DNA from: Nocardioides immobilis
Lineage (GTDB): Bacteria; Actinomycetota; Actinomycetes; Propionibacteriales; Nocardioidaceae
Direction: 5' to 3'
NCBI RefSeq assembly: GCF_003515065.1
Contig: NZ_QXGH01000018.1
Location: 1 to 64,000 of the forward strand
DNA: 64,000 nt
The position numbers and the translations under genes were made by a program. The notes beneath the pieces are model-generated. The model made no database searches and was not told the origin of the DNA. It worked only from the letters and a program-made list of their open reading frames with translations. Within the stretch, counting starts at the first letter, position 1. Each line of letters starts with the position of its first letter. Shown here in pieces: positions 1 to 64,000 of the stretch.

Positions 1-48
1 TTCACCCCGTCCGAGGACGGCATCAGCGGCGAGATCCGCTCCCATTGA
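1..48 (+). CDS. 3' end of a truncated unidentified gene
   Basis: Reading frame 1 is open from the left edge for 15 codons and stops at a TGA at 46-48. The visible C-terminus reads FTPSEDGISGEIRSH. The codons look like normal high-GC coding sequence, but the piece is too short to assign to a family. It could equally be a chance open stretch. The following 75 bases up to the mutase remnant hold nothing I recognise. Confidence 0.3.
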   Translation, partial: FTPSEDGISGEIRSH

Positions 49-123
49 TCGTCAGAAAGCACCCGTTCGCGAGACATGACCGCATCAAAACAGCCCCACG
101 CTCCGGAACATAGGAGACACGCC

Positions 124-540
124 CTAGGTCCCCCTCGTCGGCTCCAGCGGCGAGTGGACCATGCCGAATGGATCGGATGCGTAGCCGCTACCCCCGCGGA
201 ACGTCCCCCAGACCTCGCCCTCAGTGGCGCTGGCGTCGAAAGCGTCGAACATCGCAGGGATGATGTTGCGGTCGCCCTGAGCCGTTTCATGCAGCACCGT
301 GAGCGCGCTGCGCAGCTTGTCCATGTCGCCACTAGTCTTGAAGGTGGCGAAGTCCGCCAGGTGCTGAGTCATCAGCATGGTGTCGAACTCGAAGGGCCAG
401 GAACCTCTTCCTCCTCGCGCTGGTGAGCGTTGACTCCCACCATGATGAAGCCTCCCGACGCCATCTCGTCATCGATTCGATCGTCGATCTCGTGGCACAT
501 CTCTTCGAGCCATCCTGACTTGATCGACTCGATGATTCCC
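124..540 (-). pseudogene. C-terminal remnant of a B12-dependent acyl-CoA mutase large subunit
   Basis: Read on the minus strand from about 540, the frame gives IIESIKSGWLEEM, then GGFIMVGVNAHQ. This aligns with the SGWLEAEM / RLVVGKNAF region of the intact large subunit at 29522-31186. Near position 398 one base appears to be missing, so the frame shifts. It then continues as EFDTMLMTQHLADF and, further on, GEVWGTFRGG and DPFGMVHSPLEP to a stop near 124. Only about the last 140 residues of a roughly 555-residue protein remain, with no start and a frameshift, so it cannot make a working mutase. It differs clearly from both intact copies in the window, so it is a third lineage rather than a recent duplicate. 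Confidence 0.75.
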
Positions 541-547
541 CAGTTCC

Positions 548-603
548 ACGTGGCTGACCCGCTCGGCGGCAGCTACTACTTCGGGGCGCTGACGGATCGT
601 TGC
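548..603 (+). pseudogene. Inverted internal fragment of the same type of mutase
   Basis: The plus strand encodes HVADPLGGSYYFGALTD, which matches the RVADPLAGSYYVEALTD motif of the intact large subunit (residues 386-401 of the protein at 29522-31186). In an intact gene this motif lies just upstream of the segment found on the opposite strand at 124-540. The two pieces now face each other across a junction near 541, so a small inversion or a join between separate pieces has occurred. The fragment has no start and runs into a stop within about 10 codons. Confidence 0.7.
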
Positions 604-617
604 ATGGGGCCTCGCCA

Positions 618-832
618 GCAGTCGTGAGTGAGGACGGTGTCCTCAGCTTCGAACAACTCGCGCGTGGCTCCGCGACCAGCTGGCTGCATCGCTGATCGGA
701 CGCGGGATCAACGACGGCACTCATGTTCCGATCTTCATGCGCAAGTCTTGGGAGTACGTCGTGCTCCTTCACGGACTGTGGTCGACGATAGGTGCAGTCG
801 TTGTGCCCCTGAACACGACGTGGAAGCACATC
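618..832 (+). pseudogene. Frameshifted N-terminal remnant of an AMP-forming acyl-CoA ligase
   Basis: From 618 the frame reads AVVSEDGVLSFEQLARGS. After a shift of one base around 683 it continues as LAASLIGRGINDGTH, then YVVLLHGLWSTIGAVVVPLN. This aligns with residues about 40-110 of the intact ligase at 57957-59570 (DGDRSLTFAEL, MGVGDGTHVAIR, TVLLHALWMVGAVAIPLN). The adenylate-binding P-loop, the hinge and the C-terminal domain are all absent. The remnant directly abuts the mutase fragment at 548-603, suggesting that a whole ligase-mutase module once lay here. Confidence 0.72.
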
Positions 833-888
833 AGGTCACGCTCCACACTGAAACCCACGCGTCCCCTCCAGCTCTTCCCTAGCTCGCA

Positions 889-2340
889 TCACAGGTCCAC
901 GGCGATGTACTGCGTCTCCAAGTACTCGTGGATCCCGGCGAATCCGCCCTCGCGGCCCAAGCCGGACTCCTTCATGCCACCGAACGGAGCCGCCGGATCC
1001 GAGGCCGTGCCGCGGTTGACGGCAACCATCCCGGACTCCATCCGCTGGGCGACGCGCATCCCCGTGCCTGAGTCCGGGGCGAACACGTAGGAGATGAGGC
1101 CGTACTGGCTGTCGTCGGCCATCGCGACCGCTTGGTCAGTGGTCTCGAAGGTCACGATCGGCGCGACCGGACCGAAGATCTCCTGGCGCGTAAGAGTTTG
1201 TCCGTGCTCGACGCCGCGGACCAGGCACGGCGCCATGAAGGCGCCTTCTTCGGGCACTCTCGAGGTCGTCGCGACGCGGCCACCCTCGTCCTCGGCGGCA
1301 CTCAGGAGATCCAGGATCTTGTCGCGCTCGGCAGTACTGACCAGAGCGCCGAGGTCGTTGGTGGGGTCGATGCCGGGACCGACCCGCAGTCCAGCCAAAG
1401 CCCGTTCGAACTCAGTCGCGAACGGCTCTGCGAGCGACTCGTGGATGTAGAACCGGTTGGCCGCAGTGCACGCGGATCCGCCGTTGCGCATCTTGGCCAC
1501 CATCGCACCCTCGACAGCGGTGTCGAGGTCCGCTCCCTCCAACACCAGCAGCGGGGCGTTGCCTCCCAGCTCCATGGAGGCCGGCAGCGCCCGCTGGCCG
1601 GTCTTCTCGAGAAGCAGCTTGCCTACGTACGTCGAACCGGTGAAGGAGAGCGTGGACACCCGCTCGTCCGCCAGGACGGCTGCTGACTGCCCTCCGGGGT
1701 CGGACGTGGTCACCACGTTGACCACCCCCCGCGGAACGCCGGCTCGTTGCAGCACCTCGGCCACCCAGAGCGCGGTCAGCGGGGTCTCCTTGGCCGGCTT
1801 GAGCACTGCCGTGCAGCCGGCGGCCAACGCGGGAGCAAGCTTTCGGGTCGCCATCGCCGCCGGGAAGTTCCACGGCGTGGTCATGTACGCCACGCCCATC
1901 GGGCGGTGGTCGACGATGATCGTCTTGTCGGCGTTGGGAGCCAGCCGGAAGTCGCCAACGATGCGGGACGCTTCTTCGCTGAACCAGCGGAAGAACTCGG
2001 CGGCGTACGCCGCTTCGGCCATCGCGTCGGCCCAGGCCTTGCCGTTCTCGAGGGCGATCAGCCGAGCGCACTGCTGCTGTTCTGCGGCCATGATCTCGTA
2101 GGCGCAGCGCAGGATCTCGGCACGTAGTCTCGGCGCCGTACCAGCCCAGCCGGGGAAGGCCGTGTGCGCGGCGGCCACGGCGTCGATGGCCTCGCCGACA
2201 GTGGCGTCGGCGACTGAGGCAAGAACACCGCCGGTGGCCGGGTCGCGCACGTCCAGGGTGCGACCAGTGGTCACCCACTCACCGGCGACCAGGAGGCCGG
2301 TTGGTACGCCGTCCAAGACCGGGTGAGCAAACTGGGTCAT
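889..2340 (-). CDS. NAD(P)-dependent aldehyde dehydrogenase (succinate-semialdehyde dehydrogenase-like)
   Basis: Full-length aldehyde dehydrogenase of 483 residues that oxidises an aldehyde to a carboxylate in the cytoplasm. Visible motifs are PWNFP (156-160), SFTGST (232-237) in the coenzyme-binding region, the general base Glu257 in MELGG and the nucleophile Cys291 in NGGSACTAANR. The EIFGP and PFGGMKESGLGRE stretches near the C-terminus are typical of the GabD/SSADH branch. The exact substrate cannot be assigned. It stands alone on the minus strand, with decayed genes downstream and 159 bases before the next gene upstream. It could supply acids to the ligases in this island, but that is inference. 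Confidence 0.9.
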   Translation of the reverse strand: MTQFAHPVLDGVPTGLLVAGEWVTTGRTLDVRDPATGGVLASVADATVGEAIDAVAAAHTAFPGWAGTAPRLRAEILRCAYEIMAAEQQQCARLIALENGKAWADAMAEAAYAAEFFRWFSEEASRIVGDFRLAPNADKTIIVDHRPMGVAYMTTPWNFPAAMATRKLAPALAAGCTAVLKPAKETPLTALWVAEVLQRAGVPRGVVNVVTTSDPGGQSAAVLADERVSTLSFTGSTYVGKLLLEKTGQRALPASMELGGNAPLLVLEGADLDTAVEGAMVAKMRNGGSACTAANRFYIHESLAEPFATEFERALAGLRVGPGIDPTNDLGALVSTAERDKILDLLSAAEDEGGRVATTSRVPEEGAFMAPCLVRGVEHGQTLTRQEIFGPVAPIVTFETTDQAVAMADDSQYGLISYVFAPDSGTGMRVAQRMESGMVAVNRGTASDPAAPFGGMKESGLGREGGFAGIHEYLETQYIAVDL

Positions 2341-2499
2341 GAGACCGGCGCCCGGCAGGGGGAGGTGGTCATTGTAGGAAGTTCCTTCGATGTGAGTTGT
2401 TCGTCTGGCTGGGAGGGCCGGCCAGGACTAGGTGTCGGTCCGCCGACCACCAGATCGGTGCTGGGGCACATCCGGGACCAAGGAGGTCCTCACATCGGC

Positions 2500-3282
2500 T
2501 CACCCCTTCACGTCGGCTGCTTCGGACCGCTTGTGGCCGGCAACGGTTTGAACGGCGCGCAGCACGTCGCTGACCATGGTGTCGAGCGCAGCTTTACCTT
2601 CGTTCGCGCTCGCTCCTGTCGGATCACCCAGCACACCGTTCACCGAGACGGCTCTGACGCCACGAGCCTTGATCTCGGCCAGGAGGTTGGGCGATGCGTG
2701 GGTGTTGCCGGCCTCCGCGCGCTTCAGGCGCACATTCCACGGGGCGAGGTACAGCATGAGCGATGTCTCGACACGGCCGGCGTGAAGACCGGGCTCCTCG
2801 AGGGAGCACGCCACCCAACCGACGTCATGGCCTTCATCGAGAAGCTGGCGAACTGCGGATCTCAAGGACTCCAGGTTTCCGACGTGAGCATTCACGAAGA
2901 CCACCTCAGCAGCCCAAGTTCGCATCGACCGGGCTAGTTCCACCATCGTCTGTTGGAGGACCGCTTGGCCGATCGAGCTGGTTCCGGCGAAGTCTTGGTG
3001 CTCGCCGCTGGACCCATAGCTGATGGCGGGCGCGACCAGGATCGAACGGCCGTCAGCGTGGAGCACCTCCGCGGCACGAGTTGCAACTGCGGTCGCGATC
3101 ACGGTGTTTGTGTCGAGCGGCAGGTGTGGGCCGTGCTGCTCCACAGACCCGACGGGTACCAGCACCGTTGGGAGCGGCGGCACGCTCGGCGACGTCGTGG
3201 AGGCGAGGTCGAGGCCGAGCGCGATCGGGTCGCTCACGTCGTCGTCCAGAAGCGTCGTTGACTCATCATCGCTCCCCATCAA
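2500..3282 (-). CDS. Creatininase-family metallohydrolase, MftE-like
   Basis: A 260-residue creatininase-fold protein. Motifs fit the mycofactocin peptidase MftE: EQHGPHLPLDTN (48-59) carrying metal ligands, YGSSGEHQDFAGT, and HAGRVETS (167-174). The usual VNGHGGN is changed to VNAHVGN (130-136), losing two glycines but keeping the His and Asn. MftE removes the C-terminal Val-Tyr dipeptide from the MftA precursor; no other mycofactocin biosynthesis gene is visible here. Its start overlaps the nitronate monooxygenase remnant by 17 bases. It may be a paralogue acting on a small amide or lactam. The annotated start has two ATGs in tandem (3282 or 3279). Confidence 0.75.
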   Translation of the reverse strand: MMGSDDESTTLLDDDVSDPIALGLDLASTTSPSVPPLPTVLVPVGSVEQHGPHLPLDTNTVIATAVATRAAEVLHADGRSILVAPAISYGSSGEHQDFAGTSSIGQAVLQQTMVELARSMRTWAAEVVFVNAHVGNLESLRSAVRQLLDEGHDVGWVACSLEEPGLHAGRVETSLMLYLAPWNVRLKRAEAGNTHASPNLLAEIKARGVRAVSVNGVLGDPTGASANEGKAALDTMVSDVLRAVQTVAGHKRSEAADVKG

Positions 3283-3679
3283 CGTGCGCGCTGTCGATGG
3301 TGTGGACCAGCTCCGGAAGGCGGTCGATCGTTCTTTCCGCGTCGCGAATGATGCTGCGGACCCTCACCGAGTCCACCTCGTGGATCAGACCCTGGGTCTG
3401 GCCGGCCCACCACATGCCGCCCTCGACGTCCCCCTCGACCAGAACCTTTGCCCGGCCGCGCACACCCGATGCGAGCTCGGCCACGTCGGCGAAAGCCACA
3501 CCGGGACGGGACCCGATCTCGGCCACCTGCTCGGAGATCTCGTTCCTCGCCACCCGCGCGCTGTTCTTGAACTCTCGGAAGACCATCACAGTGTCCCGTT
3601 CCGAGTTCGCCACGATCTGGGCCTTGACGTTCTCGTGGATCGGAGCCTCGTCCGTCGCCATGAACCGCGTCCCATGTTC
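3266..3679 (-). pseudogene. C-terminal remnant of nitronate monooxygenase (2-nitropropane dioxygenase)
   Basis: The frame reads GTRFMATDEAPIHENVK, then RDTVMVFREFKNSARVARN and GGMWWAGQTQGLI. This is the recognisable second half of an FMN-dependent nitronate monooxygenase. The N-terminal half of the barrel, with the first FMN-binding loops and most of the active site, is absent. The upstream sequence switches frame into a piece of F420-NADP reductase at about 3679. No ribosome binding site precedes the first in-frame ATG (3661). The product would be non-functional. Confidence 0.75.
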
Positions 3680-3965
3680 ACCGCGTCGGCGCGCCGACGA
3701 CCCTCGCCGACGGGACCAAGCGCTGGGCCTCCTGCGCCGCGGACTCCTCCAGCACCAGGCCGAACGGCCCGGCCCGGTCAAAGCCCAACGGGTTCACCCA
3801 GCTAATGACGATCTTCCCGGCTAGCTGGTCGGCCTTCTCGCTCGCGCGGCCTGCATCACGGGAGCCGAGCGCCACATCGTGCTGGGCGAGGGCGAACCGG
3901 TAGGCCAGACCGCGGCCCTGGGGTCCGGTGCCGCCGATGACGGCGATCGTGAGGCGTTCGCCCAT
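3678..3965 (-). pseudogene. Internally deleted remnant of an NADPH-dependent F420 reductase
   Basis: The N-terminus IAVIGGTGPQGRGLAYR followed by VALGSRDAGRASEKA is the NADP-binding Rossmann start of F420:NADP oxidoreductases. The sequence then jumps directly to AGKIVISWVNPLGFD, a motif that lies about 55 residues further on in intact homologues. It ends after PSARVVGA at the junction with the nitronate monooxygenase remnant. A good ribosome binding site (AAGGAG) still precedes the ATG at 3965, so a 95-residue product may be translated, but it lacks part of the Rossmann fold and all of the F420-binding domain. Confidence 0.72.
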
Positions 3966-4038
3966 CACTGGTCTCCTTCAGCTCTCGAACTGTCAGGGCC
4001 CGTCGAGAACCCGCACGTGATCCGTCCGCGGATGGCGG

Positions 4039-4809
4039 TCATCGCGCCGTCCAACCGCCGTCGACGGTCAACACCTGGCCGGTGACGAACGAGCTGCTGT
4101 CGCTGGCCAGGTAGACGACCATGCCGTCGAAGTCCTCCGGCGTTCCGATGCGGGGCAGCATCGTGTTGGCCTCGACCCAGTCGCGGATCTTGTCGACCTC
4201 GAGGGTCGCGTCGGTCATCTCGGTGCGGATGAAGCCGGGAGCGAGCGCGTTGATCCGGATGCCGTAGCGGCTCCACTGCGCCGCCCACTCCCTCGTGATT
4301 GCCGTGAGCCCGCCCTTGCTCGCGCTGTAGACCGCCTGCGGCAGACGTCCGATACCTACCGAGGCGACCACCGAGGTGACGTTGATGATCGACCCTGCTC
4401 CTGCCGCCTTCATGAAGGGGAACACGGTCTGGGCAGCGACGATCGGCGCGACGAGGTTGACGTTCAACGTCTGCGTGATGTCCTCGAGCGTCTCGTCCTC
4501 GGCCCGCCGCCCGCCGGCGATGTAGGCGGCGTTGTTGACGAGCACCTCGACCCCGCCCATGGTGTCGATCGCCTCGGAGATGGCGGATCGGGTATCCCCG
4601 GCATCGGAGAGGTCGACCGCGATCGCGCTGGCGTTGTCACCGAGCTCGGCGACAACGGTGTCGAGCAGCTCCTTGCGCCGCGCCAGCAGGACGACTTGCG
4701 CGCCCTGCCGGACGAGCGCCCCCGCCAGGCTGCGGCCGATGCCGGCGGTCGCCCCGGTCACGATGATCCTCTTGCCGTCGAGGGAGAACATCGAGTCGCG
4801 CGCGCTCAT
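4039..4809 (-). CDS. Short-chain dehydrogenase/reductase (SDR)
   Basis: A classical 256-residue SDR with TGATAGIG (18-25) for NAD(P) binding, the NNAAYIAGG loop, and the catalytic Ser146, Tyr161 and Lys165 all present. It ends in the usual VTGQVLTVDGG. It probably oxidises a hydroxyl or hydroxyacyl-CoA intermediate of the pathway. It is the last gene of a six-gene minus-strand operon, and its ATG overlaps the stop of the amidohydrolase gene by four bases (ATGA), which implies translational coupling. Confidence 0.88.
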   Translation of the reverse strand: MSARDSMFSLDGKRIIVTGATAGIGRSLAGALVRQGAQVVLLARRKELLDTVVAELGDNASAIAVDLSDAGDTRSAISEAIDTMGGVEVLVNNAAYIAGGRRAEDETLEDITQTLNVNLVAPIVAAQTVFPFMKAAGAGSIINVTSVVASVGIGRLPQAVYSASKGGLTAITREWAAQWSRYGIRINALAPGFIRTEMTDATLEVDKIRDWVEANTMLPRIGTPEDFDGMVVYLASDSSSFVTGQVLTVDGGWTAR

Positions 4810-5669
4810 GAGTCGTCCCGCACGGCCTCGAACCCGAACCGCCCTAGCCCGAACGCCCGGATCGCGTTGCCGGCCAGGAACTTGGTGCGCACCGTGGGCT
4901 CCAGCTCCAGCGTGTCGACCTGCGCGAGGGTCGAGTCGAAGTCGAGCAGGGGCCAGTCGGTGCCGAAGATGCACTTGTCCTGCCCGTAGGACCGGAGGAA
5001 CTTGCTGAAGCCGGGCTCGAAGTGTCGCGGAAGCCGTGCCGAGGTGTCGATGTAGACGTTCTCGTGCTTCCACGCCACGTGAATCATCTCCTCGGCCCAC
5101 GGCGAGCCCACGTGCCCGCAGACGATCGACAGGTCCGGGAAGTCCAAAGCGACGTCGTCGATGTGCAGCGGTCGTCCCGTGGATGACGGGAAGAGGGGAC
5201 CCGTCCCTCCGACCTGCGTCTGGAGCGTCAAGCCCAGCTCCTCGCACTTGGCGTAGAGCGGGTAGAAGACTCGATCCGTGGGATCACGGCGGAGATAGAA
5301 CGGCTCCAGCTTCACTCCGCAGACCCGGTGCTCGGCGACGATCCGCTCAAGCTCGCGCAACGAGGCGGTGATCCCCTGCGTCGGGTCGACCCAGACGACT
5401 CCCACCGTGTCGTCGGGCCGCGCATCGAGGGTCTTGAAGACCTCGGACGCCGGCGTCGCCGGCCCCCCGGAGACGAGGAACACGTCGACGGACGACCGGT
5501 CGAGCTCGTCGTACATCTCCTCGAGGCTGACGCCTTCCATCAGCCTGGTCTGGCCGTAGCGGCGCAGGACGTTGAGCGTCTGCCACGGAAGGGCATCGAC
5601 CACGACGTCGTTCCACGGCTGGATCCAGGCGTCGACGACCCTGACCAACTTGGGAGTCGCGTCGCTCAT
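4806..5669 (-). CDS. Amidohydrolase-2 family protein lacking the usual metal-binding His residues
   Basis: A 287-residue TIM-barrel protein of the amidohydrolase/decarboxylase family (ACMSD-like). Family members normally carry an HxH pair on strand 1 and a His on strand 5. Here strand 1 reads DAWIQ (13-17) and the strand-5 region reads LQTQVGG (149-155), so those His positions appear to be occupied by other residues. His186 (GHVGSP) and Asp238 (FGTDWP) are kept, and the C-terminal FLAGNAIRAFGL fits the family. It may be metal-independent or bind a metal differently. Candidate roles are a lactonase, hydrolase or decarboxylase step after dehydrogenation; the family call is firm, the reaction unknown. 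It is coupled by ATGA overlaps to both neighbours. Confidence 0.8.
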   Translation of the reverse strand: MSDATPKLVRVVDAWIQPWNDVVVDALPWQTLNVLRRYGQTRLMEGVSLEEMYDELDRSSVDVFLVSGGPATPASEVFKTLDARPDDTVGVVWVDPTQGITASLRELERIVAEHRVCGVKLEPFYLRRDPTDRVFYPLYAKCEELGLTLQTQVGGTGPLFPSSTGRPLHIDDVALDFPDLSIVCGHVGSPWAEEMIHVAWKHENVYIDTSARLPRHFEPGFSKFLRSYGQDKCIFGTDWPLLDFDSTLAQVDTLELEPTVRTKFLAGNAIRAFGLGRFGFEAVRDDS

Positions 5670-6625
5670 GCTTGTCCTTCGGTAGGTCGATCGATCTCGC
5701 CGATCCTGACAACTCCGGACTCGACCAAGCGCCGTCCGATCGCGGTCTCCGCGTCGCGTGTCGAGGGGCCCGATCCTTCCAGCACGACAGCGCGCCGCAT
5801 CAGCCTGGCGAGAGGGAATTCGTCGGTGAAGCCCATCCCCCCACACACCTGCAGGCAGTCGCGCACCGCCTCCGACAACGCCCTCGCCGACGCTGCGACG
5901 GCGACCAGCGTCGCGACCTCGTCGTCCGTGTCCCACGCCGCGTCCAATGACGACAGCGCCGCCTCCACGGCAACCTCGACGCCGGCCAGACGGTGCTGGA
6001 CGGCCTGCAGACTTCCTATCGGAACGCCGAACTGGTGTCGCTCCCGGACGTGGCCGACCGCGACGTCGAGGAGTCCCCGCGCTGCTCCGCACCGCTCGTG
6101 ACTCAGGGCGAGCAGGACCATCCGGTCCATCGCCTCCGTCTCCGGGGCGGACAGTCGGCGTCGAATCCGCCCGCGGCCCGAGAGCAGGCGCAGCCTGGAG
6201 TCGGTATCTGCGCCGGCGACCTGCTCGACAGTCCAGCCGGTGCCGGGCTCGACCTCGGCGGCGCCGACGACGTCAGCACCGCGACGATCCACGATCACCA
6301 CGACGTCCGGGTCAGTAGTCACCACGGCTCGCTCGACCATGACGACCCCGTCCTCGTCGACGCCCTCGAGCGAGCGGCTCTGCACGGCGAGAACACGGAG
6401 CACTTCGCGCTCTGGCGCGAGGGCCAGAGAGATCAGCACGTCGAGACCGGCCGTCGCCACGGCGCCGCGACCCGCCTCCTCGAACAACGTCCGGACGGCC
6501 AGCCGCGGGCTCTCCTCTAAGACCTCGTCCCACCCCGAGTCGAACAACGTCTCAGCGTCCAAGAAGGACCGGGAGCCCATCAGCGCTCGCAGCGAGTCGC
6601 GCAGGTCCTGCTCCATGTCCTCCAT
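5666..6625 (-). CDS. Acyl-CoA dehydrogenase, beta-type subunit
   Basis: A 319-residue member of the shorter, more divergent ACAD type found in alpha2beta2 enzymes of steroid and branched-acid catabolism. The C-terminal half is recognisable: ERHQFGVPIGSLQAVQHRLA and CGGMGFTDEFPLARLMRRA. The N-terminal half is weakly conserved, as usual for this subunit. The start is the ATG at 6625, overlapping the stop of the alpha subunit by one base (TGATG); an upstream in-frame extension would run into that gene and is rejected. Its own stop overlaps the amidohydrolase start. It most likely pairs with the product of 6625-7764. Confidence 0.87.
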   Translation of the reverse strand: MEDMEQDLRDSLRALMGSRSFLDAETLFDSGWDEVLEESPRLAVRTLFEEAGRGAVATAGLDVLISLALAPEREVLRVLAVQSRSLEGVDEDGVVMVERAVVTTDPDVVVIVDRRGADVVGAAEVEPGTGWTVEQVAGADTDSRLRLLSGRGRIRRRLSAPETEAMDRMVLLALSHERCGAARGLLDVAVGHVRERHQFGVPIGSLQAVQHRLAGVEVAVEAALSSLDAAWDTDDEVATLVAVAASARALSEAVRDCLQVCGGMGFTDEFPLARLMRRAVVLEGSGPSTRDAETAIGRRLVESGVVRIGEIDRPTEGQA

Positions 6626-7764
6626 CACCGCGTGCCTCGCGGCAGCCCGATGACACGCTGAGCCACCAGGTCGAGCTGCACCTCGACGGCTCCCCCGTAG
6701 ATGGACGCGGCCCGGCTGTAGAACCACGCACCGCGGGCACGCTCGGCGGCCGCGGCGTCCGACGTCGCGAAGTCACGACCGAGCGCCAGCCGGACGACGT
6801 CGTTGACCGCCTGCTCCGCCCGGCCCAGGAGGATCTTGTCGATGCTGACCTCGGGTCCCACGATCTCACCGCGACTCAGCCGCTCGATGGTTCGCGCACT
6901 GCGAGCCCGTACCGATGACAATACGCAGAAGGCGTGCCCTATGGCATCGACGGGGACCTCATCCATCTCGTCGTGCGCCATCGCGATCTCGAGAGCCTGG
7001 TGGAGCATGGCTTGACGCTGCCAGGCCCACATGCCGCGTTCGTACTGCAACAGGTGCATCGCCACGGCCCACCCCTGGCCGACCTCGCCGATGACGCAGC
7101 TGTCGTCGACGACCACCTCGTCCAGGAACACCTCCGCGAACTCGTCCTCGCCAGTCAGGGTCTGGAGCGGCCGCGCGCCCACTCCGTCCGCCCGCATGTC
7201 GACCCAGAACAGAGTCAGACCGCGGTGACGCTCGTCCGTGGTGCCGGTGCGAGCCAGCACCCCGCAGTAGTCGGCGAGGTGGCCGAGCGAGGTCCACACC
7301 TTCTGGCCCGTGAGCACCCAGCCCTCCGCCGACCGGTGTGCCCGGGTCCTCAGGCTCGCGAGATCACTGCCGGCATCTGGCTCGGAAAATCCCTGGCACC
7401 ACAGTTCCTGCCCCCGAAGCACCCGCGGCACGTGGGTGGCCGCGAGCTCCGGGGCATAAGCGGAGAGCGCGGAGCCGAGGACCTCGAGGGGCGCGAGCGA
7501 CTCCGGAAGGTCGAGGCCGCTGCGCACAAGCAGGTCGTAGACCAGCGCGCGATCGATGGCCGTGCCACCCGCGCCGCCCCAGGCCTCCGGCCACCCCCGG
7601 CCCATCACGCCGGCGCCGTGGAGGAAACCGAGCATCGCCGCGCCTCGCGCGACCCGGTCGTCGAGCGACTCGCCGTCAACCGGGACGAACGCACGCAGCT
7701 CTTCGACATGATCGCCGAACCACCCGCGCAGGTCGGCCGGACGTTCGACAGCGCGCACCGTCAC
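6625..7764 (-). CDS. Acyl-CoA dehydrogenase, alpha-type subunit
   Basis: A 379-residue FAD enzyme subunit that dehydrogenates an acyl-CoA at C2-C3. The FAD/substrate motifs CQGFSEPDAGSDLASL and LTGQKVWTSLGH are intact. The C-terminal end is SIYGGAVEVQLDLVAQRVIGLPRG, the FadE-type ending of the larger subunit of heteromeric ACADs. No catalytic Glu of the classic YEGT type is visible there. It overlaps the upstream beta-type gene by four bases (ATGA) and the downstream one by one base, so it forms half of a second alpha/beta pair in this operon. Confidence 0.9.
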   Translation of the reverse strand: MTVRAVERPADLRGWFGDHVEELRAFVPVDGESLDDRVARGAAMLGFLHGAGVMGRGWPEAWGGAGGTAIDRALVYDLLVRSGLDLPESLAPLEVLGSALSAYAPELAATHVPRVLRGQELWCQGFSEPDAGSDLASLRTRAHRSAEGWVLTGQKVWTSLGHLADYCGVLARTGTTDERHRGLTLFWVDMRADGVGARPLQTLTGEDEFAEVFLDEVVVDDSCVIGEVGQGWAVAMHLLQYERGMWAWQRQAMLHQALEIAMAHDEMDEVPVDAIGHAFCVLSSVRARSARTIERLSRGEIVGPEVSIDKILLGRAEQAVNDVVRLALGRDFATSDAAAAERARGAWFYSRAASIYGGAVEVQLDLVAQRVIGLPRGTR

Positions 7765-8726
7765 GCCCTGGCCTCGATCGGCCCGCCGAGGGTGGCAAAG
7801 GGTCCACGGAACCCGCGATCGAGGATCATCGTTCCGAGCAGCGTCGCGAGATCCTCTTCGCCTACCGGCAGTCGCCGCACGGAGTGGCTCAACCTCGACA
7901 AGATGGACACATCGGTCTCATCACAGAAGCCCATCGCGCCATAGAGCTGGTGACTTCCCCGCAACACCGTCTCGCATGCTTGGATCAGCCCCTGCCGTAA
8001 CGCGATCGCATCGACAACCTGCTCGGAGGGATCGTGGTGGGCCAGTGACCACGCGGTGTACTTCGCCAGCTCCTCGGAGCGTTGGACGGCCACTGACATG
8101 TCGGCCAGCTGGAAGCGCAGTGCCTGGAACTGGGCCAGCTGTCGACCGAACTGCTCGCGCTCCGTCAGGTAGACACGCGTGTCGTCGACCGCGCGCTGCA
8201 GGACCCCGAGCAACCACCACGACTGCAACGTCCCCACCCGGGCGGCGAGAGCGGGATCATCGACGCTGTCACTGGTGCTCACCTCGACAGCGCCGAGGAA
8301 CGGCGCGAGCCTGCCCCCCACCACTCCACCGCCGGCACCGGTCACGGTGAAGGTCCGTCCGGCCAGGTCGAGCGCCTGCCAGGGACCCTCGAGGTCGCCG
8401 TGTGCGATCAGCGCCGGTCCCGGACCGTCCACCAGAGTCGCCCAGGAGCCGGCCGAACCGCTGGCGAGACGTTCGGCGATCGGATAGGGCAACGCCGTCG
8501 TGCCCCCCACCCGACAGGCCTCGGCGGCCGCCTCGAGCTCGATCTGCGAGTCGGTCACGTCGAGGTCCCACAGCCCCAGGGGCTGCAGCAATGACTCGAT
8601 CTCCTGCTCACGTGACGCGGGGTCGACGAGGTATCGACGCACGAGCTCGACTCCGCCTGCCCCCGCCAGGACCGAGCGCACACCTGCGCCGAGGTCGATG
8701 GCCTCTGCTGACAACCGGCTGATCAC
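7761..8726 (-). CDS. Acyl-CoA dehydrogenase, beta-type subunit
   Basis: A 321-residue partner subunit. Visible are REQFGRQLAQFQALRFQLADM and LYGAMGFCDETDVSILSRL in the C-terminal domain; the N-terminal lobe is divergent. The start is chosen as the GTG at 8726, whose GTGA overlaps the TGA of the upstream alpha subunit. The longer open frame upstream only runs antisense-like through that gene and has no start signal. It most likely forms the first alpha/beta complex with the product of 8723-9874. Confidence 0.87.
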   Translation of the reverse strand: MISRLSAEAIDLGAGVRSVLAGAGGVELVRRYLVDPASREQEIESLLQPLGLWDLDVTDSQIELEAAAEACRVGGTTALPYPIAERLASGSAGSWATLVDGPGPALIAHGDLEGPWQALDLAGRTFTVTGAGGGVVGGRLAPFLGAVEVSTSDSVDDPALAARVGTLQSWWLLGVLQRAVDDTRVYLTEREQFGRQLAQFQALRFQLADMSVAVQRSEELAKYTAWSLAHHDPSEQVVDAIALRQGLIQACETVLRGSHQLYGAMGFCDETDVSILSRLSHSVRRLPVGEEDLATLLGTMILDRGFRGPFATLGGPIEARA

Positions 8727-9874
8727 AGCGACACCAGTTTCTTGCCCAGGAGCTGCTTCTGCATCTCGATCGTGCCGGAGGCCACCGTGGAGGCCTGGGC
8801 ATAACGCCAGTGATCCTCCACGGCTCGCTGGAACTCGGGCTGGTCCGATCGGGCGTCCAGGGCTTTCGGTCCCACCAGGTCCATGAGGACCTCCGCGACC
8901 TCCTGGTCGAGCGTGGTCACCGCCATGCGGTAAGCCGCGGCGTCGGCGGGATTCAGCCCACCCTGGTTCTGGTGGTCGACGACCTTGTAGGCCAGCAGGC
9001 GAGCCTCTCGCGTGCGTACCAGTGCGCGGGCCCACCGGGCGACCAGGCCAGCGGGCATCGTCTGCCACCGGTCGGCCAGTGCCGTGGGGGCCTCGGAGAG
9101 TAGCCGCTCACATCGGGCGTACCGCGCGATTCCGACGCGCTCGAAGGCCAGGACGTCGGTGATGATCGACCAGCCGTCGCCGACCGTTCCGAGCACCTGC
9201 GCATCCGGCACGAATGCGTCGGTGAAGTAGATCTCGTTCAAGTGATGGTTTCCGAGCATGCTGTGCACGGGCCGCGCCTCGACGCCGGGCTGCTGCATGT
9301 CGAGCAGGAAGACGGTGATGCCGTCCTTGCGGCCGCCCGGAGCCCCGGTCCTGGCCAGGAGGAAGCACCACTGCGCCATGCGCGCGTACGACGTCCAAAT
9401 CTTCTGGCCGTTGATGTGCCACCCCCCTTCGGTGCGGCGGGCGGACGTCCGGAGGGCGGGGAGGTCGGAACCAGCGCCCGGCTCGGAAAACCCCTGGCAC
9501 CAGATGACCTCGCCGGCGGCGATCGGTGGCAGGAACGCCTCCTGCTGTTCCTTCGTGCCGTGCCGCATGATGACCGGGCCCACCCAGTTGATCCCCATGT
9601 ACTGGGCACCGCGAGGCTCATGAGCAGCCCACATCTCCTCACGGAGCGCGGTCTGCTCCCAGGAGGAGGCGCCGCCTCCGCCGAAGTCCACGGGCCACGC
9701 CAACGCGAGGAGACGGTGACGACCGAGCGCCTGACAGAACTCCTCGGCGATCTTCAGGTCGTTCGGGTCGTCGGTGAACGCGCCGAGATAACCGTCCGGG
9801 ATCATCTCGTCGATCAGGTGACGAATCCTCGACCGCAGATCAAGGACCTCCGGGGACTCGGTGTAGTCGAGCAT
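8723..9874 (-). CDS. Acyl-CoA dehydrogenase, alpha-type subunit (operon leader)
   Basis: A 383-residue ACAD with WCQGFSEPGAGSDLPAL and INGQKIWTSYARMAQWC in the FAD/substrate region and STVASGTIEMQKQLLGKKL at the C-terminus. The ATG at 9874 is preferred over the in-frame ATG at 9904, because GGAGAC lies six bases upstream of it. It leads the operon ACAD alpha - beta - alpha - beta - amidohydrolase - SDR, in which every junction overlaps by one to four bases. An AT-rich element (9905-9928) lies about 35 bases upstream. Confidence 0.9.
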   Translation of the reverse strand: MLDYTESPEVLDLRSRIRHLIDEMIPDGYLGAFTDDPNDLKIAEEFCQALGRHRLLALAWPVDFGGGGASSWEQTALREEMWAAHEPRGAQYMGINWVGPVIMRHGTKEQQEAFLPPIAAGEVIWCQGFSEPGAGSDLPALRTSARRTEGGWHINGQKIWTSYARMAQWCFLLARTGAPGGRKDGITVFLLDMQQPGVEARPVHSMLGNHHLNEIYFTDAFVPDAQVLGTVGDGWSIITDVLAFERVGIARYARCERLLSEAPTALADRWQTMPAGLVARWARALVRTREARLLAYKVVDHQNQGGLNPADAAAYRMAVTTLDQEVAEVLMDLVGPKALDARSDQPEFQRAVEDHWRYAQASTVASGTIEMQKQLLGKKLVSL

Positions 9875-9904
9875 TCTGTCTCCGCTCTCTCGACGGTTCT
9901 TCAT

Positions 9905-9928
9905 GTTAATCTTTAAAAAGTTTAGGTG
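9905..9928 (-). promoter_or_regulatory. AT-rich promoter/operator candidate of the ACAD operon
   Basis: Between the lactonase gene and the ACAD operon, the minus strand reads CTAAACTTTTTAAAGATTAA, with CTTTTTAAAG at 9920-9911. Such AT-rich sequence is exceptional in this GC-rich window. Similar CTTTTWWAWG cores occur at 22851, 33344, 40765 and 49125. It may be a -10 region, a regulator site, or both. Confidence 0.45.
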
Positions 9929-9984
9929 TCAAGGTCCCGAGCCCAGAGGCCCGACGCATCTGGGATCGCTGCGCGCGGGCTCGG

Positions 9985-10932
9985 TCAGGCGCTGCTCGCG
10001 GGCCGTGCGGCGCCGATCACCGGCCAAGGCGCCTCGAGGAGAGTGCCTGAGGCCGAGAGGGTGACGAACACCGTGCTCTTGTCCTGCCCGCCGAAGCACA
10101 GGTTCGTGGGGAGGGGCTCCCACACCTCCTCAGGCAGACCAACCAGGCTCGCGGCCGATCCGTCGTGTGCCACGACGGTGATGCAGCCGCTCCGCAGGGT
10201 TGCTACGCACACGTTCCCCGCTGCATCGACGTCGAGGCCGTCAAACCATTCGACCCCGTTGGCGCCGAAGAGGAAGCTGTCGTCCACCGACTGCTCCGCG
10301 TCGAGGACGCCAGGCGCCACGATCCGGCTCGAGAAGAGCCGCGCGGTGAAGGTTTCCACGTACAGCAGGTTCTGCCCGTCGGGCGTGATGCCGATCCCGT
10401 TGGGGAAGCCAATCCCGACCGGGCCGAAGTGCGCGTCCCTGAGCTTCACCATGCTCGACCCGTCGATCGAGGCGTAGTAGAGGGCGCCCCGCTCGTGATT
10501 GGTCGGAGTGACAGCTCCGTAGTCGGTGAAGTAGAACCCGCCGTGCTGGTCGAAGACGATGTCGTTCGGGGCTGACAGACGCCTGCCTTCGAACCCGTCG
10601 TAGAGGACGTCGACCGTCCCCGTCTTCAGGTCGAGACGGTCGATCCGCCCGCCGATGTTTCCATCAGGGGACCAGCCACTGGCGCAGACGTACATTGCGC
10701 CGTCGGGCCCCAGGGCGAGCCCGCTCGGCCCCCCGATGCAGCTTGCAATCCGCTCGACCGTCCCGTCCGGATCGATCCGGGTGATCGCGCCACCCTTGAT
10801 CTCCCCGAGGATCACGCTGCCGTCGGACATGGCGACCGGCCCCTCGGGAAACTCAAGGCCGCGGGCGATGATCCTCGCGTCCTTCAGCTCACCCGCGACA
10901 GCCGGTGTTGCTGCTCGCCTGAACGGCTTCAT
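9985..10932 (-). CDS. SMP-30/gluconolactonase-family lactonase
   Basis: A 315-residue six-bladed beta-propeller of the SMP-30/gluconolactonase/LRE family, which hydrolyses lactones with one bound divalent metal. The N-terminal GLEFPEGPVAMSDG carries the metal-ligand Glu of the family; SAPNDIVFDQHGGFYFTDYG and FPNGIGITPDGQNLLYVE give the central Asn and Asp ligands. The start is the ATG at 10932, nine bases after AAGGAG; the longer reading frame upstream has no such signal. It precedes the ACAD operon by about 110 bases and may open a lactone made by the monooxygenases nearby. Confidence 0.85.
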   Translation of the reverse strand: MKPFRRAATPAVAGELKDARIIARGLEFPEGPVAMSDGSVILGEIKGGAITRIDPDGTVERIASCIGGPSGLALGPDGAMYVCASGWSPDGNIGGRIDRLDLKTGTVDVLYDGFEGRRLSAPNDIVFDQHGGFYFTDYGAVTPTNHERGALYYASIDGSSMVKLRDAHFGPVGIGFPNGIGITPDGQNLLYVETFTARLFSSRIVAPGVLDAEQSVDDSFLFGANGVEWFDGLDVDAAGNVCVATLRSGCITVVAHDGSAASLVGLPEEVWEPLPTNLCFGGQDKSTVFVTLSASGTLLEAPWPVIGAARPASSA

Positions 10933-11007
10933 GTGCTGCATCTCCTTGGTGGTGGGCGTCCCGGACGGCAGGTCTGGTCTCGGCGTGCCGGCCACGGGCG
11001 GGCACCG

Positions 11008-12156
11008 TCAGCTCTGGACCGCCACTCGACGGCTGATGTTGTCGGCCACGGTGCGGACGTCGGCGATGAGGTCGGACAACGATGCGGCGTCGAGCGGGGT
11101 GAAACCTCCGACGTTCAGCACGACCCCCACCCGGCCGTCCGGACCCAGGACCGGGACGTGGACGTTGCGGACACGGTCGGCGTCGGCCGCTTCGAACTGG
11201 GCCCCGAACGACTGGGTCAGGTTCTCCGGCAGGTGCCGGTGAGCAGGGTCGCCGGCCGTCGCGCCGGCCATCACCTGCTGCCAGTCGCGGACCGCGCCAC
11301 CCTCGAGCGACACTGCATAACCGCGGTTCTTCATCGCCTTGAGGCGCGCGAGCAAGGACTCACCGTCCTGATCGGGCGGGGCCGACCGCAACCAGGCGGC
11401 CACCCTCTCGTCGGGCTGCCACGCCATGAACGACGCGCCGATCGGCGGCACCGCCCGGTTGCGCCCCCCGATGAATGCGTTCGATGCGGCACCCTCCGCC
11501 GCTCCGGCGACCGCAAGGACCACGACCTCGTCGCCGACCATCGCGGTCACGGCGCACTGGGTGCTCCACCGCTCGGACAGTGCGTCGATGTCCTGCCGGG
11601 CCAGATCGACGATGCGCAAGGGCATCACCAGGTCACCCTGGGGATCACCCGCGACGAGGGCACCGGGCCGGAAGCCGCCGTAGCCTCCCCGGAAGAACAC
11701 CAGCGGCGAAGACTGCGACTGCGCCTGCATGCCGGTGACGGCGCCGAGGACGATCACATGGTCTCCAGCCGGGTCGACCCGGTCGATCTCGCAGTCGATC
11801 CACGCAAGGGAGTCGGTGAGCACCGGCGCGCCCCCCGGCGAGGGGAACCACGACACACCGGCGAACTTGTCCGACCCCGACCGGCTGAAGTCCCGGCACA
11901 AGCGCTCCTGCTCGGCACCGAGGATGTTGACGCAGAACCTGCCGGCTGCCTCGATCTTCGGCCAGGTCGTCGATGTCACCGCGGGGAGGAAGCCGACCAA
12001 TGGCGGGTCCAACGACACTGACGTGAACGAACCCACGACCATACCGACGGGTTTCCCGTCGCGGCCGACGCTCGTCACGACCGCCACCCCGGTGGGGAAC
12101 TGCCCGAGGACCCGTCGGAAGGCCTCTGGTGTGATCGTCCCGCCCTTGGGCGTCAC
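11008..12156 (-). CDS. Flavin reductase fused to an IclR-type effector-binding domain
   Basis: A two-domain protein of 382 residues. Residues about 1-165 form a flavin reductase domain (GQFPTGVAVVTS, VGFLPAVTSTTWPKI, GRFCVNILGAEQERLCRDFS, GVSWFPSPGGAPVL) that supplies reduced FMN. Residues about 190-380 resemble the ligand-binding domain of IclR regulators (RAVPPIGASFMAW, MKNRGYAVSLEGG, VHVPVLGPDGRVGVVLNVGG), but there is no helix-turn-helix. The GTG start overlaps the stop of the NtaA-type monooxygenase (GTGA), so the two are almost certainly partners. The C-terminal domain may sense the substrate and tune reductase activity; that is inference. Confidence 0.82.
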   Translation of the reverse strand: MTPKGGTITPEAFRRVLGQFPTGVAVVTSVGRDGKPVGMVVGSFTSVSLDPPLVGFLPAVTSTTWPKIEAAGRFCVNILGAEQERLCRDFSRSGSDKFAGVSWFPSPGGAPVLTDSLAWIDCEIDRVDPAGDHVIVLGAVTGMQAQSQSSPLVFFRGGYGGFRPGALVAGDPQGDLVMPLRIVDLARQDIDALSERWSTQCAVTAMVGDEVVVLAVAGAAEGAASNAFIGGRNRAVPPIGASFMAWQPDERVAAWLRSAPPDQDGESLLARLKAMKNRGYAVSLEGGAVRDWQQVMAGATAGDPAHRHLPENLTQSFGAQFEAADADRVRNVHVPVLGPDGRVGVVLNVGGFTPLDAASLSDLIADVRTVADNISRRVAVQS

Positions 12157-13550
12157 GAGTGACCGATCTCTGCTGCAATGCGGCGGTAGCTCGCTGCCGG
12201 ATGCCGTTCGTTGACCCGGGGCGATCCGGACCACTTCTCTCGCAACGTACCCGGCAGGTACTCGGTCTGCATCAGGCCACGACGCTGCAGTTCGGGTACG
12301 GCGTACCGCGTGAAGTCCTCGAGCTCACCCAGACCGTTGAGGAACGCGACGTTCATCCCGGTCACGCCCACTGCGGCGTACGCCTCGACGTAGTCGGCGA
12401 TCTGCTCGCCGGTCCCCACCACCTGGGGCGCCGTCAGAGTGGAGACGACCTCGCGGAAGGTCCAGGCCTTGTCCGGCGCAGCCTCTGCCAGCGCGCGCAG
12501 CTTGCCCTGCATCGCGTCGGTGTCGAGCTGTCCGATCGGGGTGTCCAGGTCCACCGCACTCAGGTCCAGACCCATCGTCGCACTGGTGTACGCCAAGTTC
12601 GCCTCGTCGTTGATGGACGCCCGCAGCTCCTCGGCCTTGGCCTTGGCCTCTTCCTCGGTGCGACCCACGATGCACGACAGTTGCTGGAACACGAGCAGGT
12701 CGTCGGAGTGCCGGCCCTCGTCACGGACGCGAGCGCGCATGTCGTCGATGACCGAGGCTGCCCCACGGGGGTTCTTCGCACCGATGAAGATCGCCTCCGC
12801 GTTGCGTGCCGCGAAGGCTCGCCCATCGCTTGAGCTACCCGCCTGGAAGAGCACTGGCAGGCGCTGCGGAGATGGCTCCGTGACGGCTGGTCCCGCTGAG
12901 CTGTAGAACTCCCCCACGTGATCGATGCTGTGGATAGCGGACGGATCTGCGTAGATCCCGGTGGTCAGGTCGCGGACGACGGCCCTGTCCTCCCAGCTGC
13001 CCTCGAGCAGCTTGTAGACAACGTCGACGTAGTCCGCCGCGCGCGCGTAACGCTCGGCGTGACCCGCCACCGTCTCGTGCCCGACGTTGCGCCAAGCCGA
13101 CATCTGGAACGACGTGACGATGTTCCAGGCCACACGCCCCTTCGTCAGGTGGTCGAGTGTGGCGACGCGGCGGGCGAAGCTGAAGGGAGGCTCCTGGATC
13201 ACGTTCGCGCTGAAGGCGAAGCCGAGGTGCTCGGTGACCGTGGCGAGTGCCGAGACGAGTGCCGAGGGGTCGTTGATCGGGAACTGGACCGCTTGGCGCA
13301 CCGTTGCGTCACGTGATCCCTCATAGGTGTCGTACACGCCGGAGTGATCGGCCCAGAAGATCGTGTCGAACCGGGCCGCTTCGAGCTTGCGCGCCAGATC
13401 CATCCAGGAGTCCAGCGAGCGATAGTCGTGGTCGCGTGCCAGAGGCTGGCTCCAGGGCGAGCCCGGGAAGCCGGACGGGGAGTTCGTGGTGAACAGGGCG
13501 AAACGCAGCGGCCGTCGGCCCTGAGCCGTGTCGTGATCGTCGTTCTGCAC
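12153..13550 (-). CDS. FMNH2-dependent monooxygenase, NtaA/SnaA/DszA family
   Basis: A 465-residue LLM-type monooxygenase that uses reduced FMN delivered by a separate reductase. The barrel starts with LRFALFTTNSPSGFPGSPW. Family signatures include GRVAWNIVTSF, AERYARAADYVDVV, LPVLFQAGSSSDGRAFAARNAEAIFIG and VGTGEQIADYVEAYAAVG. Members oxidise chelators, dibenzothiophene sulfone or long-chain alkanes; the substrate here is unknown. It is translationally coupled to the flavin reductase-IclR fusion downstream. The 190-base region between it and the divergent EthD gene must hold both promoters; I see no clear operator there. Confidence 0.9.
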   Translation of the reverse strand: MQNDDHDTAQGRRPLRFALFTTNSPSGFPGSPWSQPLARDHDYRSLDSWMDLARKLEAARFDTIFWADHSGVYDTYEGSRDATVRQAVQFPINDPSALVSALATVTEHLGFAFSANVIQEPPFSFARRVATLDHLTKGRVAWNIVTSFQMSAWRNVGHETVAGHAERYARAADYVDVVYKLLEGSWEDRAVVRDLTTGIYADPSAIHSIDHVGEFYSSAGPAVTEPSPQRLPVLFQAGSSSDGRAFAARNAEAIFIGAKNPRGAASVIDDMRARVRDEGRHSDDLLVFQQLSCIVGRTEEEAKAKAEELRASINDEANLAYTSATMGLDLSAVDLDTPIGQLDTDAMQGKLRALAEAAPDKAWTFREVVSTLTAPQVVGTGEQIADYVEAYAAVGVTGMNVAFLNGLGELEDFTRYAVPELQRRGLMQTEYLPGTLREKWSGSPRVNERHPAASYRRIAAEIGHS

Positions 13551-13741
13551 CTGGAGCTCCTCGTGTTGACCGTGTCTTCCGAGCGTAGAGGCGCCGCGAC
13601 CCCTCTTCGCCCGTCGATTCCGCTAGTCCTCGCGGCGGACGACCTCCGATCCGTTGACGCCCCGCACGACCGGGTGGACCATCACAGAGGCCCCGGCGGC
13701 GCTCGCCGCCGGCTGACGCCGAAACCCGAGGAGCCCCCCGG

Positions 13742-14065
13742 ATGTACTCAGTGATCGGACTCCTGAGCCGGCCCGAAGAACTCTCGGTCACCGAGTGGAG
13801 GGCGTGGTGGACCGAGCTTCACGTCCCCAAGGTCCTGGCACTGCCCGGGTTGATCGACTACGTCATCTGGCCTATCGACGAGGAGCTGGACCAGTTCGAG
13901 CAGACGTTCAGTGAACCGTCGTACGCCGGTGTCGCCATCATCACCTTCGAGTCGAAGAAGGAATTCCTGGAGGCCATCGAGAGCCGAGATGGGCACGCCG
14001 ACCTCGACAGCTTCAACTCCAGCGCACCTCGCAGCCTCGTGCTGTGCGGACAGCCGTTCGTCTAG
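13742..14065 (+). CDS. EthD-type dimeric alpha/beta-barrel protein
   Basis: A 107-residue single-domain protein starting MYSVIGLLSRPEELSVTEW, with ELHVPKVLALPGLIDYVIWP and a C-terminal beta strand ending RSLVLCGQPFV. This is the EthD/dimeric ferredoxin-like fold, often found beside P450s or monooxygenases as a helper, or as a lyase or decarboxylase. A GGAG lies about nine bases upstream of the ATG. It heads a plus-strand group with the two-component system; whether it is co-transcribed with them is unclear, since 64 bases separate it from the regulator. Confidence 0.72.
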   Translation: MYSVIGLLSRPEELSVTEWRAWWTELHVPKVLALPGLIDYVIWPIDEELDQFEQTFSEPSYAGVAIITFESKKEFLEAIESRDGHADLDSFNSSAPRSLVLCGQPFV

Positions 14066-14129
14066 AGAAGCGGACTCCGGTAGGTTGCCATCGCTTTCGC
14101 TCACGCCGGTGCTCTGCGAGACTCCTTCT

Positions 14130-14831
14130 ATGCCGGATGATTCGGTCGGTGCCGTCCGGATCTTGATCGTGGACGACCACGAGGTCGTGCGCGAGGGTCT
14201 GTCCTCCGTCCTGGCGAGCGATCCCCGCTACGAAGTGGTCGGCACCGCCGAGAACGGTCGTTCCGCGCTCGAGATCGCGGCCCGCACCCGTCCGCAGGTA
14301 GCGATCGTCGACTTCCGGTTGCCCGACATGTCCGGCGACGAGGTTTGTCGTCAGCTCCTGCGCGCCCGGCCCGACCTCCGGGTGATCATGCTCAGCTCCT
14401 ACCTGAACGAGAGGCTCGTGCGCCAGGCACTCACGGCCGGAGCGGCCGGCTACCTGACGAAGGGGTCGGGACTCGCCGCCCTCCGCAAGACCCTCGACGA
14501 GGTGATCATCGAGCACCGGAGCGCTGCGCCCCACGACGCCCCGCAGATCGTCCAACAGCTTCACGACCTGCTGTCCAAACAGGTCGCCACGGCCCCTCCG
14601 ACACCCCAGCAGCAGGCGGTGCTCGACCTCGCGGCCGACGGACTTACCTATCACGAGATCGGCGCTCGGCTGTTCATCAGCGAGTCCACCGTCAGGTTCC
14701 ACATCCAGAACCTCAAGAACCGCTTCGGGGCTCGTTCCAAGACCGACCTGATCGCCAAGGCCATTCAGGCGGGGTACGTCCAACCGCCCGACGAACGCTT
14801 CCTCGGCTCGGTCGCGCCTCCGACAACGTGA
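14130..14831 (+). CDS. LuxR/NarL-type response regulator
   Basis: A 233-residue two-domain regulator. The receiver has the acidic pair Asp15-Asp16 and the phospho-acceptor Asp61 (IVDFRLPDMSG), with Lys in YLTKGSG. The C-terminal domain has a LuxR helix-turn-helix (LTYHEIGARLFISESTVRFHIQNLKNRFG in segments at about 180-208). One oddity is that the usual LSxREREVL of the DNA-binding domain is replaced by LTPQQQAVLDLAADG-like sequence (PTPQQQAVL). The chosen ATG lies 13 bases before the GTG..RILIVDDHEVV start of the fold. It is the cognate regulator of the kinase starting 13 bases downstream. Confidence 0.9.
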   Translation: MPDDSVGAVRILIVDDHEVVREGLSSVLASDPRYEVVGTAENGRSALEIAARTRPQVAIVDFRLPDMSGDEVCRQLLRARPDLRVIMLSSYLNERLVRQALTAGAAGYLTKGSGLAALRKTLDEVIIEHRSAAPHDAPQIVQQLHDLLSKQVATAPPTPQQQAVLDLAADGLTYHEIGARLFISESTVRFHIQNLKNRFGARSKTDLIAKAIQAGYVQPPDERFLGSVAPPTT

Positions 14832-14844
14832 GTGGCGGTCGACG

Positions 14845-16815
14845 GTGAGCGTGTCCCATCCGGATGGTTGGTCACCCAGCATCGTGGACCTGGCGCGGAC
14901 CGCGGTTCGCGCGCTCTCCTCCAACGTCCTGTCCCTCACCCGCACCGGTACGGGCGGCACGAGCGTCCTGGTGGCCGACGGGTTCGAACCCATCGACACC
15001 GAGGCCCTGGCGCGCTTGGGGGCGCAGTGGTGCGCCGCCTTCGACCGGTCAGCCACCACGACGGCACGTCAGGTCGTTCCCGGTGATGGTCTCCCTGACG
15101 AGGGTCTCGAGGGCACAGCCCTTCGCGTCGGGCTAATCGCCCCCGTGCACCAGGACGGACTGCTCGTGGGCGTTGTCGCGGCTCTGCGTGACCGTGGCGA
15201 CTTCTCGGCGGACGAGCGCTCCCTGGCGGACGCGTTCGCGCGGCATTTCGCGGTCGCGCTCGCCCCGCGGGCACCCGCGGCCTCTCGCTACCTCGACGGT
15301 CTGCTCGAAGCGCTCGACGAGGTCAATCGTCGCGCCGCCTCAGTGACGAGGATCGACGAGCTGAGCGCGATGCTCGATCCGGTGCTCGCCTCGGTCTTCG
15401 GGAACGTGCGATCGGGACTTGCCCTTTGGGACGAGCGCCAGGACGTCCTCAGGATGGTTTCCAGCACCTTTCCCGTCGACATGTGGCAGACGAGCCTCAC
15501 GGATCTGCGCAGCAGCACGGTCCGGGTCTTTCTCACCGGGACGTCGTGGGTGACTGATCGCGCGTTGACCGATCCGGGTGTCCTGAAGGATCAGCCGGTC
15601 CGGTTCGAGATCGAGCGGCTGGTCCAGATCCAGCTGAATGCGGCCGGACGCCGGATCGGCGTCCTGTCGATCGCCATGGAAGACCATCCGTCCCCAGAGC
15701 TCCTCGAGATGATCGAGCGGTTGGCCCCACACCTGGCCACCGTCGTCGAGTTCGCACGCACAGCGGCTCGTCTGCGGCAACGCGGCGACCTGACCGCTTC
15801 GGTGTCCGCGATCGCGGTCGCCGTCGCGAACACGAGCAAGGAGTCCGGTCTGCGCGACCTCGTGAGCGGCGTCGAGGATCTCAAGCGCACCGTGGGGGCG
15901 AGCGCCCTGGTCATCGAGCGCGACGGCACGCACGACATTGTCGCCGCCGATCCGGACGTGGCCGACTACGTGGCCCGAGTGCTCGCGGATCTCGGCGAGC
16001 CGCTGTCGGATTCCTTCGAGCACTCCGTCGACATCAGCGACACCTCCGACGGATGCCTGTTCGTCGTGCCCATCCGGCTCAGTGGCGAGCACATCGGAAC
16101 GTTGCTGGCGCTGCGCCGGTCGAACCGCTTCGATGCGGAGGAACGCGCCGCCCTGGAGCGCGTCGCGAGCCTGTTCGCCCTGCAGGCGTCGAGCGAACGC
16201 CATTGGCACCAACGGATCCAGCTGGCCAAAGTCGACGAACGGGAACGCCTCGCCGACGACCTGCACGACGACGTGGTGCAACTGCTCTACGGCATCCAGT
16301 TGAACCTGGATCTCGCAGTGGAGAGCACCGGTGAGGCCGAGACGCACGATCGCCTCCTGCGGTCGCGCGAGCTGGCGGCGTCGGCCGACAAGATCCTGCG
16401 ACAGATGATCGTTGATCGCTCCGACCCGGTCACGCCTGAGTTGCGTGCAGGAGTGGGGGAGATCGTCGAGCGGATGCGTCGCGACCACGGGCTGGAGATC
16501 GACGACACCTTTGCCGGTGAGCCGCGCGACGTCCCGGACGAGGTGTCGCATCTGATGCTTCGCGTCCTTCGCGAGTGTCTGACGAACGTCGCCAAGCACG
16601 CGAGTTCCCGCCACGTGCTGCTCAGCGTCGCGGTCAGACCCGAGAAGATCGAGCTCGTGATCTCCGACGACGGCGCCGGGGTTGGCGACCAACGAGGAGT
16701 CGAGGGCTACGGATTGGCCTCGATGCGGCGCTCCCTCGCGCGCCACGGCGGGCAGCTGACCGTCGCGTCGACGGGCCGCGGCACCACCGTGACCGCCACG
16801 GTCGCGCTCAGGTGA
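14845..16815 (+). CDS. Soluble multi-GAF sensor histidine kinase (NarL-partner type)
   Basis: A 656-residue kinase with no transmembrane segment. Three GAF-like regions can be traced by repeated IGVLSIA / VGVVAAL / IGTLLALR strands at about 30-150, 155-315 and 320-450. The HisKA_3 phospho-acceptor is His474 in DDLHDDVVQLLYGI. The ATPase domain follows with RECLTNVAKHAS, DDGAGV, GYGLASMRRSL and GRGTTVTATV. It probably senses an intracellular ligand or redox state and phosphorylates the regulator encoded just upstream. The GTG at 14845 gives the best-placed start. The nature of the signal is not readable from sequence. Confidence 0.9.
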   Translation: MSVSHPDGWSPSIVDLARTAVRALSSNVLSLTRTGTGGTSVLVADGFEPIDTEALARLGAQWCAAFDRSATTTARQVVPGDGLPDEGLEGTALRVGLIAPVHQDGLLVGVVAALRDRGDFSADERSLADAFARHFAVALAPRAPAASRYLDGLLEALDEVNRRAASVTRIDELSAMLDPVLASVFGNVRSGLALWDERQDVLRMVSSTFPVDMWQTSLTDLRSSTVRVFLTGTSWVTDRALTDPGVLKDQPVRFEIERLVQIQLNAAGRRIGVLSIAMEDHPSPELLEMIERLAPHLATVVEFARTAARLRQRGDLTASVSAIAVAVANTSKESGLRDLVSGVEDLKRTVGASALVIERDGTHDIVAADPDVADYVARVLADLGEPLSDSFEHSVDISDTSDGCLFVVPIRLSGEHIGTLLALRRSNRFDAEERAALERVASLFALQASSERHWHQRIQLAKVDERERLADDLHDDVVQLLYGIQLNLDLAVESTGEAETHDRLLRSRELAASADKILRQMIVDRSDPVTPELRAGVGEIVERMRRDHGLEIDDTFAGEPRDVPDEVSHLMLRVLRECLTNVAKHASSRHVLLSVAVRPEKIELVISDDGAGVGDQRGVEGYGLASMRRSLARHGGQLTVASTGRGTTVTATVALR

Positions 16816-16857
16816 CGTCACGCAACAACCCGTCAGGAACGGCCTCAAAGATGCAAA

Positions 16858-16867
16858 ACTTGCAAGT
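16858..16867. promoter_or_regulatory. Palindromic operator candidate of the GntR gene
   Basis: ACTTGCAAGT is a perfect 10-base palindrome lying 52 bases upstream of the GTG start of the FCD-type regulator. It is embedded in AT-richer sequence (GCAAAACTTGCAAGTCTTTC). FCD regulators bind short palindromes near their own promoter, so autoregulation is a reasonable guess. Confidence 0.45.
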
Positions 16868-16919
16868 CTTTCCGTTACGCTGCCGGATACTGGAAGGCTG
16901 ACGGGATAACGGAGACGCT

Positions 16920-17714
16920 GTGCAAGAAACCAAGGGGCCCTCCCGGTTGCAGGAGCGGATCGGGGAGACGATCGCCGCCGACATCCGCCGGCGAGTGCTG
17001 CGGGGGACCTACCCCGCGGGGCCCTTGCCCAAGCAGAACGAACTGGCCGAGGAGTACGGCGTCAGCGGTCCGTCGTTACGGGAGGCACTGCGGATCCTGG
17101 AGGCCGAGGGCCTCATCACGGTGCGACGCGGCAAGATCGGTGGGGCGTTCATCCATCCGCCGAACTGGTCCTCCGCCGCCTACGCCCTGGGCCTGTCACT
17201 CCAGGGACAAGGGATCAAGCTCGCCGACCTGGCTGAGACCATCCGCGATCTGGAGCCGCGGTGCGCGGCGGCCTGCGCAAGCCGCGAGGACCGGATGTCC
17301 ACCGTCGTCCCAGCGCTCGAGGCGAGCATCGCCGAGAGCGAGGCCGTCGTGGGGGACGGCACGAAGTTCACCACGGCGGCACGATCCTTCCACCACATCA
17401 TGGTCGATTGGTCGCCGAACCAGACGAGCCGGCTCGTCGTGCGCAGCCTGGTCGCCGTCTGGTCCATCCAGGAGAAGGCCTGGGCCGACATCGCCGCGGC
17501 GGAGGGGCGTTACCCCCTTCCCCAGCAGCAGCACCAGGCCCTGGACTCTCACCGCCACATCGTCACCGCATTGATCGCCGGCGACGCCGAGAAGGTGGCC
17601 AGCATCGCGGCCGACCACCTCGCCGCGACCCAGTCGCGAGTCCTGGAGCCCTACGGCGACCGCGTCGTGGACGCCTCGTCGGACACGGCTATGCGGGCTT
17701 TCCGCAGCCTGTAG
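16920..17714 (+). CDS. GntR-family transcriptional regulator, FCD (FadR) subfamily
   Basis: A 264-residue regulator. The N-terminal winged helix (about 15-80) carries LPKQNELAEEYGVSGPSLREALRILEAEGLI and a wing with TVRRGKIGGAF. The C-terminal helical FCD ligand-binding domain follows, with DLEPRCAAACASRE and the putative metal-ligand His residues of FHHIMV and DSHRHIVTAL. It likely represses or activates nearby catabolic genes in response to an acid or acyl-CoA. GGAG lies seven bases upstream of the GTG. Its 3' end overlaps the convergent MFS gene by 64 bases. Confidence 0.9.
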   Translation: MQETKGPSRLQERIGETIAADIRRRVLRGTYPAGPLPKQNELAEEYGVSGPSLREALRILEAEGLITVRRGKIGGAFIHPPNWSSAAYALGLSLQGQGIKLADLAETIRDLEPRCAAACASREDRMSTVVPALEASIAESEAVVGDGTKFTTAARSFHHIMVDWSPNQTSRLVVRSLVAVWSIQEKAWADIAAAEGRYPLPQQQHQALDSHRHIVTALIAGDAEKVASIAADHLAATQSRVLEPYGDRVVDASSDTAMRAFRSL

Positions 17715-19114
17715 GGCGCCCGCTGCCCACGGGCGCGGAGGACCTCGGGGGCCGGGATCAGCAGTGCGAACCCGACGGCCGCCAGCGCGCCGACCGCCAG
17801 CGCGAGGAATCCGTTGCGGTAGCCTGCCTCCAGCGCGTACCCGTGCCCGTCAGAGCGCGCGGTGACGATACCGGCCATGACCGCCGAGCCGATCGAACCT
17901 CCGACTAGGCGGATGTTGGAGTTCATCCCGCTGGCCACCCCGCTTTGGTGGGGAGGCACCGCGCCCAGCACGACGCCGGCGAGGCTGGACACCACGCAGC
18001 CGTTGCCGATGCCCTGCACCACCATCCACAGTCCGACCTGCCACAGCTCCCCGTGGAACAGCCCGACCGCTGCGTAGGCGAAGGCGTTGGAGGCCGCGCC
18101 GACGCAGATGACCGACCTGGCCGAGAACCGGCGGACGAGACGAGGCGCGATCCATCCCATCACGAACCCGAGAGCTGAGGCCGGCAGCAGGACGAGACCC
18201 GAGGCCGTGATCGTGGCGGCGAAGCCGTAGCCGGTCTGGGTGGGCGCCTGCAGCATCTGCGGCAAGAACGCCAAGGAGGCGAAGGTGCCGAAGCCCACGG
18301 CGAAGGCCACGGCGTTGGCGGTCCAGACCCCGCGCGACCTCATGAGTCGAATGTCGATGAGCGGGAGCTTGATGCGCTGCTCGACCCACACCCATCCCCC
18401 GAACAGCACGACGGCTGAGCCGAGCATCGCGAGGATCCGCAGGGAGCCCCACCCCCAGTCGTTCCCCTCGCTCACGGCGAGCAGCAGGAGCACCAGCCAC
18501 CCGGAGAGCAGCAACGCGGGTATCGGGTTGATGCGGCCGACCAGTCTCACCGGCGACTCCGGGACGAACACGAACGCGCCAATCGCGGCCAGCGCCGTGA
18601 CGATCGACGGCACCCAGAACAGCCACGTGTAGCCGAGCCCCTCGACGATCGGACCCGCGAGGACGATGCCGATGCCGAAGGCGGCCGACACCAGGGAGGC
18701 AACGATCCCGATCGCCACGGGCGCCCGTGCCGCCGCCACCTCGTCGCGGATGATGCCGAAGGACAGCGGCATGACCCCGCCGCCCAGGCCCTGCACGACC
18801 CGCGCCACCAGCATCCACTCGATCGTGGGGGCGAGCGCTGCCATGGCGGATCCGACGGCGAGCAGCCCGAGCGTCACGATCAACATCCGCTGCTTGCCGA
18901 CGGCGTCCCCGATGCGACCGATCAGCGGGGCCGCCACCGCCGCGGACAGCAGGTACGACGTCAGGACCCAGGCGGTCGTCGACTGATCCGTCTCGAACCT
19001 CTGCTGCACCTGCGGCAGCACCGGGAGGATGAGGGACTGCAACAAGCCGAAGGCACCGACTCCCATCGCCAGCACGAAGACCGTCGTCCGCGTGCTGGAC
19101 GGCCTCCGGGCCAT
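17651..19114 (-). CDS. MFS transporter, EmrB/QacA (DHA2, 14-TM) family
   Basis: A 487-residue membrane protein with about 14 hydrophobic segments and the motif RIGDAVGKQRMLI between TM2 and TM3. The first segment is FVLAMGVGAFGLLQSLILPVLP. RVVQGLGGGVMPLSFG and GPIVEGLGYTWLFWVP are characteristic of drug/solvent-exporter DHA2 members. It may export a toxic substrate or intermediate, or take up an acid. The start may be the ATG at 19114 or the adjoining GTG at 19117. Its gene follows two SDR genes on the same strand, with seven bases between, and runs convergently into the GntR gene. Confidence 0.88.
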   Translation of the reverse strand: MARRPSSTRTTVFVLAMGVGAFGLLQSLILPVLPQVQQRFETDQSTTAWVLTSYLLSAAVAAPLIGRIGDAVGKQRMLIVTLGLLAVGSAMAALAPTIEWMLVARVVQGLGGGVMPLSFGIIRDEVAAARAPVAIGIVASLVSAAFGIGIVLAGPIVEGLGYTWLFWVPSIVTALAAIGAFVFVPESPVRLVGRINPIPALLLSGWLVLLLLAVSEGNDWGWGSLRILAMLGSAVVLFGGWVWVEQRIKLPLIDIRLMRSRGVWTANAVAFAVGFGTFASLAFLPQMLQAPTQTGYGFAATITASGLVLLPASALGFVMGWIAPRLVRRFSARSVICVGAASNAFAYAAVGLFHGELWQVGLWMVVQGIGNGCVVSSLAGVVLGAVPPHQSGVASGMNSNIRLVGGSIGSAVMAGIVTARSDGHGYALEAGYRNGFLALAVGALAAVGFALLIPAPEVLRARGQRAPYRLRKARIAVSDEASTTRSP

Positions 19115-19121
19115 CACAGCC

Positions 19122-19865
19122 TCACTCGGTCATCCCGGCCTTGGCCATACGGGAACCCGCGTGGGGGGTCGCTCCGCCGTCGAGTCGGATGTCGCCACTC
19201 GTCATGAACTGGCTGTCGTCGGAGAGCAGGAACGCGGTGAACGACGCGACGTCGCGGTGCTCCGCCAGCCGGCCGCGCGTCGTCGACCTGATCGCGATGG
19301 CCTCGAAGTCCGACGGGGCCTCCGACAGGTCCTCGGCGAAGAAGCCGCAGTGCAGCGCGTTGATCCGGATCCCGAGGTCGGCCAGCTCCAGGTCCGCTGC
19401 GTGCGTCAACCCGCGTAGGGCCCACGCCGTTGCCGTGTCGCTGACGGAGGGGAATGCCGTGAACGCCGTCGCGGAGCCGATGTTGACGATGCTGGAACCC
19501 GGGGGCATCAGCGGGACCAGGGTCTGCAGTCCCAGGACGACGGCCGTGAGGTTGACTGCGATGACGTTGTTCCAGTCGTCCAGCTGCACGTCGTCGATCC
19601 CCACATGGTGGTCGAACCTGCCGCAGTGCACGTAGCCGTCGACCCGGCGACCCTCGAGCGTGCGGCCGAGACGCGTCCAGCTCGCGGGCTCGGCGCCGTC
19701 GAGCACCTCGAAGCCGATCTCCTCGGGCAGCTCCGCCGCTGGCGTCGCCCGGTCGGCCAGGATCACCTGCGCTCCTGCGGCGGCCAGCCCTCCGGCGATG
19801 CCGACCCCCACCTGCGTGCCCATCGAGCTCACCACCACGAGCTTTCCGGTCAGGTCCGCGCTCAT
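19122..19865 (-). CDS. Degenerate SDR-fold protein lacking catalytic Tyr and Lys
   Basis: A 247-residue SDR-like protein that aligns along its length with its neighbour (19862-20635) but has lost the active site. The Ser is kept (Ser131 in NIGSATAF), but the YxxxK motif is replaced: Asp143 and Ala147 stand where Tyr and Lys are expected (SDTATAWALRG versus PYTVSKWGIRG). The cofactor loop is also altered to SSMGTQVGVG. The reading frame is intact and coupled by ATGA overlap to the true SDR. It may be a non-catalytic partner, as in heteromeric SDRs, rather than a pseudogene. Confidence 0.82.
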   Translation of the reverse strand: MSADLTGKLVVVSSMGTQVGVGIAGGLAAAGAQVILADRATPAAELPEEIGFEVLDGAEPASWTRLGRTLEGRRVDGYVHCGRFDHHVGIDDVQLDDWNNVIAVNLTAVVLGLQTLVPLMPPGSSIVNIGSATAFTAFPSVSDTATAWALRGLTHAADLELADLGIRINALHCGFFAEDLSEAPSDFEAIAIRSTTRGRLAEHRDVASFTAFLLSDDSQFMTSGDIRLDGGATPHAGSRMAKAGMTE

Positions 19866-20635
19866 CGGCCCTCCTTGATGGCATCGGCGAAGGGCTTGGC
19901 GCCGGACTGGCCGAACCGGCCGCCGTCGACGGTGATCTCCGCGCCGCTGATGTATGAGGCCTGGTCCGACAGCAGGAAGACCACGATCGACGCCACGTCG
20001 CGCGGCTGCCCGATCCGCCCCAGCGTCGTCAGTGCGATCGCGGCCGCACGCTTGGTCTCGTTCATGCCCGCCACGATCTTGGTGTCGATCAGTCCCGGAT
20101 TGACCAGGTTCACCCGGATACCGCGGGTGCCGTAGGTGAGCCCGGCGACTCTCGTCAGGCCGCGGATGCCCCACTTGCTCACGGTGTAAGGACCCGGATT
20201 GGCTCCCATGCTCGCCACCGACCCGATGTTGACGATCGACGACCCTGCCCCCATCAGCGGGGTCAGCGCGCGCATCGACATCAGGGGCGCCGTCATGTTG
20301 ATGGCCATGACGCGGTGGTAGTCGTTCATCGGCGTCGTCAACAGCGGCCTGGGAGTTGAGATGGCCGCGTTGTTGACCAGTCCGTCCACCCGGCCGTACT
20401 GCTGCTCCAGCGACTTCGCCAGCGCCTGCCACTGATCGAGGTCCGACACGTCACCGCGGACGAACTGCACGCCGTCGGGAACCGTGCCGGGCTCCGGCTC
20501 GGCGATGTCCAGTGCGACGACGTGCGCACCACTGCGCGCCAGGAGGTCGACCTCGGCCGCGCCCTGGCCGTTGGCCGCGCCGGTGACCACGACGACCTTG
20601 CCGCTCAGCCCCGGCTGGGGACAGGAAGCGTCCAT
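19862..20635 (-). CDS. Short-chain dehydrogenase/reductase
   Basis: A 257-residue SDR with TGAANGQG, NNAAIS, the catalytic Ser in NIGSVAS and YTVSK. The GQG variant of the glycine motif resembles that in mycofactocin-associated SDRs, although the sequence lacks their longer N-terminal insertion. The tandem ATGs at 20638/20635 follow AAGGAG; the second has better spacing. Together with the degenerate SDR and the MFS gene it forms a three-gene minus-strand operon. The 108 bases between it and the divergent SRPBCC gene hold the promoters. Confidence 0.88.
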   Translation of the reverse strand: MDASCPQPGLSGKVVVVTGAANGQGAAEVDLLARSGAHVVALDIAEPEPGTVPDGVQFVRGDVSDLDQWQALAKSLEQQYGRVDGLVNNAAISTPRPLLTTPMNDYHRVMAINMTAPLMSMRALTPLMGAGSSIVNIGSVASMGANPGPYTVSKWGIRGLTRVAGLTYGTRGIRVNLVNPGLIDTKIVAGMNETKRAAAIALTTLGRIGQPRDVASIVVFLLSDQASYISGAEITVDGGRFGQSGAKPFADAIKEGR

Positions 20636-20743
20636 CATCGGCTCCTTTCCTCGTGCGTCGTCCAGTCTCACCGTGATCCGGCGCGGACGGCACTGGCGCT
20701 ACAGCCAGTCGCCACCGACGGCGACGACTGATAGAAAATCTGA

Positions 20744-21178
20744 ATGGACATCACCGCACGCGGCACGATCGACCGGCCCATCGACGAGGTCTGGGCCATC
20801 CTCTCCGACTTCGCCGGCCTCCAGGAGTGGCACCCCGGGCTGTCGACGTGCGAGACGGAGGGCTCCGGGGTGGGGTCGCTGCGGAGGGTCACGCTCAAGG
20901 ACGGGAGAGGAGCGACGGAGCGGCTCGACGAGCTCGACGAGAGCACCCACACCCTCGTCTACAGCGTCACCGAGAGCGTCCGGCCAGCGACCATCGGCCT
21001 CTCGGCCCGGATCACCCTGTCGCAGGCGTCCGAGACCGCTACCGAAGTGGAGTGGGTCGTCTCTCCTCCCGAGTCGGACGGCTTGACCGACGAGATCATC
21101 GACGGCATGCGCGCCTACTACCCGTCGCGCATCCAGAACCTGGCCGACGCAGCGCACCGCCGGGCCGACGCCGGCTGA
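20744..21178 (+). CDS. SRPBCC (polyketide cyclase/START-like) protein
   Basis: A 144-residue helix-grip protein starting MDITARGTIDRPIDEVWAI, the usual first strand and helix of the SRPBCC superfamily, followed by LSDFAGLQEWHPGLS. The C-terminal long helix ends with IQNLADAAHRRA. Members bind hydrophobic ligands in a deep cavity, and some act as cyclases or coenzyme Q carriers. It is transcribed alone on the plus strand and ends at a strong hairpin (21188-21212). Confidence 0.82.
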   Translation: MDITARGTIDRPIDEVWAILSDFAGLQEWHPGLSTCETEGSGVGSLRRVTLKDGRGATERLDELDESTHTLVYSVTESVRPATIGLSARITLSQASETATEVEWVVSPPESDGLTDEIIDGMRAYYPSRIQNLADAAHRRADAG

Positions 21179-21187
21179 CCGACGCTC

Positions 21188-21212
21188 GCACGCCCCTCCG
21201 AGCGGGGCGTGC
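21188..21212. terminator. Intrinsic bidirectional terminator
   Basis: A 9-base-pair GC-rich stem, GCACGCCCC pairing with GGGGCGTGC around a seven-base loop, lies between the convergent SRPBCC and SDR genes. No T-run follows, as is common in high-GC actinobacteria. It is well placed to end both transcripts. Confidence 0.65.
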
Positions 21213-21228
21213 CAGGCGCGAAGCCAGG

Positions 21229-22134
21229 TCAGCGCGGTTGCGGGTTGTCGATCTGCCACTGGAGCGCGCCGATGCGCTCAGCAGCAACGGGAGGAATGCC
21301 GGGAGCGCCGGCGAGGGTGCCCCCGTCGATCGGCAGGACGACACCGGTCACGCGCCGCGCCTCGTCCGATGCGAGGAACAGCACCCCGTGGGAGATGTCT
21401 TCGGGATCCAGCCAGTCGACGGGCAGCAGGAACGTGGCGCGTGCAGGGAACCGCACGTCCTCGATCGTCCCACCCGGCCCGCCGCGGAACCCATCCAGGA
21501 CGTGCTGGTCGAGGAGCATCGACGTGCCAGTGGCGCCCGGGAGCACGGCGTTGACCCGGATGGAGTGCGGGCCCAGCTCGTTGGCCAACGACTTCATCAG
21601 CCCGATCAGGCCGGCCTTGGCGGCGCTGTACGCCGTCAGCGTCGGGAACGGCTGGACGCCGGAGACGGAGGACGTGAAGATGATCGAGCCGGACCCCTGC
21701 TCGACCATGTGCGGCAGCACAGCCTTGGTGACCCGCCAGGCCGCGGACAGATCGGTCTCGATCGTGGCGTCGAAGAACTCGTCGGTCTGGTCCTGCCAGT
21801 TCCGCGCGGCGGCCACACCGTGGTTGACGGCCAGCACGTCGATGCGACCGAACTGCTCGATCGTGCGCTGGACCGCTGCTGCCATCTCCTCGGACCGGCG
21901 GGCGTCCGCCTTGATGGCCAGACAAGGGACGCCGATCTCCTTGACGAGGCGCTCGGTCTCGTCGAGGTCGGCCTGCGTCGCCGTGGTGTTGGGCGCCATC
22001 TCAGGGATGTCTTCGCAGATGTCGGTGACGACGACGCCGGCGGCGCCCTCCCTCGCCAGGACCAGCGCGTGCGAGCGCCCCTGGCCGCGTCCGGCTCCGG
22101 TGATGAAGACGACCTTGCCGTCCATGCGTCCCAT
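21229..22134 (-). CDS. Mycofactocin-type SDR family oxidoreductase
   Basis: A 301-residue SDR with the N-terminus VFITGAGRGQGRSHALVLAREG and a following VVVTDICEDIPEM segment. These are hallmarks of the SDR group that carries non-exchangeable NAD and depends on mycofactocin as electron acceptor. The catalytic Ser and YSAAK are intact. Its probable role is oxidation of an alcohol intermediate. The usual partners (MftC/MftD and others) are not in the window. It is the last gene of the module-1 strand and ends at a bidirectional hairpin. AGGA lies eight bases upstream of the chosen ATG. Confidence 0.85.
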   Translation of the reverse strand: MGRMDGKVVFITGAGRGQGRSHALVLAREGAAGVVVTDICEDIPEMAPNTTATQADLDETERLVKEIGVPCLAIKADARRSEEMAAAVQRTIEQFGRIDVLAVNHGVAAARNWQDQTDEFFDATIETDLSAAWRVTKAVLPHMVEQGSGSIIFTSSVSGVQPFPTLTAYSAAKAGLIGLMKSLANELGPHSIRVNAVLPGATGTSMLLDQHVLDGFRGGPGGTIEDVRFPARATFLLPVDWLDPEDISHGVLFLASDEARRVTGVVLPIDGGTLAGAPGIPPVAAERIGALQWQIDNPQPR

Positions 22135-22263
22135 GCTGAATTCCTATCCCGTTGAGGTTTACGATCCCGAGCGGTGTGACCGGTCCACGGCGGCACCCAG
22201 CCACACGGCGCTTCTCACCTGGCGGGAGGCTCCCTACGCGAAGGAGGCCGGCCGCCAGGAGGT

Positions 22264-22809
22264 TCACGCGTTGGCGGTCTCTGTCGGCGTGAAGTTCTGG
22301 ATAACCACGGTCTCCTGCGTGCCCCAGGGAGTGAGGCGCTCGCCCGACGTCGGGTCGCTCTGGAAGTACTCGGGAAGCTCGTCGACACCGTAGGAGAGCG
22401 CGGACAGTCGGCCCCCGGCGACGAAGCAGGCGCAGCTGTAGGCGATCTCGTGGATGTCGCGCTCGGAGAAGTGGCGGCGCAGCTCTGCCACGAGTGCCTC
22501 GTCGATGGCGAGGTGGTTCGTGGCGAACAGGTCCGCGAAGCGCAGCGCCGCACGCTCTGCGTCGGTGAGGTCGGGGGCCTCGTGCGGCTTCTCGAGTGAG
22601 CACACCAGGTCCTCGGTCACCCCGTCCTCGATCGCGTCCTCGTAGCGGACCGCCATGCAGGTCCGGCACTGGTTGTGGAAGGCGATGCGCAGCCGGATGA
22701 TCTCCATCAACCGCCGCGGCAGGTTCCCATCGTTCATGACGCTGACCAGGAACCCCTCCTGGGCAGCCAGGATCTTGGTGTTCGGGTCCTTGAACTCGAG
22801 TACGGGCAT
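22264..22809 (-). CDS. Carboxymuconolactone decarboxylase (CMD/AhpD-like) family protein
   Basis: A 181-residue all-helical CMD-fold protein with the redox-type motif NQCRTCMAVR (Cys48 and Cys51) and the downstream FADLFATNHLAID helix. AhpD-like members are peroxidase adaptors; others act in ring-cleavage lactone metabolism. Both Cys residues of the CxxC are present, so a thiol-redox role is more likely than decarboxylation. It is separated by 129 bases from the SDR downstream. An AT-rich element and a palindrome lie just upstream. Confidence 0.8.
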   Translation of the reverse strand: MPVLEFKDPNTKILAAQEGFLVSVMNDGNLPRRLMEIIRLRIAFHNQCRTCMAVRYEDAIEDGVTEDLVCSLEKPHEAPDLTDAERAALRFADLFATNHLAIDEALVAELRRHFSERDIHEIAYSCACFVAGGRLSALSYGVDELPEYFQSDPTSGERLTPWGTQETVVIQNFTPTETANA

Positions 22810-22840
22810 GGTGCTTCCTCCGGGTGGTAGTTGTGCAGAA

Positions 22841-22878
22841 TATATGTAAACTTTTATATGAACAGAACTCTAGTGTTC
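22841..22878. promoter_or_regulatory. AT-rich element plus palindrome upstream of the CMD gene
   Basis: TATATGTAAACTTTTATATG at 22841-22860 is one of the few long AT-rich runs in the window and shares TAAACTTTT with sites near 9915 and 33345. Next to it, GAACTCTAGTGTTC (22865-22878) is a near-perfect 14-base palindrome centred on CTAG. This places a likely promoter and operator 32-69 bases upstream of the CMD start. Confidence 0.5.
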
Positions 22879-22896
22879 CTTATTCCTCGCGACGGG

Positions 22897-23448
22897 TCAC
22901 CACCGAGGAGCGGCGTACTGGCCGTCTCCGAGCAACATGGCGGCGAACTCCTCGTGGGCCACCGGGCGGAACACCCGCTCGCGGATCCGCCACACCCCGT
23001 CGACCTTCCTGAACCGCCAGCGGTTCGCCGATGCGCCGATCAGCTGGACCTTTGCCTCACGGAAGACGACGCTCAAGGCATAGCTGCGGGCGGTGGCGTC
23101 CTCGCCCTCGACCGTGATGTCGACATTGTTGCCCTGAACGTGCATGACGTTGCCGTACCAGGACCTGTCCCACAGCCCCTCGGGATCGGCGAGGAACTGG
23201 TGCAGCTGCTCGCTTCCCTCCCACCGCCGCGTCACGGCGAACTCGCCGTAGGAGGAACCCATGGCCAGGTCGACGGCGCCGTCCGGAGTGAACAGATCCA
23301 CGAAGTCATCGACGCTGCCGACGTCCATCACGTAGCCGAAGCGCGTCAGCAGCTCGCGGATGGCCCGCTCGTCCTCGAGGTCGGCGAGGCGACGCTCGAG
23401 CTCGTCGAGGCGGGCGGCCAACGCCGGGGCGGGCTGCCGGTCTGACAT
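22897..23448 (-). CDS. SnoaL-like (NTF2-fold) protein
   Basis: A 183-residue protein whose core fits the SnoaL-like family of small cone-shaped hydrolases, isomerases and binding proteins: RAIRELLTRFGYVMDVGSVDDFVDLFTPDG, then the central sheet and KVDGVWRIRERVF. It begins with a charged helix (LDELERRLADLEDER) that may be a short coiled coil. Proteins of this fold are unusually numerous here, suggesting lyase, isomerase or carrier roles. It lies 39 bases downstream of the Baeyer-Villiger-type monooxygenase and is probably co-transcribed with it. Confidence 0.8.
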   Translation of the reverse strand: MSDRQPAPALAARLDELERRLADLEDERAIRELLTRFGYVMDVGSVDDFVDLFTPDGAVDLAMGSSYGEFAVTRRWEGSEQLHQFLADPEGLWDRSWYGNVMHVQGNNVDITVEGEDATARSYALSVVFREAKVQLIGASANRWRFRKVDGVWRIRERVFRPVAHEEFAAMLLGDGQYAAPRW

Positions 23449-23487
23449 GAGTCGGCCTTTCGTGCGGTCGTCGCGGCGTCGCCGCGG

Positions 23488-24951
23488 CTAGCGGGTGACG
23501 GACGCTGGGCGGCGAAGGAGCTTCAGGAGAAGGGAGTAGACGACGAGCCCATCCCGCCACTGGGTCACGATCTGTCCCTTGGGGCCCTTGAAGTAGTTGT
23601 TGCCGTGGACCCACGCGGTCTTGGCGAGTCGGCGCTGCAGCCACTTGTTGTAGACAGTCGTCCACGACTGCTTGACGTCGATCGCAGTGACGCCGCCGTT
23701 CTTCATGCGCCTGAGGTTCGCCACCACGTAGCCCGCCTGCTGCATCTGCAACCAGGTGATCGGCGCCGCGCCGTTGCTGTTCGGTCCGTAGAGCATGTAG
23801 AAGTTCGGGAAGTTCGGGACGGCTGTCCCGAGGAACGCGTAAGCCCCCTCGCGCCACTGCTCGTGCAGGTCGCATCCGTCACGTCCGTACACCTGCAGCG
23901 TTGACAGGTACGAGCTCGCCTTGAAGCCGATCGCTGCCACTACGATGTCGACCTCGCGCTCGACACCTTCGCTGTCGACGATCCCTGTCTCGGTCAGCTC
24001 CGACACGCTGTGCGGCACCAGCTCGACGTTCTCGCGCTTCAGTGCCGGGAAGTAGGCGTCGGTCAGGATGCGCCGCTTGCCCGAGAACGCGTACTTCGGC
24101 GTCAGCGCCTCCTTGAGGTCCGGCCGGTCCGCGAAGGTCGTCTCCAGGTACTGCAGCGCGAGGGCCTTGGCCTTCTCGTTGCGCTCGCTGCCGAGGATGT
24201 AGACAGGACGGTAGAGGTAGGCGATCTCGTTCTTCGCCATCATCTTCAGACGGCGCCACTTGCGCCTCCAGGGGTTGTTCAGCTCCTTGAGGTCCTCCTC
24301 GGTGTAGTCACGGTCACCCTTGGGGAGCACCCACCCCGGCTCGCGCTGGAAGACGTACAGCTGCTTCACGTCCGGCGCGATCGTCGGAATGATCTGCACC
24401 GCCGAAGCGCCGGTGCCGACCACGGCGACCCGTTTGCCCGTCACGTCAAGGTCGTCGGGCCACTGCTGGGTGTGGAAGACCCGGCCTCGGAACTTCTCGA
24501 GACCGGGCCACGAGGGGTCCTTCGGATCACTGAACAGACCGACGGCGGAGACGACGACATCGCACTCGATCTGCTCCCCTGCGGCTGTCGTCACGGTGTG
24601 GGTGTGCGTGGCGTCGTCCCATCGCACCTCTCGCACCTTGACACCGAACCGGAAGTGATCGCGCACGTCGAACATGTCGAGCGTCTCGTCGATGTAGCGC
24701 ATGAGCTCAGGTTGCCGAGCGTGCGTGCGCGTCCACACGTGGTCGCGGTACGGCAGCGAATACACCGTCGAGTTCACGTCGACCTCGGCCCCCGGATAGT
24801 GGTTCAGCCACCATGTCCCACCCGGGCCATCGGCCGCTTCCAACACCGTGAAGTCGTCGAACCCTGCCTTCTTGAGCTTGACCGCCATCGTCACCCCGGC
24901 AAAACCCGCTCCGATGACGATCACCCGCGGCGACGACGTCCTACCGACCAT
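23488..24951 (-). CDS. FAD-dependent Baeyer-Villiger-type monooxygenase
   Basis: A 487-residue flavoprotein that inserts oxygen next to a ketone, giving an ester or lactone. It has two Rossmann motifs (GAGFAG at 14-19, GTGASA at 179-184) and the type I fingerprint FRGRVFHTQQWP (154-165), which fits FxGxxxHxxxWP. The active-site region YMLYGPNSNG near the C-terminal half also fits the class. The ATG at 24951 is chosen because the upstream open frame lacks a start signal. In context it could convert a cyclic or branched ketone of the pathway, with SnoaL and CMD proteins downstream. Confidence 0.9.
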   Translation of the reverse strand: MVGRTSSPRVIVIGAGFAGVTMAVKLKKAGFDDFTVLEAADGPGGTWWLNHYPGAEVDVNSTVYSLPYRDHVWTRTHARQPELMRYIDETLDMFDVRDHFRFGVKVREVRWDDATHTHTVTTAAGEQIECDVVVSAVGLFSDPKDPSWPGLEKFRGRVFHTQQWPDDLDVTGKRVAVVGTGASAVQIIPTIAPDVKQLYVFQREPGWVLPKGDRDYTEEDLKELNNPWRRKWRRLKMMAKNEIAYLYRPVYILGSERNEKAKALALQYLETTFADRPDLKEALTPKYAFSGKRRILTDAYFPALKRENVELVPHSVSELTETGIVDSEGVEREVDIVVAAIGFKASSYLSTLQVYGRDGCDLHEQWREGAYAFLGTAVPNFPNFYMLYGPNSNGAAPITWLQMQQAGYVVANLRRMKNGGVTAIDVKQSWTTVYNKWLQRRLAKTAWVHGNNYFKGPKGQIVTQWRDGLVVYSLLLKLLRRPASVTR

Positions 24952-25005
24952 GCGTACCCACTCCAGACTCTGTAGAACGACCGCCGGCTTCGCGGCGGCC
25001 CTTGT

Positions 25006-25021
25006 CACACTTAAAGGTGTG
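25006..25021. promoter_or_regulatory. Inverted repeat upstream of the monooxygenase gene
   Basis: CACACTTAAAGGTGTG has perfect 5-base arms around an AT-rich centre, 55 bases upstream of the monooxygenase start. It is followed by ATTGAATACAATG, whose ATTG/CAAT arms form a second small inverted repeat. Both lie in the 135-base gap after the MmgE/PrpD gene, so a separate regulated promoter for the downstream genes is plausible. Confidence 0.45.
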
Positions 25022-25086
25022 CACGATTGAATACAATGATCGCACACTCGCCGACCTGAGGCAACGGTCCAGGCTCCCGTCGGACG

Positions 25087-26574
25087 TCATCGAGACAACA
25101 GCGCGACCAGCGGCGTCAGGCTCTCGGTCTTCTCGATGCTCAGCACGTGCTCGACGAGCTGCTCGGCACGGCCCGCAGGCAGAAAGGGATCGAGGTAGTT
25201 CCGCGCCTTCTCGGTGTGGAACTCGTCGGTCGCCCTGGTCTCCTCCGACCACGGGTCGCCGTAGACGTGGCCGCACGTCTCCTCGAACCGAGCGCCACGC
25301 GCCTCGACGACCAGCCCGGTGGCACCGCTCTCCGCGACGCGGAGGTGCTCCGAGGCGGTGGCCTTCTCGCGCAGCGCCTCCCCGGCCGGCTCGTCGATCT
25401 CGAGCCGGACGCGCTGCATGAAGTCACGCACCGACGGATCGGCGATCTTCTGCGGGTCGTACCACTCCGGCCCGGGCGGGTAGCCGTAGGCCAGCATCGC
25501 GATGAGGTAAGGGGTGTTGAACGGCAGGTCCAGCAGCGTGTCCGGGTCGTCCGCGTCCGGCTCGTAGCTCGCATCGGCGATCGGACCGAAGTTGCCGACC
25601 AGCGGTGTCACCCTGACCCCGACGTACGTGATCTCGTCGGCCGTCAGCTGCTCGCGGTCGCGGATCTTCTCGAAGAGCTCCAGGGGGCCGCCGACGTAGC
25701 GGCAGGACGGGTAGCGCTTGATCGAGTCCTCGAGGATCCACCACCTGCTGCCGATCCGGCCCGCGACCCGCTGCTGGTCGACCTGCCGCACGTTGTCGGA
25801 CAGCGGGGTGTCCAAGAGCTGCTCGAGCACGTCGAGGTGGCCGGTGAAGCCGTGCTTCGCCACCTGCGCGGCGGCCATCGAGGTCTGCGTCTGGGGGTAG
25901 TAGGACATGTAGTTGACGCTGCGCTGGCGCGTCGTGGGCGGCGCCGCGCGGGGCGGCGCCGTGACGGCGGCGATGCTCAGTGCGTGCGCGGTCTGGACGG
26001 CGTCAAGGCCGATGGCGCGAGCAGCCGCGGCGGCTGCTCCGATCGCGACGTAGTTGAGCCTGCTGGCCGAGCTCCGCTGGGCGTCGGTCACCCTCTTCTC
26101 CGCTGCGCCGACGCTCGTGGGAGGCAGGTTCGACGGCGCCATGATGTTGAGCACACATGCCGTCTCGAGGCCCATCAGGTAGGCCATCAACAGCTCTTTA
26201 CCGTTGCCATCCTTCGCCTCGGTCAGCGCGAGCGCGTTGGCGAGGATCATCGTGGAGGCGTGGCTGAAGAAGAAGCTGTCGCTGGCTGCGAGCACACTGC
26301 CCGCCTCCGAGTTCACCATGGCGGCACCCATGGGCGAGAGCTGCTCCCCGGAGACCAGCGCGGTCGAGGTCCCGGCTCCACCGCACGCCGTGGCCGCGTT
26401 CACCATCGCCTGCTGCCGGGCCGTGAAGGCCTGCCCGCCGACCATGCAGGTCAAGGTGTCGAGCAACAGTCGCTTGCCGTACTCGACCACGTCGGACGGC
26501 AAGCCATCCAGCTGCGTCTCGGCCACCATGACACCCAGCCGCTCGGACAACAGCGGTCCATTGCTCTGGCTCAT
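25087..26574 (-). CDS. MmgE/PrpD family protein
   Basis: A 495-residue member of the family that includes 2-methylcitrate dehydratase and cis-aconitate decarboxylase. It has the typical helical N-terminal domain (VVEYGKRLLLDTLTCMVGG), the SDSFFFSHAST segment where dehydratases carry catalytic residues, and the C-terminal KRYPSCRYVGGPLELFEKI lid region. It is inferred to dehydrate a hydroxy-acid or hydroxyacyl intermediate, perhaps before or after the adjacent aldolase. It is transcribed between the aldolase and monooxygenase genes, with about 100-base gaps on each side. Confidence 0.83.
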   Translation of the reverse strand: MSQSNGPLLSERLGVMVAETQLDGLPSDVVEYGKRLLLDTLTCMVGGQAFTARQQAMVNAATACGGAGTSTALVSGEQLSPMGAAMVNSEAGSVLAASDSFFFSHASTMILANALALTEAKDGNGKELLMAYLMGLETACVLNIMAPSNLPPTSVGAAEKRVTDAQRSSASRLNYVAIGAAAAAARAIGLDAVQTAHALSIAAVTAPPRAAPPTTRQRSVNYMSYYPQTQTSMAAAQVAKHGFTGHLDVLEQLLDTPLSDNVRQVDQQRVAGRIGSRWWILEDSIKRYPSCRYVGGPLELFEKIRDREQLTADEITYVGVRVTPLVGNFGPIADASYEPDADDPDTLLDLPFNTPYLIAMLAYGYPPGPEWYDPQKIADPSVRDFMQRVRLEIDEPAGEALREKATASEHLRVAESGATGLVVEARGARFEETCGHVYGDPWSEETRATDEFHTEKARNYLDPFLPAGRAEQLVEHVLSIEKTESLTPLVALLSR

Positions 26575-26677
26575 GTCGTGACCACTCCTGACTCGTGCCG
26601 GCCTACTCGCCGAGCATGTCCCATGGACGCGGCGGACGGCACTGACGAAACTGACAGGACCCCGGCATCGCTGTGAC

Positions 26678-27451
26678 TCAGCCGGCCCTCATCCGCTTGC
26701 GAACCGCCGGCGCCGTCGAGTCCAACAGCTGTCGAAGGCTGGCGGTCAGTACGCCGAGGTCCATCCCCAGCACGAACGCACCCGCCTCGCTCTGGTCCAC
26801 GTCGGGAAGCAGAGGACCCATGGCGCGCTTGCCGTGCCGCTCGGCCGCCGCGGCGACGCTGCGCCAAGCGTCGGCGATCTCGGGCGAGGCGACCGGCACA
26901 CCCATCTCAGCCGCCAGGTCGACCGCGCCCAGGTACACCAGGTCCACACCTTCGACAGCAGCGATCGCGTCGACGTTCTCGAGGCCGGCCGCCGACTCGA
27001 TGATCGGGCTGATGAAGATGTCCTCCTCGGACGAGGCGACGTATTCGTCCCAGCCCTCCCTGGAGTAGCCGGCACCTCTGACGATCGGGCAGGTGCCCCG
27101 TACTCCGCGCGGTGGCCGGCGGGTAGCCGCCACCACGGCTTCGACGCTCTCGGCACTGTCGGCGTGCGGGATGATCAGTCCTTGGACGTCGATGTCCAGG
27201 AACCGCTGCACGGCGGCAGGCGAGAGGTCCCACAGCCGGGCGAAGACCCGGATGCCGGCGGCCTCCGCGGCACGCACGTGCGGCAGCGTCGTGAGCGGAT
27301 CCATAGGTGTGTGCTCGCAGTCGATGACCACGAAGTCGTAACCCGCAGCGGCGACCGACTCCGTGATCGACGGGTCGGTGCTGCCGACGAAGATGCCGAG
27401 CGCAGCCTCGCCACGGGCGTTCATCTCGGCGATCGTCTCGAGTCGTCGCAC
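26678..27451 (-). CDS. HpcH/HpaI-type aldolase (class II, 2-oxo-acid or citrate-lyase-like)
   Basis: A 257-residue TIM-barrel lyase with VVIDCEHTPMD (42-51, catalytic His and Asp region), the RLWDLSP substrate-phosphate/carboxylate Arg, and metal ligands expected in SPIIESAAGLENVD and LGAVDLAAEMG. Members cleave 4-hydroxy-2-oxoacids to pyruvate plus an aldehyde, or act on malyl-CoA-like substrates. The GTG at 27451 is used because the longer frame overlaps the ligase stop without a ribosome site. It follows the ligase by 26 bases in the module-1 operon. Confidence 0.85.
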   Translation of the reverse strand: MRRLETIAEMNARGEAALGIFVGSTDPSITESVAAAGYDFVVIDCEHTPMDPLTTLPHVRAAEAAGIRVFARLWDLSPAAVQRFLDIDVQGLIIPHADSAESVEAVVAATRRPPRGVRGTCPIVRGAGYSREGWDEYVASSEEDIFISPIIESAAGLENVDAIAAVEGVDLVYLGAVDLAAEMGVPVASPEIADAWRSVAAAAERHGKRAMGPLLPDVDQSEAGAFVLGMDLGVLTASLRQLLDSTAPAVRKRMRAG

Positions 27452-27477
27452 TGGTCGGACCGTCCTTCCCCTCGGTG

Positions 27478-29088
27478 TCATTCGGCGTCTTGACGCATCA
27501 GGGACTCGCGGAGCGCGAACTTCTGGATCTTGCCACTCAGCGTCACCGGGAAGGCGTCGAGGAAGAACCACTGTCGCGGCACCTTGTGAGCGGAGATCCG
27601 GTCGACGAGGAAAGCCCTGAGCTGCGCCTGGTCGACCACCCGACCTTCGTGCAGACGGACCACAGCCGCGACCTCCTCGCCCCACTCGGGATCCGGGAGG
27701 CCGATGACCGCGACCTCCGCGACGTCGGGGTGCTCGATCAGCTGGTCCTCGATCTCGCGCGGGTAGATGTTCTCTCCACCACGGATCAGCATGTCCTTCA
27801 GGCGCCCGTTGATCGTCAGGTACCCGTCCTCCCGGATGGTGCCGAGGTCACCGGTCCGGAACCAGCCGTCGGCGGAGAGGACCTCCTCGGTCGCCGTCGG
27901 GTTGTTCCAGTAGCCAGCGAAGACACTGAACCCCTTGTAGCAGATCTCACCGACCTCATCGATCGCCAGAGGCTCGGGAGCCTCCGGCGCGCAGATCCGG
28001 ACGTTGATCGGACCCAACGGGTATCCCACTGACTGGGTGAGGTGCTCCAGGGTGTCATCGCGGAACGTCTGGCAGATCATGCCGCTCATCTCAGTCTGCC
28101 CGTAGATCATGACGAAGTCGCAGCCCATCTCCCGCTCGACCCGGTCGACCAGCTCCGGCGCGACGGGCGCACCACCGCAGGCGTGCAGCCGCAGAGACTC
28201 CATGGACCGACTCGGGAAGCTGGGGTGGTCCAGCAGCCGCAGCGCCATCGTCGGCACCGTGGTGATCCAGTTCGCCCGCTCCGTCTCGATCAGCTCGAGC
28301 GCGAACCCGGCGTCGAACTGCGGGACCATCAGCATCGTCCCGAGGTTCCACAGTGTGCCGAGGGTCGAGTGGACCGAGCCTCCCGTGTGGCACATCGGCA
28401 TGCAGTTGAGCCAGACAGAGCCCTCGTCGAGCGCGAAGCGCTCGGTCGCGAACTTCGAGGTGTTGACCACGCCCCGGTGGCGCATCATGGCGCCCTTGGG
28501 CGGGCCCGTCGTCCCGGAGGTGTACTGGATCATGAACAGGTCGTCCGCGTCGACCGACGGCAGCGCCGGGTCATCCCCACGGTGCGCGGCCACCAGTCCG
28601 GGCAGGTCGTTGAGGAAGACCGTTTCGCGCACGAACGGCAGCTCTGATACGACCTTCGCAACCATGCTTCTCGTGTCTGCACCGCGGTACTCCGACATCG
28701 AGACGATGCCGGAGGAATCGGAGTCGGCGAGGACGTGTCGCAGCTCGGGCAGCTTGCTGGCAGGGTTGGCGGCGACGACGACCACTCCGGCCATGGCCGC
28801 GCCGAACTCGAGCAGCCACCACTCGGGGACGTTGGGGGCGAGCACCGTGACCCGCTCACCGGGCTGGAACCGTCGCAGGAGGAAGCGGGCGATCGCCTCC
28901 GACTGGTCCAAGACCTCTTGGTAGGTCCATTCGCGCTGATCCGACCGATCGGGCGTCCGGGCCTTGAGGGCGACCCGGTCTGGGGCGCGGTCCGCACCCC
29001 GCCGGAGCAGATCACCGACCGTAAGGTCGCTGACGGTGCCCTGTGACGGATCGGCCACGTGCTCCGCGATCTCGAACTTGACGCTCAT
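27478..29088 (-). CDS. AMP-forming acyl-CoA synthetase (module 1)
   Basis: A 536-residue ANL-family ligase that activates a carboxylic acid with ATP and CoA. It has the P-loop YTSGTTGPPKG (189-199), the aromatic-motif YGQTEMSG, WFRTGDLG, KDMLIRGGENIYP and a C-terminal catalytic Lys in LSGKIQKF. The ATG at 29088 overlaps the stop of the small mutase subunit (ATGA), so activation and rearrangement are translated together. That tight link suggests it makes the mutase substrate or its direct precursor. Confidence 0.9.
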   Translation of the reverse strand: MSVKFEIAEHVADPSQGTVSDLTVGDLLRRGADRAPDRVALKARTPDRSDQREWTYQEVLDQSEAIARFLLRRFQPGERVTVLAPNVPEWWLLEFGAAMAGVVVVAANPASKLPELRHVLADSDSSGIVSMSEYRGADTRSMVAKVVSELPFVRETVFLNDLPGLVAAHRGDDPALPSVDADDLFMIQYTSGTTGPPKGAMMRHRGVVNTSKFATERFALDEGSVWLNCMPMCHTGGSVHSTLGTLWNLGTMLMVPQFDAGFALELIETERANWITTVPTMALRLLDHPSFPSRSMESLRLHACGGAPVAPELVDRVEREMGCDFVMIYGQTEMSGMICQTFRDDTLEHLTQSVGYPLGPINVRICAPEAPEPLAIDEVGEICYKGFSVFAGYWNNPTATEEVLSADGWFRTGDLGTIREDGYLTINGRLKDMLIRGGENIYPREIEDQLIEHPDVAEVAVIGLPDPEWGEEVAAVVRLHEGRVVDQAQLRAFLVDRISAHKVPRQWFFLDAFPVTLSGKIQKFALRESLMRQDAE

Positions 29089-29521
29089 CCCTGCACCCTC
29101 CGGTCCGGCTCCGATCCGCTCTCTGCTGATCCCCGGCACAGCTCATGGAGGCTGTCCGCGATCTGCCGGGTGGCCGAGCCGGGGCCGAAGATCGCCGCGA
29201 TGCCCATCTCCTGCAGCACCTTGTGGTCGTCGGCGTGGATCAGGCCCCCCACAACGACCGGGACGTCCGACGCTCCCTGGCGCTCCATCTCCTGGAGCAG
29301 CGTGCGACACTGCTTGACATAGGAGGCCGAGGAGAAGCTGACCCCCACACAGTCGACGTCCTCGGCGATGACGGCCTGCACCAGCTGGGTCGTCGTCAGG
29401 TGCTCGCCGAGGTAGACGACCTCGAAGCCCTCGTCGCGCAGCCGGAGGCTGAGCGTGCGGATGCCCTTCGTGTGGACGTCCAGCCCGAGCATGCCCAGCG
29501 CGATCCGCACAGGTCGCGCGC

Positions 29522-29525
<4 letters not shown>
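29085..29525 (-). CDS. B12-binding small subunit of acyl-CoA mutase (module 1)
   Basis: A 146-residue cobalamin-binding domain. The signature DxHxxG is DVHTKG (16-21), whose His18 is the lower axial ligand of cobalt. VVVGGLI (90-96) is the expected GG motif. The usual SxL loop after the second strand is changed to GVSFSSAS. Separate small subunits of this size occur in isobutyryl-CoA and 2-hydroxyisobutyryl-CoA mutases, whereas methylmalonyl-CoA mutases carry the domain fused. It overlaps the large subunit and the ligase by four bases each, giving a coupled cassette. Confidence 0.92.
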
Positions 29526-31186
<1,661 letters not shown>

Positions 31187-31232
31187 GAGGAGCCCTCCTT
31201 GTGAGTGATCGTGCGGGGCCAGCTGCCCCGGG

Positions 31233-32147
31233 TCACCGATCGTGGTCGGATGGAAAGTCGGGCAGGACGTCGCGGGCGACGTTGCGCAGGGTCTGGGCGA
31301 CGGCGTCAGTGTCGTCGGACGCGGGCGCAAGGATGCAATAGGTCGCACCCGCGGCGCGGTAGGCGTCGAGCTCGCGTCCGAGAGCTTGGGAGTCGTTCCC
31401 GTCGACGAACGCCTTCCGCTCCCCCTCGGTGGTGACGGCTTCGCCCACGCCGAGGTTGAGCCGGACCCCGAAGTCGAAGGTGGAGACATCGCGGCCGTGC
31501 TCCTCCAGGATGTCGACCGCCCCCTTGCGGGACTCTCCGAAGTCCTTCGGGCCGATGGCTGACGGGTGCCAGCCTGTGCCGAGACGAGCGGCACGCCGGA
31601 TGGCCGCGTCGCTGTTGCCGCCGACCCAGATCGGGATGGACGGCTGCTGCACGGGTTTGGGCGAGGTCCGCACACCCGAGAAGCTCCAGTGCTTGCCCTC
31701 GAAGCTTGCGACCTCCTCGGTCCACAGGGCCTGCATCACCTGGATCGACTCGGTCGTGATGGCTCCCCGGCGGTTCCAGGGGATGTTCATCGCCTCGAAC
31801 TCCTCCGGCACGTTGCCGACGCCGACGCCAAGGGTGACTCGCCCGCCGCTGAACTGGTCGAGGGTGGCGACGTACTTCGCGATCTCGAACGGTTGGTGGA
31901 AGGGCAGGATCAGCACCGACGTACCCAGCCGGATGCGCGACGTCTTCGCCGCGATGTGCGACAGGGTGGCCAACGGGTGGAAGTACGGACGGTCCCCCAG
32001 GCGCGCATGGACGTAGCTGACGTGGGTGAGGTGCTCCGAGGTCCACACCGAGTCGAACCCGAGTTCCTCGGCCAGGACGGCGAGATCCGCCAGAGCCAAC
32101 GGGTCGCGCACCCCGTTGTTCGAGGGGATCGAGAGAGCAATGCGCAT
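31233..32147 (-). CDS. LLM-class F420-dependent oxidoreductase (module 1)
   Basis: A 304-residue luciferase-like TIM-barrel protein. It has ALADLAVLAEELGFDSVWTSEHL, GTSVLILPFHQPFEIAK, GGRVTLGVGVGN and PIWVGGNSDAAIRRAARLGTGWHP, typical of probable F420-dependent actinobacterial dehydrogenases or reductases. GGAAGG lies six bases upstream of the ATG. It is encoded immediately upstream of the mutase large subunit (46 bases), and module 2 has an LLM protein in the same company, so it likely acts on the acid or acyl-CoA that feeds the mutase. Confidence 0.85.
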   Translation of the reverse strand: MRIALSIPSNNGVRDPLALADLAVLAEELGFDSVWTSEHLTHVSYVHARLGDRPYFHPLATLSHIAAKTSRIRLGTSVLILPFHQPFEIAKYVATLDQFSGGRVTLGVGVGNVPEEFEAMNIPWNRRGAITTESIQVMQALWTEEVASFEGKHWSFSGVRTSPKPVQQPSIPIWVGGNSDAAIRRAARLGTGWHPSAIGPKDFGESRKGAVDILEEHGRDVSTFDFGVRLNLGVGEAVTTEGERKAFVDGNDSQALGRELDAYRAAGATYCILAPASDDTDAVAQTLRNVARDVLPDFPSDHDR

Positions 32148-32252
32148 CGGTTACCTTCCGTCGATGGCGGGCAGGTGGCACCCCGCGCCACCGCCCACGG
32201 TCGCACCGCCCACCGGCGGGGACAACTGGTCGATTCGACAGTCCGCCACGCG

Positions 32253-33026
32253 TCAGCCCTCGATGCCCTGCAGCGTGCGGTTCAGCGCGAGCAGGTCGTC
32301 GTGCGTCAGATCTCGGTCGAGCTGGGCCATCAATGCCTGTGCGTGCGCGATCTTGGGCCGCGCCTCGCCCTTGACCGCCTCGGCCAGCTTGACGCGGGTG
32401 GTCGCGGCGTCGAGGTCGAGGCAGTAGACAGGCGTGTAGGGCTGCTGCCGCCAGGACTCCTCCAGCGAGCCGGCATCCACGGGATCGAATCCCGCGACGT
32501 TCACGAGACCCATCGCGACCCTCTTGGCCTCGGCGTCATCACCGGCCACCGCGATGGCCAGTCGGCCGGGTGCGCCCTCAGGTGCACCGAGGTCAGCGAG
32601 CGTCTCGGCGAGCACGTTGTTGAAGGCCTTGATCACAGGCCGGCCGATCTGCTGTGCGACCCACACGCTCTCGGTCATCCCGGCGTCGATCTCCGGGATG
32701 TTCGGGTCACGGAGGCCCGGATAGTAGTTGCCGGTGTCGATGACGGGGACCCTCTCGGGGACACCGTCGAAGAGGTCGGGCGGCAGCTTCGAGATCGCGG
32801 GGAACGGGATCGACAAGATGATCACGTCGGCGACTTCGACCGCGCCGCGGGCATCGGCGGCGATCGCGCCCACCTCGTCCGCGAACGCGCGCACGCCGTC
32901 GGCACCCTTCGAGTTGGCGACCCGGACCTCGTGACCGGCTGCGGCGTACTTGCGGGCGAGCGAGCTGCCGATGTGCCCGACGCCCACGATCCCGATCCTC
33001 AGAGGACCCGGCGGCGACGCGATCAC
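32253..33026 (-). CDS. NADPH-dependent F420 reductase-like protein
   Basis: A 257-residue Rossmann protein with GIVGVGHIGSSLARKYAAAGHEV and the following VANSKG. The later IKAFNNVLAETL segment fits F420:NADP oxidoreductase/NAD(P)-binding family proteins, which could supply F420H2 to the adjacent LLM enzyme. The chosen start is the GTG at 33026, whose GTGA overlaps the stop of the truncated SnoaL gene; no better ribosome site is seen. The C-terminal half is less typical, so it might instead be a pyrroline-carboxylate-reductase-like enzyme. Confidence 0.7.
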   Translation of the reverse strand: MIASPPGPLRIGIVGVGHIGSSLARKYAAAGHEVRVANSKGADGVRAFADEVGAIAADARGAVEVADVIILSIPFPAISKLPPDLFDGVPERVPVIDTGNYYPGLRDPNIPEIDAGMTESVWVAQQIGRPVIKAFNNVLAETLADLGAPEGAPGRLAIAVAGDDAEAKRVAMGLVNVAGFDPVDAGSLEESWRQQPYTPVYCLDLDAATTRVKLAEAVKGEARPKIAHAQALMAQLDRDLTHDDLLALNRTLQGIEG

Positions 33027-33292
33027 GAGGAGAACCGCGACGAGATCGGCCGGGAGCGGGAGAGGTGATGGCTGCAGCTGTAGCTCAGCTTGTCGCGCCA
33101 GGACACAGCCGCGTCGACCCAACCCTGCCCCGGTCCGACGTAACTACCGTGGTCGTCCCAGGAGTCTTCCCAGTAGGTCGTCCTCATCAGCTCGCGGTCG
33201 TGCCGGTCTGCTGCCCGCACGTACAACATGATGTTGTCGTGCAGGGCCTGCTTGTCCCACAGCTCCATCAGCTGCGCATCCGTCAACCGCAC
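33023..33292 (-). pseudogene. Truncated SnoaL-like gene
   Basis: The first 75 residues look like a healthy SnoaL-4 type protein: LTDAQLMELWDKQALHDNIM, AADRHDRELMRTTYWEDSWDDHG, then WVDAAVSWRDKL and CSHHL. The family normally continues for another 80-100 residues. Here it ends after an unrelated SRSRPISSRFSS tail, so the last half of the fold is missing. The junction falls exactly at the GTG start of the F420 reductase-like gene, which suggests a deletion. It could survive only as a leader peptide that couples translation of that gene. Confidence 0.65.
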
Positions 33293-33340
33293 GGTCCACT
33301 CCCTTGGTCGCTAGCTCGAACCCTCGGAGGTTATCATTAT

Positions 33341-33353
33341 AAACTTTTTGATG
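33341..33353. promoter_or_regulatory. AT-rich element in the divergent promoter region
   Basis: AAACTTTTTGATG within TTATCATTATAAACTTTT is AT-rich. On the minus strand it contains TATAAT, at a fitting distance for a -10 box of the module-1 genes starting at 33292. It shares AAACTTTTT with sites at 9915 and 22851. The divergent VOC operon starts 124 bases to the right. Confidence 0.45.
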
Positions 33354-33390
33354 TAAGGTTCGTTCACGCCAACGGCGACAAGAAATCTGA

Positions 33391-33410
33391 GCAACGCCAG
33401 CGTTGCAACG
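33391..33410. promoter_or_regulatory. Overlapping palindromes upstream of the VOC operon
   Basis: GCAACGCCAGCGTTGC (33391-33406) has perfect 6-base arms, and CGTTGCAACG (33401-33410) is itself a perfect 10-base palindrome sharing one arm. They lie 67-86 bases before the VOC gene. A weaker TTGCA...TGCAA pair follows at 33415-33436. The arrangement resembles a dimeric regulator binding region between divergent operons. Confidence 0.5.
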
Positions 33411-33476
33411 GAGTTTGCATGCGAGATAGTGTGCAATCTGCCCCGTGCGTTGATGCGCCCTACTGGAGGACGGCCC

Positions 33477-34367
33477 GTGACAGCAGTACTGAGCATCTCC
33501 CACGTCGGTCTGCTCACCCCGGATATCGAGGGCTGCGTCCAACGCTGGGAACTGCTCTTCAACGCCGGCCGCACCGAGCTCCGCCCCACGTGGTATGCCT
33601 CCGACGAGGAGGTCCTGGCGACCTTCCTGCCGTTCGGCTCCTGCTCGATCGAGCCGATCCAGCCGATGCGGCCGGACACGATCCAAGGCGCTGCGCTCGC
33701 TGCCGGCCGGCCGGCGTTCCACCTGTCCGTCAAGGTCGCGGACATCCACGAGACAGTGCGCAACCTGCGCAGCCGCGGAGTGTGGGTCCAGCTCCGCCCA
33801 CCCGGCCGGACGGTGACGCTGCACCGCGGCTGGCTCGACGAGTCGTCGACGCACGGTGTCACTCTCGAGCTGATCGATGCCGGCGAGGTGGCGTCCTTCC
33901 GCCCGCCCCCGGCTGCGGGTTCGGCACCCCCGCCCGAGCCGACGACGCCCAGCGACCGACCCACGCTCCGTTCGGTGGCACTGCGGGTCGATGACCTCGA
34001 CGCGGCCCGCGACTTCTACGCCGGCGACCTCGGCCTCGCCGAGCAGCGTCCGGTCCAGGACGCCGAGGTGCTCGGGGTGCCCGTCCGCCACGCGGCTGTC
34101 CGCGCCCCGGAGGGCCTGACCGTCGAGCTCTTCGAGTACGCGAGCGAGAGGTCGGTGCCGGCGCTTCCCGCTCAGCAGGGAATCAGCCACGTGACCCTCA
34201 CGACGGCCGACCTCGAGCTCCTCCGCGCTCGGCTGCACGCGGCGGAGGCGCTCATGACCGACGACAGCGCAAACGCCACCGGAGACGCCGCCGGGCTGTG
34301 GGTCCACTCGCGCACCACCGGCGGTCTCGTGGTCCACGTCCTCGCCGAGACCGACACCGCATCGTGA
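33477..34367 (+). CDS. Two-domain VOC (glyoxalase/dioxygenase-fold) protein
   Basis: A 296-residue protein with two VOC modules. The first (about 1-140) starts LSISHVGLLTPDIEGCVQRWE; the second (about 160-290) starts LRSVALRVDDLDAARDFYAGDLGL. A proline-rich linker (PPPAAGSAPPPEP) joins them. The fold hosts extradiol dioxygenases, glyoxalases and methylmalonyl-CoA epimerases. The first His and a late Glu in LTVELFEY are compatible with metal binding, but the reaction cannot be assigned. The GTG at 33477 follows GGAGGA by six bases. It is the first gene of a five-gene plus-strand operon. Confidence 0.82.
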   Translation: MTAVLSISHVGLLTPDIEGCVQRWELLFNAGRTELRPTWYASDEEVLATFLPFGSCSIEPIQPMRPDTIQGAALAAGRPAFHLSVKVADIHETVRNLRSRGVWVQLRPPGRTVTLHRGWLDESSTHGVTLELIDAGEVASFRPPPAAGSAPPPEPTTPSDRPTLRSVALRVDDLDAARDFYAGDLGLAEQRPVQDAEVLGVPVRHAAVRAPEGLTVELFEYASERSVPALPAQQGISHVTLTTADLELLRARLHAAEALMTDDSANATGDAAGLWVHSRTTGGLVVHVLAETDTAS

Positions 34368-34381
34368 AGAAGGAGACCCCC

Positions 34382-34969
34382 ATGAGCACCCCCACCGGCC
34401 TCGACCTCGTCCTGTCCAAGGAAGCGATCCGCGACGTGATCTACCAGTGGTCGCGCGGGGTCTCCCGCAAGGACTGGGACCTGGTCCGCGCCTGCTACAC
34501 CGAGGACGGCGTCGACCTGCACGGGTCGGTCAACGGCGACGTGAGCGACTTCATCGCGTGGATGAAGGAGTACCACGCCCCGATCGAGCAGGTCATCTTC
34601 TTCTCGACGAACATCCTCATCGAGTTCGTGGACCACGACACCGCCTTCGTGGAGACCTACGGAACCAGCATCCAAAGGCACGACGCGACCGCCAGGGCGG
34701 CTCGGGAACAGTTCCTGGGCGCGGAGTGGGCCGACAAGGACGTCCCGATCGTGATCGACTTCGCGGGACGCAAGCTCGACACCTTCGTGCGGCGCGACGG
34801 CGTGTGGCGGATCGCGGTCCGCAAGCAGGTCTACGAAGCCGTGCACGCACGCGCCGCCGAGCCCGCTATGCAGGACTCGCCGGACTTCCGCGTCTCCCGC
34901 CGCGATGCCGACGATGCCCTGTTCGACGCGCGCGTCGCAGCCGGGCTCGACCGCCGCCTCTCCCTCTGA
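34382..34969 (+). CDS. SnoaL-like (NTF2-fold) protein
   Basis: A 195-residue SnoaL-like protein. The pattern KEAIRDVIYQWSRGVSRKDWDLVRACYTEDGVDLHG is the usual first helices with the conserved Tyr and Asp, followed by central strands and VRRDGVWRIAVRKQVYE. AAGGAGA precedes the ATG. Such proteins act as dehydratases, isomerases or ketosteroid-isomerase-like catalysts. It sits between VOC and phosphotriesterase-like genes, with 14- and 25-base spacing, so it is clearly part of one operon. Confidence 0.83.
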   Translation: MSTPTGLDLVLSKEAIRDVIYQWSRGVSRKDWDLVRACYTEDGVDLHGSVNGDVSDFIAWMKEYHAPIEQVIFFSTNILIEFVDHDTAFVETYGTSIQRHDATARAAREQFLGAEWADKDVPIVIDFAGRKLDTFVRRDGVWRIAVRKQVYEAVHARAAEPAMQDSPDFRVSRRDADDALFDARVAAGLDRRLSL

Positions 34970-34994
34970 TCGCCCACCAGCAGAGAGCTCTCAC

Positions 34995-35969
34995 GTGACC
35001 GTCCGCATCCCCACCCTGACCGGCGACATCGACCCCTCAGAGCTGGGGCGCACTCTCATGCACGAGCACGTGATCATGCTGGGCTCCGGCGGCGTGATCC
35101 GCGAGTGGCCCGCGCTCTTCGACCGGGACGCCGCGATCGCGACCTCCATCGAGCGGATGGCACAGCTGGCGGCCTCGGGCGTCGACAGCCTGGTAGAGAT
35201 GACGACCTTCGACCTGGGACGCGACATCGAGGCCACGGCCGAGGTGGCCCGGGCGTCGTCGGTCAACATCATCGCGTGCACCGGGGTGTGGCTGGCCGCC
35301 CCGCCGATGATGAAGAGGTACTCGGCGTCCCAGATCGCCGACGCGTTCGTGGGCGACATCGTGGACGGGATCAGCGGGACCGACCTGCGCGCCGGCATCA
35401 TCAAGGTCGCGACCGACGAGACCGTCGACGACCTGAACCGGCTGTTGCTGTCGGCAGCGGCCGAAGCCCACCGCAGGACCGGCACGCCGATCGGCACCCA
35501 CAGCAACGCGCCGGCCGGGAGCGGGGCCCGACAGCAGGACGTGCTGGAGGAGTTCGGCGTCGACCTGTCGCGGGTCCTCATCGGTCACTGCAGCGACACC
35601 TCTGACCTCGACTACCTCCGCGGTCTCATGCAGCGGGGCAGCTACATCGGCATCGACCGGTTCGGTCTGGACCGGATCCCGTCCACGGGCGAGGACCTCC
35701 TCTCGACGGCGGAGCGGGTGGCTGTCATCGCCGACCTCTGCCGGGACGGGTTCGCGAACCGGATCGTGCTGAGCCACGACGCCAACTGTGTGCACATGGG
35801 CATCGTGCACCGCGACGCCGTGGACGAGGCGCTGCCCAACTGGCACCACCTGCACATCCAGGAGGAGGTCCTCCCGGCCCTGCTGGACGCCGGCGTGACT
35901 CAGGCCGACATCGACACGATGCTCGTCGACAACCCTCGGACCTTCTTCGCCCAGGCCACACCGTACTGA
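34995..35969 (+). CDS. Phosphotriesterase-family metallohydrolase (lactonase-like)
   Basis: A 324-residue TIM-barrel hydrolase with an intact binuclear metal site: HEH (His23, His25), the carboxylated Lys137 in GIIKVATDE, His169 in GTHSN, His198 in IGHCSD and Asp262 in LSHDAN. Family members hydrolyse lactones or phosphotriesters, and lactones are the common natural substrates. The GTG at 34995 starts the fold cleanly. In the operon context it may open a lactone formed by ring or Baeyer-Villiger oxidation. Confidence 0.88.
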   Translation: MTVRIPTLTGDIDPSELGRTLMHEHVIMLGSGGVIREWPALFDRDAAIATSIERMAQLAASGVDSLVEMTTFDLGRDIEATAEVARASSVNIIACTGVWLAAPPMMKRYSASQIADAFVGDIVDGISGTDLRAGIIKVATDETVDDLNRLLLSAAAEAHRRTGTPIGTHSNAPAGSGARQQDVLEEFGVDLSRVLIGHCSDTSDLDYLRGLMQRGSYIGIDRFGLDRIPSTGEDLLSTAERVAVIADLCRDGFANRIVLSHDANCVHMGIVHRDAVDEALPNWHHLHIQEEVLPALLDAGVTQADIDTMLVDNPRTFFAQATPY

Positions 35970-36012
35970 CCCGGCCGGCGACCTCTATCGCACGAAGAAC
36001 ACGGAGACACAG

Positions 36013-36483
36013 ATGGGCGCACGGATGGACGCGCGCGACGAGCTCGACATCAGGAACCTCATCGCCCGAGTGGCCTGGATGACGGACAACTGGACGTCGA
36101 TCGAGGAGTACCTGCTCAACTACCGCGAGGACGCCACGTGGGAGATCGAGGGACACGGCCAGTACCAGGGCCACGAGGGCATCGGCCGTCGGGTGCAGGA
36201 GATGCTCGACCAGGGCGTCTGCGGGCCCGGTCTTCCAGCACGCCACTCGGTCACCTCCCTCGAGGTCATCCCCGACGACGTCGACCCGTCCTCAGCAGTC
36301 GCCCGGTCCTTCGGAGTCATGATCTCGACGCTCGACGGCGAGCCGGTCGTCGTGAGCTACGGGCAGAAGCACGACTACGTGCGCAAGGGCGCGGACGGGG
36401 TGTGGCGGGTCAGCCGGCGCGTGATCGGCGTCCAGGCCTGGGAGGAGAAGACGCAGGCGGCCGCACACGCCCAGGGCTACTGA
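36013..36483 (+). CDS. SnoaL-like (NTF2-fold) protein
   Basis: A 156-residue SnoaL-like protein starting DARDELDIRNLIARVAWMTDN, with EEYLLNYREDATWEIEG and the C-terminal strand VRKGADGVWRVSRRVIGVQ. It is only distantly similar to the SnoaL protein two genes upstream, so this is not a tandem duplication. It is followed by the cyclase-family gene after one base, which indicates co-translation. Confidence 0.82.
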   Translation: MGARMDARDELDIRNLIARVAWMTDNWTSIEEYLLNYREDATWEIEGHGQYQGHEGIGRRVQEMLDQGVCGPGLPARHSVTSLEVIPDDVDPSSAVARSFGVMISTLDGEPVVVSYGQKHDYVRKGADGVWRVSRRVIGVQAWEEKTQAAAHAQGY

Positions 36484-36484
36484 G

Positions 36485-37483
36485 GTGCCGGCGACCTACG
36501 AGCTCCCGCAGGAGATCCGGGAGGCCGCGCGACACGTCTCCAACTGGGGTCGCTGGGGCGGGCGGGACCAGCTCGGCACGCTCAACCACATCACCCCTGC
36601 CGCGCTGATAGCCGCCGCGGGCCTCGTGCGGGTCGGGAAGTCCATCTCGCTCAGCATCCCCCTGGACTCCTACGGTCCGCAGGGGGCGAGCGGCTACCGG
36701 CGCAACCCGGTCCACCTCATGTCGCTCGACGGCGGCGACGAGGACCTCGGCCCCCGCCTCGGGAATCCGGCAGGGAGTACCGAGCAGCACCTCGTCGAGG
36801 TGCTGAGAGGTCCCCTGCGGTTCAACGACGACTTCATCATGATGCCGCTGCAGGCAGCCACGCAGTGGGATGCACTCGCGCACGTGTACTACGAGGGCCG
36901 GCTCTACAACGGCTACCCCGCGGACTCGGTGACCAGCTTCGGTGCCACCGAGGCGGGCATCGACGCCGTGGCGGCACGGGGGCAGGTGGTCGGCCGTGGC
37001 GTGCTGCTGGACATCGCTCGTCACCGCGGCGTCGACCAGCTCGAGCCGCTCGCCCTCGTCGAGCCGGACGAGCTCGAGGCAGTCGCCGCGGCTCAGGGCG
37101 TGAGCGTCGGCACGGGCGACATCCTCGTCGTGCGCACCGGCTGGTGGCAGAACTTCCTGGACACCAGGGACCCGCAGTGGGGCGCCAAGTCACCCGGCGT
37201 GAGCTGGCGCTGCGCGGCGTGGCTGCACGAGCGAGGGGTCGCGGCCATCGCCTCCGACAACCTCGCCGTGGAGAGCAACTTCAAGGAGTTCCCGGGGATC
37301 CACCTGCCCTTTCACCTGCTCGCCATCCGCGACATGGGGATGATGCTCGGCGAGATCTGGGACCTCGAGGAGCTCGGCCGCGACTGCCATGCTGACGGCG
37401 TGTACGAGTTCATGCTGACCGCGCAGCCGCTCCTCATCACCGGCGCCGTGGGCTCTCCGGTGAACCCGGTCGCCCTCAAGTAG
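36485..37483 (+). CDS. Cyclase/kynurenine-formamidase family hydrolase
   Basis: A 332-residue member of the metal-dependent cyclase family (PF04199). It has the characteristic WGGRDQLGTLNHITPA start, the QWDALAHVYYEGRLYNGYP metal-site region, and VRTGWW, ASDNLAVESN and PFHLLAIRDMGM. Families of this type hydrolyse amides or lactones. The start is GTG, one base after the stop of the SnoaL gene. It closes the operon, which ends at a GC-rich hairpin (37488-37505). Confidence 0.85.
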   Translation: MPATYELPQEIREAARHVSNWGRWGGRDQLGTLNHITPAALIAAAGLVRVGKSISLSIPLDSYGPQGASGYRRNPVHLMSLDGGDEDLGPRLGNPAGSTEQHLVEVLRGPLRFNDDFIMMPLQAATQWDALAHVYYEGRLYNGYPADSVTSFGATEAGIDAVAARGQVVGRGVLLDIARHRGVDQLEPLALVEPDELEAVAAAQGVSVGTGDILVVRTGWWQNFLDTRDPQWGAKSPGVSWRCAAWLHERGVAAIASDNLAVESNFKEFPGIHLPFHLLAIRDMGMMLGEIWDLEELGRDCHADGVYEFMLTAQPLLITGAVGSPVNPVALK

Positions 37484-37487
37484 CCGC

Positions 37488-37505
37488 CGCCTCCTCGGGG
37501 AGGCG
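37488..37505. terminator. Bidirectional hairpin terminator
   Basis: CGCCTCC and GGAGGCG form a perfect 7-base-pair stem around TCGG, just after the cyclase stop and before the end of the convergent SDR gene. A T-run is absent. Its position between convergent operons supports a terminator role. Confidence 0.6.
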
Positions 37506-37522
37506 AGCGCGCGCGAGCAGGC

Positions 37523-38380
37523 TCAGCTGAGCAGGACGCCGCCGTCGACGGCGATGTGCGCGCCGGTCATGTAGCTCGACAGGTCGCTGGCGAGGAACAG
37601 CGCGACCCGCCCGACCTCGTCCGGCTCCCCGAACCGCCCCATCGGCACTCGCGCGGCCATCCCCTTGGCGTTCTCGCGCATCTCGTCCGAGACCTCCACC
37701 TCGCCGTAGCCCGAGGCATCGGTCTTGATGGGTCCGGGAGCGATCGCGTTCACGCGGATGTGGTGGGGAGCCAGCTCCCAGGCCGCGGTGCGGGTGAAGC
37801 CCCAGGCGCCGTGCTTGGATGCGTCGTAGTGGGCCAGTCCGAGCTGCGCCCGATGCATCCCCGCGATCGACGTCACGTTGATGATCGAGCCCCCTCGCTC
37901 CTGCTCGATCATGACGCGCGCGGCTGCCCGGGTGCACAGGAAGGTGCCGATCAGGTTCACGTCGATCGACGTACGGAACGTGGGGAGGTCGATGTCGACG
38001 ATGCGACCTATGGGGAAGGCGCCGGCGTTGTTGACCATCACGTCCACGCCACCGAAGCGCTCGACCGCGGCGGAGACCATCGCGGCGACCAGTCCCTCGT
38101 CGGTCACGTCGACCTGTGCCGCGAGAGCGCTGTCGGTGCGCCGGTCGTCCAGCATGTCGACTAGCCGCTGGGCCGAGGCGAGGTCGCGCCCGGCCACCAC
38201 GATGCTCGCGCCTGCCTCGTGCAACCGCTCGGCGATGCCCCGTCCGATGCCGCGCGACCCTCCGGTGACGATCGCCGTCCTCGATCGCAGGTCGGTGAGC
38301 TCGGGCAACGTCCGCGAGGTCGCGAAGTGCTCGATCTGCATCGCCTCCGCAGACTCGACGGTGGGTCCGGCTTCCGGCAC
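37523..38380 (-). CDS. Short-chain dehydrogenase/reductase
   Basis: A classical SDR with TGGSRGIG, NNAGAF, the catalytic Ser in NVTSIAG and YDASK, and VNAIAPGPIKTD. From the ATG at 38341 it would be 272 residues. A GTG at 38380 (or 38389), just after AGGAGGAG, is a likelier start and adds about 13 residues. It follows the epoxide hydrolase gene by about 30 bases, so it may oxidise the diol the hydrolase makes. Confidence 0.86.
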   Translation of the reverse strand: MPEAGPTVESAEAMQIEHFATSRTLPELTDLRSRTAIVTGGSRGIGRGIAERLHEAGASIVVAGRDLASAQRLVDMLDDRRTDSALAAQVDVTDEGLVAAMVSAAVERFGGVDVMVNNAGAFPIGRIVDIDLPTFRTSIDVNLIGTFLCTRAAARVMIEQERGGSIINVTSIAGMHRAQLGLAHYDASKHGAWGFTRTAAWELAPHHIRVNAIAPGPIKTDASGYGEVEVSDEMRENAKGMAARVPMGRFGEPDEVGRVALFLASDLSSYMTGAHIAVDGGVLLS

Positions 38381-38409
38381 GTCGACCACACTCCTCCTGT
38401 ACAGCGTCT

Positions 38410-39552
38410 TCAGCGGAACATGCGGAAGAAGGTGCGGACCTCGTCGGTGAATTGGGCGGGCTGCTCGAAGGCGCCCTGGTGGCCGCCCTTGGGGACCTCG
38501 GTCCAGTAGCGGATGTCGGTGAACTCCTTTTCCACCCAGCGACGGGAGAGCCGGGTGATGTCGGCAGGATGCACCGACATCCCCATCGGCACGGTGACCG
38601 GCGAGTCGGCGTACTTCAGGGAGCTGGCATAGCTCTCCCAGTAGGCGCGCGCCGACGAGGCACCCGAGTTGGTCACCCAGTACATCATCACGTTGTCGAG
38701 CAGCTGATCCAGCGTGAACACCTCGCTGATGTGCTCCTCGAAGTCCGTCCACTGCCAGAAGCCCTGCAGCAGCCAGCCAGCCTGGCCGACCGGGGAGTCA
38801 GCCAACCCATAGCCGATCGTCTGCGGCCGCGTCATCTGGACCTTGGCATACCCCACCTCCTCGTCCAGGTACTTCTGGACCCGCGCCAAGGCTGCCCGCT
38901 CGGCGTCGTTCTCCGCCGTCTCCTCCGGCCGAGGGAACCGGGTCGGGGAGCTCAGGTGGAGCGCGATCACTTGCTCCGGCTGGGCCTGGGCGATGTTCTG
39001 TGAGATGAGCGCACCGTAGTCCCCGCCCTGCACGGCGAAGCGGTCGTAGCCCAGCCGAGCCATGATCTCGATCCAGGCATCGGCGATCTTCTCGGTGGTC
39101 CAACCCGAAGCCGTCGGCTTGTCGCTGAACCCGAACCCCGGCATCGAGGGGACCACCACGTGGAAGGCGTCCTTGGGATCGCCGCCGTGGCTGGCGGGGT
39201 CGGTGAGCGGACCGATGACATCGAGGAACTCGACGATGCTGCCCGGCCATCCGTGCGTCATGACGAGCGGCATCGCGTCGGGCTCCGGTGACCGAACGTG
39301 CAGCGCGTGGATTCCGATCCCGTCGACGACCGTGCGGAAAGAACCGAAGGAGTTCAGCCGCGACTCCACCCGGCGCCAGTCGTACTCGTTCGCCCAGTAC
39401 TCGCACACCTCACGCAGGTACGACAACGGAACACCCTGGGACCAGTCGTCCACGGTCTCCTTCTCCGGCCACCGGGCATCGCGCAACCGCCGGCGCAGGT
39501 CCTCGAGCTCCTCGTCGGGCACCCTGATCTCGTACGCCTCTACAGCTGTCAT
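38410..39552 (-). CDS. Epoxide hydrolase (alpha/beta-hydrolase, EHN type)
   Basis: A 380-residue enzyme with the N-terminal EHN domain (VPDEELEDLRRRLRDARWP, then VPLSYLREVCEYW) and an alpha/beta-hydrolase core. The oxyanion motif is HGWPGS (100-105), the nucleophile is Asp178 in GGDYGALIS, and the catalytic His is about 358 in KGGHQGAFEQP. It hydrates an epoxide to a diol. The ATG lies seven bases after AGGAGGA. It is encoded between an LLM monooxygenase and an SDR on the same strand, which suggests epoxidation, hydrolysis and oxidation in sequence. Confidence 0.92.
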   Translation of the reverse strand: MTAVEAYEIRVPDEELEDLRRRLRDARWPEKETVDDWSQGVPLSYLREVCEYWANEYDWRRVESRLNSFGSFRTVVDGIGIHALHVRSPEPDAMPLVMTHGWPGSIVEFLDVIGPLTDPASHGGDPKDAFHVVVPSMPGFGFSDKPTASGWTTEKIADAWIEIMARLGYDRFAVQGGDYGALISQNIAQAQPEQVIALHLSSPTRFPRPEETAENDAERAALARVQKYLDEEVGYAKVQMTRPQTIGYGLADSPVGQAGWLLQGFWQWTDFEEHISEVFTLDQLLDNVMMYWVTNSGASSARAYWESYASSLKYADSPVTVPMGMSVHPADITRLSRRWVEKEFTDIRYWTEVPKGGHQGAFEQPAQFTDEVRTFFRMFR

Positions 39553-39628
39553 GCGGCACTCCTCCTGATGTGGTGGTTCGGTCTCACAGCGACTCTGCGG
39601 CAGGCCACCGGCGAGTCGGCGGGCCCCT

Positions 39629-40630
39629 TCACGACGAGGCACCGGGCTCTGCATCTGCCTGGAGCACCGGGACGACCTCGGCCGCGAGGAGCTCGAGGCT
39701 CTCCCACGACAGGTCCGGATCCAGCCCGCCCGTCAGCATCGCGAACACCATGTGGTGCTTGTCGCGATGAGGTCTCAGGTAGTCGATGCACTCCTCCGGA
39801 GTGAGCACTAGGTAAGTCCCCAGCTTGCGCAGGTCATCGACCGTTTCGACCTCCGCGTAGGGCGTCTGCTGCCCCAGCTCCTTCGCCAGTTGGGCGTAGG
39901 AGTTCGACTCGTGCATCACATAGGGCGCGATCCGCTCCCAGTCCCGCTCCGGGTCGCGGCTCACGTGGATGTAGTTGGGAGGCGGGGCCGTGATGATCGG
40001 ACCGACCGGCCGGCCGTGGTCGGCGCATGCCCGCTCATACTCGCCGATCATCCCTTCGGACCCCGTCATCGGGTAGAAGCCGTCTCCGTACTTCCCCGCC
40101 CGGCGCGCGGCAGCCGGCACGCTGCCGCCGACGAACAGGGGCGGCCCCGCCTCTGAGTGGGCGCGGGGCGAGATCGTGCCCTGCCGGCCGTCGAAGTCGA
40201 AGGGACGCCCGTCGAACGCTGCGCGCAGCACCTGCAGCGCTCGGTCGGTCCGCGCGCCGCGGTCCTTCATCGAGACGCCGAACATCTCGAACTCCGACGG
40301 CACGTAGCCCAGTGCAGCGGTCAGCTCGACCCGTCCCATGCTGAGCTGGTCGAGCACGCACACGTCCTCGGCGAGCCGCACAGGGTCCTGCAGAGGGACG
40401 ATCACGACCGGGGCGAGCCGCATGTTCTTCGTGCGTGCTGCGATCGCGGCCCCGAGCAGAAGCGGGGAGGGGTTGTAGTTGTCGGCAGACCCGTGGTGCT
40501 CGGACAGCTGGACTGCGGCGAACCCCCTCGTGTCGGCCCACTCCGCCTGCTCGATCGCAGTCTGCGCCAGAGCCGACACCGGGGCCGCGAACTCCGGGCT
40601 CCGGAGGTCATATCGAAGCCAGAACTCCAT
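39629..40630 (-). CDS. Luciferase-like (LLM) flavin monooxygenase
   Basis: A 333-residue protein closer to FMN-dependent alkanal monooxygenase-like members than to the F420-dependent ones: VQLSEHHGSADNYNPSPLLLGAAIAARTKNMRLAP and QLSMGRVELTAALGYVPSEFEMFG. It likely uses reduced flavin or F420 to oxygenate a substrate, perhaps giving the epoxide handled by the gene 77 bases downstream. It heads the minus-strand trio; its promoter lies in the 244-base divergent region shared with the NTF2-like gene. Confidence 0.82.
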   Translation of the reverse strand: MEFWLRYDLRSPEFAAPVSALAQTAIEQAEWADTRGFAAVQLSEHHGSADNYNPSPLLLGAAIAARTKNMRLAPVVIVPLQDPVRLAEDVCVLDQLSMGRVELTAALGYVPSEFEMFGVSMKDRGARTDRALQVLRAAFDGRPFDFDGRQGTISPRAHSEAGPPLFVGGSVPAAARRAGKYGDGFYPMTGSEGMIGEYERACADHGRPVGPIITAPPPNYIHVSRDPERDWERIAPYVMHESNSYAQLAKELGQQTPYAEVETVDDLRKLGTYLVLTPEECIDYLRPHRDKHHMVFAMLTGGLDPDLSWESLELLAAEVVPVLQADAEPGASS

Positions 40631-40764
40631 GGTGGAACGACCTCCCTAGGGGCGGTGACCCGCGAACGTCAGTCACCGTGATGATGGTTGTGCACACACT
40701 ATGGGATGCGCGATGTTGTTACAATCGTCACGCAAGGGTTGTTGGCGCGACAAATGTAGATGAT

Positions 40765-40774
40765 CATTAAAAAG
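40765..40774. promoter_or_regulatory. AT-rich element between divergent genes
   Basis: CATTAAAAAG (CTTTTTAATG on the other strand), inside GATCATTAAAAAGATAAC, is the AT-rich centre of the 244-base divergent spacer at 40631-40874. It resembles the cores at 9911, 22851, 33344 and 49125. The rest of the spacer also holds TTGTTACAATC, but I see no gene in it. Confidence 0.4.
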
Positions 40775-40874
40775 ATAACAGGGCCGGGCGCGCAGGTCAG
40801 AGTTGACCAGACCCAGACGACCCTCCCCGAAGACCGCCGACAGCCGACCGACAGCCGGACCCAAGGAGATACCC

Positions 40875-41297
40875 GTGAAGACTGCCATCGAGGTGCACGA
40901 CGAGCTGCAGAAGACGTTCGCGAGCGGAGACGTCGACGCGATGCTGCAGCTCTTCGACGAGAACTGCGTCATCCGCGAGGCGCCTGACCTCCCCTTCGGC
41001 GGCGACTGGAAGGGCCGCGAGGGGGTCGTCGCGCTCACCACCCGCATGTCCGAGCTCTTCGACATGGTGCCGACCCCCATCGGCACCTACGAGGTCGACG
41101 AGTCGAGGTTCATCGCCCACGTCTCCATGGAGATGACCTCGAAGGCCACCGGGGAGAAGCACACGATCCCGATCCTCGAGATGTACACCGTCAAGAACGG
41201 CCGCATCGTCGAAGCCTTCCCCCACTACTGGAATGCAGGTGCACTGACCACGCCGGTGTCCGCGGACGACATGGGTCTCGCCGCCGAGGAGAGCTGA
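40875..41297 (+). CDS. NTF2/SnoaL-like protein
   Basis: A 140-residue NTF2-fold protein: KTAIEVHDELQKTFASGDVDAMLQLFDENCVIREAP, then WKGREGVVALTTRMSELFDM and NGRIVEAFPHYWN. The closing Phe-Pro-His-Tyr-Trp stretch is typical of SnoaL-like hydrolases/isomerases acting on hydrophobic compounds. The GTG at 40875 follows AAGGAG by six bases. It is monocistronic and convergent with the ferredoxin-reductase gene. Confidence 0.82.
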   Translation: MKTAIEVHDELQKTFASGDVDAMLQLFDENCVIREAPDLPFGGDWKGREGVVALTTRMSELFDMVPTPIGTYEVDESRFIAHVSMEMTSKATGEKHTIPILEMYTVKNGRIVEAFPHYWNAGALTTPVSADDMGLAAEES

Positions 41298-41322
41298 AGC
41301 AGCGGCCTCCCTCGTCTGCGGA

Positions 41323-42927
41323 TCAGGAGCCTGAGCGCGCGGCCGCGACGAGCTCGTCCACCCGGACGAGCTTCTTGCGCGGCCGCCCCAGCGCCTTGCC
41401 TGCGCCCAGCTCTCGGCGGTCGATCTGCTTCCAGCCGCCCTGGTCGACGAGATCGGGCTGCCGGCTGGACACGAGCTCCTCGAGATGGTCGACCCCGAAC
41501 GGGGGCTCATGCAGTCGTCCGGCGGCCAGGTCGTGCAGGACGGAGTCGACGGTCTCTGCAGCGTCCGACTTGTTGGTGCCGATCACTCCGTTGGCACCCC
41601 GCTTGATCCAGCCGGCGCAGTAGACGCCCTCCACCGCCTCGCCCGACTCCGGCTCCCAGACGCTGCCGGCGGTGTGCGGAAGGGTGCTGGTCGTGTCGTC
41701 GAACGGCAGCCCTTCGACGCGGTTGCCTCGGAAGCCGACGGCGCGCACGACGAGAGACGTCTCGATGGTCTCCAGTGTCCCATCGGCCCTGCGGAAGGTG
41801 ACCGACTCGACCGCGTCCGTGCCGTTGATGGACTCCGGCATCAGGCCGAAGCGCAATGTGATCGTCCGCTCGCCGGCCCCGGGCCGTCGGTCGGCCGCAG
41901 CGGTGACCACCGCGCTCCGGTGGCCCGGCACCTCGGCCACGTGGGCGATCTCGTCGGACTTGGCAAGGAGCGCTACGCCGTCGAGCTGCGCCAGTGCCGA
42001 CACCTCGCTGGTGGTGTACGCCGCGTGCTCCGGCCCTCGACGACCAGTGACGACGATCTCGGTGACTCCGCTCCCGGCGAGCGCCTCGATCGCGTGGTCC
42101 GCCATGTCGGACGTCGCCAACGTGGTGTCTGACCGTGCGAGGATCCGGGCGACGTCGAGCGCGACATTGCCATTGCCGATGATGACCGCGGTCTTCCCGC
42201 TGAGGTCGAACTCGCGATCGGCGAAGTCGGGATGGCCGTTGTACCAGAACACGAACTCGCGGGCCGAGACCGATCCTGCAAGATTCTCACCGGTCACCCC
42301 CAGCCGGCGGTCGTCGCTCGCGCCACCCGCCCAGATCACCGCGTGGTGATGTTCGAGAAGCTCGGCCACGGACACGTCCCTCCCGACCTCCACGTTGAAG
42401 AAGCAGTGCACGTTCGGTCGAGCCAGGGCTGGCGTGAAGCGCTTGGCGATCAGCTTCGTATTGGGGTGGTCCGGCGCGACCCCCGCCCGCACGAGACCGA
42501 ACGGGGTGGGAAGGCGGTCGAAGAGCGACACTGTCACGCCCTTGATCGCGCTGAGCTCCGACGCCGCGTAGCAGCCCGCAGGTCCCGACCCCACGATCGC
42601 CACGGACAGCTGCGGTCGCTCCTCCGGAAGCCGTCGCCGCACCGGATCCGGCGGCTCGGACTCCTCGATCGGGCTGTTGACGAAGTATGCGGCGTTGATG
42701 TCCAGGTACGCGTCCAGATGTTCGGGAAGCTCCCAGTCCGCTGTGATAGCGCTGACCGGGCAGGTCTGCACGCACGCCCCGCAGTCGATGCAGGTCGCCG
42801 GATCGATGTACAACTGCTCCGCGGTGGTGAAGTCGGGATCACCCGGCCGTGGCCGGATGCACTGCACCGGACACACGGACACGCACGAGGCGTCGTTGCA
42901 ACATCCGCCGGTGATGACGAAGGTCAT
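41323..42927 (-). CDS. Ferredoxin-ferredoxin NADP reductase fusion (FprB-type)
   Basis: A 534-residue electron-transfer protein. Residues 1-65 form a 7Fe/8Fe-type ferredoxin domain with Cys at 9, 10, 15, 19 and 23 and a second CIDCGACVQTCP cluster (46-57). Then comes an adrenodoxin-reductase-like FAD/NADPH module (VAIVGSGPAGCYAA, LPTPFGLVRAGVAPDH, VIIGNGNVALDVARIL, CAGWIKRGANGVIGTNKSDA). It passes electrons from NADPH to the small ferredoxin encoded directly upstream and so to the P450. Spacing of eight bases to that gene supports a single operon. Confidence 0.9.
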   Translation of the reverse strand: MTFVITGGCCNDASCVSVCPVQCIRPRPGDPDFTTAEQLYIDPATCIDCGACVQTCPVSAITADWELPEHLDAYLDINAAYFVNSPIEESEPPDPVRRRLPEERPQLSVAIVGSGPAGCYAASELSAIKGVTVSLFDRLPTPFGLVRAGVAPDHPNTKLIAKRFTPALARPNVHCFFNVEVGRDVSVAELLEHHHAVIWAGGASDDRRLGVTGENLAGSVSAREFVFWYNGHPDFADREFDLSGKTAVIIGNGNVALDVARILARSDTTLATSDMADHAIEALAGSGVTEIVVTGRRGPEHAAYTTSEVSALAQLDGVALLAKSDEIAHVAEVPGHRSAVVTAAADRRPGAGERTITLRFGLMPESINGTDAVESVTFRRADGTLETIETSLVVRAVGFRGNRVEGLPFDDTTSTLPHTAGSVWEPESGEAVEGVYCAGWIKRGANGVIGTNKSDAAETVDSVLHDLAAGRLHEPPFGVDHLEELVSSRQPDLVDQGGWKQIDRRELGAGKALGRPRKKLVRVDELVAAARSGS

Positions 42928-42935
42928 GCGTGCCG

Positions 42936-43130
42936 CTACTCGCTGATGAGGATCGCGGCCTCGGGACAGTTGATGGCTCCCAGCCGCGCCTCGTCGGCTC
43001 GGTCCGCCCCCACCTCGAAGGTCTGTCCGATGGCGGCGTTGTAGCCGATCTCGTCGTCCTGGTAGACGCCCTTGGCGAGGGTGTAGCAGCGACCGTGGCC
43101 GCTGCACTTGTCCGTGACGCTCACCTGCAT
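42936..43130 (-). CDS. P450-type [3Fe-4S] ferredoxin
   Basis: A 64-residue ferredoxin of the kind that serves actinobacterial P450s. The cluster motif is CSGHGRC (Cys9, His12, Cys15), with the remote Cys55 in NCPEAAI. The His in the middle of the first motif is the signature of this group, in place of the fourth Cys of 4Fe ferredoxins. GAAGGAGATCC precedes the ATG. It is the immediate redox partner of the P450 encoded 71 bases upstream. Confidence 0.92.
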   Translation of the reverse strand: MQVSVTDKCSGHGRCYTLAKGVYQDDEIGYNAAIGQTFEVGADRADEARLGAINCPEAAILISE

Positions 43131-43201
43131 GTCTGGATCTCCTTCAGGTCTCGTGTTGCTCGCGGCCGCCCGGTGCGGCCGCACATGTCAGCGACGGCTT
43201 C

Positions 43202-44371
43202 TCAGCCGAGTTCGTCCCCGATGAGCAGGCGCACCCCGTGCACCTCTCTGCCGATGCCCGTCGTGATGCGGGGCTGGGACTCGGGGTCGAGGGTGAAGTG
43301 GGGGATCGCGGCGAGGAACTCCTCGAGAGCGACCCTGACCTCCAACCGGGCGAAGTGCGAGCCCAGACACCGGTGGATCCCGGAGCCGAAGGCCAGGTGA
43401 CCCTGGGCCTGGCGGTGGACGTCGATCTCCAGCGGGTCGTCGAACATGCGCGGGTCGCGTGCCGCCGTCCCGAAGCCGACCATCACCCGGTCACCCTGCT
43501 TGATCTTCTGGCCATGGAGCTCCAAGTCGCGGGTTGCCGAGCGCCCGAGGCCAACGACCCCCGGATAACGCCGGATGAACTCCTCCACAGCAGCCGGGAT
43601 GAGGCTCGGGTCGTCGACCAGCTCCGCCCGGAGGTCCGGATGCGTGGCGAGGTGGAGCAAGCTCTGGTTGATCGCGTTGATCGTCGTGTCCAGCCCGCCC
43701 ACGATCAGCAGCGACAGCGTGTTGCACTTGTCCTCCCAGGCCACAGGCTCACCGTCGACCTCGAGGTTCAAGAGCGCCTCGATCATGGGCGACCGCTCCG
43801 GCACCTCGAGCTGTGACCTGAGAATCTCGTCGACGTACCTCCCGTATTCGGCCAGTGCCTCCTGGTCGAACGGCGGCAGGTTCCACCGGTTGATGAGCTC
43901 CAGCATCTTCGGGGCGACCTCTCGCGGCAGTCCGAGGACGCCCGAGAAGAAGACGTTGCTGATGTACGTGGCGGAGAGGTCCGCGTCGAGGTCGCACTCT
44001 CTCTTCTCCTTGATGGCGGCGACGAGAGCCCGTGCCTCCTGCCGCATGAAGGGCTCCAACGGCCCGATGGCCCTCGGAGCGAACAGCTTCGCGAAGGGGT
44101 CCCGGAAGTGTGGGTGCAGCGGGGGATCCACGGCTGTGGGCCGGAAGTGCGCCCCGCTCTCGTTCCAGGGAATGGTGCCGCGGGAGCTCGTGAACGTCTC
44201 CCAGTCGTTGGCGACAGCACGGACATCCTCGTGGCGGGTCACGATCCACATCCCGCTCGCCCTCACGATCGGGCGCTCCTCGAGGATCTCCGCGATGATC
44301 TCGTCGAAGTTGTCGTTGAACTCCGGGCTGAAGTAGTCCAGCTCTTCTGGGAGGGCTCCGTCGATCGTCAT
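43202..44371 (-). CDS. Cytochrome P450
   Basis: A 389-residue class I P450. The haem-thiolate motif is FGSGIHRCLG (328-337) with the ligand Cys335, the I-helix oxygen-activation motif is VGGLDTT (224-230) and the ExxR is EFIR (264-267). It probably hydroxylates the compound imported by the ABC system at the head of the same operon. The family resembles CYPs acting on terpenoids, fatty acids or steroids, but the substrate cannot be named. The ATG at 44371 overlaps the HtaA-like gene stop (ATGA). Confidence 0.93.
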   Translation of the reverse strand: MTIDGALPEELDYFSPEFNDNFDEIIAEILEERPIVRASGMWIVTRHEDVRAVANDWETFTSSRGTIPWNESGAHFRPTAVDPPLHPHFRDPFAKLFAPRAIGPLEPFMRQEARALVAAIKEKRECDLDADLSATYISNVFFSGVLGLPREVAPKMLELINRWNLPPFDQEALAEYGRYVDEILRSQLEVPERSPMIEALLNLEVDGEPVAWEDKCNTLSLLIVGGLDTTINAINQSLLHLATHPDLRAELVDDPSLIPAAVEEFIRRYPGVVGLGRSATRDLELHGQKIKQGDRVMVGFGTAARDPRMFDDPLEIDVHRQAQGHLAFGSGIHRCLGSHFARLEVRVALEEFLAAIPHFTLDPESQPRITTGIGREVHGVRLLIGDELG

Positions 44372-44883
44372 GCTCCACCTTCTTCGTTGTCGTGTGGTGT
44401 CGGGAGAAAGACGGCGAGGGGCTCCATCTGCTCTCCGGCTGGATAGACGTCGTTGAAGAGAGCCGTGCCCTCCTCCGCGAGTCGGACGTCCTTGCTCAGC
44501 CAGATGCGAAGCCTGCCGCTCGCGGGACGGGTCTCGAGGGTGAGGCGTGCTAGCTGGAGCCGACGTCCAGGGTCGGCGCGGGACGGGTCGAGGATCGTGA
44601 GCACAGCCTCTCCGCCTCGGGCGGTGATCCACGGGTCCGCCACCCGCACGGACAGCAGGCCGCCATGCCCGGAGAGCCGGACCTCGCCGCGGAAAGCCAG
44701 GAGGAGGTCGGCGTCGTCCGCCTCGGGCACCGGCAAGCCGGCAGGCTCCCACACGAGCAAGTTGCCCGCCGCCGGCGTCGCGCCGTCGACCGCCGAGGCT
44801 CGGCTGTCGGGCATCGCAGCGATGTAGTCCATGAAGCTCGCCTTGATCCCCCAGTGGAGCCCTAGGAGCCGCTGCTGGCTCAT
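44368..44883 (-). CDS. HtaA-domain-like protein without signal peptide
   Basis: A 171-residue single-domain protein. LHWGIKASFMDYIAAM at the start, DGATPAAGNLLVWEPAG, and FRGEVRLSGHGGLLSVRVADPWI in the middle match the haem-binding HtaA domain pattern (LxWGxKxSF..., GxVxFxGHxG). The end LFNDVYPAGEQMEPLAVFLP also fits. Extracellular HtaA proteins bind haemin for iron uptake; this one has no signal peptide, anchor or repeat, so it is probably cytoplasmic. It is translationally coupled to the P450 and may deliver or bind haem or substrate; the role is inference. Confidence 0.72.
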   Translation of the reverse strand: MSQQRLLGLHWGIKASFMDYIAAMPDSRASAVDGATPAAGNLLVWEPAGLPVPEADDADLLLAFRGEVRLSGHGGLLSVRVADPWITARGGEAVLTILDPSRADPGRRLQLARLTLETRPASGRLRIWLSKDVRLAEEGTALFNDVYPAGEQMEPLAVFLPTPHDNEEGGA

Positions 44884-44903
44884 TTGGCTTTCCTCGCTGG
44901 TCG

Positions 44904-46139
44904 TCAGCGGGACCGGCGGACGACGCTGCTGAGGGCGACCGCGCCGATGAGGACCGCACCGTTGATGACGTCTGCCCACGTGTAGGCGACTCCCCCGGCG
45001 ACGAGGCCTGACGCCACGTAGATCAGGCCGACCGAACCGGCGACCGCTCCCCAGATGTGGAAGCGCCCGCGAGAGATGAGGACCGTCGCGAGGAACGCCC
45101 CGGCGTAGGCCGGAAGGAGGAACCCGTCGGCGGCACCCTGGATCGCTGACCCCTGCGCGGCCGACAGCATGATGCCCGCTACTGCTGCCATGAGCCCCGC
45201 GAGCACGAACGCCATCGTGGTGTGCTTGGCCACGCTTATGCCCGCGTAGCCGGCCGCCCGCGGGTTCGAGCCGACGGCGTAGATGTTGCGTCCGAAGGTG
45301 GTGTAGGTCATGAGGATCCACAGTCCGGTCGCCAGCGCAAGGAAGATCACGACGTTCAGGCTGACCCGTTCGAGGATGCCGGACACCGCAACGCCGCCCA
45401 GGACGACCGCCGCAACTGCAGCCAGGATCGCCACCCGGACGGGCCGCGACATGCTGGACGGGAGAGCACGGCCGTTGATCGTGTGCAGAAGAGCCGCCAC
45501 CAGGACCAACAGGATCCCCACAGCCACCGGAGTGGACGCCACGTACTGGAAGCTGCCGAGGTAGTCCCGGAACCACGGCGGCAGCGGGTGGTCGGTCGGC
45601 GAGGGCGTGATGGCCTGTCCGCCGTCGGAGTAGACCCTACCGAGGCCCAGGAGCACACCCCCCGTCCCGAGAGTGGCGATGAAAGCGTTGATGTGCATCT
45701 TGGTGACCAGGAGGCCGTTGACCAGGCCGACCACGCTCCCCAGCAACAAGGTCAGGAGAATCGCTGCCCAGATCGGCACGTCGTTGCGATAGAACAGCCC
45801 GATCACGACGAAACCGCACAACGAGGCGTTGTAGGCGATGCTGAGATCGAACTGCCCCACCGACAGACAGACCACGACACCAAGGGTGATGACCATCGCC
45901 GGGACAGCCTGGCTGAACTCCAGCATCCGCAGGGAGGAGTTGTAGAAGTCGCCTCCCAACCAGAGGGCGAACACGACGAAGATGAGCACGAACAGCGCGG
46001 GACTGCCGAACAAGCTGATGAGTTCGGTCGGCGTGACCCCGGCCAGCCGCGCCCTCGAGCGCCGCGGAGCGGAGACCTCATCTGGCGACACCGGATCGCC
46101 GAAGGGCGCCAGGGTCTCCTCGATCACTTTGTCGGCCAT
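44904..46139 (-). CDS. ABC transporter permease, sugar (RbsC/BPD_transp_2) type
   Basis: A 411-residue permease with about 8-10 hydrophobic helices. GVVVCLSVGQFDLSIAYNASLCG and NAFIATLGTGGVLLGLGRVYSDGG are typical of the carbohydrate (CUT2) family, and GRNIYAVGSNPRAAGYAGISV is the EAA-like loop that meets the ATPase. It forms the channel with the ATPase encoded 29 bases upstream. Although the family is sugar-specific in many bacteria, members in catabolic islands also import steroids or cyclic compounds. Confidence 0.92.
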   Translation of the reverse strand: MADKVIEETLAPFGDPVSPDEVSAPRRSRARLAGVTPTELISLFGSPALFVLIFVVFALWLGGDFYNSSLRMLEFSQAVPAMVITLGVVVCLSVGQFDLSIAYNASLCGFVVIGLFYRNDVPIWAAILLTLLLGSVVGLVNGLLVTKMHINAFIATLGTGGVLLGLGRVYSDGGQAITPSPTDHPLPPWFRDYLGSFQYVASTPVAVGILLVLVAALLHTINGRALPSSMSRPVRVAILAAVAAVVLGGVAVSGILERVSLNVVIFLALATGLWILMTYTTFGRNIYAVGSNPRAAGYAGISVAKHTTMAFVLAGLMAAVAGIMLSAAQGSAIQGAADGFLLPAYAGAFLATVLISRGRFHIWGAVAGSVGLIYVASGLVAGGVAYTWADVINGAVLIGAVALSSVVRRSR

Positions 46140-46168
46140 GAGCTTTCCTCTGTTTCTGATGACTGATT

Positions 46169-47686
46169 TCAGCCGAGCGCCGTGCGCAGGCTGCAGAACT
46201 CTTCAATGCCGTCCGCGTCGATGACGGACTCGACCTGACCGTCGTCGTCGATGACCACGATCCGGTCCGCCAGGGACGCCAGGTCCTCCATGTCTGACGA
46301 CGCAACCATCACGGCGCACCCGTCCTGGGCGAGCTTTGTGACGAACGAGTAGATCTCACGGCGTGTGGCGACGTCGACGCCGCGCGTGGGTTCGCAGAGC
46401 ACCACGCAGCCAGGCTGATCGGCAACGACCCGTCCCAAGAGGGCCTTCTGCTGATTCCCTCCGGAGAGCGTCGTGATCACGGCGTCGGTGTTCCGCGGGA
46501 TGACGTTCAGCTCGACGGCCGCGGCCGAGATCTCGTCACGCATCTTCGCCAGGTTGATCAGACCGAGTCGTCGCCAGCGGTTCGAGTTGCCCATCGACAT
46601 GTTGAACTCGACAGTCTGGTCCGGGAACGTCCCGTCCACATCACGGTGAGCCGGCAAGCAGGTGACCTTGGTGCCTGGCCGGACCTTCACCCTCCCGTGC
46701 CGAGGTCGGATCACGCCCGCCACGAGGTAGGCGGCGTCGTGGAACCCCGACACCGAAGAGCCGTAAAGCCCGGTGATGGAGCCCTCGTGCAGCGTGAGGC
46801 TCAGGGGCCCGATGCGATTGACCGACACGTCGGTCAGCTCGACGACGACCTCTCCTCGCGGCTCGCCGCCACCGGACTGATGGGTGGTCAACGCCTTGTT
46901 GCGCCCGCTGGACATCACCTCGACCAGCGCGTCCCGCTCGACGTGCCCACCTTCGTCCAACGCGACCTTGCCGTCGACAAACACCACGTAGCGGTCGACA
47001 TGACCGACGACCTCTTCGAGGCGGTGCGTCACCATGACCACGGTCGCGCCCTTTCGGGCGGCGCCCTTCAGGTGCTCGATCAGCCAGAACGCCTCGGCGC
47101 GAGGAAGGCTCGCGGTCACCTCGTCGACGACGATGACCTCCGCGCCGCGCGACCACAACCGCGCCGTCGCGATCAAGGCGCGCTGCCCGAGGGACAGGTC
47201 TCGCAGCAGGGTCCGAGGATCGACGGCAGACAGTCCGACGAACTCGAGCATCTCTTCTGCGCTGCGATACTCGCTGCTCAAGGAGAGGAACGGCTTCGAC
47301 ATGCCCGGCCCGAGGAAGAGGTTCTCGGCCACGCTCATGTCGTCGAACAGGCCCAGGTCCTGATGGATCACCCCCGCAGAGGCTGCCGCGTCGCCCTCAG
47401 ACCCAAGCCTCAGCGACCCCGCGGTACAGGCGATCACGCCGTCGAGCAGCTTGATCAGGGTCGACTTGCCGGCCCCGTTCGGACCCAGCAGAGCGACGAA
47501 CTCGCCCGCCCGCAACGTGAGGTCCACCTTGTCGAGAGCCGTGTGATCGCCGTACTTCTTGGTCAGGCCACGACACTGAACGGTGACCCTCTGATCGGAC
47601 ACGGATGACTCACCCCCCGTGCGGTCGCCGGGCGCCATCGCCGCCTCGCGGCGGCGGCGGTCCCTGCGGTGCTGCTGCATAGCCAT
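46169..47686 (-). CDS. ABC transporter ATPase, tandem (RbsA-type)
   Basis: A 505-residue protein with two fused nucleotide-binding domains. Domain 1 has Walker A GPNGAGKST (68-76), the signature LSLGQ and Walker B VIVVDEVTA. Domain 2 lacks a canonical Walker A (GLYGSSVSGF) but has LSGGNQQKALLGR, as normal for CUT2 ATPases. The ATG overlaps the binding-protein stop (TGATG). It energises uptake through the adjacent permease. Confidence 0.92.
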   Translation of the reverse strand: MAMQQHRRDRRRREAAMAPGDRTGGESSVSDQRVTVQCRGLTKKYGDHTALDKVDLTLRAGEFVALLGPNGAGKSTLIKLLDGVIACTAGSLRLGSEGDAAASAGVIHQDLGLFDDMSVAENLFLGPGMSKPFLSLSSEYRSAEEMLEFVGLSAVDPRTLLRDLSLGQRALIATARLWSRGAEVIVVDEVTASLPRAEAFWLIEHLKGAARKGATVVMVTHRLEEVVGHVDRYVVFVDGKVALDEGGHVERDALVEVMSSGRNKALTTHQSGGGEPRGEVVVELTDVSVNRIGPLSLTLHEGSITGLYGSSVSGFHDAAYLVAGVIRPRHGRVKVRPGTKVTCLPAHRDVDGTFPDQTVEFNMSMGNSNRWRRLGLINLAKMRDEISAAAVELNVIPRNTDAVITTLSGGNQQKALLGRVVADQPGCVVLCEPTRGVDVATRREIYSFVTKLAQDGCAVMVASSDMEDLASLADRIVVIDDDGQVESVIDADGIEEFCSLRTALG

Positions 47687-48840
47687 CAGCTGCTCAGGCC
47701 CCACTGCTCGTAGAACGCGCTCTGCATGTCCTCCGGCACCCAGCGACCGTCCTCGTTGACGTAGTCAGCAGCGTTCTGCTGCATGATCGGCACCGCGGGG
47801 TTGTTGCCGTAATCCGGCACCTCTTGGCCGTTGAAGACCCGGGCGAGGGCGTCGACGTCGGCGTAGGCAACGAACAGCTGCGAGATGAGCACGGTGCCAG
47901 CCAACAGGGGGGCGTGCTCACCGTCCGCGATCTGCTGTCCGATGGGCGCATCGCCATAGGTGTCGAAGATCTTGAAGTCATCGCGGCCCGCCTGCTCGGC
48001 CAGGTTGACCATCGCGGTCGTGCCAGGGGTGAAGGGCGTGATCACCGCATCGATCGTGCCCGGCGGGTACTCGCGCAGCATGTTGGTGAAGGAGGGAACC
48101 GTGGGCTTGCCGATGTCGGAGTTCGCGTAGGGGACCTGGACGACCGTGCAGTCCGGGCACTGCTCGCCGATCAGCCTCTCCTGCTCCGCGTTGTTGGCCA
48201 CGACCGTCGCGGCCTCGTTCGTCACGAGGACGATGGTTGCGTCGTCCTTGTTCACCGCGGCCAGCACCATCGGAATCTGGTGCTGCACCAACGACTCGGC
48301 GCTCGAACCGACCAGCGTGACGCCGTCCACCGGATCTGACGGCTTGCACTCGTTGCACACGATGGGGATCCCTGCGTCCTGGGCGGACTTGATAGCCTCC
48401 GGGACGGTGTGCGGCGGGATCGAGCCCAGGATGATCCCGTCCGTCCCCCGCAGCACGGCCTGCTCGATCAGGGTCGCCTGCACGCTCGGCGTGAACTCGC
48501 CGTCGTACGGACCGTCCACCGTCCAGCCAGCCTTCTCGATCACCTCGACTTGATCCGCCTGCACCTCGGCGTTGCCGCCGGCTGCCACGCCGAGGTTGAT
48601 GAAGGTCACCGTGTGCTTGCCGAGGTCGACGGGCTCGGTCGGGTACGGCAGGGTGAAGTCCTGGCTCAGCACCTCGTCCAGGGCGTCCTGGTCGGCAGCC
48701 CCCCCGCTACCGCTGCCGCCTTCGCTTGAGGATCCGCAGGCAGCGAGCGTGAGAGCCGCGACCGCCGCGCCGGCCGCCGCCAGCGCCGTGGACTTTCTGG
48801 GCCGTGACCGGACCGACGTCGTCCCGTGGAACCGCCTCAT
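47686..48840 (-). CDS. ABC transporter substrate-binding lipoprotein (peripla_BP_4 type)
   Basis: A 384-residue secreted lipoprotein. A signal sequence with a hydrophobic core (ALAAAGAAVAALTLAAC) ends at the lipobox Cys35. The mature protein has the two-lobe RbsB-like fold (VTFINLGVAAGGNAEVQADQ, GTDGIILGSIPPHTV, IDAVITPFTPGTTAMV). It is expected to capture the imported substrate at the outer membrane face of the cytoplasmic membrane. As first gene of the seven-gene transporter-P450 operon it defines the inducible entry step. Confidence 0.92.
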   Translation of the reverse strand: MRRFHGTTSVRSRPRKSTALAAAGAAVAALTLAACGSSSEGGSGSGGAADQDALDEVLSQDFTLPYPTEPVDLGKHTVTFINLGVAAGGNAEVQADQVEVIEKAGWTVDGPYDGEFTPSVQATLIEQAVLRGTDGIILGSIPPHTVPEAIKSAQDAGIPIVCNECKPSDPVDGVTLVGSSAESLVQHQIPMVLAAVNKDDATIVLVTNEAATVVANNAEQERLIGEQCPDCTVVQVPYANSDIGKPTVPSFTNMLREYPPGTIDAVITPFTPGTTAMVNLAEQAGRDDFKIFDTYGDAPIGQQIADGEHAPLLAGTVLISQLFVAYADVDALARVFNGQEVPDYGNNPAVPIMQQNAADYVNEDGRWVPEDMQSAFYEQWGLSS

Positions 48841-48981
48841 CTGCGCTACCTATCTGTGTTGGTGGTGACCTTGGCCGAGTGGCGAAGGTCGACTTGCACC
48901 CGGGGGCGGGTGGCGTTCAACGGCCGAGCCGTGTTACTCGAGGAAGCGGCTCAGGCCGTGTGACCTGGGACACCCCTGTCG

Positions 48982-48997
48982 GCCATTATGTATACGC
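48982..48997. promoter_or_regulatory. GCCAT-TGTAT operator candidate, copy 1
   Basis: GCCATTATGTATACGC matches 13 of 16 positions of GCCATACTGTATGCGC at 52821-52836 and resembles GCCATAGTTTATGCCA at 51705-51720. It lies 142 bases upstream of the ABC substrate-binding protein start, within its promoter region. Three copies before transport, CoA-transfer and dehydrogenation genes suggest one regulator. Confidence 0.5.
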
Positions 48998-49115
48998 TTT
49001 GTCACAACATGCAAGGCAAATCTCAGATTTACCGGCGGGTGAGGCTCCACCCCAACCACTCGCGGCCCCGAGTCCCGCTCGTGTGTGACGTGAGCCTCAC
49101 CGCCAGTCACCGATT

Positions 49116-49330
49116 ATGTGTGATCTTTATAAAGAAAAGCAATGGGCAGCACGAGTTGTTGCCTATGACCCCGCCTCTGCCGCGGAAGCGAAGCGCGTCG
49201 TCGTCGAATACCCGGAGTCAAAGATCAAGGGACGTCCACGCTGGATCGTGGCTGCCGATCTCGGCGGACGGTCGAGGACGCGCGCGCCAAGGGGCGCCGC
49301 GCCGACCCGATCACGAAGGTGATCGACGTG
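49116..49330 (+). pseudogene. Frameshifted remnant of an unidentified small gene
   Basis: From 49116 the frame reads ARVVAYDPASAAEAKRVVV and SKIKGRPRWIVAADLGG with coding-like codon usage. The likely sequence then continues one frame over, as TVEDARAKGRRADPITKVID, implying a lost base near 49274. The continuation collides with the end of the oppositely oriented CoA-transferase gene. I do not recognise the family. It may be a decayed small gene or a real short ORF that stops at 49322. Confidence 0.3.
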
Positions 49331-51679
49331 TCAGATCAGGACGTCGTGGGCGTGGAGCTGCGCGATCTGCGCCGGCTCCATGCCCAGCAGGCCACTCAGG
49401 ATGTCGTCGGTGTCCGCGCCTAGCATGGGCGCGGGCACGGCGCGACCGACGGGACGTCCGCCGTAGCGGAACGGTGCCACGAACAGGTCAGTCTTGCCGA
49501 GGTAGCGGTGCAGCACCTGGGTCTTGAACTCCCGCGACTTCACCCAGTCAGAGTCGGTCATCTCCTCGAAGGACGCCACCGGCGCGGCAGCGATACCCCG
49601 CTCGAGCAGCGCTGCGACGAGCACGTCACGGTCCTGACCAGCCGTCCAGCGAGCCATCTCGGTCTCGAGCTCCGCCCTCCCGGCGCACCGGCCCTCGGCC
49701 GTCTGCCACCTCTCGTCCCCGGCCCACGAGGCCACCCCGGCGGCCAGATCGGACAGGGCCGCCCATTGATCATCCGAACGCACCGCGAGGGCGATCCAAC
49801 GATCATCCCCGGCGGCGGGGAAGTGCCCGTACGGCGCGAACAGGGGGTGCGTGTTCACCGGCACCTCGACGTCGCCGTCGATCTGGCTGGCGGCGATCGG
49901 CGCGGGCATCACGCACATCAGGGCCTCGATCTGCGACAGGTCGATCCAGCACCCGTGCCCCGTCCGCCGGCGACGGACCAGCGCGCCCAGCAGCGAGCAC
50001 AGGGCGTGGCCCGCCGCGTTCGGGTCACCCAGCGCGGGCGACAGGCTGCCGACGATGTTGCCCTTGTCGTAGCCGATCAGCGACTCGAGCCCCGACATGG
50101 CCGCCATGATGCCGGCGTACCCCTTCATCGAATTCAACGGACCCTCCTGGCCCGCCATCGACATCGACAGCATCACCACAGCGGGGTTGCGGGCCGCGAA
50201 CTCGTCGTAGGAGAGACCGAGCCGAGCCAGGACCCCGGGCCGCATGTTCTCCACGATGACGTCGCACTGCTCGACCAGGTCCAGCAGGATGGCGCGCGCC
50301 TCTGCGCGCTTCATGTCGAGGGTGATGCTGCGCTTGCCGTGGTTCATCTGATTGAAGTACGGCGTGGCCTCGTGCTCCGGCCCCTCGACTTCGACCCCGT
50401 TGCGACGGGCTCGACCCCGATGCCGGCCGGTGTCCATGTGACCGGAGTGCTCGACCTTCAGCACCTCGGCACCGAGGTCGCCGAGGACCGAGGTCGTCAG
50501 AGGTCCGGACCAGACCCAGGAGAGATCGAGGACACGGAGCCCGTCCAGCAACCGGGTCGGCTCGGCGTGCTCCCCCGAGACGGCCCACTGCCGCGGCGTC
50601 GCGGCCTCGGGCGTCTGGGACAGCTGCCAGGGAACGGTTGCCGAACGGAGGCCGGAGGCGTCGTGGTCGTAGAAGTCCCGGAACGCGAACTGCGGCTCGT
50701 CGATCGCCTCCCGAACGGAGAGGATGGGCGCAACGGCGAGCCCACTGGCCCGACCCAGCTTGACCAGCTCCTCAGCCGTGTGGCTGGCGATCCAGGGGAT
50801 GAGGTGCTCGTCCGCCTCGTCGCTGTGCAGCCGGGCGACGACCCGAGGGTCGTCGAACTTCGGGTCGCGGCTCCACTCGGGGTTGCCCATGGCTGCGAGC
50901 AGGGCGTGCCACTCCTTCTGGTTCCGGCACATCAGCACGACGTGGCCGTCGGAGCTCGGGAAGATGCTGGCTGGATAGACGCCGGCCGAGCCGGGCGGGC
51001 GAGCACCGTCGCGGGTCCACGGCCGCTCATAGGGCAGGAAGTTCGCCGTGATCATCCCGACGTAGTACGCCAGGACGTCACGGCCCGCGACGTCGACGTG
51101 CCGCAGCTCCTTCTGCTCCGGATCCGCCAGCAGCGCGATGAGGCCCGCTGCCGTGCCGTAGAGAGCCAACTGGAAGTCGGCGAGATCGAACGGAAGGGCG
51201 AGCGGTGCCTTGTCGGCGTCGCCGATGGACCAGCTCATGGCCGCCCAGGCACCGGTCGTCAGGCTGTCGCTGGGGATGGGCTCCCCGTCGATCATGGCGC
51301 CAGCAAGGGACACCACCACCGGCGGCGACGACAGAGCGTCAGCGGCTGCTGCGACCTCGAGGCCCCACGCCACCCATTCCGGGTCGGCCCCGTCGGTCTC
51401 GAGAAGCACCAGGTCGACACCGGCGACGACATCTGCCGGATCTGGTCGGCCGGGAACCCGGGTCTTCCCTTCGTGCACCCAGGCGACCGCGTGCTCGGCA
51501 GCACTGGCGGGCGCCGCCAGCTCGATGGCGGGTCCGACTCGGTCGACCTGCGCCCCCATCGTCACCAGGAGACGGCCCGCGTAGGCGCCCGACAGGCGCG
51601 AGGAGATCTCGAGAACTTTGACTCCGCGCAGGAGCTCCTGCGACGGCACCGGCTGATTCAGCTGGGCATTGATTGACAT
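49331..51679 (-). CDS. Double-length CaiB/BaiF-family CoA-transferase
   Basis: A 782-residue fusion of two class III CoA-transferase domains. The C-terminal domain is complete, with DLSWVWSGPLTTSVLGDLGAEVLKVE, NHGKRSITLDMK, VENMRPGVLARLGL and a catalytic-type Asp in LGDPNAAGHALCSLLGAL. The N-terminal domain has VLEISSRLSGAYAGRLLVTMGAQV but a less typical core (PFDLADFQLALYGTAAGL), so it may be mainly structural. It transfers CoA between acids, an alternative to ATP-dependent activation. The ATG at 51679 follows GAGGTGGCC. An operator-like repeat lies 22 bases upstream. Confidence 0.88.
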   Translation of the reverse strand: MSINAQLNQPVPSQELLRGVKVLEISSRLSGAYAGRLLVTMGAQVDRVGPAIELAAPASAAEHAVAWVHEGKTRVPGRPDPADVVAGVDLVLLETDGADPEWVAWGLEVAAAADALSSPPVVVSLAGAMIDGEPIPSDSLTTGAWAAMSWSIGDADKAPLALPFDLADFQLALYGTAAGLIALLADPEQKELRHVDVAGRDVLAYYVGMITANFLPYERPWTRDGARPPGSAGVYPASIFPSSDGHVVLMCRNQKEWHALLAAMGNPEWSRDPKFDDPRVVARLHSDEADEHLIPWIASHTAEELVKLGRASGLAVAPILSVREAIDEPQFAFRDFYDHDASGLRSATVPWQLSQTPEAATPRQWAVSGEHAEPTRLLDGLRVLDLSWVWSGPLTTSVLGDLGAEVLKVEHSGHMDTGRHRGRARRNGVEVEGPEHEATPYFNQMNHGKRSITLDMKRAEARAILLDLVEQCDVIVENMRPGVLARLGLSYDEFAARNPAVVMLSMSMAGQEGPLNSMKGYAGIMAAMSGLESLIGYDKGNIVGSLSPALGDPNAAGHALCSLLGALVRRRRTGHGCWIDLSQIEALMCVMPAPIAASQIDGDVEVPVNTHPLFAPYGHFPAAGDDRWIALAVRSDDQWAALSDLAAGVASWAGDERWQTAEGRCAGRAELETEMARWTAGQDRDVLVAALLERGIAAAPVASFEEMTDSDWVKSREFKTQVLHRYLGKTDLFVAPFRYGGRPVGRAVPAPMLGADTDDILSGLLGMEPAQIAQLHAHDVLI

Positions 51680-51700
51680 GGCCACCTCTTTCCACCTGAA

Positions 51701-51719
51701 GTATGCCATAGTTTATGCC
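51701..51719. promoter_or_regulatory. GCCAT-TTTAT operator candidate, copy 2
   Basis: GTATGCCATAGTTTATGCC sits 22-40 bases upstream of the CoA-transferase start. It shares AAGTATGCCATA with the copy at 52815-52826. CATA-GTT-TATG forms a small inverted repeat and TATGCC is repeated directly. The position over the expected promoter suggests repression. Confidence 0.6.
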
Positions 51720-51747
51720 AACGGACCGACACCCAATTGCATCTCAA

Positions 51748-52731
51748 TCAGCCCTGCATGAGCAGGAGAGCCGCCGCAGCCGGATCGAGGGATCCCTGGG
51801 CGATGTCACGAACCGCCCCCGTGAGGCGTCCGTCCTCACGCCAGGCCTGCAGCTTGGCTCGGACCATGCCGTGGGCGAACAGCTCCATCTCCCGCTCGAA
51901 GCGCTCGGCGCGCCGTTGGTCGAGCTCACCACTCGTTCGGAGATAGACCTGGTGAGCCTCCAGCGAGTCCAGCAGCGGGCCCACCCCCTCTCCGGTCGCG
52001 CCGCACGTGAGCAGGACGGGCGGGCGCCACTGTCCTGCACGGACGTCCCGATCCGCGCTGGCCAGCCGTAGATGCCGCCGAGCGGCCACCGCCCCTGGCT
52101 GGTCAGCCTTGTTGACGGCGAAGATGTCGACCAGCTCCACGATGCCAGCCTTGCTCGCCTGCACGTCGTCCCCCATCCCGGGCGCCGCGACCAGCACGGT
52201 GCTGTCGGCGATCGCGCAAACGTCGACCTCCGACTGACCGACCCCGACCGTCTCGATGATGACCGTCTCGAAGCCCGCCGCGTCGAGGGCGCGTACGGCG
52301 CTGGGCGTCGCGGCCGAGAGCCCACCGAGGGCACCACGACTCGACATCGACCGGATGAAGACGTCCCGATCGAGCTCGAACCCGCTCATGCGCACTCGAT
52401 CACCCAGCAGCGCTCCGCCGGTACGGGGCGAGCTCGGGTCCACCGCCAGGACCCCCACGCTTCTGCCCCGCGCGCGCACCTCCTTCACCAACGCCGCGGT
52501 CAGCGTCGACTTGCCGACTCCCGGGGCTCCGGTGAGGGCGATCACGTGTGCGCGCAGTCCGCGACTGATCGTTGTCAGAATGGAGGCGCCGGCCCCGATC
52601 GGTGACTCCTCCAACGCCGTCAAGAGCCGGCCCAGTGTTCTGGCCGAGCGCGCGTCGCGCTCCCCCGCCAGCAGGCAGGCCGCCTCCGCCACGAGGCTGC
52701 TCAGGTCTCGCGGCTGCTGCGAGCTTCCCAC
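51748..52731 (-). CDS. meaB: MeaB/ArgK-family G-protein chaperone of B12 mutases
   Basis: A 327-residue P-loop GTPase. The motifs are GAPGVGKST (68-76), VLAVDPSSPRTGGALLGDRVRM, IIETVGVGQSEVDV (Walker B and the switch III region) and NKAD for guanine specificity. MeaB-type proteins load adenosylcobalamin and eject damaged cofactor from acyl-CoA mutases. A dedicated copy here matches the two mutases encoded 20 kb to the left and 3 kb to the right. The GTG at 52731 (after GGGAGG) is chosen; the longer open frame runs through the divergent promoter. It lies 68 bases upstream of the CoA-transferase gene region. Confidence 0.93.
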   Translation of the reverse strand: MGSSQQPRDLSSLVAEAACLLAGERDARSARTLGRLLTALEESPIGAGASILTTISRGLRAHVIALTGAPGVGKSTLTAALVKEVRARGRSVGVLAVDPSSPRTGGALLGDRVRMSGFELDRDVFIRSMSSRGALGGLSAATPSAVRALDAAGFETVIIETVGVGQSEVDVCAIADSTVLVAAPGMGDDVQASKAGIVELVDIFAVNKADQPGAVAARRHLRLASADRDVRAGQWRPPVLLTCGATGEGVGPLLDSLEAHQVYLRTSGELDQRRAERFEREMELFAHGMVRAKLQAWREDGRLTGAVRDIAQGSLDPAAAALLLMQG

Positions 52732-52816
52732 TCTGACCTCCCACGAAGAATCGGCCACGGTTCCGCAGCCTCGGACCCGAGGAGCGCGAGGCGCAGGCCA
52801 TGACGGCCTCCCTAAA

Positions 52817-52834
52817 GTATGCCATACTGTATGC
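52817..52834. promoter_or_regulatory. GCCAT-TGTAT operator candidate, copy 3
   Basis: GTATGCCATACTGTATGC contains the perfect 11-base palindrome CATACTGTATG and a direct repeat GTATGC. It lies in the 168-base region between meaB and the divergent acyl-CoA dehydrogenase gene. It is the most symmetric of the three related sites. Confidence 0.6.
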
Positions 52835-52899
52835 GCGCCCTTGAGTTGCCCGCGCCACCCCGCGTAATCTCCCACCCGTCCCGGCCAAGGAGTCTCCCC

Positions 52900-54147
52900 G
52901 TGGATCTTTCGTATCCCGCCGACAGCGAGCGATACCGCGAGAAGGTCCGCGCCAAGCTTCAGGAGATCCTGCCTCAGGACTGGAAGGGGCTCGGCGCCCT
53001 CAGCGAATCCGAAGCCCACGAGTTCGCAACGTGGTGGCGGGGCGTTCTGCGCGACCACCGACTCCTGGCTCCGGACTGGCCGACTGAGTACGGCGGGCAG
53101 GGACTCACCCTGCTGGAGCGGTCCATCCTCGCCGAAGAGCTCATGAAGGTGGGAGCTCCCCAGTACCCGCTGCCCAACGACTCCATCAGCCTGGTCCTGC
53201 TCGCCCCCACCCTTTTGTATTTCGGGTCGTCCGAGCAGAAGGCGCGGTTCCTTCCCGGGACGCTGTCGGGCGAGTACGTGTGGGCCCAGGGCTACTCCGA
53301 GCCCGACGCCGGTTCCGACCTGTTCTCCCTGCGCACCAAGGCCGAGCGGGTCGGCGACAAGTGGCAGCTTACCGGCCAGAAGACCTGGCAGACAGCAGGC
53401 ACGACGGCCAACTGGATCTTCGTGCTGGCTCGCACGGATCCGACGTCACGCGGGGCCAAGGGTCTCAGCTTCTTCCTGCTCCCCCTCGACCAACCGGGCA
53501 TCACCGTGCGCGGCATCCGGAACATGGTGGGTCAGCTGGACTTCGCCGAGGTGTTCTTCGACAAGGCGGAGGCGCTCGACGCCCATCTCGTCGGAGGTGA
53601 GGGCAACGGCGCGAAAGTGGCGCTCGGTCTTCTCGGGTTCGAGCGCGGCGCTGGCGGCATGGCCGCGGTGGCGGCGGCTCGCATCGAGCTGGACCGACTG
53701 GTCCGGCTCGCTCGCGATCGCGGCCTGCACCGCGACGCCTCGATCCGGCGCCGCGTCGCCAGCAGCTACGCCGAGGTTCACGTCATGCGCTGCCTGGCGC
53801 TGCGCTCACTGGCGATGGGGCTCAACGACGAGCCCCCGGGCGCCGAGTCGTCGATCACGAAGATCCTCGCGTCCCAGCATCGCCAGCGCGTGAGCGAGCT
53901 TTCGGTCGATGTGCTCGGGCCAGATGCGGTGTCCTTTGACGGCCCCGTGGGGCATGAGCTCCAGAAGCCACAGCCGCTGGGGACCGACGCGCTCAGCTCG
54001 GGGGTGTGGATACAGGATGCCCTTCAGTCCCGCCCAGCCACCATCTACGGGGGCGCGCTGCAGATCCAGCGCAACACGATCGGTGAACGGGTCCTCGGTC
54101 TTCCCCGCGACCCGCGGCCCAGCCCGTCGAACAACACTCGCCCCTGA
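52900..54147 (+). CDS. Acyl-CoA dehydrogenase, alpha-type subunit
   Basis: A 415-residue ACAD with AQGYSEPDAGSDLFSL, LTGQKTWQTAGTTANWIF, the LLPLDQPGITVRGI core and the C-terminal ATIYGGALQIQRNTIGERVLGLPRD. The last motif is the type seen in the larger subunit of heteromeric steroid/branched-acid ACADs. The GTG at 52900 follows AAGGAG by seven bases. It is divergent from meaB and controlled by the operator candidate at 52817. It pairs with the product of the next gene, 10 bases downstream. Confidence 0.9.
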   Translation: MDLSYPADSERYREKVRAKLQEILPQDWKGLGALSESEAHEFATWWRGVLRDHRLLAPDWPTEYGGQGLTLLERSILAEELMKVGAPQYPLPNDSISLVLLAPTLLYFGSSEQKARFLPGTLSGEYVWAQGYSEPDAGSDLFSLRTKAERVGDKWQLTGQKTWQTAGTTANWIFVLARTDPTSRGAKGLSFFLLPLDQPGITVRGIRNMVGQLDFAEVFFDKAEALDAHLVGGEGNGAKVALGLLGFERGAGGMAAVAAARIELDRLVRLARDRGLHRDASIRRRVASSYAEVHVMRCLALRSLAMGLNDEPPGAESSITKILASQHRQRVSELSVDVLGPDAVSFDGPVGHELQKPQPLGTDALSSGVWIQDALQSRPATIYGGALQIQRNTIGERVLGLPRDPRPSPSNNTRP

Positions 54148-54157
54148 GGGAGATGAC

Positions 54158-55264
54158 ATGCGATTCGACCTATCGAGCGAGCAGCAGGCCCTGCGCGACG
54201 CCACGCGCGGACTGCTCGAACGCTGTGCGTCCAGTCACCGGGCTGCCATGGTCGACGGCGACAACTCGTTCGACGCCGAGTGCTGGCGACGCGCATCAGA
54301 CGAGCTGGGGCTTCCCGGCGTAGCCGTGCCCGAGGAGCACGATGGGGCGGGCGGCAGCGTCGTGGACGCCGCGGTTGTGCTGGAGGAGGCGGGGCGCACG
54401 CTCAGCGTGCTGCCTTTGTGGACCTCCATCGGCGCCGGCCGGATCCTCGGCAGCCTTGCCGCACCGGACCTCGGCGCCGAGTTGCTCGCGCAGGTCGCGG
54501 CCGGCACGGCGATCCCGGGATGGATCGGCCTGCACTCCGCCCGGACTGTTGAAGCTGCCGCCTCCGCGAGTGACGGACACGTGGTGAACGGCCGAACCAC
54601 GCACGTCGTCGGGGGCGACTGGATGACTCAGGTGCTGGTCATCGCGAAGACCGCCGACGGGTTGGGCCTCTTCCTGGTGCCGACGGACACCGCCGGCGTG
54701 ACCGTCACGGCCGAGCGTGCCGTCGACCTGACCCGGCAGCTCGTCTCCATGTCGTTCGCAGACGCGCCGGCCACCCTCCTGTCGCCGGGTCCGATCGAGA
54801 CCGCGTCGCTGGTCAGGGTCCGGGCGGAGATCGCGACCCTGCTCGCTGCTGAGCAGGTCGGCACGGCGCAGGGGGCCCTCGACATGGCGGTCGCCTACGC
54901 CAAGACGCGGCAGCAGTTCGGTCGTGCCATCGGATCCTTCCAGTCCCTCAAGCATCTTCTGGCCGACGCCTACGTCGATGTGGAGACGGCCCGTGACACC
55001 ACGAGGTACGCCGCATGGACGCTGAGCGTCGACCGCGAGGACCCCGCCCTCATGGCGCTCGTCACCCGGGCGGGTGTCACACCGCGAGCACAACGCGTGT
55101 GCGCGACCGCTCTGCAGGTGTTCGGAGGCATCGGCTACACGTGGGAGCACGATGCGCATCTCTACTACCGGCGCGCCCTCAGCGCCGCCCATCTGCTGAC
55201 CGAGGTGAACCATGACCTCGACGGGATCGCCGACACGATCGGCCTCGCTGACGAGCTGCCCTGA
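54158..55264 (+). CDS. Acyl-CoA dehydrogenase, beta-type subunit
   Basis: A 368-residue ACAD beginning MRFDLSSEQQALRDATRGLLERC. It has KTRQQFGRAIGSFQSLKHLLADAYVDVE and CATALQVFGGIGYTWEHDAHLYYRRA, in which the Glu is well placed for the catalytic base of the heteromeric enzyme. It probably forms alpha2beta2 with the upstream product and dehydrogenates an acyl-CoA made by the mutase pathway. GGAGATGAC precedes the ATG. Confidence 0.9.
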   Translation: MRFDLSSEQQALRDATRGLLERCASSHRAAMVDGDNSFDAECWRRASDELGLPGVAVPEEHDGAGGSVVDAAVVLEEAGRTLSVLPLWTSIGAGRILGSLAAPDLGAELLAQVAAGTAIPGWIGLHSARTVEAAASASDGHVVNGRTTHVVGGDWMTQVLVIAKTADGLGLFLVPTDTAGVTVTAERAVDLTRQLVSMSFADAPATLLSPGPIETASLVRVRAEIATLLAAEQVGTAQGALDMAVAYAKTRQQFGRAIGSFQSLKHLLADAYVDVETARDTTRYAAWTLSVDREDPALMALVTRAGVTPRAQRVCATALQVFGGIGYTWEHDAHLYYRRALSAAHLLTEVNHDLDGIADTIGLADELP

Positions 55265-55309
55265 CTGACGTTGCTGCCGCAAGGTCCATGACAGCGTTTT
55301 CCGAAACGA

Positions 55310-55730
55310 TCACCACGTCTGGGCGCTGGCGCGGAGAAGGATCTCGTTGATCGCAACCCGACGATCCCGAGTCACCATGTAGGCGACCGCATCGGCTAGG
55401 TCCTCCGGCCGCAGTTTCTCGATCTCCGCACGGCTCGAACGAGCTCCTCCAGGCATGTGCTGGGTGATCTCGGTGTCAACAGCTCCGGGCTCGACGACCC
55501 CACCCGCACGCGCTTGCCGAGCATGTCCTGCTGCAGCGACTCCGAGAACGCGTTGATGCCGAACTCGGCCAGGCTGTAGAAGGCTGACCCAGGACGAGCG
55601 ACCCGTCCGGCCGTGGAGCTGATGGCCACCAGGTCGGCGACCCCGCGGTCCGACTGCGCCGCCGCGATGGTCAGGTGTGGCAGTGCTGCCGACGTGACGT
55701 GAATCAGCCGGTCCACTGTGCCCGGTGCCA
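55310..55730 (-). pseudogene. Truncated, frameshifted SDR gene
   Basis: On the minus strand, VDRLIHVTSAALPHLTIAAA, VAISSTAGRVARPGSAFYS and FGINAFSESLQQDML represent the second half of an SDR. The first 80-90 residues with the TGxxxGIG loop are absent. The YSLAE reading also lacks the Lys of YxxxK. Near 55497 the frame shifts; beyond it VEPGAVDTEITQHM, then RPEDLADAVAYMV and the end ILLRASAQTW can still be read to a stop at 55310. It is a dead remnant next to mutase module 2. Confidence 0.75.
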
Positions 55731-55746
55731 GTCCACCGACGGTTGT

Positions 55747-57417
55747 TCAGGACAGGGTGAAGGGTGCCTCGACGGCCCCGAACGGGTCGTACTGCATCCC
55801 GCAGGCCAACCGCTGGGCGCCAGAGATCTCGGCTGACGTCGCGCCGGCCAGGTAGGCATCGGCCATGGCATCCTGGGTGTTCCGGTCGCCACGGACCGAG
55901 TCGAAGACCATTTGCATGGCTGCCTTCACCGTCTCCGGATCGCGGGCGTCCCGTTCCTGGACGAAGCGTCGGATGTGGTCGTCGACGCGCGCCTGGTTGA
56001 CCTTGAAGCGCGGCGGGCGATCGTCTTCCTCGTTGGGCCGGAAGGCGTTCACCCCGACGATGAGGCGCTCGCCGGTCCGCAGCTCCTCCTCGCGTCGATA
56101 GTTCTCGTCATCCATCAGGCCTTCGAGCCAGCCGTCCTCGACGCCCTTGAGGAACCCGTGATCCTCGATGGTCTCGAGCAACTTGTACGCACGCTCCTCG
56201 ACCTGGTCGGTCAACGACTCGACGTAGTAGCTGCCCCCCAGCGGGTCAGCGGTACGGGCAGCGCCCACCTCGTGCGCAAGGATCAGCTGGGTGAAGGTGG
56301 CCAGCTCGCGTGCCTCGGGGGTCGGGATCGAGATCGGCTCGTCGTAGGTGCAGGTTTCCACTGACTGGACTCCACCGAGGATCGCCGCGAGCGTCTGGAT
56401 GGCAGCACGAGTGACGTTGTTCATCGCTCGCTGGTAGACGAGCGAGCGGCCGGAGGTGTGGCACGCGATGCGGAGTCGCATGCTGCGCGTGCTCTGCGCA
56501 CCGAACTCCTCGCGCATCATCTTGGCCCACATCCGGCGCAGCGCACGGAACTTGGCGACCTCCTCGAAAAGGTCGATGTCGGCCGTCGAGACCCACGCCA
56601 GGTGAGGCGCCACGTCGTCGATGTCGACACCTCGACTGAGCACGTCGCCGAACGTGCTGCGGGCGATCGCCATGCCGATGGCGATCTCCATGGCCGGCGT
56701 GCAGCCTCGCTCACGCAGGTTGTAGGCCTGCGGGATGCCGGCCGCCCACCGCGGTGTGTTCAGGGTCGCGAACTCGAGGGTGTCCGCGGCCAGGCGCTGC
56801 CCGAACTCGGCGTTGAAGAACTTCTTCCCGCCGCCGTCCATGTTGATGCGCAGGTAGTCGGGCATGTGCGAGCCGTGCACCTCGGCCAGCGGCAGGCCGT
56901 GGCGCCGGGCGTGGGCGATGACCATCGGGTAGATCATGTAGGTGATGTGCCAGGCAACGTCGGTCTTGGTGACGTCGACGTCGCGGAGAAGACGGTCGAG
57001 GTCGTTGAGCGAGGAGACCGAGGCGCCCTCCAGCCCCACGTCCTCGCGCAGCACAGGATGGTCCGGGTCGAGACCCTGCGTCGACACCACGTCGAACACG
57101 ATGTCGACTGCGGCCGAACCACTACGGACGGATGCCGCCACGGCGTCGGCCGTGTCCTCGGGGCTTCCGTAGCCGACGATGTTGCGCAGCGTCCACATGC
57201 GGCTGCGGTACATCTCGGGGAACGAGCCGCGGGTGAACGGGAACTCTCCGGGATCGCCCAGCTTCGCGTCGTACTCGTCGGTCCGCTCCCGGGGCCCGTA
57301 GAAGGCGTCGGTCTCGATGCCGGACATGGTCTTGGTGCGCGACAAGCGGACCGACACCTCCTCCACGTCGTCCTGGAGGGAGATCTTCACTGCTGCCTTG
57401 TCCGGCTGAACGGTCAT
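55747..57417 (-). CDS. Acyl-CoA mutase large subunit, non-canonical type (module 2)
   Basis: A 556-residue paralogue of the module-1 subunit, similar along its whole length (SFPEMYRSRMW, HGSHMPDYLRIN at 181-192, VADPLGGSYYVESLTD) but clearly divergent. Asn233 (IPQAYNLRERG) stands at the position of the catalytic His of methylmalonyl-CoA mutase, where module 1 has Asp. Arg208 matches the carboxylate-binding Arg. QSVETC again replaces QSLHTN. It is therefore expected to act on a related but different acyl-CoA. GAGGTG precedes the ATG; the gene lies 12 bases after the small-subunit gene. Confidence 0.92.
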   Translation of the reverse strand: MTVQPDKAAVKISLQDDVEEVSVRLSRTKTMSGIETDAFYGPRERTDEYDAKLGDPGEFPFTRGSFPEMYRSRMWTLRNIVGYGSPEDTADAVAASVRSGSAAVDIVFDVVSTQGLDPDHPVLREDVGLEGASVSSLNDLDRLLRDVDVTKTDVAWHITYMIYPMVIAHARRHGLPLAEVHGSHMPDYLRINMDGGGKKFFNAEFGQRLAADTLEFATLNTPRWAAGIPQAYNLRERGCTPAMEIAIGMAIARSTFGDVLSRGVDIDDVAPHLAWVSTADIDLFEEVAKFRALRRMWAKMMREEFGAQSTRSMRLRIACHTSGRSLVYQRAMNNVTRAAIQTLAAILGGVQSVETCTYDEPISIPTPEARELATFTQLILAHEVGAARTADPLGGSYYVESLTDQVEERAYKLLETIEDHGFLKGVEDGWLEGLMDDENYRREEELRTGERLIVGVNAFRPNEEDDRPPRFKVNQARVDDHIRRFVQERDARDPETVKAAMQMVFDSVRGDRNTQDAMADAYLAGATSAEISGAQRLACGMQYDPFGAVEAPFTLS

Positions 57418-57429
57418 GTCGCACCTCGC

Positions 57430-57858
57430 CTAGGCGTTGGATGTTTCGAAGGTCCCGCGACGACGCTCGATCAAGCGGTCGATCGCCTCGAGGATGTCTT
57501 CGGGGGAGGACGTCGGCCCGAAGGCCTCGGCCACACCCAACCGGTTGAGCTCGGGCACGTCCTCGCTGTGGATCAGGCCCCCGAGCACCACGGCGATGTC
57601 TGCTCCCCCGGCCTCGTCCAGCGCTCCGACGATCTCAGCGGCCCGTGCCAGGTAGTTGCCGTTGCTGAAGCTTACTCCCACGAAGTCGGCGTCCTCATGC
57701 ACAGCGACGGCCGCGAGCTGTTGAGAAGTGTTGTGCTCGCCGATGTAGACGACCTCGAGACCGTGGTCTCGGAAGATCCTCGCGATGGTCCTGATGCCCT
57801 TGTTGTGCTTGTCCGAGCCCACCATGCCCAGAACACAACGTCCTTGACCAGTCGTCAT
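57430..57858 (-). CDS. B12-binding small subunit of acyl-CoA mutase (module 2)
   Basis: A 142-residue cobalamin-binding domain with DKHNKG (Asp16, His18, Gly21), VVYIGEHNTSQQLAAVAV and VVLGGLI. The SxL loop reads GVSFSNGN, again unlike canonical mutases. It shares with module 1 the motif LGMxGxDxHxKGIRT at the start. The gene order here is ligase - small - large, the reverse of module 1, so the two modules did not arise by a simple tandem duplication. The GCATGCACA repeats lie just upstream. Confidence 0.92.
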   Translation of the reverse strand: MTTGQGRCVLGMVGSDKHNKGIRTIARIFRDHGLEVVYIGEHNTSQQLAAVAVHEDADFVGVSFSNGNYLARAAEIVGALDEAGGADIAVVLGGLIHSEDVPELNRLGVAEAFGPTSSPEDILEAIDRLIERRRGTFETSNA

Positions 57859-57914
57859 GCTCTTCTTCGTCTCCTGACTATGACGGGGGCGCCGAGAACT
57901 GATGCTAGCACGGA

Positions 57915-57935
57915 GCATGCACATTTGCATGCACA
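57915..57935. promoter_or_regulatory. GCATGCACA direct repeats upstream of the small subunit gene
   Basis: GCATGCACA occurs twice, separated by TTT, in the 98-base gap between the ligase and mutase genes. ATGCACATTTGCAT (57917-57930) forms an inverted repeat with 5-base arms. It could be an internal operator that adjusts mutase expression apart from the upstream beta-oxidation genes. Confidence 0.45.
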
Positions 57936-57956
57936 GAGGCCTGCCGGTATCACCCG

Positions 57957-59570
57957 TCATCCCAGCGGCTCGGCGAGCACCCTCTCCACGAGCGTCACGC
58001 GCGAGAGCTTTCCGGTGTCCGCCACGGGCCAGCCGTCCGGGCGCACCTCCACGAACCGCTTGGGAATCTTGTAGCCGGCGAGCCTGCCGCGGCAGGCGTC
58101 CTTGAGCCATGCCTCGGCGAACGGCCGGGATCCCGGCACGAGCTCGACGAACGCCACGACGGTCTCGCCCCACTCCGCGCTGGGAACACCGACGACCGCG
58201 GCGGTGGCGACCTCCGGGATCTCCTGGGCCAGGAAGGTCTCCACCTCGGTCGCCGAGACGTTCTCACCGCCGCTCTTGATCATCGACGAGTACCGCCCCA
58301 GATAGACCAGGCGGCCTTCTTCGTCGATCTTGCCGATGTCGCCGGTGTGGAAGTAGTCATCGTGGTCGGTGGCCACGTCATCCGGCGCCCCATCGACGTT
58401 GTAGTACCCGCGGAAGAGGTTCCATCCTTTGAAGCAGATCTCTCCCTCCTCTCCGGCACTGACCGGCTGACCGGAGCTGTCGCAGATCCTCACGGTGATT
58501 CCCGGCAAGGGCCTGCCGTGCGCCAGCGTCTCGTCCTCCGGCGACGACAAAGAGACCATGTTGCCGCCCTCGCTCAGCGCGTACATGGTGACGACGTTGA
58601 TCCCGCGGCTGCGGAGCGCGTCGAAGACCTCCACGGCGGGCGAGGCCGCCACACTGTGAAACGGCAGTTCCTGATCCAGACCGGCAATCGCGTCGAAGAG
58701 CTTCACCAGCACCGGGTCGAACCCGGTCACCACGGTGCACCGCTGATCAACCGCGACAGCCGCGATCGTGGGGATGTCGACCCGCGGGAAGACGTGTTGG
58801 GTCGCTCCCGTCTGGTTCGCGACGAGCATCTGCACGATGCCGCCGGCGTGGAAGTAGGGCCCGAGACTGAGGAACCTGTCGGAGTCTCCCACCCCGAGGC
58901 TCCTGGCGAAGTAGTGCGCCGTCCCGAGGATTCCGTCCTGCCGAAGGATGACCGCCTTCGGCGCCGAGGAGGAGCCCGACGTGAACAGGAACAACGATTC
59001 CTGCCGTGTGGACGGGACGACCTGCACCGGCTCGCGGCGTTCTGCTCTCCCACTCGAGTCGCTCGCCCGGAGGTCGGCGTGGGCAGAGCCGTCGATGACC
59101 CGCCGGAGGCGGTCCAGACGTCCGTCCCCGACCAAGCCGTCGGTGGGCAGACCGAGGTGGGTCACGATCGATCGCCAGTCGGTCGCGTCCGTCGACGTAT
59201 CGATGATCAGCACCTCGGCGTCGGTGTCGCGCAGTGCTCGCTCGACCTCCTGCCCGGTCCACATCGCATTGAGCGGAATCGCGACCGCTCCGACCATCCA
59301 GAGGGCATGGAGCAAGACCGTGTAGTCGGCCCCCTTCGTCATGCGGATCGCGACATGAGTCCCGTCGCCCACGCCCATGGCCGCCAGTGCGGCACCCACC
59401 CGATCACGCGTCGACCGGAGCTCGGCGAACGTAAGCGACCGGTCCCCGTCGACCAGAGCGGTGGCGTCCGGGCGCTCGGCCGCGACCCAATCGAGCATCT
59501 GCGCGACGGTCACCTCGTCCCACGGGTTGAGGCGCCGTCCGGTGCGCGACGCCTCCGAGCTGCGCAGCAT
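57957..59570 (-). CDS. AMP-forming acyl-CoA synthetase (module 2)
   Basis: A 537-residue ANL ligase with LFTSGSSSAPKAVIL (P-loop), FDPVLVKLFDAIAGLDQE, YALSEGGNMV, YFHTGDIG, YSSMIKSGGENVS and the catalytic C-terminal Lys in DTGKLSR. It differs markedly from the module-1 ligase and resembles the decayed ligase at 618-832 instead. Its ATG overlaps the LLM stop by one base (TGATG). It activates an acid for the pathway. Confidence 0.9.
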   Translation of the reverse strand: MLRSSEASRTGRRLNPWDEVTVAQMLDWVAAERPDATALVDGDRSLTFAELRSTRDRVGAALAAMGVGDGTHVAIRMTKGADYTVLLHALWMVGAVAIPLNAMWTGQEVERALRDTDAEVLIIDTSTDATDWRSIVTHLGLPTDGLVGDGRLDRLRRVIDGSAHADLRASDSSGRAERREPVQVVPSTRQESLFLFTSGSSSAPKAVILRQDGILGTAHYFARSLGVGDSDRFLSLGPYFHAGGIVQMLVANQTGATQHVFPRVDIPTIAAVAVDQRCTVVTGFDPVLVKLFDAIAGLDQELPFHSVAASPAVEVFDALRSRGINVVTMYALSEGGNMVSLSSPEDETLAHGRPLPGITVRICDSSGQPVSAGEEGEICFKGWNLFRGYYNVDGAPDDVATDHDDYFHTGDIGKIDEEGRLVYLGRYSSMIKSGGENVSATEVETFLAQEIPEVATAAVVGVPSAEWGETVVAFVELVPGSRPFAEAWLKDACRGRLAGYKIPKRFVEVRPDGWPVADTGKLSRVTLVERVLAEPLG

Positions 59571-60445
59571 CAGACCTCCCAGGCGTAGCGAGTACCGACG
59601 CCGGCGGGCTCGACCCCGTGGGCCTCGGGGGAGTTCAGCTCGAGCCGACGCTTGATCCCATCGATGTCCAGCGCCTCTGCCGAGACGACGAGCTCGGTGA
59701 CACCGGCTTGCTCGTACTCCTTGATCAGCGCCCCATCGAGTCTCGCTCGAGGCGTCATGAAGATCTCGAACATCCGGGGATCACGGTCCTCGGCCTCCAA
59801 ACGCGTGGTGATGCGGTCGACGACCTCCCGCGTGTCATCCGGCGTCAGCCCGAACCCGTACCAACCCGAGCCATACTTCGCGGCGTCGTCGAGTCCGGCA
59901 TCGGCATACCCCCCCATGATGAGCGGCGGCCCGCCCGGGGTCGATGGTTTGGGGTGGGCGTCGACGCCTGAGAAGGAGACGAACTCGCCGTCGAACACGG
60001 GCGAATCCTCGGTCCAGAGCGCACGCATGGCGCCGACACACTCACGGAAGCGCGCCCGCTTCTGCGTCGCGGGCAGACCCAGCACCTCGAACTCGAGGTC
60101 CAGGTAGCCGAGGCCCAGCCCCATCATGAAACGTCCTCCACTCAGCACGTCGAGGGTCGCGGCCTGCTTGGCCAGACGGACCGGCTGGTGCTGTGTTGCC
60201 ACCACGACTCCCGTGGACAGGCGGATGTGTTGCGTTCCAGCGGCGAGATACGCCAGCTGGATCATCGGATCGGCCATGGGCCAGTCAGGATCGAGCGGCG
60301 GCTTCTCCCGGCGGGGTTTGGGCAGGACGACGTGCTCGCCCGCCCAGATCGATGCGTAGCCCAGGGACTCCGCGAACCGGGCCACGTCGACCGCCTGAGG
60401 GGAAGCCATCCCGCCGACGTTCCCACCGAAGTAGCCCAGTCTCAT
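59570..60445 (-). CDS. LLM-class F420-dependent oxidoreductase (module 2)
   Basis: A 291-residue LLM protein starting MRLGYFGGNVGGMASPQAVD, with SLGYASIWAGEHVVLPK, STGVVVATQHQPVRLAKQAATLDVLSGGRFMMGLGLGY and IMGGYADAGLDDAAKYGSGWYGFG. It is the equivalent of the LLM gene in module 1. It probably oxidises or reduces an acid or acyl-CoA with F420. It is coupled by overlap to the ligase and lies 45 bases downstream of the DUF35 gene. Confidence 0.87.
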   Translation of the reverse strand: MRLGYFGGNVGGMASPQAVDVARFAESLGYASIWAGEHVVLPKPRREKPPLDPDWPMADPMIQLAYLAAGTQHIRLSTGVVVATQHQPVRLAKQAATLDVLSGGRFMMGLGLGYLDLEFEVLGLPATQKRARFRECVGAMRALWTEDSPVFDGEFVSFSGVDAHPKPSTPGGPPLIMGGYADAGLDDAAKYGSGWYGFGLTPDDTREVVDRITTRLEAEDRDPRMFEIFMTPRARLDGALIKEYEQAGVTELVVSAEALDIDGIKRRLELNSPEAHGVEPAGVGTRYAWEV

Positions 60446-60490
60446 GCGTGCTCAACCCCATCCATGGCCCATGACCTCAACGGTGCGTAC

Positions 60491-60964
60491 TTAATTCCCA
60501 TGCTGTGCTCCTGCAAGTGGCGTGCCGGTGCGTGCGTCGTCGGTGATGAAGCGAAGAATCGAGCCGCCCGCAGCTCGATGGTCGAAGACGGCGCTCACCG
60601 GCTGACCGATGCACAGGTGCTCGTCGTCACCGGTCACAACATTGGTCAGGATCCGGGGACCGTCCTCGAGCTCCACGACGGCCAGTACGTACGGGCTGGA
60701 GTCCTTGAACACTCCCTCACCCTTCATCACCGTGGTCCAGCTGTAGATGGTGGCCCGTCCCCCTGTCTCGATCCACTCGACTACTGCCCGGGGATGGGTC
60801 GAGCAGAACGGCCGTGGCATCCAGGGCGTTGCGCCGCAGACGCTGCAACGTGCCAGGACCAACCTGCCCTCGCGGGCAGCACTCCAGTACGGCTCGAGCT
60901 CGGGCTCTGCCGTGACCTCCACGATCGGGAACCGCTCCATCGCCTGCTCGACACCCATGTTCAT
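60491..60964 (-). CDS. DUF35 OB-fold/zinc-ribbon acyl-CoA-associated protein
   Basis: A 157-residue DUF35 protein with an N-terminal helix (EPYWSAAREGRLVLARC), a zinc ribbon and an OB-fold domain. The zinc motif is CSVC (Cys40, Cys43) plus FCSTH (Cys54, His57), so the fourth ligand is His rather than Cys. DUF35 proteins bind the acyl-CoA and activate Ltp-type thiolases/aldolases, as ChsH2 does for Ltp2. The gene overlaps the thiolase gene by four bases, strongly implying a complex. Confidence 0.88.
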   Translation of the reverse strand: MNMGVEQAMERFPIVEVTAEPELEPYWSAAREGRLVLARCSVCGATPWMPRPFCSTHPRAVVEWIETGGRATIYSWTTVMKGEGVFKDSSPYVLAVVELEDGPRILTNVVTGDDEHLCIGQPVSAVFDHRAAGGSILRFITDDARTGTPLAGAQHGN

Positions 60965-62115
60965 CCGTCCTCGTTGCTCAGGATCATGGTCGCGCTGCCC
61001 ATCCGGGTGGCGAGCCAGCCGCCGGTCCCGTGCACCAGCGCCAGCTCGCAGTCCGCGACCTGGACCGCCGGATGCGCCTCACCTCGCAGTTGCCGCACCG
61101 CCTCGATCGTCCGCGTCATGCCCCCACGATTCGCCGGGTGGTTGTTGCAGAGCGATCCGCCGTCGGTGTTGAAGGGCAGAGCCCCGAAGGGCGCGTGGAG
61201 GGCACCGTCCATGACGAAGCGGCCCCCCTCCCCCTTCGCGCAGAACCCGAGGTCCTCGAGCGTCTGGATCACCGTGATGGTGAACGAGTCGTAGATCGAG
61301 ACGACGTCGATGTCGGCAGGGGTCACGCCTGCCTCCGCGAACGCGGCCGGTCCGGACCAGACAGCTCCCGTGTAGGTCAGGTCGAGCGCCCCACCTGCGG
61401 TGTGCTTGATCGCTTCGCCGGCCCCCATGATCTTGGCGCCGCTGCGGTCCAACCGGCGGTAGACCTCCGGGCTTACGACGACCAGAGCGCCACCGCCGTC
61501 GGTCACCACGCAACAGTCGAGGCGGTGCAGCGGGTCGGCGATGAGCGGCGACTCGACCACCTCCTCGATCGTGACCTCGCGCTGGAGGAAGGCGAACTCG
61601 TTGTGGACCGCGTGCTTGGAGGCCGCGACCTTGACCGCGGCCAGCTGTTCGGAGGTGGTGCCGAACTCGTACATGTGGCGGCGGGCCGCCAAGGCGTAGG
61701 AGGCCGGGTTCGAGTGGCCGTACGGGGCTTCGAAGGGCGTCGTCGGCGCAGTCGCGGGCACGGCTCGCCGAGCGCCGGACCGGGGGCGTCCGCCCATCGT
61801 GACGAGGGCGACCGAGCACTTGCCCGCGGCGATCGCCTGGGCCGCGTGGGCGACCTCGGACACGTAGCTCGACCCGCCGATGTCGGTCGTGTCGATGTAG
61901 CGCACCGAGAGGCCGAGGTAGTCGGCCATGGCGGTCACGCCGCCGGGCGCCTCCCCCGACACGAGGTAGCCGTCGACGTCGGAGACCGAGAGCCCGGCGT
62001 CGGCGAGAGCGCCGAACGCACACTCGGCGTGGATCTGGGAGGCGGAAATGTCGGGCAGCACCCGACCGGGGTGCTCGAACGCCCCCACGATGTAGGCAGC
62101 ACCCTTGATGCTCAT
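60961..62115 (-). CDS. Lipid-transfer-protein (Ltp)-type thiolase/retro-aldolase
   Basis: A 384-residue thiolase-fold protein. Its N-terminal nucleophile region reads TDIGGSSYVSEVAHA (77-91), with Ser where thiolases have Cys, as in the aldolase-type Ltp proteins (Ltp2-like) rather than in classical thiolases. SIYDSFTIT and the C-terminal HGTGGWLATRMGSATMIL also fit. With the DUF35 partner it probably cleaves a tertiary beta-hydroxyacyl-CoA to a ketone plus acetyl- or propionyl-CoA, which suits branched substrates made by the mutase. A simple beta-ketothiolase role is less likely. Confidence 0.85.
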   Translation of the reverse strand: MSIKGAAYIVGAFEHPGRVLPDISASQIHAECAFGALADAGLSVSDVDGYLVSGEAPGGVTAMADYLGLSVRYIDTTDIGGSSYVSEVAHAAQAIAAGKCSVALVTMGGRPRSGARRAVPATAPTTPFEAPYGHSNPASYALAARRHMYEFGTTSEQLAAVKVAASKHAVHNEFAFLQREVTIEEVVESPLIADPLHRLDCCVVTDGGGALVVVSPEVYRRLDRSGAKIMGAGEAIKHTAGGALDLTYTGAVWSGPAAFAEAGVTPADIDVVSIYDSFTITVIQTLEDLGFCAKGEGGRFVMDGALHAPFGALPFNTDGGSLCNNHPANRGGMTRTIEAVRQLRGEAHPAVQVADCELALVHGTGGWLATRMGSATMILSNEDG

Positions 62116-62130
62116 GAGCGTGCCGCCCGC

Positions 62131-62892
62131 TCAGGCACGCGGGCCGCCGGCGACGTAGACGACCTGCCCGTTCACGAAGGACGCGTCGTCCGAGCACAGC
62201 AGCGAGACGACGCCGGCGATGTCGCTCGGCATGGCGACCCTGCGCATCGGGTTGGCGTCGATGATGCCCTGCTTGTACTTCTCGTAGTCCAGACCCCTGC
62301 GCTCTGCGGTGGAGCGGATCATCGGCGTCTCGACGAAGCCGGGGGCGATCGAGTTCACGTTGATGTTGAACCGGCCCAGCTCGAGGGCGTGGGTCTTCGT
62401 GATGGCCTGGATCCCGGCCTTCGCCGCGGAGTAGTTGGACTGACCGACCTTGCCCAGCGCCGCGACGCTGCTGACGTTGACCACCTTGCCCCAGTTGGCC
62501 TTCACCATGTGCGCCTGCGCAGCCTTGGTGAACAGGAACGTGCCCTTGAGGTGCGTGTCCAGGACGGTGTCCCAGTCTTCCTCGGTCATCTTGAACAGCA
62601 TGTTGTCGCGCAGGACGCCTGCGTTGTTGACGAGGACGCCCACAGGTCCCAGCTCGGCCGCAGCCCTCTCGACCGCCTGGGCGACGTCGATGGCGTTGCC
62701 CACGTCGCACCGGACTGCGATCGCGGAGCCGCCTCGCTGCCGGATGACGTCGGCGACCTCCTCGGCTCCCTCCAGATTGAGGTCGACGACGGCGACGGCC
62801 GCGCCATCAGCGGCGAGCCGCTCGGCCACTGCCGCGCCGATGCCCTGGGCCGCGCCCGTCACGATCGCCACGCGACCTGAGAGATCCGTCAT
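62131..62892 (-). CDS. SDR, 3-hydroxyacyl-CoA dehydrogenase/FabG-like
   Basis: A 253-residue SDR with TGAAQGIG, NNAGVLRDNMLFKMTEEDWDTVL, the catalytic Ser (NVSSVAALG) and YSAAK, and NVNSIAPGFVETPM. It is the FabG-like type that often acts as an acyl-CoA beta-oxidation dehydrogenase in actinobacteria. It lies between the MaoC-type hydratase and the Ltp-type enzyme, 34 and 16 bases from each, in the proper order for beta-oxidation. Confidence 0.9.
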   Translation of the reverse strand: MTDLSGRVAIVTGAAQGIGAAVAERLAADGAAVAVVDLNLEGAEEVADVIRQRGGSAIAVRCDVGNAIDVAQAVERAAAELGPVGVLVNNAGVLRDNMLFKMTEEDWDTVLDTHLKGTFLFTKAAQAHMVKANWGKVVNVSSVAALGKVGQSNYSAAKAGIQAITKTHALELGRFNINVNSIAPGFVETPMIRSTAERRGLDYEKYKQGIIDANPMRRVAMPSDIAGVVSLLCSDDASFVNGQVVYVAGGPRA

Positions 62893-62925
62893 CTTCGTCC
62901 GTCCTTCGTCGTGCCTGTCGTCATG

Positions 62926-63792
62926 TCAGCTGCTGATGCGGAGACGTCCTCGATCGAGCAGGACCCCTCCCCCGGGCCCCGACACCCGGAACGAGTGGCC
63001 GTCCTCGTCGTCCCACACCTCGACCACCACGGCATCACCGGGGTAGACCGGCTTGCTGAAGCGAGCGTCGATCGACCGGAACCGCCCTGGGTCGCTGTCG
63101 GCCACATCCTTCAGCAGCGCCCGCGCGACCATGCCGTACGTGCACAGGCCATGCAGTACTGGCCGGTCGAACCCGGCGCGGCGTGCGTAGTCCGGATCGC
63201 TGTGCAACGGGTTGCGATCTCCCGTCAGCCGGTAGAGCAGCGCCTGGCCCGGCCAAGATGCGAAGTCGATCGTGCGGTCCGCCGGCCGGTCGGCCGCCGG
63301 CCACGGATCGGACGGTGCCGAGTCCCCGCCGAAGCCGCCAGCTCCTCGCACGAAGTACCCGAGCCGACTCGTCCAGAGGGTCGCGCCGGTGTCGGGCTCG
63401 ACGACGTCGATCGAGATGCGCACCAGGGCGCCACTGCGCTTGTCGTGGATGCCGTCGAGCCGCGCCGTCGCGATGCCACGGCCGGAGGTGGGCAATGGCC
63501 GCTGCACGGTCAACGACTGCTCGGCGTGGACGAGCGCGGAGCGCTCGAACGTCCCGAGCTGCAGGCGGCGCGTGACCCCTTGCTGGCTCGGCCACAGGGC
63601 GAACGTCGGGAGGACCTGCTGCGGCGTAGGGGACGCGGCGTCGTCGATCGTGAGGTGCAGCTCGGAGAGCGGGTCGTCGTGACCGGCGCCGACGGCCAAG
63701 GCGTAGAGCGCTGCCTCGCCGGGGGTCCACGTGACCTCGTACGGCTCCGAGCGGGAACCGACGGCGTCGAGGTTCATGACCGAGGCGGTCAC
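62926..63792 (-). CDS. MaoC-type enoyl-CoA hydratase (hotdog double-domain)
   Basis: A 288-residue (R)-specific-hydratase-like protein of two hotdog halves. The C-terminal half carries the hydratase-2 motif LTGDRNPLHSDPDYARRAG with catalytic Asp192 and His197, followed by VLHGLCTYG. The N-terminal half is catalytically inactive, as in other double-hotdog hydratases. The GTG at 63792, preceded by GAGGGGCG, begins one base after the crotonase stop. Confidence 0.88.
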   Translation of the reverse strand: MTASVMNLDAVGSRSEPYEVTWTPGEAALYALAVGAGHDDPLSELHLTIDDAASPTPQQVLPTFALWPSQQGVTRRLQLGTFERSALVHAEQSLTVQRPLPTSGRGIATARLDGIHDKRSGALVRISIDVVEPDTGATLWTSRLGYFVRGAGGFGGDSAPSDPWPAADRPADRTIDFASWPGQALLYRLTGDRNPLHSDPDYARRAGFDRPVLHGLCTYGMVARALLKDVADSDPGRFRSIDARFSKPVYPGDAVVVEVWDDEDGHSFRVSGPGGGVLLDRGRLRISS

Positions 63793-63793
63793 C

Positions 63794-64000
63794 TCAGCGC
63801 CCCTCGTAGACGCCCACGCGCTTCTGCTGGAACGCGTCGATCGCCTCGATCAGGTCGTCCGAGTGCAGCGTCTCGAGCTCGTACTGCCCGGAGAGCTCCA
63901 GGACCTCGGCGATCCGGATGCGCTGCGCCACGTTGAAGGACTTCTTCGTGCCCTGGACCGCCAACGGCGGGAGCGCGGCGATGGAGTCCGCGATCCTCTC
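63794..64000 (-). CDS. Enoyl-CoA hydratase/isomerase (crotonase), C-terminal part
   Basis: The visible 68 C-terminal residues read IAALPPLAVQGTKKSFN, then HSDDLIEAIDAFQQKRVGVYEGR. This matches the crotonase C-terminal helices (AxxGTK, SEDxxEAIxAFxEKRxPxYxGR). The active-site part lies beyond the window. It is the first visible gene of the module-2 operon. Two hydratases of different stereochemistry (crotonase and MaoC) adjoin, suggesting two beta-oxidation rounds. Confidence 0.85.
   Translation of the reverse strand, partial: ERIADSIAALPPLAVQGTKKSFNVAQRIRIAEVLELSGQYELETLHSDDLIEAIDAFQQKRVGVYEGR

Follow-up and report, generated by a model that had tools for sequence, protein, structure and literature searches.

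Short palindromic double boxes spread through a gene cluster of Nocardioides immobilis are very probably the operators of one catabolic regulon, which, judged from sequence, would be bound and most likely repressed by a VanR-like GntR regulator of the FCD type that the cluster itself encodes. The window analysed here is a stretch of 64,000 nucleotides (contig NZ_QXGH01000018.1, positions 1 to 64,000, so that window and contig coordinates coincide), in which a preliminary description had noticed three copies of a GCCATA-TGTATGC element. The predicted regulon would extend over about 84 kb and run past the end of the window.

The three reported copies

The copies are indeed found at 48982, 51705 and 52821, and the exact palindrome CATACTGTATG is present in the third (52823-52833). 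Each lies upstream of its own transcript, as had been described, and the genes concerned, together with the nearby mutase genes, are the following.

47686-48840, minus strand: periplasmic binding protein, head of the transport/P450 gene run
49331-51679, minus strand: CaiB-type CoA transferase (PF02515; likely start)
51748-52731, minus strand: meaB-like GTPase (PF03308; likely start)
52900-54147, plus strand: acyl-CoA dehydrogenase, first of a pair
55747-57417, minus strand: large subunit of the methylmalonyl-CoA-mutase family (PF01642)
57430-57858, minus strand: B12-binding mutase subunit (PF02310; likely start)

With start codons of our own choice, copy 1 is situated about 136-157 bp upstream of ATG 48840, the start of the binding-protein gene. 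For copy 2, the 18-mer lies 22-39 bp upstream of the likely CaiB start (ATG 51679), and for copy 3 it is found 66-83 bp upstream of the acyl-CoA dehydrogenase (GTG 52900) and, in the other direction, 86-103 bp upstream of the likely meaB start (GTG 52731).

Copies 2 and 3 are far beyond chance. They share the 18-mer GTATGCCATACTGTATGC with 2 and 0 mismatches, respectively, which had no match in 100 dinucleotide shuffles of the window and, at up to 3 mismatches, only three matches in the 6.52-Mb genome, all inside about 14 kb (a new copy at contig position 65823 besides copies 2 and 3); the same pattern read backwards as a control gave two. Copy 1 was missed by this search and is the weakest of the three, with borderline strength: it differs at two positions from GCCATANTGTATGCGC, which has four matches in the genome (three of them on the home contig), and it reaches 13.3 bits with the cross-genus matrix described below, a level of at least 13 bits that was also attained twice in 400 kb of control DNA. 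A 16-mer allowed 3 mismatches matched four times in the window against 0.69 expected, a count reached by one of 100 shuffles, and the bare palindrome at up to 2 mismatches showed no excess there (8 against 5.5 expected, and as many or more in 23 of 100 shuffles).

The site set across the contig

A matrix built from related clusters in other genera, with this genome held out and with seeds from a pattern that had first been suggested in part by this window, yields 17 sites of at least 14 bits (the line used here to call a site) on the 178-kb home contig, spanning positions 22.8-106.6 kb, versus none in 400 kb of control contigs from the same genome with similar GC content. The count fell to 0-2 in 40 shuffles in 250-bp blocks, which preserve the AT-rich gaps, to at most 5 with 200 column-permuted matrices, and to 2 with the reversed matrix. 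An early iterated matrix that grew from 76 to 148 sites was excluded from all statistics. The loose pattern is not in excess genome-wide: the IUPAC motif at up to 3 mismatches gave 30 rows, compared with 54 when it was read backwards as a control, and only the clustering of the sites stands out in that search. The operators and weaker candidates in the window are listed here.

22840-22861, minus strand: candidate operator upstream of the gene 22264-22809 (15.0 bits; AT-rich, boxes poorly matched)
25015-25036, minus strand: candidate operator at the start of the gene 23488-25047, inside the longest open frame (16.6 bits)
33415-33436, minus strand: predicted operator upstream of a glyoxalase-family/SnoaL/phosphotriesterase gene run (23.2 bits)
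40690-40711, minus strand: possible weak operator between a luciferase-like gene (39629) and a SnoaL gene (40803) (11.8 bits, under the 14-bit line)
48976-48997, plus strand: probable weak operator, copy 1, upstream of the binding-protein/ABC/permease/P450 run (13.3 bits, under the 14-bit line)
51699-51720, plus strand: predicted operator, copy 2, upstream of the CaiB-type CoA-transferase gene (20.8 bits)
52815-52836, plus strand: predicted operator, copy 3, in the divergent meaB/acyl-CoA dehydrogenase promoter region (20.0 bits; 18-mer with 0 mismatches)
57913-57934, minus strand: predicted operator absent from the preliminary description, 55-76 bp upstream of the likely start of the B12-binding mutase subunit (57858) (23.4 bits)

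The site at 57913 stands directly upstream of the mutase genes, and a divergent site at contig position 65821, just beyond the window, heads the long series of genes that extends down to the mutase. The single regulon proposed earlier, linking import, activation and the mutase chaperone, is supported for the genes of CoA transfer and dehydrogenation, for meaB and for the mutase, and with its 17 sites it is wider than proposed. The transport link is its weakest part because the copy at 48982 is borderline; the transport run is a probable member.

Architecture of the predicted operator

The operator unit consists of two short palindromic boxes of the GYATRC type whose centres are 12 bp apart (consensus TTGCATACCATTTTGCATGCAA). 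Over 72 sites the symmetry peaks stand 12 bases from each other and the match to a second box rises at -12 and +12; single sites, including the three reported copies, often carry one weaker box. The palindrome CATACTGTATG, which had been singled out before, does exist, but the strongest symmetry is found instead at the two boxes: self-complementarity is 0.44 at the CATAC-N-GTATG centre (0.41 outside this genome) versus 0.59 and 0.48 at the box centres. That palindrome represents the facing halves of the two boxes and appears to be less conserved. In the consensus, the boxes resemble TTGCATGCAA and lack the TKGT/ACMA boxes, usually 3 nt apart, that PMC4494728 gives as the common consensus of the FadR subfamily; GT..AC occurs in them only in the variants with T for Y and A for R. 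That study (Suvorova et al. 2015) also describes, for 13 FadR-subfamily groups, an additional weaker box at 7-12 nt from the centre of the operator.

The candidate regulator

The candidate gene encodes an FCD-type GntR protein at contig positions 77369-78055, outside the window, and has a paralogue (76%) at 104172-104864; both exceed the cut-offs for PF00392 (GntR winged helix) and PF07729 (FCD). The two paralogues may divide the work between them. Fourteen genes of the 18-120 kb region have relatives of at least 35% in the Parafrankia, Mycolicibacterium and Amycolatopsis clusters alike, the three searchable related clusters, and the two GntR genes are the only regulators among these 14. Sites are present in the promoters of both (78106 and 78139; 104100), as well as in that of the Mycolicibacterium copy, and the own site of the Parafrankia copy is weak at 10.5 bits (13.9 with another matrix). 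The GntR and two-component proteins of the window had been named as candidates as well. The GntR type indeed appears likely, but the protein is a different one: the best matrix score is -0.6 in 500 bp around the beginning of the window's own GntR gene (16920) and 2.8 in a 600-bp stretch at the response regulator gene (13911), which speaks against both. All six cluster GntR copies read VSRTPLREAL where the window's own protein reads VSGPSLREAL, and by our own reading of the numbering this segment coincides with the DNA-contact residues of helix 3 (Arg45, Thr46 and Arg49 in Atu1419). Among FCD regulators, the VanR group is distinguished by an effector domain with six helices, not seven. Among the proteins of solved structure that resemble the candidate in sequence, McbR, TM0439 and Atu1419 (6z74, E 2e-9) are assigned to that group in PMC7797058.

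We infer binding by the candidate GntR, repression and a ligand, with repression as the favoured mode of action. One dimer would occupy each box of an operator, the protein would most likely repress the operons along with its own gene, and a small molecule with a connection to the pathway would release it.

Comparison with known systems

The 12-bp double-box geometry is already known from Ms0535 (MSMEG_0535), a VanR-like GntR of Mycobacterium smegmatis. According to PMC4609117, its footprinted operator CCTTGCATGCATTCTTGCATGCAAGG contains two TTGCATGCA boxes with centres 12 bp apart, each bound alone and apparently in two steps; bound at -19 to -44 relative to the start codon, the protein is reported to activate its own operon of regulator and permease, and no further site was found in its genome. 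The sites described here share the TTGCATGCA-like boxes and the identical spacing, and the Ms0535 operator scores 26.1 and 27.6 bits with our matrix, for which the maximum is 34.9. In contrast to that one operon, 17 sites serve a large catabolic cluster here. Atu1419 of Agrobacterium fabrum, according to PMC7797058, is a VanR-type FCD protein that represses catabolic genes as well as its own gene, and the effector that releases it is a folate, which is not a direct pathway intermediate. Its 10-bp operator ATGTATACAT has the same GYATRC core, whereas its single palindromes are about 109-190 bp apart and can be looped by a tetramer, with the second box only 12 bp away in our sites.

Conservation in other genomes

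Sites upstream of CaiB relatives also occur in two Blastococcus loci, Mycolicibacterium and Parafrankia. Among 32 homologue loci outside the training set, 11 have a site of at least 14 bits versus none of 111 control tiles, and 21 have none; the 11 include several near-identical loci, and in six of them the site is located behind the GntR gene rather than in front. No site of 14 bits accompanies the CaiB relatives of 42-45% (loci L015-L018, of which L017 and L018 are near-identical). In mycobacteria, 9 of 12 double-box loci adjoin a GntR relative that is only 25-32% identical to the candidate over the aligned parts (a figure for these relatives and not for Ms0535 itself), and the VSRTP helix is seen in two alignments. 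The relatives on three Rhodococcus plasmids (37-43%) lend no support, as the best scores within 30 kb (15.5, 19.9 and 13.7 bits) are none of them near the homologue; three relatives of 32-36% from the same genus gave best scores of 15.1, 5.8 and 9.5.

Activation, other regulators and chance

Repression may be the wrong mode of action because Ms0535 is an activator, and copy 2, at 22-39 bp from the CaiB start, is placed much like the Ms0535 operator. That the GntR protein binds these sites and acts mainly as an activator is nevertheless rather unlikely; Atu1419 as an effector-released repressor (PMC7797058) argues against it, as does the short distance of several sites from start codons, at which blocking by a bound protein would be expected. 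We consider it improbable that the regulon is real but bound by another protein (the TetR protein encoded at 86965, the LuxR-type one at 101737, or one encoded elsewhere), with the GntR genes as mere members. The genome holds many TetR genes, one of them on the home contig among the matches listed, and dimers of other kinds might in principle recognise alternating ATG/CAT half-sites, but in the related clusters no relative of at least 35% exists for the TetR gene or for the LuxR-type gene, whereas each of the three searchable clusters contains one for the GntR, and the box layout is that of a proven GntR operator (Ms0535, PMC4609117). Chance similarity or a local bias of AT-rich gaps, with which the missing excess of the bare palindrome and of the loose genome-wide motif would agree, is scarcely credible and is refuted for the site set by the block shuffles (0-2 versus 17) and the empty control contigs, but it may hold for the single weak sites at 48976, 40690 and 22840.

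Meaning of the predicted regulon

Literature searches by the box string TTGCATGCAA (among the matches listed) and by topic did not find a description of this regulon; the kind of switch is known, and the particular switch appears undescribed. Tentatively, and with slightly less than even confidence in the whole, we propose that one Ms0535-like GntR regulator acts through tandem palindromes 12 bp apart, in some 17 operators, to control a previously undescribed degradation cluster about 84 kb in length. This cluster would occur in at least five actinobacterial genera, have spread between lineages, and comprise an unusual B12 mutase, the chaperone of that enzyme and possibly the synthesis of F420. 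In this way many otherwise unassigned genes are tied, together with about 17 sites, into one predicted pathway with a likely regulator named. The operator set offers a quick route to further pathway genes, such as the mutase genes and the CofG/CofH-like gene at contig position 106586, and could serve as a sensor; if the reading is true, the ligand of the GntR protein would name the substrate of the cluster.

A motif concentrated on one contig

The preliminary description reported three closely matching elements at 48982, 51705 and 52821, and all three strings do lie at these positions. Their resemblance holds for the copies at 51705 and 52821, which share the 18-mer GTATGCCATACTGTATGC with two mismatches and none, respectively (a level of match absent from 100 of 100 shuffles), whereas the copy at 48982 is weaker. 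With up to three mismatches, GTATGCCATACTGTATGC has three matches in the whole 6.52-Mb genome, namely these two copies and one at contig position 65823, 1.8 kb past the window end; among 195 genomes (own included), no genome except its own carries it with fewer than three. The 48982 copy is one of four genome matches to GCCATANTGTATGCGC with up to two mismatches, three of which lie on the same contig, and it is a probable operator site.

The pattern GYATGCNATANTGYATGC, allowing two mismatches, occurs at five distinct places in the genome, all on this contig (2.7% of bases). The corresponding counts are five of nine on the cluster contig in Parafrankia (a sixth place adjoins another GntR relative, 66%), four of four inside 43 kb in Mycolicibacterium and three of three on a single contig in Amycolatopsis. 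At up to three mismatches the N. immobilis genome yields 30 rows, fewer than the 54 of the backwards control, so that the evidence lies in the clustering of the pattern and not in its total number.

A search with the CaiB protein as query returned nine loci, and motif-like sites were present in those of Blastococcus, Parafrankia, Mycolicibacterium and Amycolatopsis. A 22-base matrix (consensus TTGCATACCATTTTGCATGCAA) was trained only on the clusters of these four genera, from 13 seeds that came from a pattern partly suggested by the window itself, and refined to 54 sites. At 14 bits or more it matched 17 times on the contig (178,485 bases; contig 22.8-106.6 kb) versus 0 in a 400-kb control drawn from four other contigs of the same genome; as the contig makes up 31% of the scanned bases, the probability of all 17 falling there by chance is ~2e-9. 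Shuffling the contig in 250-base blocks left 0-2 matches (40 trials), permuted matrices gave at most five (200 trials), and the reversed matrix gave two.

Predicted operator sites and GntR genes (contig positions; site line 14 bits; as gene calling relied on a simple script, some start positions are uncertain)
22840, 25015, 33415, 51699, 52815, 57913: sites inside the window
40690: window site under the line (11.8 bits)
48976: window site under the line (13.3 bits)
65821: flanked by an acyl-CoA dehydrogenase gene and an acetyl-CoA-synthetase-like gene
72425, 72478: several hundred bases upstream of an AtuA-family gene, within a gap
75597: upstream of an iron-type alcohol dehydrogenase
77369-78055: candidate GntR gene (PF00392 and PF07729)
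78139, with a weaker site at 78106: between the GntR gene and a P450
82177, 96807, 101100: further sites outside the window
104100: upstream of the second GntR gene
104172-104864: GntR paralogue (76%)
106310, 106539: between a binding-protein gene and a CofG/CofH-like fusion

Across all clusters, 62 of 72 sites (55 of the 72 from training clusters) lie near called gene starts, versus 29% of random positions. The acyl-CoA dehydrogenase gene at 65821 is the first of a same-strand run leading down to the mutase. The CofG/CofH-like fusion (F420 synthesis type; 106586-109516, or 6586-9516 of locus L065, outside the window) has two predicted operator sites upstream, and its cluster is rich in luciferase-like monooxygenases.

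Architecture of the predicted operators

Self-complementarity over the 72 sites has two maxima, of 0.59 and 0.48, separated by 12 bases from centre to centre; the palindrome previously noted in the 52821 copy has 0.44 at its centre, and 0.41 outside the own genome. In the surroundings of 28 strong TTGCATGCAA copies taken from the clusters, resemblance to a second box climbs at -12 and +12. The palindrome consists of the facing halves of two boxes.

The same box layout is found in the operator of Ms0535, a VanR-like GntR protein of M. smegmatis, for which the published report gives the protected sequence CCTTGCATGCATTCTTGCATGCAAGG, binding of either box on its own, in what appear to be two steps, and activation of its own operon (PMC4609117). 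With our matrix this operator reached 26.1 and 27.6 bits, out of a maximum of 34.9. Of 297 genomes of the mycobacterial genus, 33 carry a like double box (up to three mismatches); a GntR relative (25-32% over the aligned part) adjoins it in nine of the 12 loci examined (L145-L156), and VSRTP is present in the two alignments shown of these relatives. The double boxes at these loci, which are near-perfect TTGCATGCAA-NN-TTGCATGCAA, probably represent the Ms0535 regulon.

The candidate regulator

Fourteen genes (contig 18-120 kb) have relatives of at least 35% in the Parafrankia, Mycolicibacterium and Amycolatopsis clusters; 12 are enzymes and the other two are the GntR genes. No such GntR occurs in the Blastococcus loci, which cover only 22 kb. 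Of 34 loci around GntR relatives, 32 lie outside the training contigs, and a site of at least 14 bits was found in 11 of these 32 versus 0 of 111 control tiles. The relatives in the 11 loci comprise two close ones (75% and 66%) and nine at 39-43%, six of which have near-identical sites located behind the GntR gene. In the family of Amycolatopsis acidicola (L119, L126, L132, L133, L135 and L136; relatives at 39-40%), the double boxes 3' of the gene are near-identical and of the TTG.ATTCAATTTTG.ATGGAC type, half of the six reading on the opposite strand; they perhaps belong to a related regulon.

GntR relatives at E 1e-30 occur in three of 214 other genomes of the same genus (32-36%), and the cluster therefore looks accessory; E 1e-40 was reached by no other genome in a sample of 396 from the phylum. 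The closest solved relatives by sequence are 7xp0, McbR, TM0439 and Atu1419. Co-occurrence, operator type and precedent together make this GntR protein the candidate regulator.

Targets kept across genera

The related CaiB gene has a site upstream in Mycolicibacterium, in Parafrankia (~220 bp away) and in two Blastococcus loci; in Amycolatopsis a site stands at the head of a same-strand gene run containing that gene. The matrix scan gave no site of at least 14 bits at any of the four loci whose CaiB relatives are at 42-45%. Sites also lie near meaB relatives in the own genome, Parafrankia and Amycolatopsis. The leading gene of the dehydrogenase pair has one in the own genome, in Parafrankia, in Mycolicibacterium and in a single Blastococcus locus.

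Proposed mechanism and pathway

In this model, the double boxes close to operon starts, and those at the start of the GntR gene itself, would be occupied by GntR dimers, which would keep transcription low until the FCD domain binds a small molecule. The repression model follows Atu1419, a VanR-type protein that represses catabolic genes as well as its own and has the operator ATGTATACAT (PMC7797058); Ms0535 shows that activation is possible for such a regulator (PMC4609117). If GntR is the regulator, repression is modestly favoured.

Within the cluster, PHB-depolymerase-type and PhaC-type polymerase genes (85205-89453, locus L005, outside the window) enclose a TetR gene. The nearest PDB entry to the mutase large subunit (55747-57417) is 2-hydroxyisobutyryl-CoA mutase (4r3u, E 3e-93); in the alignment Asn takes the place of the GYH-motif His, and Leu that of the Tyr of GYD. 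A different substrate is likely. An Amycolatopsis relative (59%) likewise has Asn at the GYH His position, and a second mutase-family protein in the window (29522-31675, 717 aa) matches the same relative at 53%.

The gene set comprises a CoA transferase, dehydrogenase pairs, a MaoC hydratase, an AtuA-family protein, luciferase-like monooxygenases, a B12 mutase and a thiolase-like protein with an OB-fold partner. These family names suggest that the pathway may act on a branched or cyclic isoprenoid-like substrate.
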